From Clostridia bacterium (GTDB taxonomy: Bacteria; Bacillota; Clostridia; Christensenellales; CAG-1252): DNA of 32,266 bases. Of the stretch, positions 1 to 32,266 are shown in pieces; position 1 is the stretch's first letter; each line of letters opens with the position of its first letter. Made by a program: the position numbers and the translations under genes. The stretch covers positions 1-32,266 of the forward strand of contig JAGCXI010000044.1 of assembly GCA_017961365.1 (NCBI GenBank). Direction: 5' to 3'. Below the pieces are notes generated by a model. That model had not been told where the DNA came from. It was given only the letters and a program-made list of their open reading frames with translations, and did no database searches.

Positions 1-2
1 AA

Positions 3-8
3 TATAAT
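3..8 (+). promoter_or_regulatory. Possible -10 box of the TIR operon
   Basis: A TATAAT hexamer lies at the extreme left edge, about 65 bases before the first start codon. Any -35 box would be outside the window, so this rests on one hexamer plus its position in front of a long same-strand gene cluster. Confidence 0.35.
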
Positions 9-72
9 TTGAATTTATTACGTGGGGACGCTCGTGTGCGCGAAGCGGCTCCTTTGAAAAGGACGAAAGAGA

Positions 73-1203
73 ATGGCTGTTACTCTCAATGAAACGATCG
101 AAAAAGGGAAGTTCCTGATGATCTCTTATCGGAGCATCGACAGCCATATCGTTTTGGAAGACATTCGTCGGATGCAGGCGCTCGGTCTGCGTCTTTGGTA
201 CGACGCGGCGATGGAGCTCGGCGATAATTGGAAGCACGTGGCGGAAAAGGTCATCAAGCATCCGAATTGCGCCGGCGTCATTTTTTATAACAGCGAGAAT
301 TCTTTTGTGAGCAAGCCTTGTTTCTTGGAGCGCGGCTGGGCGAGAGAGCAGGCGGCGGTGATGAAGGAGAAAGGCGAGCCTTATATTTGTTTCTCCGTGA
401 ATATCGGCGGCAGATCCACAAACGAGATCATTCGTGACACCTATGCGCTCGCGGGCGAAGGAAATGTCGAAGCTTTCTTCCCCTTCGAATATTTGCGAGA
501 CGTCGTGGATATGTTCAATGAGGACGTGATCTGCGTGCGTCGCACGGGCACGGCGCAAGAGACGGCGGAGGCGATCTTGAATAAAACGCGCTCGCTCGGC
601 GTCGTGGATGATGAAGAAGTCATGCTGGAAGATCTCGAGCAGAAAGGGATCATCGTCACGGAAGAGAATAATAAGGTGCTTTACGCCGGCTTGTATCCCC
701 GTGAGATCGCGGACGTGGACGTCTCCCATAAAAATCTCGGTAAGGAATGGTTCACGGAGCGCGGCGAGCATTATTGCTATCTCGGCGGCGTTTATTATCA
801 TTGCGACCCCATTCGCTTCGTTTATCTCGAAAAGACGGATGATGGGCTTCGCTTTATGGCGGATCGCGTGCTTTTCTCCTCCACGGGCGAGGCGCTTCCT
901 TCCGCTTTGGCGCTTTTCACGAAAGAGGCGTTTCGCTCGGCGAAAAAGGCTTTCCCCGTCAAGACGGCGGAGCTTCCCTCCGAGCGCGTTTTTTCGGAGA
1001 ACAAAGGCAAGTTCGACGCCTTTTGCAAGACTTCGGATTTCGCGGAGAAGCAGACGCGTTTTTGGCTGTCCGACAGAGGAAAGGGCGGCAGAGCCTTGCA
1101 GATGAACGTCAATGAGAGCATGAACGTGAATGAAAGAGGCTTCAATCAGAAATTCAAATTGGGCGTAAGACCCATAGTAACATTCGATTTCAATAAAAAA
1201 TAA
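73..1203 (+). CDS. TIR-domain protein with C-terminal DUF6273-like domain
   Basis: The 376-residue protein has two parts. Residues 13-150 look like a TIR fold: a first strand FLMISYRSID, a BB-loop-like stretch LWYDAAMELGDNW (41-53), and SKPCFLE (80-86). The latter matches the S-x-x-C-x-x-E pattern that carries the catalytic glutamate of NAD-cleaving TIR domains, making E86 the candidate. Residues about 220-376 resemble DUF6273: aromatic-rich strands, FWLSDRG, and a GVRPIVTFDF ending typical of that family. Known bacterial TIR domains often hydrolyse NAD or make signalling nucleotides. A toxic or signalling effector role is inferred. A purine-rich site (AAAAGGACGAAAG) precedes the ATG. The next gene starts 12 bases downstream, so this is the first gene of an operon. 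TIR assignment is fairly secure; the DUF6273 call is from motif memory. Confidence 0.82.
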   Translation: MAVTLNETIEKGKFLMISYRSIDSHIVLEDIRRMQALGLRLWYDAAMELGDNWKHVAEKVIKHPNCAGVIFYNSENSFVSKPCFLERGWAREQAAVMKEKGEPYICFSVNIGGRSTNEIIRDTYALAGEGNVEAFFPFEYLRDVVDMFNEDVICVRRTGTAQETAEAILNKTRSLGVVDDEEVMLEDLEQKGIIVTEENNKVLYAGLYPREIADVDVSHKNLGKEWFTERGEHYCYLGGVYYHCDPIRFVYLEKTDDGLRFMADRVLFSSTGEALPSALALFTKEAFRSAKKAFPVKTAELPSERVFSENKGKFDAFCKTSDFAEKQTRFWLSDRGKGGRALQMNVNESMNVNERGFNQKFKLGVRPIVTFDFNKK

Positions 1204-1215
1204 AGGAGAAAGGAA

Positions 1216-3312
1216 ATGGCTGGGATCAAAACGGACGTCAGAGCGATGAATGCTCTGAGCAAGGCAATGAAGGATATCGTCGTCGACAAGAAAGAGGACA
1301 GTATCTTCTATGAATATGAGGACAAAGGTGTCATCGGCAAGAAGATACTCGAGGCTCTCCTTGCGAAAAGGAAGACTTCGGAGAACGGAAATTCCTTCGA
1401 CTTCAGCGACTCGATCAAGCAGTCGGGTCTTCTTTCCGTCACGCAGGTCTTGCAGACCGTGCTGATCTTGATCAATGATTATAAGATCGAATGCACGGAG
1501 GAAGTCTTGTCGCTTTGCGACGATCTCGTGAAAGAGCTCTTCGCGCACGTGGAGAACCCGAAAGGAAATTACAGCCTCTTTTATGACGAGGGGATCCCCG
1601 CGAAGGATATCCCGGAAGGAAATTTCCTTTTGGACGCCACGCCTTACGACGTGACTTTCCCCGCTTGTTTCTCTTATATCGATTCCATCACCTGGACGCT
1701 TCCCGTCGCGCTCGACCTTCTTCGCACGAATCTCACGGCGGGGGTGGAGTTCTTTGACAAAGCGACGGAGAAGAAGCTCATCGCGCTTTCGAAATTCTGC
1801 GTCAAGTATCTGAATCTTGCCTTTGTCGCCACGCCGCAGAGCAGCAAGATGTCTTGCGGATGGAATTTCACTTGGAAGTGCGTGAACCCCTCGCTTTATT
1901 ATACGTACGCCGTGGGCGAATGCTTCCAAAGCGTCAAAGCGAATTACGAGGAGTACGTGGACGCCAAGACGGGCGCGCCCCTTTCGGAGACCGAGAGCGG
2001 AAAGCGTTTCGCCGCCATCCTCGTCGAGATCAATGACGATCTGCCGTACGGCGATCCGACCTCTCCCGTCGGCAGGCTCAGAAACGATCTTTTGAAGGCG
2101 GCGGAAGGCGTATGGGAGGTGACGCAAGACCGCATCGACGATCGCTTCTTTAATTACGACCTCTCCGTTGTGGATGACGAGACCGTGCGCCACAGCCAGT
2201 CCAGCGACGTTCTCTTTAATATGGTCTTCATCGTGAATATCGTGATCTCCAGCGGCTTGAACGAAGTCTTGAAGGAGAAAGTCCAGAAAGCCGTGGGCGC
2301 CGATCGCGAAAAGTATCAGAAAGAATATGACGATATGTTCGAGCTGCTCCAGCTCGCCATCCAGCGCACGTCGCGTTTCTATAACGACTTAAAGGCGGTG
2401 GGAAGAGACTATATCGTGGATCAATATTACGCCGTCTTTAACGAGGATTACGTCTATCACAAAGTCCTCGCGAAAGAGCTCCGCAAGAGAAGGATCCGCA
2501 TGATGAGCCTTCTTCCCGTCATCATTTCCACCTTCACGCTCCTCGGCGAGTACATGGTGAAATATCCGCAGATCGATATGATTAAGTATCTCGACAGCAT
2601 GATGAGCGATCGTATCCTCGATGAGAATGGGCAGTACACTTGGCTCTGGGAGAAGGACTGCTATTATGCGACTTCCACTTACTATTACGTCTCTTCGCTC
2701 GCGGGCTTCTATCGTTACTATGAGACCTATGAGTCTCGTTTCTCCAAGATCGACACGGAGAATAACGCTTATAAGGCGCGCATCCAAGAGGCGCAATACA
2801 CCGCGTTGACCGCGGAGGGCGGCGAGATCGAGAAGCTCAAGAAAGAGATCGCGCGCTTGCAGGCGGAGAATGCGGAGCAGGCGGCGAAGATCGCGGCGGG
2901 CTCTCCCGTCGAGAACGCCATTGCGGATCTTTGCAAGAATTCCATTCGGGAAAACTTGCTTCCCGCTTTCAATGATCTTCTCTCCGGCATCCTGACTTCG
3001 ATGGATCCCGCGGAAGGGAAGCGTCTCTCGAAAGAAGAGAAGGCGTTCTCCGAGAATATGAAGCTCTTGCTCGTGCGCTCCCTCTTCGGCGCGGAGACGT
3101 ATGAGACGGCGGGCGACTGCAAAGAGGATCTCGACGGCAAGAATCAAAAAGACGCTTATAACAAACTCGTCAATTATCTCAGAAAAGATATCCGCACTAT
3201 CCTTGCGCTCTATGTCGGACAGGTCACCAAGTCCGTCACGCATGCGAGCGACTTTGTCGTGACGCAGGGCTATGACGGCATCCGCTCGGCGCTTTCCCGC
3301 AAGAAAGATTGA
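1216..3312 (+). CDS. Unknown 698-residue protein with coiled coil (TIR operon)
   Basis: I do not recognise a family. The protein is soluble-looking, with no signal peptide or clear membrane helix. Most of it reads as alpha-helical. A strong coiled coil runs about residues 515-565, with heptads around IEKLKKEIARLQAENAEQAA. A Cys/Trp/Tyr-rich patch near 212-235 includes MSCGWNFTWKC. The start follows a good site (AAAGGAGAAAGGAA) 12 bases after the TIR gene, so the two are co-transcribed. The gene ends 26 bases before the KGGAGR ATPase. Length, helical character and position suggest a scaffold or sensor partner of that ATPase, which is inference only. Codon use matches the neighbouring core genes. 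Confidence 0.85.
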   Translation: MAGIKTDVRAMNALSKAMKDIVVDKKEDSIFYEYEDKGVIGKKILEALLAKRKTSENGNSFDFSDSIKQSGLLSVTQVLQTVLILINDYKIECTEEVLSLCDDLVKELFAHVENPKGNYSLFYDEGIPAKDIPEGNFLLDATPYDVTFPACFSYIDSITWTLPVALDLLRTNLTAGVEFFDKATEKKLIALSKFCVKYLNLAFVATPQSSKMSCGWNFTWKCVNPSLYYTYAVGECFQSVKANYEEYVDAKTGAPLSETESGKRFAAILVEINDDLPYGDPTSPVGRLRNDLLKAAEGVWEVTQDRIDDRFFNYDLSVVDDETVRHSQSSDVLFNMVFIVNIVISSGLNEVLKEKVQKAVGADREKYQKEYDDMFELLQLAIQRTSRFYNDLKAVGRDYIVDQYYAVFNEDYVYHKVLAKELRKRRIRMMSLLPVIISTFTLLGEYMVKYPQIDMIKYLDSMMSDRILDENGQYTWLWEKDCYYATSTYYYVSSLAGFYRYYETYESRFSKIDTENNAYKARIQEAQYTALTAEGGEIEKLKKEIARLQAENAEQAAKIAAGSPVENAIADLCKNSIRENLLPAFNDLLSGILTSMDPAEGKRLSKEEKAFSENMKLLLVRSLFGAETYETAGDCKEDLDGKNQKDAYNKLVNYLRKDIRTILALYVGQVTKSVTHASDFVVTQGYDGIRSALSRKKD

Positions 3313-3338
3313 TCGAAGACAGAAAGGAGGAATCCGAA

Positions 3339-4256
3339 ATGAAATCACTCACTTTTTTCAGCTATAAAGGCGGCGCGGGCAGGACGTCCGCTCTCGCGAA
3401 TCTCATCCCCATCCTCGGCGATGAGGACCATCTGAACGCCACGCCCGAGACCCCGATCGTCCTCGTGGATATGGACATCGACTCCGCAGGTCTGACCTAT
3501 CTTCTCGATAAGGCGGATGAGGCGTATCGTTCGAATTGTTACGTTCAGTACTGCCTCGGACAGGGCATCCCCGGGCATACGAATACGAGCGCGCCCATCG
3601 ATAAACATCCTTTCTTCTCGCAGCTTTGCAAAGTGGGCGCTTTTTTCGGCTTGGAAGAGGATGCCGTGCTTTTCCTTCCCGCGAAAGACGGCGGAATGAT
3701 CGAGGATTCCAATAGCTCGAATTACGACGCGAAGACCTCGCCGCATCTCACGACCCTTCTTCAGCTTTGTGAGGATTATGACTGCGCCGCGGTGGTTTTC
3801 GACTCGGCGGCAGGCGATCAAATGACGGCGAAATGGAGCACGAACAGCACGCAGATCATGGTCTGTTGCATGCGCCCCACCAAGCAATTCCGCGAAGGAA
3901 CGATCCGTTATCTCAAAAGATTCGAGCAAGAGAATAATATGAAGGACATCATCATCGTCCCCAATGTCGTGCCCCCGATGCGGATGAATATCGACGGTGA
4001 TTCTTATCCCATCACCGCGAAGTTGAATCTGAAGAACGCCATCAAGATGAATCTCGACGAGGACAAGAACACTCTCCATCTCGAGATGCTTACGGGCGAC
4101 GAATTCGGCATCCCGATGGTGCCGCGCTTTATGTGGCTCGAAGGCGTGCTTGCGAATATCGATTCGCGGAATGAAGACGAAGAAGCCGCTTATAATAAGT
4201 ACGTCCTCCTTGCGGACATCATCAGGGACAATACGGACGACTCTTTTAATGCGTAA
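3339..4256 (+). CDS. ParA/MinD-like ATPase with variant KGGAGR P-loop
   Basis: The 305-residue protein starts MKSLTFFSYKGGAGRTSALAN. This is a deviant Walker A motif (residues 10-17) in which the signature Lys10 is kept but the usual P-loop Lys is Arg15. IVLVDMDIDSAG (about 38-50) matches the conserved Asp strand after Walker A in SIMIBI ATPases, and CAAVVFDSAAGD fits Walker B. The Arg replacement defines a known variant group usually called KGGVGR ATPases, which recur in predicted nucleotide-dependent conflict systems; this one has Ala for Val. An upstream ATG-like start at 3309 overlaps the previous gene, but the ATG at 3339 has a textbook AGAAAGGAGG site and begins at the expected first strand, so I chose it. 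The role as switch or sensor ATPase in the operon is inferred. Confidence 0.88.
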   Translation: MKSLTFFSYKGGAGRTSALANLIPILGDEDHLNATPETPIVLVDMDIDSAGLTYLLDKADEAYRSNCYVQYCLGQGIPGHTNTSAPIDKHPFFSQLCKVGAFFGLEEDAVLFLPAKDGGMIEDSNSSNYDAKTSPHLTTLLQLCEDYDCAAVVFDSAAGDQMTAKWSTNSTQIMVCCMRPTKQFREGTIRYLKRFEQENNMKDIIIVPNVVPPMRMNIDGDSYPITAKLNLKNAIKMNLDEDKNTLHLEMLTGDEFGIPMVPRFMWLEGVLANIDSRNEDEEAAYNKYVLLADIIRDNTDDSFNA

Positions 4257-4268
4257 ATAGGAGTGCTT

Positions 4269-6458
4269 ATGGAGAAGAATGATTCCAAAATCAAAAATGC
4301 GGAGCTCATGAACGAATTGAGACGGCTCATTCCCGATGAGAATCTCCGTCTTTATATCTTCGGTGAGAATGACGAAGACGTCCTTGCCAAGAAGAGCTTG
4401 TGGAAAGGGGTCAATTATTATAAATACATCAATAACGCCCTGAACCTCAGCTTTATGTATATCTACGCCTGTTATCGCCGCATGATCGATAATATCGCGG
4501 AGATCGATCTTTCCTCTTTTTCTTCCAATGCGAAGCGGGTCTATGACATCCTCAGCAAGCTTTATATCGGGCGCGCGGTGAATACCGAGCTCATCCAGTT
4601 CGTCTTGATGGATCTTTATATCGACCTTACGGGTGAGAATTCCCTCGGCGAATATATTCCCGATTTTATGCAGACGAGTCGGCGCATCGATTTCCACAGC
4701 TATTTCCGCAAGATCATGGAATGGCAGAAGACCTCCCGTCTGGAGAATTCCTTGGAAGAGATGCAGGGGATGTTCATGAAGCTCCTCCCGAGCCTCACTT
4801 TCCTCCGCAACGTCTCGCTCGAAGGGGAGAACGATGATTTCGTCTTCCACGTGCATAGCTGGACGGACGACAGCAAATTTTATTGCAATCGCACCATCAT
4901 CAAAGTAAATATGGGCAGACGCCAGCGCTTCTATTTCTTGGAGAGCCTGACGGTGACGAATTCCAAGCTGATGCTCTCTTATAATACGGTGGACGGCAGC
5001 GGCTGTATCAATTATTATATCGCCGAGGATGAGCCCGAGACCCTTGAGCTCGGAGAGGATAATTCCATCTCCATCAATCGAAACTGCGGCGACGTCTTCT
5101 GCGAGATCACGGGACAACGCCTCGAGGGCGAGGAGACGCAGGAGCAGAAGGGCTTCATCGAGGATATCCACACCATCAATTATCGTTATATCAAGAATCT
5201 TGCTCTCTCCATCTCGGATTCGATGACGGATGACGACAAGAGGAATCTTTATAACCGCTTTTATTCTGCCTATCCCGGGTCCTTCGCTTCCAATGATCCG
5301 ATGGCGACGGAATTCTCCGCAGAACATTATAATTGGGATAACGTGAGCATCATCTTGCTCATCGAGGCGAGCCCGACGAAAGTGCTTTACGAGCTCCTTT
5401 ATTATAATCCGCATATCATGCATCCGCTCTTAAAAGAGCTGGGGATCCGCTTCCATCAGAGTCTCCCGATCTGTCGCTTGTCGCAGAAGGAGCTCGACGA
5501 GAAGATCAAGGAGTCCTATGTCGGAAATAAGCTCACGGGCTTTATTCGTCAGGAAGAGCAGAATACGGGCGCATTTTCCGAGAAAAGAAACGCCGAGATC
5601 AAGGCGCGCCTCATCGTGGACAGCCTGAATGCCTGCTCCGCGCCGGAGAAGACGCGGCACGGCGTGAGCCTTTGGAGCATCGACGAGGTGATCCTCTCCA
5701 TCGAGAAATTGAAATACAATCGGGATCGGGAAGTTCGGTTCAAGATGCTTTCCGAGATCATGGGCGGCGTCTTCCGTCGTTTGATCTGTTTCTATCGCGG
5801 CATCTTCGCATATGCCGCCGTGATGGATAATTTCGACGTAACCGCTTTTTCCCGCGCGATGAACGAAGAGGAGATCAAGGAATATCAAAAGCAGGCGATC
5901 GACGCCTTCCACCGCGAGGCGAAGGCTTGGGCGGATCGCTTGAAAGAGATCCCCGTTCCCTCCGACGCTTTCAAACAGCTCTGCGAGGATTGCGCCTTTA
6001 ATTCGGGTAGCGTGCGCGACGAGACCAAGTATATGCGCAGCGTGATCGGGAAGTCCGAGATCATCATCGGCGTGGATCTCAAAAAGCTCTTGGACGTCGG
6101 CTTCGATTGGACGGAGAAGAGCAATCAGAATATCGATAAACTCATTGCAAATTCGATGCGCTTCCTGCAATACATCAAGAACGGCGGCTTTAAGACGCAT
6201 AACGTCGTGGAGGCAGTATATCCCGCCTGCGCCATTTATATCAGTAATTTCAGCAATCGCGACGGCTATAAGACCATGACCTTCCTCCTTACGGGAGAAG
6301 AAGGACAGGAGGATAAAGAGATCAAGATCCTGACGGACTTCGAGTATCGCATGGGCGAGGCGTATTACTGCTTGCCTAACGTGGCGCGCTCGAATAAGAA
6401 TTGGTGGATCGAGCCCTTTATCGTGAATTGCAGAGATTTCGACGCGCTTTTCGATTGA
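4269..6458 (+). CDS. Unknown 729-residue protein (TIR operon)
   Basis: No family is recognised. The protein begins MEKNDSKIKNAELMNELRRL and is rich in Tyr, Asn, Glu and Ile. Helical N-terminal and C-terminal thirds flank a region around residues 190-280 that looks beta-rich (FVFHVHSWTDDSKFYCNR and RQRFYFLESLTVTNSK). The C-terminus is aromatic (NWWIEPFIVNCRDFDALFD). There is no signal peptide or obvious membrane span. The ATG at 4269 has TAGGAG five bases upstream. A GTG at 4263 in frame is possible but would use the ribosome site as coding sequence. The gene starts 12 bases after the KGGAGR ATPase and ends 30 bases before the SpeD-like gene, so it probably works with both. Target recognition or ATPase regulation is a guess from size and position. 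Confidence 0.85.
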   Translation: MEKNDSKIKNAELMNELRRLIPDENLRLYIFGENDEDVLAKKSLWKGVNYYKYINNALNLSFMYIYACYRRMIDNIAEIDLSSFSSNAKRVYDILSKLYIGRAVNTELIQFVLMDLYIDLTGENSLGEYIPDFMQTSRRIDFHSYFRKIMEWQKTSRLENSLEEMQGMFMKLLPSLTFLRNVSLEGENDDFVFHVHSWTDDSKFYCNRTIIKVNMGRRQRFYFLESLTVTNSKLMLSYNTVDGSGCINYYIAEDEPETLELGEDNSISINRNCGDVFCEITGQRLEGEETQEQKGFIEDIHTINYRYIKNLALSISDSMTDDDKRNLYNRFYSAYPGSFASNDPMATEFSAEHYNWDNVSIILLIEASPTKVLYELLYYNPHIMHPLLKELGIRFHQSLPICRLSQKELDEKIKESYVGNKLTGFIRQEEQNTGAFSEKRNAEIKARLIVDSLNACSAPEKTRHGVSLWSIDEVILSIEKLKYNRDREVRFKMLSEIMGGVFRRLICFYRGIFAYAAVMDNFDVTAFSRAMNEEEIKEYQKQAIDAFHREAKAWADRLKEIPVPSDAFKQLCEDCAFNSGSVRDETKYMRSVIGKSEIIIGVDLKKLLDVGFDWTEKSNQNIDKLIANSMRFLQYIKNGGFKTHNVVEAVYPACAIYISNFSNRDGYKTMTFLLTGEEGQEDKEIKILTDFEYRMGEAYYCLPNVARSNKNWWIEPFIVNCRDFDALFD

Positions 6459-6488
6459 TATGCCCGAAGACGGGGCGAAGGAGAGATT

Positions 6489-7283
6489 ATGTTACATTAT
6501 ATGTTGGACGCATATGGGACGGACGAGGAAAACGCCAATAATCTGATGTGTGTGAATGAGCTCTTCATCAAGGTGATGCAGGACTTGTCCCTTTCTCCCG
6601 TGATGCCCCCGTTCCTTTTGCCGTATTATTATTGCGAGGACGCTTATGACGGCGGGATCTCGGCTTTTTGCTTTTGCAAAGGCGGGCACGTGACCATTCA
6701 TACTTTTCCGTATAAAGGCTGTTATTTCGCGGACGTTTTCTGCGATGAATTCTTTACGTCGCAGGAGGCGGAGAAGGCCTTTACCAATCGTTTGTACGCG
6801 CGAAAAGTCCAGTCCGAGCTCGTGGACAGACGTTTTTCGGATTCTTTCCCCGAAAGGAGTGACGCGGACTCGGCGGATTTCGGGCCGCATTATCTCATCA
6901 ACGTCAGCGACGTGGATATGACGATGGAGAAGATCAATCTCCTTTTGGATTCCATTCCGGAGAAGATCGATATGCTCCCCATTTCGCGCCCTTACGTCAT
7001 CTTCGACACGAATAAAGATCCCCGCTACATCTCCGGCATCGTGCTCGTGGCGCAGTCGCATATCTCCATTCATTACGAGATCAAGGCGAGAAGGCTTTAT
7101 ATGGACATCTTCTCTTGTAAGTTTCTCGACGATAAGAAGATACGCGCGCTCATCGAGAGTCTGTACGGGGATAAAGCGGAGTACCATCTCGTGATCCGCG
7201 GCGCGAAATACGCTTGGAATTCCAAGACGTCGCGCGAGCAATACGCCCGCAGCTCGGCGTGGAGGAATAACAGCATCAAATAA
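6489..7283 (+). CDS. Tandem SpeD-like (AdoMet decarboxylase-like) protein
   Basis: The 264 residues contain two successive copies of the bacterial S-adenosylmethionine decarboxylase (SpeD) core. In copy 1 (about 1-115), GGISAFCFCKGGHVTIHTFP plus YFADVFCDEF aligns with the SpeD pattern G-V-S-G, E-S-H-x-x-I-H-T-W-P and D-x-F-x-C, but the pyruvoyl-forming Ser is Gly66. In copy 2 (about 135-235), YISGIVLVAQSHISIHYEI plus LYMDIFSCKF keeps Ser190, His195 and Cys210, which correspond to the SpeD cleavage serine and the catalytic His and Cys. The usual Glu before the Ser is Gln189, and the W-P-E segment is lost. Known SpeD proteins are about 120-140 residues, so this is a duplication-fusion with one degenerate site. 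Neighbours are conflict-type genes, not spermidine genes, so a role in sensing or altering AdoMet is more likely than polyamine synthesis. A purine-rich GAAGGAGAGA precedes the ATG. Confidence 0.78.
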   Translation: MLHYMLDAYGTDEENANNLMCVNELFIKVMQDLSLSPVMPPFLLPYYYCEDAYDGGISAFCFCKGGHVTIHTFPYKGCYFADVFCDEFFTSQEAEKAFTNRLYARKVQSELVDRRFSDSFPERSDADSADFGPHYLINVSDVDMTMEKINLLLDSIPEKIDMLPISRPYVIFDTNKDPRYISGIVLVAQSHISIHYEIKARRLYMDIFSCKFLDDKKIRALIESLYGDKAEYHLVIRGAKYAWNSKTSREQYARSSAWRNNSIK

Positions 7284-7294
7284 TCGAGGCAAAT

Positions 7295-8623
7295 ATGCAG
7301 GTCTTTTCTATCTTATTACCTTTGGCGATGATCTTCGTCCTATCCGGAATTCTTTGCGGAGCTTGCAAGAAGCTGCACATTCCTTTCGTCGTGGGCGAGC
7401 TGCTCGCCGGCATTTTGCTTGGGCTGGTGCGGCTGATCCCGGGGCAGACGATCATCACGAGCTTCACGGAAGGCGGGCTCGCTTTCTTCGCAAAGATCGG
7501 CGTGATCCTCATCATGTTCTCCGCGGGGCTCGGCACGGACATAAAGATGGTGAAACAGACGGGGAAAGCCGCCGTCATCGTGACTCTTCTCGGCGTCGCG
7601 GTGCCTATCATTTTCGGCTTCCTTGTGGCGTGCCTTTTCCTGAATCACGGCTTTGCGGGGCTCACTGCCTCGAAGGCGGTGAGTTATTTCTTTTACGGCG
7701 TTATTTTGACGGCGACGTCGGTCAGCGTGACCGTCGCCACCTTGAAAGAAATGGGCAAGCTGAATGGAAAAGTGGGGACGACCATCGTCACCGCTGCCAT
7801 TTTGGATGATATCATCGGCGTCATTCTTCTGAGTTTCGCCGCAGGGCTCGGCGGCGAAGGCGGGAATGTCGGCATTGTCATTTTGAAGACGGTGATCTTC
7901 TTCGCCGTGGCGATCCCGCTCGGATTCTTGCTGAGATGGCTTTTCAAGAAGCTCTCTGCGATGGGGGTTCCGAAAAATTTCCTGAAAATATTCGGCGTGG
8001 CGCTCGCTTTCGTATACGCCTATGCAGCGGAGGAATTCTGCGGCGTGGCGGACATCACGGGGGCATTCTTTATCGGGCTTATGCTTTCGGGGACGGAAGA
8101 AGCGAAGGAGATGGATGCTTTCACGGGCACGCTTTGCTTATTCTTCTTGCCTGTCTTTTTTGCAAATATCGGGATCACGACGCAGTTCTCCGCCATTGAT
8201 ACGGGGATATTGGTCTTCGGCATCTGTTACGTCGCCGCGGGGCTGCTCAGCAAGGTCATCGGATGCGGTTCGGGCGCTTTGCTCTGTCACTTCGATCTTA
8301 AAGAGTCTACGGCGGTGGGCGTCGGCATGATGGTGCGCGCCGAAGTCCTTTTGATTTGCGCGGAGAAGGGGATACAGTCCGGGATGGTGGACGCGAATAT
8401 TATGCCCTTTATCCTCGCCATCATATTGATCTCGTCGCTTATCACCCCCGTCATTTTGAAAGTGATGGTGGGACGACGCTCCGCGCCCGACCTCCCGCTT
8501 GCGGGGGAGAGCCTTTCGGGAGAAAACGCCCCGACGGAAATCCCTGCGGCGGAGCTTACTACCGAGCCGCTCGCGGAAGACTGTCTTGAAGAGGGCGGTT
8601 CCGAAAATAAGGCGGAGGAATGA
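7295..8623 (+). CDS. Cation/proton antiporter, CPA2 (KefB-like) type
   Basis: The 442-residue membrane protein has about 12 hydrophobic segments from residue 2 to 390. Its sequence fits the Na+/H+ exchanger family, including the helix MIFVLSGILCGACKKLHIPF, VVGELLAGILLG, AAILDDIIGVILL with paired acidic residues, and a broken GTDIKM/FSAGL region. It should exchange protons for K+ or Na+ across the cytoplasmic membrane. It lacks the C-terminal RCK/TrkA-N regulatory domain of classical KefB/KefC; instead an acidic, probably disordered tail follows residue 400. The start lies 11 bases after the SpeD-like gene with only a weak GAGG site, so it is probably the last gene of the same transcript. A strong terminator follows. 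Whether it belongs to the conflict system or is simply read through is open. Confidence 0.85.
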   Translation: MQVFSILLPLAMIFVLSGILCGACKKLHIPFVVGELLAGILLGLVRLIPGQTIITSFTEGGLAFFAKIGVILIMFSAGLGTDIKMVKQTGKAAVIVTLLGVAVPIIFGFLVACLFLNHGFAGLTASKAVSYFFYGVILTATSVSVTVATLKEMGKLNGKVGTTIVTAAILDDIIGVILLSFAAGLGGEGGNVGIVILKTVIFFAVAIPLGFLLRWLFKKLSAMGVPKNFLKIFGVALAFVYAYAAEEFCGVADITGAFFIGLMLSGTEEAKEMDAFTGTLCLFFLPVFFANIGITTQFSAIDTGILVFGICYVAAGLLSKVIGCGSGALLCHFDLKESTAVGVGMMVRAEVLLICAEKGIQSGMVDANIMPFILAIILISSLITPVILKVMVGRRSAPDLPLAGESLSGENAPTEIPAAELTTEPLAEDCLEEGGSENKAEE

Positions 8624-8672
8624 CATTCGGCGGGAAATCGGAGCAGGAGAAAAACTTTTAACGGAGATCGAA

Positions 8673-8703
8673 AAGAAGTCGGCAAACGTGCCGACTTCTT
8701 CTT
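8673..8703 (+). terminator. Rho-independent terminator after antiporter gene
   Basis: A perfect 12-bp stem (8673-8684 with 8689-8700) has the loop AACG and is followed by CTTT. It lies 50 bases after the antiporter stop and marks the end of the TIR operon transcript. Confidence 0.8.
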
Positions 8704-8761
8704 TGGCGGAGCATTTTTTGCGTATACGCGCGAAAATCCTTATATAAAAGAAAAATAGTGC

Positions 8762-8789
8762 TTGCAATTAAGTTTTGATGTGATATAAT
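8762..8789 (+). promoter_or_regulatory. Promoter for rtcB
   Basis: TTGCAA at 8762 and TATAAT at 8784 are separated by 16 bases, and an upstream TGA gives an extended -10. The predicted transcript has a leader of about 100 bases before the RtcB start. Confidence 0.75.
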
Positions 8790-8894
8790 GAAAGTCCGTC
8801 AACAATATGATCCGATCATGGCGAAAAGCGCCGAAAAGCGCGAGATGCCCGCCGCGGAGGGATCAAGACGAAAAAAAGAAAGGAGGATCGAAAT

Positions 8895-10106
8895 ATGATA
8901 ACCGTAAAAGGAAAGTACAATATTGCGGAATGTTTCACGGACGAAATCGAGCATACCGCGCGCGAGCAGATCAAGATGATGGTAAATGATCCGACTTTTG
9001 CAGGAAGTAAGATACGCATTATGCCGGACGTCCATGCGGGCATCGGCTGCACCATCGGAACAACGATGACGGTGGGAGAGAAGGTCTCGCCCTCTATGGT
9101 GGGCGTCGATATCGGCTGCGGGATGTATGCCGTGGCGCTGGGCGAGGCGGAGGTCGACCTCGAAAGCTTGGACCGTGTGGTGCATTCTTTGCCGAGCGGA
9201 CACGGGGTGTGGCAGGGCGAGACGTCCGCCTCATTTGACTTTACGCGCCTTTTGTGTTATAAAGAGATCAAACGCATAAGCTATGCGGCTTGCAGTCTCG
9301 GCACCCTCGGCGGCGGAAATCATTTCATCGAGATGGACCGCGACGAAGAGGGCGAGTTTTATCTTGTCATCCATTCGGGCCGTCGTTACCTCGGCGCGCA
9401 AGTGGCGGAGCACTATATCGACGTCGCGATGGATCAAACGGCGGATAAGGAGGGATACCTCCGTGAAAAGCAGACGATCATTCGCGATTATAAGCGGGAA
9501 GGGAAGGACGCGGAGATCTCTTCCGCGCTGAAAAAGGCGGAGTCCGCTTGGCTTTGCATGCGGAATGCCGCTTCGCGAGAGAGAAGCTATCTTTGCGGAC
9601 AGGCGCTGGAAGATTATCTCCATGACCTCGATGTCTGCGTGGAATTCGCCGCGCGAAATCGCGAGATCATGGCGGATTATATCTTGCGGAAGATGGCGCT
9701 TCAGCCGAAAGACGCCTTCCATACCATTCATAATTACATCGACGTGAAGCATCGCATCTTGCGAAAAGGCGCCATCTCGGCGGAGAAAGGGGAGCGCGTC
9801 CTCATTCCCATCAATATGCGCGACGGCAGCTTTATCTGCGTCGGAAAAGGAAATGAGGATTGGAATCGCTCCGCGCCGCACGGCGCAGGTCGTCTCCTCT
9901 CCCGAGCGAATGCCCGCAGGCAGCTTTCGTTGGAAGAATATCGGAGAGAGATGCGCGGGATCTATACGACTTCCGTGGGGATGAATTCCATCGACGAATC
10001 CCCTATGGCGTATAAGAGCGTCCATGACATCACGCGCAATATCCGCCCGACCTGCACGATCGTGAAGCGCCTCACCCCGATCTATAATTTCAAGGCGGGG
10101 AATTGA
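8895..10106 (+). CDS. rtcB: RtcB-family RNA ligase
   Basis: The 403-residue protein matches RtcB in length and in all key motifs. These include VGVDIGCGM (Asp72 and Cys75, metal site), GGGNHF (Asn142, His143), VIHSG (His160), HNYID (His279) and NRSAPHGAGR. His329 in the last motif is the expected guanylated histidine. RtcB seals RNA with 2',3'-cyclic phosphate ends to 5'-OH ends using GTP and Mn2+. It acts in tRNA or rRNA repair after ribonuclease damage. The start has AAGAAAGGAGG eight bases or so upstream. No archease, RtcA or RtcR is adjacent. Next comes an alcohol dehydrogenase 95 bases away. HSGRR replaces the more common HSGSR, a minor change. Confidence 0.93.
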   Translation: MITVKGKYNIAECFTDEIEHTAREQIKMMVNDPTFAGSKIRIMPDVHAGIGCTIGTTMTVGEKVSPSMVGVDIGCGMYAVALGEAEVDLESLDRVVHSLPSGHGVWQGETSASFDFTRLLCYKEIKRISYAACSLGTLGGGNHFIEMDRDEEGEFYLVIHSGRRYLGAQVAEHYIDVAMDQTADKEGYLREKQTIIRDYKREGKDAEISSALKKAESAWLCMRNAASRERSYLCGQALEDYLHDLDVCVEFAARNREIMADYILRKMALQPKDAFHTIHNYIDVKHRILRKGAISAEKGERVLIPINMRDGSFICVGKGNEDWNRSAPHGAGRLLSRANARRQLSLEEYRREMRGIYTTSVGMNSIDESPMAYKSVHDITRNIRPTCTIVKRLTPIYNFKAGN

Positions 10107-10127
10107 CCCGATGGGCCAGGCGTCCAA

Positions 10128-10148
10128 GGGACTCTCAAGGGACTTTTC
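10128..10148 (+). repeat. Dispersed 21-base repeat, copy 1
   Basis: This stretch beginning GGGACTCTCAAGGG matches 30818-30838 at 20 of 21 positions. It lies between rtcB and the alcohol dehydrogenase. Each copy contains the GGGACT-tttcaa-GGGACTTTT direct doublet. Its function is unknown. Confidence 0.55.
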
Positions 10149-10201
10149 GCGGGAAAGAAAGGAACTTTTGCCGCGTTAAAATACAGAAAAAGGAGAAAAA
10201 T

Positions 10202-11371
10202 ATGATAGGTGATTTTATGTATGGAACCCCGACGACGCTGCTCTTCGGGAAAGGGGTCATCAAGCACCTTCCCGAGGTCATGGCGAAATACGGAAAGAAC
10301 GTCCTTTTGACCTATGGAGGCGGCTCCGTCAAGAAACTGGGGATTTATGACGAAGTGTATAAACTGCTGAAAGATTTCCATATCGTGGAACTTTCCGGCA
10401 TCGAGCCGAATCCCAAATACGATCCCTCCGTCATCACGGGGGCAAAGCTCTGCAAAGAGAATGCGATCGACGTCATCCTCTCCGTGGGCGGAGGCTCCGT
10501 TTTGGACTGTTCGAAAGCCATCGCCGCTTGCGCGAAATATCATGGCGAGGGCTGGGATCTCATCTCGGGGAAAGTGAAGGCGAAAGCCGCGCTTCCCATC
10601 GTGGATATCATCACGCTTGCCGCCACGGGGAGCGAATATGACTGCGGATGCGTCATCTCCAATACGGCGATCAATGATAAGCGCGGATATCAGGACGAGC
10701 TCTTATTCCCCGCCTTCTCCTTTATGGATCCCGAGTACACTTTCAGCGTCTCTCCTTGGCATACGGCTTGCGGCACGGCGGACGCCATCAATCACGTTTT
10801 GGAACAATTCTTCTCCGCGCCAAGCTCTCTTTTTAATGACGGGATCATGATCTCCGCGATCCGCTCTTTGATGACGAATGTCAAGATCGCGCTTGCGGAG
10901 CCCACGAACTACGCGGCAAGGAGCGAATTGATGTATGTCTGCAGCTGGGGCTGTAACGGCATATTGTCAAACGGCGCGGGATATTCCGGCTGGCCGATGC
11001 ATTCCATCGAGCATGCCCTCAGCGCTTATTTCGACATCACCCACGGGGCAGGGCTCGCCATCATTACGCCGCGCTGGATGGAAGAGATCTTGTCCGAGAA
11101 GACGCTGGAACGTTTCGTTACGCTCGGGAAAGGACTTTTCGGCTTCGAGGCGGCGTCGGAGGAGGCGATGGCGCGTAAGGTCATCCGAGCCTTCTATGAG
11201 TTTTTTGAAGAGATCGGCATCCCGATGCATCTCGGGACGCTCGGCGTAAAGGCGGAGAAGATCGAAGAGATGGCGGATCACATTCTCGCAAATGACGACA
11301 CGTCGCAAGATTGGGCTTACGTCCCGCTCGATAAAGCGGCGCTTATCCGCATTCTGGAAAAAAGTATGTGA
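10202..11371 (+). CDS. Iron-containing alcohol dehydrogenase (butanol dehydrogenase-like)
   Basis: The 389-residue protein begins MIGDFMYGTPTTLLFGKGVI, typical of NAD(P)-dependent butanol/aldehyde-reducing group III alcohol dehydrogenases. VLLTYGGGSVKK and LSVGGGSVLDCSKAIA bind the nicotinamide cofactor. The metal ligands are expected in the helix with HSIEHALSAYFDITHGAGLA, which carries the usual two or three His residues. It would reduce aldehydes to alcohols during fermentation. An in-frame upstream extension to 10103 is open but has no family similarity and includes the dispersed repeat. The ATG at 10202 has AAAAAGGAGAAAA directly upstream, so I chose it. A bidirectional terminator follows, facing the convergent TM2-like gene. 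Confidence 0.92.
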   Translation: MIGDFMYGTPTTLLFGKGVIKHLPEVMAKYGKNVLLTYGGGSVKKLGIYDEVYKLLKDFHIVELSGIEPNPKYDPSVITGAKLCKENAIDVILSVGGGSVLDCSKAIAACAKYHGEGWDLISGKVKAKAALPIVDIITLAATGSEYDCGCVISNTAINDKRGYQDELLFPAFSFMDPEYTFSVSPWHTACGTADAINHVLEQFFSAPSSLFNDGIMISAIRSLMTNVKIALAEPTNYAARSELMYVCSWGCNGILSNGAGYSGWPMHSIEHALSAYFDITHGAGLAIITPRWMEEILSEKTLERFVTLGKGLFGFEAASEEAMARKVIRAFYEFFEEIGIPMHLGTLGVKAEKIEEMADHILANDDTSQDWAYVPLDKAALIRILEKSM

Positions 11372-11451
11372 TCTCCCTTGCTTGTCCCTTGGAAAGGCTC
11401 TTTCGAAGGAGCGCGGCGAGAGAGGAAATCTCCCCGAAAAGGGGAAAGAAA

Positions 11452-11485
11452 AAAGATGGCGGGAGCATTCTCCTGCCATCTTTTT
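11452..11485. terminator. Bidirectional terminator
   Basis: A 14-bp stem (11452-11465 with 11470-11483, one G-U) has the loop CATT. It has T-rich sequence on the right and A-rich sequence on the left. It serves the plus-strand dehydrogenase gene and the convergent minus-strand TM2-like gene. Confidence 0.8.
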
Positions 11486-11526
11486 GATCTTATGAGGAAG
11501 GCGTTATCGCCGCCTCAAATTTTCGC

Positions 11527-11772
11527 TCAGCCTTGCACGGCGGGCTCGTCTTTGATATAGCCGATGTTCTTCTCTTTCGCAGGATCGAAAGTAAGGTTGC
11601 AGATGGAAGCCACGAGGTCATAGATCCCGAAAGTCACGATCCCGAGGAAGAGATAAGCCGCCGTTCTCGACGTGTACCCTTCGGGTTTCAGGTCGGTGTG
11701 ATTGATGATAATGCTACCGATCCAACCGAGGAAGAAAGTGAGCAAAAAGCGAACAAGATTTTTATTTTCCAT
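11527..11772 (-). CDS. Small TM2-like membrane protein
   Basis: The 81-residue protein has an N-terminal hydrophobic hairpin (LVRFLLTFFLGWIGSIIINH, about residues 6-25) and a second membrane span near 38-57 (AAYLFLGIVTFGIYDLVASI). It resembles TM2-domain proteins: FLGWIG...H in the first span, and LGIVTFGIYDLV in place of the usual LGxxGIWWLID in the second. It would sit in the cytoplasmic membrane with a short charged tail. Function is unknown. The start is supported by AAAGGAGA eight bases upstream, and a good promoter lies at 11808-11837. The overlapping open frame on the other strand lacks a ribosome site and looks like a shadow. Confidence 0.8.
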   Translation of the reverse strand: MENKNLVRFLLTFFLGWIGSIIINHTDLKPEGYTSRTAAYLFLGIVTFGIYDLVASICNLTFDPAKEKNIGYIKDEPAVQG

Positions 11773-11807
11773 AAGTAAGTCTCCTTTGTGAGAAATTTTG
11801 ATGACTT

Positions 11808-11837
11808 ATTTTATCACTTCGCGCGCATTTTAGTCAA
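11808..11837 (-). promoter_or_regulatory. Promoter of the TM2-like gene
   Basis: On the minus strand, TTGACT (11837-11832) and TAAAAT (11813-11808) are 18 bases apart, with TGA giving an extended -10. It is divergent from the promoter at 11863-11891. Confidence 0.7.
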
Positions 11838-11862
11838 GTCACATTTTACACCGAATTCGATA

Positions 11863-11891
11863 TTGTCTTTTCGCAAAGAATATGTTATGAT
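11863..11891 (+). promoter_or_regulatory. Promoter of the membrane Nudix-like gene
   Basis: TTGTCT at 11863 and TATGAT at 11886 are 17 bases apart with an extended TGT before the -10. The start codon is only 28 bases downstream. Confidence 0.7.
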
Positions 11892-11918
11892 ATTTTTAAC
11901 AAAAGAGGAGAGTTTGTT

Positions 11919-13433
11919 ATGAGTTTTTTCTGCGTAAGCGCCTCATTTTCCGAAGTTTTGGGCAATGTGCAAAAGGTTTTTGCGATTTTCGGTTTTATTT
12001 CTGTTTTTATCGCACTTATTCGCTATTTGAATGATAAAAAGAGAGATAACTTCGTAGGCTTGAAAGCGAAAATCGAAGTAGCCCGTAGCAATTCGACAAG
12101 GGCGTGTTTTGAAGCCTATAAAAGAAACGACGATAAAGAAAAAGATGATAAAAAAGCGAACGCAACAAAGAAAGCTATGAGAGCAGAAGGCGATAAAAGC
12201 CTCTTGGCAGATTCCACAGCTTTGATCATAGATAAGGATTGGGAATATTGGGGGGATGCGAAAAGAGAATGGATATCTCTCGATGATGTCCAAGTCACGG
12301 TCGCGGGTGAGAAGCCCGAAAGCGTCGAAAAGATAATAAAACATCCTCCCTATCCGCAAAAGTTCAAGCCGTTTTCTATCAGAAAATCATATGTGAAAGA
12401 GATGTTGAGATACGGCTGTACGCCGACGATCTTCTTCAACGGAGAGATCTATTGCGCCGCTTCACTTTCTAAAAATAAAAATTTACCTTCTTTAACGGTC
12501 TATGAGAGCGGGTATTTCGATTTTTTCAATACCTGCAAAGTCCAAGAATTCAGATATGAAGCGGGTAAAAAAAGAGATTTTAAAATACGGAAAAAGGGGG
12601 AGAAAAAGACCGGTATCCTTGATCTCGAAAATCGTGCTTGCAGCATAGGCGTCGTCACGCTCACCGTGATTCGTCTTGAAGACGCAAAGAAAAATGAAGA
12701 CGGAAAGATCGATGAGAAGAATAACGGACTTTATTTCCTGATGCATAAAAGAGGAGGCAATGTGGCGGAAGGCCCCGGCACCGTGCATGTCGTCCCCGCG
12801 GGCTCTTTCCAGCCCTTCGTCGGCTTTGAAAAGGATTCGAAGCCTATGCTTTCCTCGACGGTTTATCGCGAGTTCTGCGAAGAAGTCTTGTCCACGACGG
12901 ATATGAGAGAACTTTCCAGCGCGTCATTCTTGGGGGAGAATGATGCGTATAAATTTATAGCAAATAAAGAAACGGTTAGCGGAGATAATAATCCTTCGGA
13001 TAAGTCGGATCATAATCCTCCTGCTAAGCCGATCGAGATCTCAAGGCTTTATTATCTCGGCGCAGGCTTGGATCCTTATAATACCAAGATGGAGATCATG
13101 TCGCTCTTGTTCATCGACTTGCGCGAGGAAAAAAGTTTTAATAAATTCATCAAATATGCGACGGCGAATGCGAAAAACAGTGATATTCCGGAAGGCGAGG
13201 TAAAGGAAAAAGCGTTCGCTTCTAAAGAAAATCGTTTGCGGGAAGCGCTCAAAAAAGCCTCCGACACCGAAGGCTCGATCGTGCTTGAAAGGTTTAATAC
13301 AGCCACGCTTGAAGAGTATTTCGGAAATATAAATATCGTCCCCGCCGCGAAAGAACTGATGTATATCGCGTATAAGCGATTTGACGAAATAGAAGGTTTC
13401 GCAGTCGAGCAAGCGTCCGAGGCCGCTCAATAA
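11919..13433 (+). CDS. Membrane-anchored protein with Nudix-like domain
   Basis: The 504-residue protein has one N-terminal membrane span (about residues 20-37, VFAIFGFISVFIALIRYL). A Lys/Asp-rich linker (65-90) and a long cytoplasmic region follow. VVPAGSF (292-297) and YREFCEEVLS (316-325) resemble the start and end of a Nudix box. The spacing between the Gly and REFCEE is longer than in the canonical G-x5-E-x7-REUxEE box, so the box is interrupted and the call is tentative. Nudix domains hydrolyse or bind nucleoside diphosphate derivatives. The first third is AT-rich and Lys-rich compared with neighbouring genes, suggesting acquisition. The gene is alone, with its own promoter and a terminator directly after it. 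GAGGAGAG precedes the ATG. The product may be a membrane-linked nucleotide sensor or effector, but this is unproven. Confidence 0.72.
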   Translation: MSFFCVSASFSEVLGNVQKVFAIFGFISVFIALIRYLNDKKRDNFVGLKAKIEVARSNSTRACFEAYKRNDDKEKDDKKANATKKAMRAEGDKSLLADSTALIIDKDWEYWGDAKREWISLDDVQVTVAGEKPESVEKIIKHPPYPQKFKPFSIRKSYVKEMLRYGCTPTIFFNGEIYCAASLSKNKNLPSLTVYESGYFDFFNTCKVQEFRYEAGKKRDFKIRKKGEKKTGILDLENRACSIGVVTLTVIRLEDAKKNEDGKIDEKNNGLYFLMHKRGGNVAEGPGTVHVVPAGSFQPFVGFEKDSKPMLSSTVYREFCEEVLSTTDMRELSSASFLGENDAYKFIANKETVSGDNNPSDKSDHNPPAKPIEISRLYYLGAGLDPYNTKMEIMSLLFIDLREEKSFNKFIKYATANAKNSDIPEGEVKEKAFASKENRLREALKKASDTEGSIVLERFNTATLEEYFGNINIVPAAKELMYIAYKRFDEIEGFAVEQASEAAQ

Positions 13434-13438
13434 AAGCA

Positions 13439-13466
13439 AAGCCCCGCCTATGCAGACGGGCTTTTT
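13439..13466. terminator. Terminator after the Nudix-like gene
   Basis: AAGCCCCG pairs with CGGGCTT around a TATGCA-containing loop, with one bulged C, followed by TTTTT. It lies directly after the stop codon and may also stop the converging minus-strand gene. Confidence 0.65.
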
Positions 13467-13522
13467 CCTCTCTTCTTCGGTTTGCGAAAAGCGCGCCTTT
13501 TCCGCCGCCTTCGCAAACCTTT

Positions 13523-14443
13523 TTATTTCTTCGCTTTTCGGATCTCGGCGATCTTGAGCGCGGCTTCTTTGTCGATGACTGCGATGCCGTTCTTTTCGGC
13601 GATCTCCACGATCTGCATCAGCGCCGCTTTCATGAAAGGACGCGGTATTTTTACGTACATTTCGCAGGCTTCCTTGGTGAATTTCACCGTTGTATCCAGC
13701 CTTTCCGCGCAATACATCACGCTTTCCACCGCTCCCGCGTTGCTCGCGGCGATGACGTCCGAGGTGGGCAGGATCCCCTTGAATTTTTTGTACCAGAAAT
13801 TTTTGCTGTCGTGATAGCCGTAATCCACCGGCACGGGCGGGAAGGAGCTCTTTTTTAGCCCGTTTTTGAGATGATCGGCGTATTTTTCTTCCATAAGGAT
13901 GTCGTCGATCGTGAGGATGAAATGACAGCCGAATTTGGAGGTAATGCCGTTGAAATCATTGTAAGGCGGCTCCACGCCCTCCAGCTCGCCGATATGTGCC
14001 TTGGATTTATAGCCGTCCTCCAGCGCCTCGTTCCAGGTGCATTCGATGACTTGATAGGCGTCTTTCAGGATGAGCGGTCTCGCGCCTTCCGCTTGTCCTT
14101 TGATGAGCGCGAAATTGCAGTCTTTCATCTTTTCTTCGGGGGTCTTCCCGGGGAATCCGAGGCGGACGGCTTCTTTGAAATATTTCCGATCGTCTTTGAT
14201 GAAGTTCAGCGCGCATTTCCCGTTTTTCAGGATGTTTTGCGCGGTATTGGAAGAATTTCGACATTCGAGCAGCATCGCGTAGCGCTCCTTGCCCGCGATG
14301 TAATAGGGGAATACCAAGGAATAGCTCCCCAATGTGGTCATTCCGTCGTCGCATAACGTGGAGATGATGACCGTCGGCATCGGATAAAAAAGATTGTTTT
14401 GATAAAAGTTGTCCACGATTTTCAATTGTCTGAAATCACCCAT
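13523..14443 (-). CDS. Flavin reductase-like protein with PCP_red-like C-terminal domain
   Basis: The 306-residue protein starts MGDFRQLKIVDNFYQNNLFY. Residues about 10-200 match the flavin-reductase (FMN-binding split barrel) pattern: PMPTVIISTLCDDGMTTLGSYSLVFPY, followed by the NTAQNILKNGKCALNF segment. The last 50 residues (KIPRPFMKAALMQIVEIAEKNGIAVIDKEAALKIAEIRKA) resemble the small helical PCP_red domain also found on other redox proteins. It probably binds FMN and reduces an unknown partner. The frame stays open upstream to 14554, but the ATG at 14443 has GGAGAACAAG just before it and begins at the family's usual start. The gene is monocistronic and convergent with the Nudix-like gene. 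Confidence 0.8.
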   Translation of the reverse strand: MGDFRQLKIVDNFYQNNLFYPMPTVIISTLCDDGMTTLGSYSLVFPYYIAGKERYAMLLECRNSSNTAQNILKNGKCALNFIKDDRKYFKEAVRLGFPGKTPEEKMKDCNFALIKGQAEGARPLILKDAYQVIECTWNEALEDGYKSKAHIGELEGVEPPYNDFNGITSKFGCHFILTIDDILMEEKYADHLKNGLKKSSFPPVPVDYGYHDSKNFWYKKFKGILPTSDVIAASNAGAVESVMYCAERLDTTVKFTKEACEMYVKIPRPFMKAALMQIVEIAEKNGIAVIDKEAALKIAEIRKAKK

Positions 14444-14480
14444 CTTGTTCTCCTTCGACGTTCGTCGGCTCCAAGCGTCC

Positions 14481-14508
14481 GAAATATCCGTCTTTTTTCT
14501 TCTGTCAA
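14481..14508 (-). promoter_or_regulatory. Possible promoter of the flavin reductase-like gene
   Basis: On the minus strand a perfect TTGACA (14508-14503) is followed 16 bases later by TATTTC (14486-14481). The -10 is weak, so confidence is modest. Confidence 0.4.
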
Positions 14509-14653
14509 TATAGTAACATTTTGTCGCGGCTGAATCAAGACCCGATCTTCGCAAAATCCGAATATGCCTGCGAAAAGACGCTCACGCCCTCTGCCTGCGG
14601 CGCAAAAGGCATTTTTTTCGGGGTTCCCGCGCGCAAGGAATCCGAGAAACGTA

Positions 14654-14683
14654 TTGCAAATCTTCCGCGCGAGGCGTTAAAAT
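14654..14683 (+). promoter_or_regulatory. Promoter of the MBL hydrolase gene
   Basis: TTGCAA at 14654 and TAAAAT at 14678 are 18 bases apart, 24 bases before the start codon. Confidence 0.55.
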
Positions 14684-14707
14684 GGAAAGAGAAAAGAGAG
14701 GTGACAT

Positions 14708-15409
14708 ATGAAAACCGTTTTGAATTTGGGGACTTTTTATATGAACGCCTATTTGATATCCCTCAAGGACGGTTGGCTCCTTCTTGACACGGGATATCCT
14801 TTTGATTATAAGCATTTTCTGAGGAAGGCGAGGCGAATGAAGATAGACCTCTCCTCCATTCGTTATGTCGTCTTGTCGCACGTCCATGCCGATCACGCGG
14901 GGTTTCTGAAAAAGATCCTTGCGGATACGGGCGCAAAGCTCATCTGCCTGCCCGCCGAAAAAGAGCGCCTCGCCTCGGGCGCGAACGTGAAAGACGTCTA
15001 TATCTCACGTAAAGTGCTGCTCCCGCTGAATAAGCTGTCTGCGGCGCTTCCCGCTTTCCAAACCTTCGAGCCCTTGGATGTCAGCGGCTGCATCGACCCC
15101 GAAACCCAGCCTTTGGCGGAGGAGGGGATCACCTTTTTCGTGCTCCACGGACATACGGACAATGACCTCTGTCTCCGCTTTGAGGATAAGATCTTCGTCG
15201 GCGACGTCTGCATGAACGGCGCGGGGGCGGCGGGATATTCTCCGCTTTGGATCGAGGATAACGCCGCGCTCACGGAAAGCTGGCGGACGCTTCTGCAAAC
15301 GGAGGGAGACTGCCTTTATCCGGGGCACGGAAAGCCTTTTCCGAAAAGCGCCCTTGCAAAATTTATCGATAAACAGGCGCGGAGAAAGCTTTGTAAACTT
15401 TTCAAATAA
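14708..15409 (+). CDS. MBL-fold metallo-hydrolase
   Basis: The 233-residue protein carries the metallo-beta-lactamase-fold metal motif SHVHADH (His58, His60, Asp62, His63). Further ligands are likely in LHGHTDNDLC (about 148-157), the Asp of GDVC, and YPGHGKPF near residue 208. It starts with the usual first strands (YMNAYLISLKDGWLLLDTGY). Family members hydrolyse thioesters, lactones, phosphodiesters or similar substrates with two metal ions; the substrate here cannot be told. The start has GAGAGGTGAC six bases upstream. The gene has its own promoter. A second promoter near its 3' end probably drives the next gene. Confidence 0.88.
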   Translation: MKTVLNLGTFYMNAYLISLKDGWLLLDTGYPFDYKHFLRKARRMKIDLSSIRYVVLSHVHADHAGFLKKILADTGAKLICLPAEKERLASGANVKDVYISRKVLLPLNKLSAALPAFQTFEPLDVSGCIDPETQPLAEEGITFFVLHGHTDNDLCLRFEDKIFVGDVCMNGAGAAGYSPLWIEDNAALTESWRTLLQTEGDCLYPGHGKPFPKSALAKFIDKQARRKLCKLFK

Positions 15410-15420
15410 TATGCTAAAAT
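15391..15420 (+). promoter_or_regulatory. Promoter of the alpha/beta hydrolase gene
   Basis: TTGTAA at 15391, inside the end of the previous gene, and TAAAAT at 15415 are 18 bases apart with a TGC extended -10. Confidence 0.6.
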
Positions 15421-15468
15421 GAGATCGCTGTCGAAGCTTGAAATTTTGTTTCGGAGGAGGAAGGTCGC

Positions 15469-16473
15469 ATGAAATGCACCTATGATTACGAGCGGGAATT
15501 ATTTCGTGAGGTCAAGCCGTCCATGCGTTATGTCGGCGGGGACTTGAAAGTCTGGCAAAAAGCGGCGCGTGAAAAGCTCGGGGAATTGCTCGGGCTGGAT
15601 CGGATGCTCCCCGCTGTCCCCGATCTCCGCATCGAATGGGAGAGGGAGCGAGAAAGCTATACGGAGATGCGCTTCACCTTTCGGTCCGAACCGGGGTATT
15701 ATGTCCCCGCCCATTTACTGCTTCCGAAAGGGGTAAAGAAGCCTCCGCTGATGATCTGCCTGCAAGGGCATTCTCCGGGCATGTATATTTCTCTCGGCGT
15801 CGTGAAGCAGGAAAAGGACGAGCTCTCCATCCGAGGCGGAAACCGCGATTTTTGCATCCGCGCCGTCCGAGAAGGCTATGCCGCGATCTGTATGGAGCAA
15901 CGCTCCTTCGGCGAGCTGAAAAACCCGAATAAGGAGCTCGACGCTTGCTTGGAGCCCGCCATGACCGCCCTTCTCATGGGACGCACGACCCTCGGCGAGC
16001 GCGTTTGGGACGTCTCGCGCCTGATCGACGTCGCTGAAAAGTATTTCGCCGACAAGGTGGACGTCAAGACGATCTGTTTGATGGGGAATTCCGGCGGCGG
16101 CACGGCGACGGCTTACGCCGCCGCTTTGGAGGATCGCATCACGCTTGCCATGCCCTCCTCGGCGATCTGCACCTTCCGCGATTCCATCGGCGCGATGCAT
16201 CATTGTTCCTTTAATTACGTACCGCGCATCGGGCTCTATGTCGACATGGGAGATCTCATCGCCATGGCGGCGCCCAAGTATTACGTCCAAGTCAATGGCG
16301 CGGAGGATAAGATCTTTCCGCTCGTCGGCGCGATCGAATGCTTCGAGCAGGGGAGAAAAGCGTATGACTTCCTCGGCTGCTCGGACCGCCTGACCCACGT
16401 CATCGGGGAAGAGGGACATCGCTTTTACGCAGACAAAGCTTGGCGCGTCGTGCATGCCTATTTGGGACGATAA
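15469..16473 (+). CDS. Alpha/beta hydrolase (acetyl xylan esterase/dienelactone hydrolase-like)
   Basis: The 334-residue protein has an alpha/beta-hydrolase core. MICLQGH (95-101) forms the oxyanion strand, LMGNSGGGTA carries the nucleophile Ser208, and the likely acid and base are Asp280 (NGAEDKIFP) and His317 (GEEGHRFY). There is no signal peptide, so the enzyme is cytoplasmic. The long N-terminal lead-in with RFTFRSEPGYYVPAHLLLPKG is typical of the Abhydrolase_7/acetyl xylan esterase-like group. It probably deacylates a sugar ester or similar small substrate, but the exact one is unknown. A very strong GGAGGAGGAAGG site precedes the ATG. The gene is followed by a terminator. Confidence 0.85.
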   Translation: MKCTYDYERELFREVKPSMRYVGGDLKVWQKAAREKLGELLGLDRMLPAVPDLRIEWERERESYTEMRFTFRSEPGYYVPAHLLLPKGVKKPPLMICLQGHSPGMYISLGVVKQEKDELSIRGGNRDFCIRAVREGYAAICMEQRSFGELKNPNKELDACLEPAMTALLMGRTTLGERVWDVSRLIDVAEKYFADKVDVKTICLMGNSGGGTATAYAAALEDRITLAMPSSAICTFRDSIGAMHHCSFNYVPRIGLYVDMGDLIAMAAPKYYVQVNGAEDKIFPLVGAIECFEQGRKAYDFLGCSDRLTHVIGEEGHRFYADKAWRVVHAYLGR

Positions 16474-16503
16474 GTCCGCATTACAATAAGCAATCGATTT
16501 TCC

Positions 16504-16526
16504 GCCCCCGTTCTCGGGGGCTTTTT
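16504..16526 (+). terminator. Rho-independent terminator
   Basis: GCCCCCG and CGGGGGC pair around TTCT, followed by five T. It lies 30 bases after the hydrolase stop and marks the left border of the AT-rich cassette. Confidence 0.85.
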
Positions 16527-16630
16527 ACATCCCGTTCCGCATTCATTGATTCCGAATTTTTTGTAAAGTTACACATTTTTCGGAGTTTGATTTTTAGGTT
16601 GATTTATTAAATTAGTTAAGAAACTATATA

Positions 16631-16659
16631 TTGTAATTTCCTCCCCGATGTGCTAAAAT
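16631..16659 (+). promoter_or_regulatory. Promoter of the methylase/nuclease cassette
   Basis: TTGTAA at 16631 and TAAAAT at 16654 are 17 bases apart with a TGC extended -10. It would give a leader of about 220 bases before the methylase start, containing the inverted repeat and gene remnant described here. Confidence 0.6.
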
Positions 16660-16730
16660 GAAATCGCGATAAAAAATGCGGTACTTTTACCAGTTTTTCA
16701 TAACGGAAAAGATATTCAAACGAGTTTCTG

Positions 16731-16766
16731 TTGAGAAAAATTGCAACTTTTTACAAAAATTCTCAA
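16731..16766. repeat. Dispersed inverted repeat, copy 1
   Basis: TTGAGAA (16731-16737) and TTCTCAA (16760-16766) flank a 22-base centre containing ACTTTTT. The same arms, the same 22-base spacing and a similar centre recur at 31834-31869, with about six differences over 40 bases. It may be a small mobile or structural repeat. Confidence 0.6.
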
Positions 16767-16770
16767 TAGC

Positions 16771-16869
16771 CATATTGACTTGCATATCAAGATCAAGAGG
16801 GATGAGAACGGAATCACCACGATGGGAATCTACGATTTCCTGCTGAAAGGAAATAGCTTGGAATTATAA
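16771..16869 (+). pseudogene. Possible 3' remnant of a coding gene
   Basis: The frame gives HIDLHIKIKRDENG, then ITTMGIYDFLLKGNSLEL and a stop. The composition is protein-like but there is no start codon with a ribosome site; the frame is open back to 16735 only. The next gene starts 16 bases after the stop with its own AGGAG. It may be the tail of a gene truncated when the cassette arrived. The parent family is not recognised, and it could also be a chance open stretch. Confidence 0.35.
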
Positions 16870-16885
16870 TAACAGGAGAAAAACG

Positions 16886-18055
16886 ATGGCAGATAATACA
16901 AACCTTGGCGCTGCGAAAGCAGGCAAGAAAGATGAATTCTATACGCAATACAGCGATATAGAAGCGGAAATGAATGCCTATGTGGAATACAATCCCGACG
17001 TATTTCGCAATAAGACGATCTTGCTTCCGTGCGATGATCCCGAATGGTCGAATTTTACCAAGTATTTTGCATCCAATTTTGAGCGCTTCGGATTAAAGAA
17101 ATTGATTTCCACTTCCTATGAGAAAGGTGCGGGAAATAAGCAACTGACGATTTTCGAAATGCTTTCGCCCCTTTATAATGAAGAACTACACGAAACGAGA
17201 GGGAAACTCTTTACTTTGACCCGCGACAAGGACGGTTCGGGGAATATCGATACGGACGATATCGAGTTTTCGGGATATTTGAAAGGTGACGGCGATTTCC
17301 GCTCTAAAGAAGTATGTAAACTGCGCGACGAAGCTGATATTATTATAACGAATCCTCCCTTCTCTCAATTTAGAGAGTTTTTGGCTTGGATTACGAATGC
17401 TAACAAAAAATTTGCAATTATAGGGAATGTCAATGCAATTACGTACAAGGAAGTATTTCCTCTTTTGAAGGATAATTTGATGTGGTTGGGTGATTCTATT
17501 CATTCAGGAGACAGAAAGTTTAATGTGCCTGATGATTATCCGCTTGAAGCGGCGGGTTGTGGAGTCGATCCCGATGGACGCAAATTCATTCGAGTTAAGG
17601 GTGTTCGGTGGTTTACAAATATTGATCATGGCGGGCGTCATGAACCGCTACAACTTGACACTATGGCTCATAATTTGAAATACAATAAAAGCCTGAAAAA
17701 GAAATTTGAAACAGAATATGGAATTAGCGTCTATCCGCACTACGACAATTACGATGCAATAGAAGTTCCGTTTACCGAGTGCATTCCGTCGGATTACGAT
17801 GGTGTAATGGGTGTTCCAATTACATTTATGGACAAGTATAACCCAGATCAGTTTGAAATACTTGGAATGTGTGAGAATGAGGATTTATATGGGATGAAAA
17901 CCCGTCGTTACACTTCCCAAGAATGTAAAGATCGTTACTATGAAATATTTGGAAAACAAGGGACGTATGATTTGAACGCTTCGGGTGTGGTTCAAGGAAA
18001 AAAGGTATATCAACGAATTCTTATTCGTGCCAAGGAGGGAGGAAATACACAATGA
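16886..18055 (+). CDS. EcoRI-type adenine-specific DNA methyltransferase
   Basis: The 389-residue protein fits the EcoRI methylase family. Its N-terminal GKKDEFYTQYSDIEAEM, ILLPCDDPEWSNFTKYF (45-61) and DIIITNPPFSQF (151-162) are characteristic. NPPF (156-159) is the catalytic motif of N6-adenine methylases. It would transfer the methyl group of AdoMet to adenine in a specific DNA site. The ATG has AGGAG seven bases upstream. The 3' end overlaps the next gene by four bases (ATGA), so the methylase and the DUF262-HNH protein are translationally coupled. The gene becomes AT-richer than the core genes from about its middle on. The target sequence cannot be predicted. Confidence 0.9.
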   Translation: MADNTNLGAAKAGKKDEFYTQYSDIEAEMNAYVEYNPDVFRNKTILLPCDDPEWSNFTKYFASNFERFGLKKLISTSYEKGAGNKQLTIFEMLSPLYNEELHETRGKLFTLTRDKDGSGNIDTDDIEFSGYLKGDGDFRSKEVCKLRDEADIIITNPPFSQFREFLAWITNANKKFAIIGNVNAITYKEVFPLLKDNLMWLGDSIHSGDRKFNVPDDYPLEAAGCGVDPDGRKFIRVKGVRWFTNIDHGGRHEPLQLDTMAHNLKYNKSLKKKFETEYGISVYPHYDNYDAIEVPFTECIPSDYDGVMGVPITFMDKYNPDQFEILGMCENEDLYGMKTRRYTSQECKDRYYEIFGKQGTYDLNASGVVQGKKVYQRILIRAKEGGNTQ

Positions 18056-19218
18056 AAACAACATTGCATACCGATTGGACTGTAGGTGATATTTGTAAAG
18101 GTTTTATCTATGATAAAAACGAAGGGAAAGGCTTATTTGGTCTTGACGGCAAGCTGATTATTCAGCCCGAATATCAGCGTAATTACATATACGGCGACGG
18201 CAAAAAAGACGTTGCGGTCGTGGACTCTCTATTAAAGGGATATCCTCTCGGTTTGATTTATTTCGTTCTCAATTCGGATGGAATGTATGAAGTCCTCGAC
18301 GGGCAACAGCGCATTACGTCTTTCGCGCGCTTTGTCAATCAGTCGTGGCCGTTCGCCGTGGAGCGCAATGGAAAACAAAGGTATTTCAATAGCCTTGATC
18401 CCGACGAGAAAAAGAAACTTGTGGAAACGGAGTTGACCATTTACGTTTGCGAGGGTGAGCCTTCGGAAATACAAGAATGGTTTGAAACGATCAATATCGC
18501 GGGTGTTCCTCTTGTAAAGCAAGAACTCTTGAATGCGTCCTATCATGGACCGTTTGTCACCAAGGCGCGCGCCCTCTTCTCTAATACGGGCAATTCCAAT
18601 ATGAATCGTTGGCAGACCTATATAAAGGGCGATCCGAAGCGCCAAGCCATCCTTGAAACCGCGCTTGATTGGGTAAGTGACGGTGATATCGAAGATTATA
18701 TGGCGAAACATCGCTACGATACGAGCATCGACGAGTTGAAAAATCATTTCGATACCGTGATCGATTGGATCGATTCTATCTTTGAATATACGGGAAGTGA
18801 AGTTTGCGGTCTTGAATGGGGACGGCTGTATCGCGAATACCATACGAAAGCTTACTCCAAAGACTATGTGACCAAGAGAGTGGACGAGCTTCTTACCGAC
18901 ACGCAGATTACAAATAAAAGAGGCATATTTGAGTATATCCTCGGCGGGGAACAGGACACCACGCTCCTGAATGTCCGCGTTTTCGATGAAAAAACGAAAA
19001 AGGCAGTCTATGACAGGCAAACAAGGGAAGCGATGGAGAAAGAGATATCCAACTGTCCCTTCTGCGCGATCGGTCACGACAACAACGCTAAGCGCATTTA
19101 TCGCCTGAATGAAATGGATGCCGACCACGTGACGGCGTGGAGTCGTGGCGGCGCAACGGACGCGTCTAATTGTCAAATGCTTTGCAAGTCGCACAATAGA
19201 GCGAAAGGGAATAAATGA
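18052..19218 (+). CDS. DUF262 (GmrSD-like) protein with C-terminal HNH nuclease
   Basis: The 388-residue protein starts with a DUF262/ParB-like domain: IIQPEYQRNYIY (36-47), LLKGYPLGLIYFV and EVLDGQQRITSF, where DGQQR (83-87) is the nucleotide-handling signature. It ends with an HNH nuclease: CPFC (335-338), DADHV (356-360), GGATDASNCQMLCKSHN. The two Cys pairs bind zinc and His359 is the likely general base. GmrS/GmrD-type DUF262 proteins are NTP-dependent restriction enzymes. Here the protein is coupled by a four-base overlap to an adenine methylase, so it is probably its cognate restriction enzyme or a partner nuclease. Confidence 0.88.
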   Translation: MKTTLHTDWTVGDICKGFIYDKNEGKGLFGLDGKLIIQPEYQRNYIYGDGKKDVAVVDSLLKGYPLGLIYFVLNSDGMYEVLDGQQRITSFARFVNQSWPFAVERNGKQRYFNSLDPDEKKKLVETELTIYVCEGEPSEIQEWFETINIAGVPLVKQELLNASYHGPFVTKARALFSNTGNSNMNRWQTYIKGDPKRQAILETALDWVSDGDIEDYMAKHRYDTSIDELKNHFDTVIDWIDSIFEYTGSEVCGLEWGRLYREYHTKAYSKDYVTKRVDELLTDTQITNKRGIFEYILGGEQDTTLLNVRVFDEKTKKAVYDRQTREAMEKEISNCPFCAIGHDNNAKRIYRLNEMDADHVTAWSRGGATDASNCQMLCKSHNRAKGNK

Positions 19219-19233
19219 GGAAAGGATGCATTT

Positions 19234-20028
19234 ATGGAAATAAAAGGAACAAAAGATAGCCATATTCAAATACCCAAATCGCTGTTAAAGCCTTTTTCTA
19301 CGCCTGTATCTATCGTGAATTCCTTAGGGTTTAAAGAAACGCCTGATATGGTTTTCAAAATGGATATGGAAGGGACTATTTCACAAGAAAGCATTAAAGA
19401 GGCAAACACGGAATATGGCTACTATGATGATTTTATTGAAACTTCACTTTTAAAATCCATAGAAGACGCATTCGGCGATTTTAAAGCTAATCTTTTGAAG
19501 TCAGTAAAAGCGAACGTGCTTCCTGTTTTTTCGCCAAGTGACATCGTCATAGTGCAAAAATTTTGTTCTCTTTGTATAATCCGCTCACAGAGCGTTGTGA
19601 ACGATATTAAGAAAAAATCTGTTTTTATGGATTTTTTAGCGGATGCTCCGCAAAATGTAGTTGTCTATCAATATTTTAAAGATCAAACACTTGTAGACGA
19701 ATATATTTTCGGTGATAATATTAGCTACGTTAAAAATGAAACTGAGCTCAATTATATTTTGCCTCAATTTTATGCGATAGGAATGGAGCAAAAAGACCAT
19801 ACCGTTGACTATTTTATCCCTATTAGTCCCAAGGTTTTGGTTAGATTGACTTCTGCTAAAACGATCATCGGAAATCAATTGATTGTGGGGAGAATGCGAG
19901 AATCGGATGTTGATAATCTAAATAAATTTGCGATTAAACAAGAATTCTTAAATAATCATAGGGCTGTCTACGCAAAAGAAAAAGAAGATTTGGAGCGATA
20001 TGTCCATTTTATAAAATCTTTGTCTTGA
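19234..20028 (+). CDS. DUF4238-like protein
   Basis: The 264-residue protein has the order of features seen in DUF4238 proteins: an N-terminal HIQIPKSLLKPFS, then YGYYDDFIETSLLKSIEDAFGD, a helical middle (FCSLCIIRSQSVVNDI), and FIPISPKVLVRLT near the C-terminus. The function of that family is not established. The ATG has GAGGAAAGG upstream, 15 bases after the HNH gene, so it is in the same operon. The sequence is AT-rich. The next gene starts 11 bases downstream. The family call is from motif resemblance only. Confidence 0.65.
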   Translation: MEIKGTKDSHIQIPKSLLKPFSTPVSIVNSLGFKETPDMVFKMDMEGTISQESIKEANTEYGYYDDFIETSLLKSIEDAFGDFKANLLKSVKANVLPVFSPSDIVIVQKFCSLCIIRSQSVVNDIKKKSVFMDFLADAPQNVVVYQYFKDQTLVDEYIFGDNISYVKNETELNYILPQFYAIGMEQKDHTVDYFIPISPKVLVRLTSAKTIIGNQLIVGRMRESDVDNLNKFAIKQEFLNNHRAVYAKEKEDLERYVHFIKSLS

Positions 20029-20039
20029 AGGTGATTTGT

Positions 20040-20699
20040 ATGGAAAACAAAGGCTATATTTACATTTTAACGAACCCCTCGTTCCCGACTTACGTAAAGA
20101 TCGGATATGCCGATGACGTGAATGCCCGGGTGCGGCAACTCAATAGGACGGAATGCACGCCGTTCGCTTTCCGCGTATATGCGACTTACGCCGTGAATGC
20201 ACGGTTGACCGACATGAAGCTCCACGACATCATTGACAAGCTCAATCCGGAGTTGCGCTCGATCGATAACGTGAACGGCAAGAAGCGAGTCCGCGAGTTC
20301 TACGCGATGACTGCCGAGGACGCATATTCGCTCTTTGAAGCAATGGCAGAGATCCACGGCACGGAAGGTAACTTGAAGTTATGGCGTGCAACCGAGAAAG
20401 AGATCGCGGAAGAAAGGGCTGCGGACGAAATCGCGAGCGAGTCTTCCGAAAAGAAATCTAAGTTCACGTTCAAGGCGCTTGGGATCGACGTCGGGGAAGA
20501 ATTGGAGTACATACACGACCGCAGTATCAAAGTCACTGTTGCGGATGAAATAAGGCGTGTTACCTATAACGGAGAAACCAGCACGCTCAGTGCTGTCGCG
20601 ACTAAGTTGTTGGGTTATTCTTATACCGTACAAGGACCGCTTTATTTTTCATACAAAGGAGAACGGCTCGTTGATATGCGCGACCGTTTAGGTGTTTAG
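20040..20699 (+). CDS. GIY-YIG nuclease-like (T5orf172) protein with RAMA domain
   Basis: The 219-residue protein begins MENKGYIYILTNPSFPTYVKIGYADDV, the T5orf172 branch of the GIY-YIG nuclease fold. Residues about 5-105 cover that domain, with RVRQLN following. The C-terminal 75 residues (FTFKALGIDVGEELEYI, VTYNGETSTLSAVATKLLGY, VQGPLYFSYKGERLVDM) match the RAMA domain, a module associated with adenine methylases and thought to read modified DNA. It is therefore a candidate modification-dependent DNA-cleaving or sensing protein. I chose the ATG at 20040, which has GAAGGTGA upstream, over the earlier TTG inside the previous gene. The base composition is less AT-rich than the genes on either side. 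Confidence 0.82.
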   Translation: MENKGYIYILTNPSFPTYVKIGYADDVNARVRQLNRTECTPFAFRVYATYAVNARLTDMKLHDIIDKLNPELRSIDNVNGKKRVREFYAMTAEDAYSLFEAMAEIHGTEGNLKLWRATEKEIAEERAADEIASESSEKKSKFTFKALGIDVGEELEYIHDRSIKVTVADEIRRVTYNGETSTLSAVATKLLGYSYTVQGPLYFSYKGERLVDMRDRLGV

Positions 20700-20706
20700 T
20701 CGTTTT

Positions 20707-22347
20707 ATGAATATACTGGATGTATTGAAACTCCCATTCAATTCATATCAATTCAAAACATACTCGGTAAATGATTATGCAACAGAAATTGATTTGAAGT
20801 TTTTAATACAGAATTATGAAAAAATAGAAGACTATTATGCTGATAAAAATGGGGAAATCAATGATTTAGATCAGTTTGCGGATTATCTGTTTTTAAGGAA
20901 AAACGATATGCTTTCTGAATACAAATCTGCAGTAGTATCAGAGTATTTAGATCAATTGGAGACGGCTTTAAGCGTAATAAAAACGCATTTGTGTAAATAT
21001 AAGAAAGCGTCTTTAATTGCATACCTGAAAACAAATGGAATCGCTATCATAGAGAACAGTAAATATAACATCAAATCTGCAGTGTTTGATTTGGTATTTA
21101 AGTATTATTCTGCGTTTGATAAGGTTTTAGAGTACATAGCAGAGAATGAATTCCATATGTTGATAAACCGATTTGAGGATTACGCAGATCCTATTATTAA
21201 AATCCCCGCAGTTTGCCAGATTATTCTAGACCCTAAGCATTTCGATAGTATTAATCAGTATTCTTTTGAGAAGTATTTTGCGATGGTGTCTTATTTTGCA
21301 AAAAGAGAAACGTATAAGGAGAGTGTTGCACTTTTACTTGAAAGGATAGTAAATTATGGTAGATCATTGTTTTCTTCCATCATTGAGAAAAAAGGTGCAC
21401 CTGCCGATGTCCTTTATAAAGAAAAAATATACAAAGAGGTTTTGTATGCATTAAAAAATATAGGTTATAGTGCCTATGCGGAATTGGAAGGAAATCTGCC
21501 CAAAATAGAAGAAGTGCTGCAAGATTATTTAAAAGAGTTTGGACAAGAATACTCATATGAAATCCCAATGCAGGATGTTAGAAAGTACTTGTATGATGAA
21601 AAGCGTAGCATGCAAGCTAAGCTCTTGTTTTTAACGCATAAAAAGACTAAAGATAACCACCTTATTAGTTACTACAGTGAGATTGGAGCTGGAAAAGAAA
21701 AAGATATTTTAGATATGTTTGCATCTTCAATTCCATGTGATGAGTATCTAACAGCGACAAAACAACAAATGCTAGATTTGCAAGATAGTTGTTTGTTGAA
21801 TTGGCTAAATCTACTTATTAATAAGCAAAAAATAGAGGAAGTATTTTCGACCATAGCCACGGTACTTAATGCCGTCTTGCAAAATTGGGGATTGAATTAT
21901 TGTGACTTGGAGTTTGATAAAGACTTGCTGGTTTTGCTGAATATGTTTTATACACTGTTAAACGCGAGTAAAGCAAAAAATGATTATCTTGAAACGGGTT
22001 TCAATTATGCCATCTGTATGTTTGAGATGGCGTTGGTTGAGAAGCTTTTAAGAAACTTATATATCGCAAAACAAAAGGAGAAGTATATTCGTTCGGATTG
22101 GTTTTCCTTAGGTCATTTGCTTGATGTATCTAATTCAATAATGGTAGAGTTGTTAGGTGCAGACAATGTCAAAATTACTTCTTTTTATTTGGTCAAATAT
22201 AAGAATAATTTTGGACACAATTATAGAAATAGGTATGCGCACTATAAAGACATTCAAATAAAAGATTTTAATTGGGGGACCACTTTAAAGATAACGCATA
22301 TCTTTTTAACTATTATCAACGAATTAAGCATTCAAGTTGGTAATTAG
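20707..22347 (+). CDS. Large AT-rich protein with HEPN-like C-terminus (DUF4209-like)
   Basis: The protein (546 residues from this start) is helical and strongly AT-rich. Near its C-terminus, FGHNYRNRYAHYKDI contains R-N-R-Y-A-H (residues 507-512), which fits the R-x4-6-H motif of HEPN ribonucleases and the RNxxAH of DUF4209-like proteins. A HEPN RNase would cleave RNA during an abortive response. The rest of the protein is not recognised. The start is uncertain. The ATG at 20707 has AGGTG about 12 bases upstream, and an in-frame GTG at 20692 overlaps the previous gene. It is the last gene of the cassette. Confidence 0.7.
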   Translation: MNILDVLKLPFNSYQFKTYSVNDYATEIDLKFLIQNYEKIEDYYADKNGEINDLDQFADYLFLRKNDMLSEYKSAVVSEYLDQLETALSVIKTHLCKYKKASLIAYLKTNGIAIIENSKYNIKSAVFDLVFKYYSAFDKVLEYIAENEFHMLINRFEDYADPIIKIPAVCQIILDPKHFDSINQYSFEKYFAMVSYFAKRETYKESVALLLERIVNYGRSLFSSIIEKKGAPADVLYKEKIYKEVLYALKNIGYSAYAELEGNLPKIEEVLQDYLKEFGQEYSYEIPMQDVRKYLYDEKRSMQAKLLFLTHKKTKDNHLISYYSEIGAGKEKDILDMFASSIPCDEYLTATKQQMLDLQDSCLLNWLNLLINKQKIEEVFSTIATVLNAVLQNWGLNYCDLEFDKDLLVLLNMFYTLLNASKAKNDYLETGFNYAICMFEMALVEKLLRNLYIAKQKEKYIRSDWFSLGHLLDVSNSIMVELLGADNVKITSFYLVKYKNNFGHNYRNRYAHYKDIQIKDFNWGTTLKITHIFLTIINELSIQVGN

Positions 22348-22378
22348 TTTCACCGCAAAATATTCATTCGTAAAGAAA

Positions 22379-22416
22379 AATACGAACCTCGATTTTTGAT
22401 CGTCGGGGTTCGTATT
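22379..22416 (+). terminator. Stem-loop after the HEPN-like gene
   Basis: A 14-bp stem (22379-22392 with 22403-22416, one G-U) lies 32 bases after the stop. It has no T run after the stem, so it may end the transcript inefficiently or protect the 3' end. Confidence 0.5.
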
Positions 22417-22450
22417 GTTCGCTAGTGGGGAAAGTATCATGCAAATGCGT

Positions 22451-22632
22451 GTATATCATCAACTCGAAGAGTTGTATATCATCAATTCGTCAGAATTGCA
22501 TATCATCAAACCGAAGCAGATCATATTATACACGGCAGAGCCGTGATGATATACAGCGCCGATAGCGCTGATGATATACAAAGGCTAAGCCGCCTTTGAT
22601 GATATACCAAACCTCGCGACGCTTCGGTTTGG
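22451..22632. repeat. Array of short hairpins joined by an 11-bp motif that inverts midway
   Basis: The motif GTATATCATCA occurs at 22451 and 22474, with a one-base variant at 22498. Its reverse complement TGATGATATAC occurs at 22544, 22569 and 22597. Between the copies lie different small perfect hairpins: AACTC/GAGTT, AATTC/GAATT, CACGGC/GCCGTG, CAGCGC/GCGCTG, CAAAGGC/GCCTTTG and CCAAACC/GGTTTGG. The motif therefore changes orientation around 22510-22530. A longer pairing also links 22508-22517 with 22621-22630. No coding frame is supported here. Confidence 0.8.
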
Positions 22633-22635
22633 ATA

Positions 22636-22678
22636 AAAAAGAACCAAAATTGAAATGGGTTCAATTTTGGTTCTTTTT
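22636..22678. terminator. Strong perfect stem-loop terminator
   Basis: A perfect 19-bp stem (22636-22654 with 22660-22678) has the loop ATGGG, A-rich on the left and ending in TTTTT on the right. It could terminate transcription in either direction. It sits directly beside the truncated tRNA end. Confidence 0.75.
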
Positions 22679-22698
22679 GGCGGAGAGTTAGGGATTTG
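22677..22698 (-). repeat. Duplicated 3' end of tRNA-Ser
   Basis: These 22 bases are identical to 22876-22897, which hold the CCA end, acceptor 3' strand and part of the T arm of the intact tRNA-Ser. The copy stops within the T arm. It may be an attachment-site scar or the trace of a local duplication. Confidence 0.75.
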
Positions 22699-22843
22699 CT
22701 CTTGCAATGCTCAAGGCATTCCGTTTTGTTTTGGGTGTGCCTTTCGCCTTGCTTCGGTCAGCCGCTTGAAAACATCGCACTGTGATGTTTTCATCCCCTT
22801 CGGGGTCGCTCTCGTTCAAATCCATAACGTTAAGTTTTTATGA
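22699..22843. other. Hairpin-rich insertion between tRNA-Ser 3' end copies
   Basis: This stretch has no supported gene. It contains GAAAACATC/GATGTTTTC (22768-22776 with 22784-22792) and CCCC TTC GGGG (22795-22805). CAAATCC at 22817-22823 is the inverted copy of GGATTTG at 22692-22698 in the truncated tRNA end. It is probably non-coding structured sequence. Confidence 0.5.
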
Positions 22844-22869
22844 AAAAAGTCGGATAAATCCGACTTTTT
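22844..22869 (-). terminator. Terminator of tRNA-Ser
   Basis: AAAAAGTCGGA pairs with TCCGACTTTTT around TAAA, a perfect 11-bp stem. It lies eight bases beyond the CCA end of the minus-strand tRNA and has a T run in that direction. Confidence 0.8.
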
Positions 22870-22876
22870 GACTAGT

Positions 22877-22967
22877 TGGCGGAGAGTTAGGGATTTGAAC
22901 CCTAGTTACCCTTGTGGGGTAAACACGATTTCCAATCGTGCGCCTTCGACCACTCAGCCAACTCTCC
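22877..22967 (-). tRNA. tRNA-Ser (anticodon GGA)
   Basis: Read on the minus strand, the 91-base gene starts GGAGAGT and ends ACTCTCC-G-CCA, giving a 7-bp acceptor stem. The anticodon arm is CACGA/TCGTG with loop TTGGAAA, so the anticodon is GGA and it reads UCC/UCU serine codons. A long variable arm (TTACCC/GGGTAA) confirms the class II serine type, and GGTTCAAATCC is the T loop. CCA is encoded. A promoter lies at 23014-23042 and a terminator at 22844-22869. Confidence 0.97.
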
Positions 22968-23013
22968 ATTTCGATTCGTATGTATGTCGGACGGAAACCG
23001 TTTGACTTTAGAA

Positions 23014-23042
23014 ATTATAGTATATTCCGAGGGATAAAGCAA
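23014..23042 (-). promoter_or_regulatory. Promoter of tRNA-Ser
   Basis: On the minus strand, TTGCTT (23042-23037) and TATAAT (23019-23014) are exactly 17 bases apart, about 47 bases before the tRNA 5' end. Confidence 0.8.
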
Positions 23043-23177
23043 GTGGAAAATCGGTTTTTCGAAAAAAACTTTTCGGAGAGGGGAAGAAGGCGCGGGAAAA
23101 GGGGGCGGCGGATGCTTTTTTCATTCTCCTTTCCGCGCGCTGCCTCGAAAAGGATGACGGCGAAACTTCGTCTGTGC

Positions 23178-23183
23178 TATACT
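23178..23183 (+). promoter_or_regulatory. Possible extended -10 for the phosphatase gene
   Basis: TATACT preceded by TGC lies 57 bases before the start codon. No good -35 was found, so this is a weak call. Confidence 0.35.
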
Positions 23184-23239
23184 GTAAAAAACGTTCTGCG
23201 CGTTTCTTCGCGGGTAGCTCGGAAAAATGGGAGGAAAGA

Positions 23240-23719
23240 ATGATCTCTGTGATGTTCGTTTGCCATGGCAATATCTGTCGTTCTCCGATGGCGGAATACA
23301 TTTTTAAGGATATTTTGGAGAAAAAGGGGCTTTCTTCCGCCTTTCGCGTGGAGTCTTCCGCGGTGACGACGGAGGAGATCGGGAATGACGTTTATCCGCC
23401 TGCGCGCAAGGAGCTCGCAAGGCATTCTGTCCTTTGTCCTCGGCGCGCCGCTCGCTTGATCCGAAAGGAGGATGTCGCCGCATTCGACCTCATCCTTTGC
23501 ATGGATCGATCCAATCTCGATCGCCTTTTTCGTCTTGCGCCCGAAGCGCGGGAAAAGACGCGCCTTCTCGGGGATTATGGGCTCGGAGGACGAAGCATCG
23601 CCGATCCTTGGTATACGGGGGATTTCGAGACGACGTATGAGGAGATCGCTCTCGCTTCGGAGGCGCTTTTGCGCACCCTTCTTGCGGAGGAAGCGGAGCG
23701 TAAATCGTCGAATTTATAA
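23240..23719 (+). CDS. Low-molecular-weight protein-tyrosine phosphatase
   Basis: The 159-residue protein begins MISVMFVCHGNICRSPMAEY, the C-x5-R-S phosphate loop of the family. Cys8 is the nucleophile and Arg14 binds phosphate. The common VCLGN is VCHGN here. SIADPWYTGDF carries the general-acid Asp of the usual DPW/DPY loop. It would dephosphorylate tyrosines, or perhaps arginines, on cytoplasmic proteins, often tied to exopolysaccharide control. The frame is open upstream to 23174, but the ATG at 23240 has GGGAGGAAA in place and begins at the family's first strand. Length is normal. Confidence 0.92.
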   Translation: MISVMFVCHGNICRSPMAEYIFKDILEKKGLSSAFRVESSAVTTEEIGNDVYPPARKELARHSVLCPRRAARLIRKEDVAAFDLILCMDRSNLDRLFRLAPEAREKTRLLGDYGLGGRSIADPWYTGDFETTYEEIALASEALLRTLLAEEAERKSSNL

Positions 23720-23724
23720 ATATA

Positions 23725-23754
23725 TTTACTCGGATCGTCGTTTTGTGGTATAAT
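23725..23754 (+). promoter_or_regulatory. Promoter of the membrane protein/acyltransferase pair
   Basis: TTTACT at 23725 and TATAAT at 23749 are 18 bases apart with an extended TGG before the -10. It lies between the phosphatase and the next gene. Confidence 0.65.
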
Positions 23755-23828
23755 TTTTCTATACGCCCGTAAGATATAGCCGAGCATGGCGGCGCCTTTC
23801 GAGGGCGCGGATGGGGAATAGGAGAGGA

Positions 23829-24584
23829 ATGAAGAACGGATTTTTTATGGCTCTTGCGCTTGCTGTTTGGGGCGCGCTCAAGCTCTTGTTCAAAGGGCTG
23901 AAGATCGTGGTCGAGGTCTTGACGAGCCTCGTCATGTTCTTGGGGCTGTATATCCCGCTTTTTTACGTTCTTTTCGGGCTTATCCTTCTCGCCGCAACGG
24001 ATTTCACCTTCGGTGGGATGGGCGTGAATCAGATCCTTTATTATATCGGGCTGGCGCTCTCTTGCGTGGCGGCAGTCATCATCTCGGTGCGAAACTTGCT
24101 CGTTCGTCCATTCTCCGGCGTGTTCAAGGCGCTCCGCGGTCCTTCTAAAGATCGTTATGACGACGAAGACGGGGATCGCCGTCCGAGGCGCGGATATGAC
24201 GATGAGGACGAGCGCCGCGGCGAATACGGCGATCGGCGTCGCATGGATCCTTATCGCGAAGGTCGCCCTTATGATCGGGGAGATTTTTCGCCTCGCGATC
24301 CTTATCGTGAGGATGACGGCATGGATCCTTATGAGGAAGATGGTTTTTCCGCGCCTTATGGCGAAAGAGCCTATGAGGGCGGAAGATATCCGCGTGAGCC
24401 CCGTGGCTACGGTCGCGGCGACCTCGGCTATCCCATGCCCGCCTCGGAAGGGGAGCGTCCTCTCGTTTATTACAGCAAACGTCGCCCCGGCGTGCTTGTG
24501 AAGGAGTATTCGGATCGTTTTGAGCTCTTCCGCGAAGACGCTTCGGGCAGGACGTATATCGGGACGGAATATAAGGAAGACTGA
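23829..24584 (+). CDS. Membrane protein with Asp/Arg/Tyr-rich cytoplasmic tail
   Basis: The 251-residue protein has hydrophobic segments near residues 5-55 and 68-92, probably two to three membrane spans. A low-complexity tail follows (about 100-205), dominated by Asp, Arg, Tyr, Gly and Pro with DPYRE-type repeats. It ends in a small strand-rich piece (LVYYSKRRPGVLVKEYSDRF). I know no family. The repetitive charged tail suggests a scaffold or a disordered protein-binding region. The ATG at 23829 has AGGAG four bases upstream; the ATG at 23811 lies before the ribosome site. Its stop is one base from the next start, so the two genes are coupled. Confidence 0.75.
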   Translation: MKNGFFMALALAVWGALKLLFKGLKIVVEVLTSLVMFLGLYIPLFYVLFGLILLAATDFTFGGMGVNQILYYIGLALSCVAAVIISVRNLLVRPFSGVFKALRGPSKDRYDDEDGDRRPRRGYDDEDERRGEYGDRRRMDPYREGRPYDRGDFSPRDPYREDDGMDPYEEDGFSAPYGERAYEGGRYPREPRGYGRGDLGYPMPASEGERPLVYYSKRRPGVLVKEYSDRFELFREDASGRTYIGTEYKED

Positions 24585-24585
24585 T

Positions 24586-25482
24586 ATGTTTCTTGACGCG
24601 GAAGAGAGACGCAGCGTGACGAATCATCCTTTGGCGGAGCGCCCGCATTCCCATCGGATATGGGAGCTGGATTTTCTCCGCGGTTTCACCATTCTTTTGA
24701 TGTGCATAGATCATTTTATGTTCGATCTTTCCGCCATGTTTTCCGACGTATGGGCGGCAAAGGGTGGGGCAGCCGCCGCCATCGCGAAATTCGCTTGTAT
24801 GTGGTGGGATCACGGCTTGAGTTGGGTGGGCGCCACGCGCGACGTGATCCAAGTCATTGCCATCTCCGTCTTTTTCGGCCTTTGCGGCGGAAGCACCATT
24901 TTCAGCAGGGATAATCTCACGCGGGCGATGAAGACATTGCTCGCCGCTTGCGTCATCACGATCGGCACGTATTTCCTGATCTCGTGGGAGGTCCTCGATG
25001 AGGGCGATCTCATCATTTTCGGGGTCCTGCATATGCTTTCCCTTGCCACGCTCCTCGTCGCGGGGGTCTATGCGTTGACCCGTCTTGCGGGGAAGAAGAG
25101 TGACTTGGTCTTCGTCGTCGTGAGCGCCCTTCTCGCGGGGGCGATCTTCCTTGTCAATCAAAGATTGAATGGGCTCGAACCCATCGAAAACGGTTGGCTG
25201 ATGCCTTTGCACGAGAGCTTTTCCCGCGGCTTGGATATGGGGGATTATTTCCCGCTCATCCCGAATCTCGGCATCGCCTTTGCGGGTGCGGCGGTCATCA
25301 CCCTCGTTTACGGGCGCGGGAAGTCGCTTTTGCCCAAGTTGGACGGCGCGTGGAATAAGCCCTTCCGCTTCGTCGGGCGGCATACTCTCCTCGTGGTCAT
25401 CCTGCATCAAGTGGTGAATGTGCTCCTTCTGGCGCTCGTGACGGCGGCGTTTGTGGACAGAGGGAATTTCGTTCTTTTCTGA
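24586..25482 (+). CDS. DUF1624/heparan-alpha-glucosaminide N-acetyltransferase-like membrane protein
   Basis: The 298-residue protein begins with a charged N-terminus and then RIWELDFLRGFTILLMCIDH, the hallmark of DUF1624. The conserved R-x-x-x-L-D-x-x-R-G and the His in DHFMFDL are present. About seven further hydrophobic spans follow. Family members are membrane acyltransferases that modify sugars or cell-wall glycans with acetyl groups. The start is the ATG one base after the previous stop, with AAGGAAGA upstream. Coupling to the tail-rich membrane protein, and proximity to a tyrosine phosphatase, suggests envelope-polysaccharide functions, which is inference. Confidence 0.85.
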   Translation: MFLDAEERRSVTNHPLAERPHSHRIWELDFLRGFTILLMCIDHFMFDLSAMFSDVWAAKGGAAAAIAKFACMWWDHGLSWVGATRDVIQVIAISVFFGLCGGSTIFSRDNLTRAMKTLLAACVITIGTYFLISWEVLDEGDLIIFGVLHMLSLATLLVAGVYALTRLAGKKSDLVFVVVSALLAGAIFLVNQRLNGLEPIENGWLMPLHESFSRGLDMGDYFPLIPNLGIAFAGAAVITLVYGRGKSLLPKLDGAWNKPFRFVGRHTLLVVILHQVVNVLLLALVTAAFVDRGNFVLF

Positions 25483-25586
25483 GCTTTTTGTCCTTTGCTT
25501 TTCAAGAGGAAAAGAGACCTTTTCCGCGGTCGAAATATTTTATGGGCGGTTTCATTTTTTTTGCATTCTTGATTAGGGTCAGATAC

Positions 25587-25616
25587 TTGACAAATAAACG
25601 GAGGGAGATTTATACT
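25587..25616 (+). promoter_or_regulatory. Promoter of the DUF1846-prs-MBL operon
   Basis: A perfect TTGACA at 25587 and TATACT at 25611 are 18 bases apart. The start codon is 70 bases downstream. Confidence 0.75.
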
Positions 25617-25685
25617 AATATTCGATAATATGCAAGGCACCTTCGGTGCTGTTTACGGATCATTTTTCGTTACAAGGGAAGATTT

Positions 25686-27164
25686 ATGAAGATCGGTTTT
25701 GACAATGCTTTATACGTAAAGAAACAATCGCAGGCTATCCTCGAGCGCATCAATAGCTTCGGCGGCAAGCTTTATCTCGAATTCGGCGGCAAGCTTTTCG
25801 ACGATTATCACGCTTCGCGTGTGCTCCCGGGCTTTGACGTCAATGTGAAAGTGAAGCTCCTTCAAAAGCTGAAGGATAAGGCGGAGCTCATCATGGCGGT
25901 GAATGCAGCCGACCTTCAAAAGAATAAGATCCGTGCGGATATGGGCATCGATTACGGCCACGACGTTATGCGCACGATCGACAATATCCGTTCGCTCGGC
26001 ATCTTCGTAGGCAGCATCGTCATCACGCAATACGAAGGGCAACAGGCGGCGGATCTTTTTAAGAAGAAGCTTGAGCTTCGCGGCGAAAAGGTCTATATCC
26101 ATACGCGTACGAAAGGCTATCCCACCGACGTGAATACCATCGTTTCCGACGAAGGCTATGGGATGAATCCTTATATCGTGACGGAGCGTCCGCTCGTCGT
26201 CGTGACGGCGCCGGGTCCCGGCAGCGGCAAGATGGCGACCTGCCTTTGCCAGCTCTATCATGAGAGCAAGCGCGGCGTCAAGGCGGGCTATGCGAAGTTT
26301 GAGACCTTCCCGATCTGGAATATCCCGCTGAAGCACCCCGTGAACGTTGCCTATGAAGCGGCTACGGCGGATCTCAAAGACGTGAATATGATCGACCATT
26401 TCCATCTCGAAGCCTATGGCGTCAAGACGGTGAATTATAATCGCGATATCGAGGTCTTCCCCGTCGTGAAGGCGATCCTTACGAGGATCCTCGGCGAATG
26501 TAAATATCAGTCGCCCACCGATATGGGCGTGAATATGGCGGGCTTCGGCATCGTGGACGACGAGATCGTGAAAGCCGCCGCCAAACAGGAGATCATTCGC
26601 CGTTATTATCAAACGCTTTGCTATTATAAGCAGGGCAATGCGGAGATGGACACCATCAAGAAGCTCGAATTCCTGATGAGTGAGCTCGGTCTCTCGCTCG
26701 ATGACAGAAAGGTGGTGGCGCCCGCTCTTGCGAAGGCGCAGAAATGCGGAAAGCAGGTGGTGGCTTTGGAGCTCCCGGACGGGCAGATCGTGACGGGCAA
26801 GACCACGGACGACCTCGAAGCGGCTTCCACGGCGCTTTTGAATGGCATCAAGGTGCTCGCGGGCATCGCGGATCCCATCAAGCTCATCGCGCCCGCCGTC
26901 ATTCGCCCAATGGTGAATTTGAAGAAGAAGACCTATAAGGAGAGGCATTATCAGCTGAATCCGTCCGAGGTGCTTATGGCGCTCGTGGTCAGTCAGACGA
27001 ATAACCACGCCGCAGAGCTCGCCGTGCAACACCTGAAGGATCTCAAAGGATGCGAAGCGCATTCCACTTGCATCTTGAGCGCCGCGGATGAAAAGTTATT
27101 TAAGCGTTTGGGGATCAATCTTACCTGTGAGCCGGAGTTCCCCGACGCCAACTTATATATGTAA
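25686..27164 (+). CDS. DUF1846 family protein
   Basis: The 492-residue protein matches DUF1846 from its first residues (KIGFDNALYVKKQSQAILER, then FGGKLYLEFGGKLFDDYHASRVLPGF) through TAPGPGSGKMATCLCQLYHES, which holds a P-loop-like GPGSGK (near residue 180), to a C-terminal domain with LVVSQTNNHAAELAV. Length is normal for the family. Members are nucleotide-binding proteins of uncertain role found mainly in Firmicutes. The start has a purine-rich CAAGGGAAG upstream. It is 18 bases before prs, so the two form an operon, which suggests a link to nucleotide metabolism. Confidence 0.92.
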   Translation: MKIGFDNALYVKKQSQAILERINSFGGKLYLEFGGKLFDDYHASRVLPGFDVNVKVKLLQKLKDKAELIMAVNAADLQKNKIRADMGIDYGHDVMRTIDNIRSLGIFVGSIVITQYEGQQAADLFKKKLELRGEKVYIHTRTKGYPTDVNTIVSDEGYGMNPYIVTERPLVVVTAPGPGSGKMATCLCQLYHESKRGVKAGYAKFETFPIWNIPLKHPVNVAYEAATADLKDVNMIDHFHLEAYGVKTVNYNRDIEVFPVVKAILTRILGECKYQSPTDMGVNMAGFGIVDDEIVKAAAKQEIIRRYYQTLCYYKQGNAEMDTIKKLEFLMSELGLSLDDRKVVAPALAKAQKCGKQVVALELPDGQIVTGKTTDDLEAASTALLNGIKVLAGIADPIKLIAPAVIRPMVNLKKKTYKERHYQLNPSEVLMALVVSQTNNHAAELAVQHLKDLKGCEAHSTCILSAADEKLFKRLGINLTCEPEFPDANLYM

Positions 27165-27182
27165 AACACGAAGGAGGACACT

Positions 27183-28352
27183 ATGGCTACATCATTTCTT
27201 GAAAAGGCATTCAATTTCGAAGCTCATTTACCCGAGATGGGCCTCATCGCGATGGCAGGAGCGCAGGAGCTCGGCGAGCGCATTGACAAATATCTCGTAA
27301 AATGGTACAATGAGGAAGCCGAGAAGCATGGCAAGGCGTCTCTTGCGAAGAAGACTTTCCTTTTGGAGCACGGTTGCTTGCGCTTCACGTCCGGCGATGC
27401 GAAAGCCTTGATCAAGGAGTCCGTTCGCGGCATGGACATCTTTATCATTTGCGACGTCGGTAATTACAGCATTCGTTACAATATGTACGGCATGAGCGTC
27501 CCGATGTCTCCGGACGATCATTATGCGGACCTCAAGAGGATCATCTCCGCCATCGGCGGCAAGGCGAATTCCATCACCGTCGTGATGCCCATCCTTTACG
27601 GCGGCAGACAGCATAAGCGCAGCGCGCGCGAGTCCTTGGACTGCGCTATGATGCTCCAAGAGCTCGAAGCGCTCGGCGTGACCGAGCTCATCACCTTCGA
27701 CGCGCATGATCCCCGCGTGCAGAACGCCACGCCCCTTATGGGCTTTGATAATTTCATGCCTTCTTATCAGATCATCAAGGCGCTTTTGAGTCGCTTCGAC
27801 GATCTCCGTTTGGACAAGGATCATTTCATGATCGTCAGTCCGGACGAAGGCGCGATGAATCGCAATACGTATTACGCCTCCATCCTCGGCATCGACCTCG
27901 GCATGTTCTATAAGAGGCGCGATTATTCCACGGTCGTAAACGGCAGAAACCCCATCGTTGCGCATGAGTATATCGGTGATTCCCCGATGGGTCTCGACGT
28001 CTTCGTCGCGGACGACCTCATCGCCACGGGCGACAGCCTCATTAATCTTGCGCATCATTTGAAGGAGAGAGGGGCGAACCGCATCTTCCTTTCCGCAACG
28101 TTCGGCTTATTCACGGAAGGTCTCGAGAAATTCCGTGAGGCGTATCAAAATAAGCTCTTCGACGCCGTCATCACGACGAATCTGACCTACGTGCCCGAAG
28201 AGCTCAGAAAAGAGCCTTGGTTTATCGAGGCGAGCATGGCGAAGTACGGCGCTTATATCATCAGCGCCTGCCACCAGAAGTGTTCCGTGAGCAAGCTCCT
28301 TGACCCGCATGATAAGATCGTCGAGCTCGTGGATCGATATAGAAATAAATAA
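27183..28352 (+). CDS. prs: Ribose-phosphate pyrophosphokinase (divergent, long form)
   Basis: The 389-residue protein is PRPP synthetase, which makes 5-phosphoribosyl 1-diphosphate from ribose 5-phosphate and ATP for nucleotide, His and Trp synthesis. DVFVADDLIATGDSLI (272-287) is the PRPP-binding loop. PILYGGRQHKRSARES (136-151) is the catalytic flexible loop region, and TFDAHDPRVQN (171-181) carries the conserved Asp-His. It is longer than the typical 310-320 residues because of an extra N-terminal segment (about 60 residues). Canonical YxRQDRK is GGRQHKR here. AAGGAGGACACT precedes the ATG. Confidence 0.9.
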   Translation: MATSFLEKAFNFEAHLPEMGLIAMAGAQELGERIDKYLVKWYNEEAEKHGKASLAKKTFLLEHGCLRFTSGDAKALIKESVRGMDIFIICDVGNYSIRYNMYGMSVPMSPDDHYADLKRIISAIGGKANSITVVMPILYGGRQHKRSARESLDCAMMLQELEALGVTELITFDAHDPRVQNATPLMGFDNFMPSYQIIKALLSRFDDLRLDKDHFMIVSPDEGAMNRNTYYASILGIDLGMFYKRRDYSTVVNGRNPIVAHEYIGDSPMGLDVFVADDLIATGDSLINLAHHLKERGANRIFLSATFGLFTEGLEKFREAYQNKLFDAVITTNLTYVPEELRKEPWFIEASMAKYGAYIISACHQKCSVSKLLDPHDKIVELVDRYRNK

Positions 28353-28363
28353 AGGAGATTTTT

Positions 28364-29014
28364 ATGATCATAAAACCGCTTGGGCATTCCTGCTTCCTTT
28401 TGGAAGAGAGTACCGGGACGAAGATCGTCACCGATCCCTACTCAAGTGATATCGGCATTTCGATGCCTCCCGTGTCCGCTGACGCCGTAACGGTCAGCCA
28501 CGCGCATTATGACCACAATAACGTAAAAGCCGTTTCGGGAGATCCGCTCATCATCAATCGCCCGGGTAGCTTTGAGGTAAAAGGCGTGCATATCATCGGC
28601 ATCGACACCAAGCACGACGGCGAGAACGGACGTCTTCGCGGCAGCAATATCGTCTTTAATTTCCGCATGGACGGCGTGAATATCTGCCATCTCGGCGACG
28701 TGGGGCATGGACCCTCTCCCTTGATGATCGAGGCGATCGGTCCCGTGGATATCCTCCTCGTCCCCGTCGGCGGCAATTACACCATCGACGCGGAACTCGC
28801 GAAGGAATATGTCGACAGGCTGATGCCGAGCGTCGTGATCCCGATGCACTATAAGACCGAAGGCATTGAGCTGGACATCGACGACGCGGACGCCTTCCTC
28901 GATTATTTTGATAAAGACGCCATCGAGTACGTCGATGGCGAATCGGTCGAATTCGACAGAGCGGACTTCGACGACGAATTCAGTACAAAAGTCATTTGTT
29001 TTGAAAAGGATTGA
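28364..29014 (+). CDS. UPF0173-like MBL-fold metal-dependent hydrolase
   Basis: The 216-residue protein has the metal motif SHAHYDHNN (about residues 45-53), GHSCFLLEE at the N-terminus and CHLGDVGH in the middle, followed by DILLVPVGGNYTID and VIPMHYKT. These are characteristic of the UPF0173/L-ascorbate 6-phosphate lactonase-like branch. The substrate is unknown. It starts 11 bases after prs with AAAGGAG, so it is the third gene of the DUF1846-prs operon. A weak stem (GAAAAGG/CCTTTTC) spans its stop codon. Confidence 0.88.
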   Translation: MIIKPLGHSCFLLEESTGTKIVTDPYSSDIGISMPPVSADAVTVSHAHYDHNNVKAVSGDPLIINRPGSFEVKGVHIIGIDTKHDGENGRLRGSNIVFNFRMDGVNICHLGDVGHGPSPLMIEAIGPVDILLVPVGGNYTIDAELAKEYVDRLMPSVVIPMHYKTEGIELDIDDADAFLDYFDKDAIEYVDGESVEFDRADFDDEFSTKVICFEKD

Positions 29015-29072
29015 CCTTTTCTGTCAATACTTTTTTCGTCGCCCCGCATTCTTTTTAAAAGGTCACGTGATC

Positions 29073-29090
29073 CCCGCCGAATTCGGCGGG
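29073..29090. repeat. Perfect 18-base palindrome upstream of rho
   Basis: CCCGCCGAATTCGGCGGG is self-complementary and is flanked by CACGTG on both sides, extending the symmetry imperfectly. It lacks a T run. It may be a protein-binding site or an mRNA hairpin in the intergenic region before rho. Confidence 0.5.
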
Positions 29091-29182
29091 TGACACGTGT
29101 GTTTATCACTTTATCGTCTAATCTTTATTCTATCAACATATAAATAACGAAAGATTTTGCAAAGTTTTTTTGGAGGCATTTT

Positions 29183-30766
29183 ATGGACCGAAAAGTAGAT
29201 TTAAATGAGATCACCGCGGAATATCTCGACGGAATGAGCATTCATGAGATCCGCACGCTCGCTCGCGAAGTGGGCGTCCCCCATCCGACGTCTTTGAAAA
29301 AGCAGGAGATGATCGACTGCATTCTGGACATCAAGGAAGGGAAGGCGGAGCCCCAGCCCATCAGGAAGGCGGGGCGTCCCCCGAAGACAAACCCGCTCCC
29401 CGCGTCGACTCCGCGCGAAACATCCTCTTTCGCAGGGCAGGAAGAGCGCTTCGGATCCGCGCCGCAGGTCAAGAACCCGGCGGGAAGGCGAATGGGGGAA
29501 TGGGGCTATACTGTTTCGCCCGCGGGCGGAGGGGATCGGCAGGATCGGATCATCGAGACGCGTCCCGAGAGACCTGCGATGGATCGCTTTGCGGAGCAGG
29601 AATATGACGAAACCTTCTTGAAGACCTGCGAAGTACGCTCGGGCATCCTCGAGATCCTGCCCGACGGATACGGGTTCCTGCGCGCGAATAATTTCCGCAA
29701 CAGCACGCGCGACAGCTATGTCAGCACCCAGCGTATCAAGCGCTACGGTCTCCGTGCGGGAGATCTCATTAAGGCGTATTGCAAAGCCTCGGCGGAAGGG
29801 AAGCCCCCCGCAGTGATGGCGATCACGGAGGTGAATGGTCGCCCCGTTGATAAGACTTTTAATCGTCCTCGTTTCGATGATCTCATCCCCATCTTCCCGA
29901 ATGAGAAGCTCCGTTTGGAGATCGCGGGGAGAAGGAATGAGCTTGCGGCAAGGGCGATAGATCTCATCGCACCCATCGGAAAAGGACAGCGCGCGATGGT
30001 CGTCTCCCCGCCGAAAGCCGGTAAAACCACCCTTCTCAAAATGATCGCGCATTCCATATCGGTGAATTCCCCCGACGTGAAGCTCATGGTGCTCCTCATC
30101 GACGAGCGCCCCGAGGAAGTCACGGATATGCAGCGCAGCATCAATGGGGAAGTGATCTACAGCACTTTCGACGAGGAAAGCGACAATCATATCAAGGTGG
30201 CGGAGCTCGTCCTGAACCGCGCGAAGAGGCTCGTGGAAGAGGGGAAGGACGTGGTCATCCTCCTCGACAGTTTGACGAGGCTCGCGAGAGCGAATAACGT
30301 CATCGTGCCTTCGAGCGGAAAGACCCTTTCGGGTGGCGTGGATCCCGTCTCGCTTTATTTCCCGAAGCGCTTTTTCGGCGCGGCGCGTAATATCGAGAAC
30401 GGAGGCAGTCTCACCATTATCGCCACGGCGCTCATCGATACGGGCAGTCGCATGGACGACGTCGTCTATGAAGAATTCAAAGGGACGGGCAATATGGAGA
30501 TCCATCTCGATAGGAAACTCTCCGAGAAACGCATCTTCCCCGCCATTGATCTGAATCGAAGCGGCACGAGAAGGGAAGAACTTCTCCTCACGCAGAAAGA
30601 GCTCGAAGGCGCTTATCTCATTCGCAAGATGCTCTCCGCGGGTGATAACCAAGAAGCGGCGGAAAGCATCATCAATTTGATGCTGAAGACGCCGAATAAC
30701 GAGGAGCTTATCAAACAGCTCAACCTGCAAGTCTTAGCGATGCAGAAGGACGGATATCGTTATTGA
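29183..30766 (+). CDS. rho: Transcription termination factor Rho
   Basis: The 527-residue protein is Rho, the hexameric RNA helicase that terminates transcription. Residues about 1-55 form the Rho N-terminal domain ([20 protein letters not shown]). Residues 56-145 are an Arg/Pro/Gly-rich insertion typical of long Rho proteins, including GRPPKT. The RNA-binding cold-shock-like domain starts at 150 ([20 protein letters not shown]). The ATPase domain has Walker [11 protein letters not shown] (274-283) and Walker [14 protein letters not shown], plus the Q-loop/R-loop segment SGGVDP. The ATG has TTGGAGG upstream. A terminator follows. Confidence 0.96.
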
Positions 30767-30786
30767 GTAAAGCGTAAAACAAGATG

Positions 30787-30813
30787 AAAAAGGCAGCGTT
30801 CGCTGCCTTTTTT
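30787..30813 (+). terminator. Rho-independent terminator after rho
   Basis: AAAAAGGCAGC pairs with GCTGCCTTTTTT around GTTC, closely after the rho stop codon, with a T run. Confidence 0.85.
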
Positions 30814-30817
30814 CGTA

Positions 30818-30838
30818 GGGACTTTCAAGGGACTTTTC
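30818..30838 (+). repeat. Dispersed 21-base repeat, copy 2
   Basis: It matches 10128-10148 at 20 of 21 positions and begins GGGACTTTCAAGGG. It lies just after the rho terminator, in the gap before the aquaporin gene. Confidence 0.55.
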
Positions 30839-31017
30839 CCCTTGAGCGCGTCTCCTTTAAGGGAGCTTCGAAGCCCTGCCTTTCACTTCCTTCCATCCCT
30901 TTCCTTGCGCCAAGAAGGATCTTCTACGCAGGCGCAAAAGAGGATGCATGATTAAAAGCGGAAAAACGCGTCCATACTAACCGATGAATGAAATCGAAAG
31001 ATCATTCGGGAGGTATT

Positions 31018-31731
31018 ATGGAAAAAGAAAATTGTTTTAAAAAATATTTTGCGGAGATGCTCGGTACCCTCGTGCTCGTGCTCTTCGGCTGTGGCGTGGC
31101 GGTGTATACGGGCGGGAGCGCCGTTGCCACTTCGCTGGCTTTCGGCTTGACCATCCTTGCGATGTGCTTCACCCTCGGGGAAGCGTCGGGCTGCCATCTG
31201 AATCCCGCCGTGTCCCTCGGCTTCCTCGTCGCAAAACGCATCACGGTAAAGGATTTCATCGGCTATATGATCGCCCAGCTCGTCGGTGCCGTGGAGGCTT
31301 GTTTCCTGCTTTGGCTCTTCTTTGGACGCGATAATGGTTACGGCGCGAACGTGGTGCAAGGCGCGATCACGTCCAATTATTCCGCAGGCGCTTCGCTCGG
31401 CATCGGACTCGTGGCGGAGATCATCCTCACTTTCACCTTTATGATGGCGGTGCTCGGCGTCACGAGCAAGACGGAGAATAAGGGCTTCATCGGCGTCGTC
31501 ATCGGCGCGGCGCTTACCCTCGTGCACCTCTTGGGACTTGCGCTGACGGGCACTTCCGTGAACCCCGCGCGTAGCTTGATGCCTGCATTCTTCGCGGGCG
31601 GCGAAGCCTTGCGACAGGTCTGGATCTACGTGGTCGGTCCCTTCGTCGGCGCCGTCCTCGCCGCATTGTGTTATTGCTTCTTGGACGATACGCCCAAGCA
31701 TAACCTCGCAGAAAGCCGCCTTTCGGCGTAA
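31018..31731 (+). CDS. aqpZ: Aquaporin Z-type water channel
   Basis: The 237-residue protein is a MIP-family channel with six membrane spans and two NPA motifs (HLNPAVS at 60-66, SVNPARS at 180-186). The selectivity filter reads Phe42, His170, Thr179 and Arg185, as in water-specific AqpZ rather than glycerol facilitators. Length is normal. An in-frame start at 30988 is possible, but the ATG at 31018 has CGGGAGGTATT and fits the family N-terminus. It is monocistronic and followed by a terminator. Confidence 0.93.
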   Translation: MEKENCFKKYFAEMLGTLVLVLFGCGVAVYTGGSAVATSLAFGLTILAMCFTLGEASGCHLNPAVSLGFLVAKRITVKDFIGYMIAQLVGAVEACFLLWLFFGRDNGYGANVVQGAITSNYSAGASLGIGLVAEIILTFTFMMAVLGVTSKTENKGFIGVVIGAALTLVHLLGLALTGTSVNPARSLMPAFFAGGEALRQVWIYVVGPFVGAVLAALCYCFLDDTPKHNLAESRLSA

Positions 31732-31763
31732 CGCAAATAGAACGATTCCCATTTGTCAAAAAG

Positions 31764-31786
31764 TCTCGGAGTTTCCGAGATTTTTT
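31764..31786 (+). terminator. Rho-independent terminator after aquaporin gene
   Basis: TCTCGGA and TCCGAGA pair around GTT and are followed by six T. Confidence 0.85.
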
Positions 31787-31833
31787 GTATAATAATCTCA
31801 CAAAGAATCGAATGCAAATAGGGTCGCGCCCTA

Positions 31834-31869
31834 TTGAGAAAAATCGTTACTTTTTGCGAAAATTCTCAA
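31834..31869. repeat. Dispersed inverted repeat, copy 2
   Basis: TTGAGAA (31834-31840) and TTCTCAA (31863-31869) flank 22 bases with a core like that of the copy at 16731-16766. The outer A/T extend the arms to eight bases. Confidence 0.6.
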
Positions 31870-31940
31870 TGGCGCTTCACGGCATTTTTCTAAGTTTGAA
31901 AATCGCGCGGCAGGGCGTTTTGTCAAAATAATTCTTCCTA

Positions 31941-31969
31941 TTGTAATTTTATTACAAACGTGATAAATA
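31941..31969 (+). promoter_or_regulatory. Promoter of the putative small RNA
   Basis: TTGTAA at 31941 and TAAATA at 31964 are 17 bases apart with a TGA extended -10. Transcription would start near 31976, at the first base of a long-range stem. Confidence 0.55.
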
Positions 31970-31975
31970 TAGGCG

Positions 31976-32132
31976 CGATACATCTGAATAAGCCCAAAAG
32001 GACATCCTCTCGGTAGGGATGTACTTATTTCGGGTTACACGACCTTTTTGGCTTTTGTGTAAGATGTATCGTAGCATGCGAGATGGTGCATTTTTACAGG
32101 TATCGTTTCGTATGAGGCGATACCTTTTTTTT
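31976..32132 (+). ncRNA. Putative structured small RNA
   Basis: No coding frame with a ribosome site is present. CGATACATCT (31976-31985) pairs perfectly with AGATGTATCG (32062-32071). Inside, 31990-32001 pairs with 32043-32054 with one mismatch, and ACATCC/GGATGT (32002-32007 with 32017-32022) forms a hairpin. The region ends in an intrinsic terminator (AGGTATCG at 32098-32105 with CGATACCT at 32118-32125, then a T run to 32132). Together with the promoter at 31941-31969 this defines a transcript of about 157 bases. I recognise no known RNA class. Confidence 0.55.
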
Positions 32133-32141
32133 GTAAGTGAA

Positions 32142-32266
32142 AACCACCGGATAGTCCGGTGGTTCAAAAGAGGTTTACCGATGAGTGGAAAATTTCCTCC
32201 TGTGTTAAAATGGATTTGTAGCCTAACTTCCATAAAAACACAGGAGGAAATTTTATGAATAATGAC
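32142..32266 (+). mobile_element. Left end of an IS200/IS605-like element (partial)
   Basis: A perfect hairpin, AACCACCGG ATAGT CCGGTGGTT (32142-32164), is typical of subterminal hairpins at IS200/IS605 ends. It is followed by an 18-bp perfect inverted repeat (32189-32206 with 32237-32254) whose right arm contains the AGGAGG ribosome site of the next start codon. This kind of RBS-blocking stem is known for the IS200 transposase mRNA. The exact left boundary is not defined, and the rest of the element is outside the window. Confidence 0.5.
32255..32266 (+). CDS. Start of a gene cut by the window edge (probable TnpA)
   Basis: ATG with a strong CAGGAGGAAATTTT upstream gives MNND before the window ends. 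The hairpin context suggests a Y1 transposase of the IS200 family. With four codons the identity is only inferred. Confidence 0.4.

Follow-up and report, generated by a model that had tools for sequence, protein, structure and literature searches.

In a gut Clostridia bacterium, two decarboxylase folds of the SpeD type are fused within a single enzyme, here called SpeDD, of which the first is dead and the second apparently live. The gene lies in the window, by which we mean the whole stretch of 32,266 nucleotides that was analysed, and it closes an operon that also encodes a TIR-domain protein and an ATPase (Table 1). The explanation that we prefer, and hold with moderate confidence, is that SpeDD is a one-site pyruvoyl decarboxylase, built as a single-chain pseudo-dimer of SpeD, which likely converts arginine to agmatine and serves as a swappable module of the TIR/ATPase operon.

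Table 1. Features of the SpeDD operon in the window.
Feature	Position	Strand	Description and basis
TIR-domain protein	73..1203	+	376 aa; TIR-type Glu present; PF13676 at 2.8e-5, just below cut-off
Conserved operon protein	1216..3312	+	698 aa; mostly helical (predicted); no named family; synteny
MinD/ParA-like ATPase	3339..4256	+	deviant P-loop SYKGGAGRT, KGGVGR type; NF047398 at 3e-14, alignment
Conserved operon protein	4263..6458	+	731 aa; no named family; L133 counterpart fused to TIR
SpeDD	6489..7283	+	264 aa; predicted pyruvoyl-dependent amino-acid decarboxylase; PF02675 twice, AF2 model, VIA-align
SpeDD N-terminal half	6489..6863	+	residues ~1-125; dead: Gly66 (pyruvoyl Ser), Asp86 (Cys); Ser58 and His71 kept
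SpeDD C-terminal half	6864..7280	+	residues ~126-264; predicted live, Ser190/His195/Cys210; without W-P-E
Ser190 codon	7056..7058	+	predicted self-cleavage/pyruvoyl residue, break expected between Gln189 and Ser190; sequence, alignment

The initial annotation had described this reading frame as two fused SpeD copies with one intact and one dead catalytic site, and the domain searches bear this out. The Pfam family AdoMet_dc matches the protein twice (3.1e-21, 76.1 bits across the two stretches), and the halves scored separately reach 45.9 and 34.1 bits, both above the cut-off of 25. The gene starts with ATG and has a GGAGAG ribosome-binding-like site. An assembly or frame artefact was ruled out, because independent assemblies contain this open fusion as well. 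Ser190, His195 and Cys210 of the C-terminal copy are correctly placed in that annotation and have the spacing of SpeD: the catalytic residues of the T. maritima enzyme are S63, H68 and C83 (PMC10407285), and 20 residues separate Ser190 from Cys210, the same as S63 from C83. Gly66 in the N-terminal copy was likewise located correctly, and the case for a dead site is extended by the loss of the Cys as well, which is Asp86. The W-P-E segment is indeed lost from the second copy, which reads H-Y-E-I-K at the position of H-T-W-P-E in SpeD.

When 297 genomes from the order were searched, the fusion was recovered in 12, and profile searches added two copies in the class and nine in the phylum. Residue conservation was scored on 24 SpeDD homologues from Bacillota (an earlier alignment held 13). 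Ser190, on whose conservation the initial annotation had made its reading depend, is invariant in all 24, as are Ser182, His195 and Cys210. The invariant residues of the N-terminal half are Ser58, Gly65, His67, Thr69, His71, Thr72 and Phe73. At position 66, 23 of the 24 homologues have Gly, the exception (L024) having Ser beside a one-residue insertion, and at position 86 none has Cys. Comparison of the window's copy with an 86%-identical copy (L021) gave a dN/dS of about 0.03 for the N-terminal half and about 0.15 for the C-terminal half; between these two sequences purifying selection is stronger on the N-terminal half. Since its dN/dS is about 0.03, the dead half is constrained and presumably functional.

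Both halves are predicted to adopt the SpeD-like b-a-b-b-b-b-a-b topology, as the initial annotation had expected, in an AF2 model of moderate quality built from five input sequences (pLDDT 71.7, pTM 0.73). The best VIA-align match to this model is full-length human AdoMet decarboxylase (AdoMetDC; 1jl0, Z 14.3, 202 residues, rmsd 3.3), which supports the parallel drawn earlier with the eukaryotic enzymes; superposition on a bacterial SpeD, that of T. maritima, comes next (Z 13.2), followed by T. brucei AdoMetDC (5tvf, Z 11.3). Foldseek matches to the RnlA toxin were discarded as meaningless (rmsd 16-17), and a search of PDB sequences with the SpeDD profile returned no class 2 AdoMetDC chain among its matches.

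The strong constraint on the dead half may be understood by analogy with the eukaryotic enzymes. In human AdoMetDC the pyruvoyl group is formed at Ser68, Ser229 and His243 take part in activation, and the equivalent of Ser229 in T. maritima is Ser55 (PMC3975893). Judged by numbering, Ser229 and His243 fall in the half of the chain opposite Ser68. T. maritima Ser55 and His68 align to Ser58 and His71 of the dead half of SpeDD, both of which are among the invariant residues. From this we infer a single active site to which both halves contribute, as in the eukaryotic enzymes but with the roles exchanged. Ser190 would cleave itself from Gln189 and yield the pyruvoyl group, and Cys210 would act as a catalytic residue; the N-terminal half, having lost its own Ser and Cys, would supply Ser58 and His71 to the C-terminal site across the pseudo-dimer interface, much as Ser229 and His243 are supplied by the silent half of the human enzyme. 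Class 2 AdoMetDCs (human, potato, T. brucei) are likewise tandem SpeD folds with one dead half, and in both families the dead half appears to retain counterparts of the Ser and the His on which the live half draws. They differ in that the live site is in the N-terminal half of the class 2 enzymes but in the C-terminal half of SpeDD, and in that the substrate is AdoMet for the former and probably another compound for the latter.

Bacterial SpeD fusions with one degraded half have been described, and in those it is the C-terminal half that is dead (PMC10407285). The SpeD-SpeDC fusions of Omnitrophota, Desulfotignum and Lentisphaerota (PMC10407285) resemble SpeDD in having two class-1b-type SpeD domains per chain, one of which may be degraded, and in length (271-318 aa, against 264 aa). 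In those fusions a true AdoMetDC forms the N-terminal half, the C-terminal half is either an ornithine decarboxylase or inactive, and speE is found downstream of the gene. SpeDD instead has a dead N-terminal half and a live C-terminal half that does not carry the SpeDC signature, and within the window's order it belongs to a TIR/ATPase operon in genomes mostly without speE.

The origin of the fusion was examined in a tree of the SpeDD halves together with SpeD, the single-domain relative L104, and SpeDC sequences taken from L007 and from viral contigs. The N-terminal halves form one clade (support 100/99) and the C-terminal halves another (96/88), a pattern consistent with one fusion event. 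The C-terminal half is sister to the SpeDC ornithine decarboxylases (96/82), and the N-terminal half groups with L104 and SpeD, but a topology that unites the halves in one clade is still compatible with the data (p-AU 0.14). Thus, of the duplication put forward in the initial annotation, the two SpeD domains stand, and self-duplication is one possible route to them, a fusion of two diverged paralogues being as likely. L104 itself (oriented positions 6474-6905, genome G694) has a live site and the SpeDD N-terminal signature MPP...PED.GIS; trees place it between SpeD and SpeDD, and it possibly represents the unfused ancestral type. Relatives of SpeDC-type ornithine decarboxylases are encoded by 24 viral contigs in IMG/VR (L134-L157). 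No SpeDD was found in IMG/VR or in plasmids, and three phage matches to the search resemble single or separate SpeD genes; a mobile or phage origin of SpeDD was set aside.

The operon, which the initial annotation did not point out, runs in the order TIR protein, 698-aa helical protein, KGGVGR ATPase, 731-aa protein and SpeDD, with gaps of 6-30 bases. Its synteny with SpeDD extends across the order, and most loci hold the full set; no TIR gene is seen near L028 or in L022, where the contig ends, and L026, L029 and L030 have a gene of 200-270 aa in place of the 731-aa gene. Orthologues of the TIR protein match Pfam at 1.9e-15 and 5.3e-12 (support is strongest in L025 and L005), and the TIR-type Glu is invariant across 15 TIRs. 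The AF2 model of the 698-aa protein is of low confidence (pLDDT 48). PADLOC gave only weak TIR matches in the operon (ThsB, SAVED_TIR) and called no system, and the large operon proteins had no match.

A CPA2 cation/proton antiporter gene (window positions 7295-8623) follows SpeDD after 11 bases. It probably lies outside the operon, because SpeDD has it as a neighbour in no copies but those of the same genus (L003/L020 and L021). In two other loci a radical SAM gene and a PEP-synthase-like gene trail SpeDD within 5 bases, as a tight series of a variant radical SAM protein and an ATP-grasp/PEP-utiliser pair (L025, positions 10862-14035; L027, 9512-12678). Elsewhere in the window, a restriction-type cluster (16886-22347) encodes an EcoRI-family adenine methylase, a type II REase-like protein of the GmrSD_N/HNH type and a T5orf172 protein, the last matching the PADLOC candidate PDC-S57 at 6.7e-95.

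Of the 297 genomes from the order, 18 matched the ATPase profile, and each of the 12 SpeDD genomes is among them (nominal hypergeometric p 2e-17, a value that ignores genome relatedness). Among 391 genomes drawn from the class, no KGGVGR ATPase was found beyond the window's own. The six ATPase operons without SpeDD (L128-L133) carry other enzymes. A GNAT occupies the place of SpeDD in L128-L130; in L131 and L132 a TIR gene is found there, and a PapB-like radical SAM/SPASM gene lies upstream of the 698-aa-type gene. In L133 (oriented positions 10617-14792), a TIR domain is fused to the 731-aa-type protein, and the SpeDD end of the operon holds a CxxCxxCC protein followed by a PLP-dependent Orn/Lys/Arg decarboxylase (PF01276). 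Immediately downstream of that locus, an overlapping open reading frame on the other strand resembles, by eye, the N-terminus of Cas9. The patchy distribution of the operon would suit an accessory system for conflict or signalling. Actinobacterial FxSxx-type peptide-processing systems (PMC7159879) also pair a TIR protein with a MinD/ParA-like ATPase, and some of the loci described here share with them a radical SAM/SPASM enzyme. The present operon differs from those systems in that SpeDD and two large proteins of no named family stand where no vWA/MoxR or AP-ATPase component was identified, and in that the NF047398 scores of its ATPase (53.8 and 52.0 bits) are below the cut-off of 90 by which FxSxx/KGGVGR systems are recognised.

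The family name and the Pfam AdoMet_dc match suggest that SpeDD still decarboxylates AdoMet and feeds spermidine or another aminopropyl product, which we consider very improbable. Spermidine synthase is absent from 11 of the 12 operon genomes, and none was found in the window's own genome (88% complete). The live half has lost the Pro of T-W-P-E, a residue found in every true AdoMetDC (PMC10407285), and the NCBIfam AdoMetDC equivalog TIGR03330 gives SpeDD 61.9 bits, below its cut-off of 75.65, even when both halves are counted. A second, ordinary SpeD match is present in all nine SpeDD genomes of one profile search, and L093 and L094 hold an E. coli-type SpeD in addition to SpeDD, which argues that another gene covers AdoMet decarboxylation. 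SpeDD is therefore probably not an AdoMetDC; a role in making spermidine was rejected, as both spermidine synthase and W-P-E are missing, and the same two observations favour the changed substrate that had been suggested from the loss of W-P-E.

In terms of substrate, L-arginine is favoured, and our best guess from sequence and gene context is a pyruvoyl arginine decarboxylase that would form agmatine, since the marks of AdoMetDC and SpeDC are absent, speE is rare, and agmatine-using genes are neighbours. Outside the order, SpeDD occurs in the clusters speD-speE-agmatinase-SpeDD (L093), speD-speE-SpeDD (L094) and SpeDD-speE-agmatinase (L100), in which the polyamine partners score above equivalog cut-offs; the gene sets of L093 and L100 indicate that the step missing is the source of agmatine. 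The other eight copies outside the order adjoin no recognised polyamine gene. An agmatine-deiminase gene, the sole PF04371 gene of each genome, is found in four TIR-type operons (L026, L028, L029 and L030; TIGR03380 at 2.1e-92, below cut-off), and an agmatine-using enzyme is absent from 8 of the 12 operons, the window's own among them. Genes of the agmatinase or agmatine-deiminase families are present in all 11 SpeDD genomes outside the order, SpeB and AguA also being frequent in control genomes. The SpeDA arginine decarboxylases (PMC10407285, PMC9992855) are like SpeDD in having lost the marker Pro and in having agmatinase or agmatine-deiminase neighbours; unlike SpeDD they are not such fusions, and for SpeDD the arginine activity is only predicted.

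The main counter-evidence to arginine is the kinship of the C-terminal half with SpeDC and the PF01276 PLP decarboxylase gene present in 23 of the 24 genomes tested, because of which another source of agmatine may exist; an argument from SpeDD as the sole arginine decarboxylase of its genome was dropped for this reason. Given the grouping of the C-terminal half with SpeDC, ornithine is a real alternative, though a rather unlikely one: SpeDD would be a SpeD-SpeDC fusion of the published type in which the SpeD half decayed instead of the SpeDC half. The domain order matches those fusions (PMC10407285), the C-terminal half and SpeDC both have His followed by an aromatic residue, no W-P-E and a D-I-F-S-C-K segment, and L094 adjoins speD-speE in a genome that has no agmatinase gene. 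Of the four residues diagnostic of SpeDC (Gln, Thr, Phe and Tyr; criteria from PMC10407285, positions taken from the SpeDC sequences used here), the C-terminal half nevertheless lacks three, namely Gln(-5), Thr(-1) and Phe(+6), and Tyr(+14) varies; the agmatinase or agmatine-deiminase neighbours point to agmatine, and the agmatinase-less genome G513 does carry an agmatine-deiminase-family gene. Less probable still is that SpeDD is a ligand sensor or scaffold of a TIR/ATPase complex and not an enzyme, despite the signalling-type setting of the operon, the apparently dead half and the strong constraint upon it. The sensor function raised in the initial annotation loses its support, as a sensor-only role, because the pyruvoyl Ser, His and Cys are invariant in all 24 homologues, and the sister operons without SpeDD carry enzymes (GNAT, radical SAM, PLP decarboxylase).

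In this order SpeDD has become an exchangeable enzyme module that closes the TIR operon, whose sporadic distribution resembles that of conflict systems; on the preferred reading, the amine produced, or the arginine consumed, would be part of the output of that system. We tentatively suggest, as a possibility that goes well beyond the enzyme itself, that the TIR protein and the KGGVGR ATPase belong to an immune or signalling system of Clostridia with an exchangeable module for amine chemistry, which would mostly be SpeDD making agmatine (in some cases with agmatine deiminase) and otherwise a PLP decarboxylase, GNAT or radical SAM enzyme; the amine could be an effector, or a co-substrate that TIR joins to ADP-ribose. 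A histidine-ADP-ribose product has reportedly been found for a Thoeris system and serves as the model for such joining.

In the open-access journal papers searched, neither the dead-N/live-C orientation, nor this operon, nor a decarboxylase tied to a TIR/ATPase system was found; the searches there combined AdoMetDC with TIR and anti-phage, agmatine deiminase with TIR, KGGVGR with TIR, and TIR with decarboxylase and polyamine. What appears to be new in SpeDD is thus the combination of a dead N-terminal and a live C-terminal half, and its swappable place in an uncharacterised TIR/ATPase operon. SpeDD would mirror eukaryotic AdoMetDC in a bacterium, the opposite half having died while it kept residues that should assist the live site, and it offers an independent test of how one-site pseudo-dimers evolve. 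That other enzymes acting on amines or peptides can take the place of SpeDD suggests that these operons share a common, testable logic.
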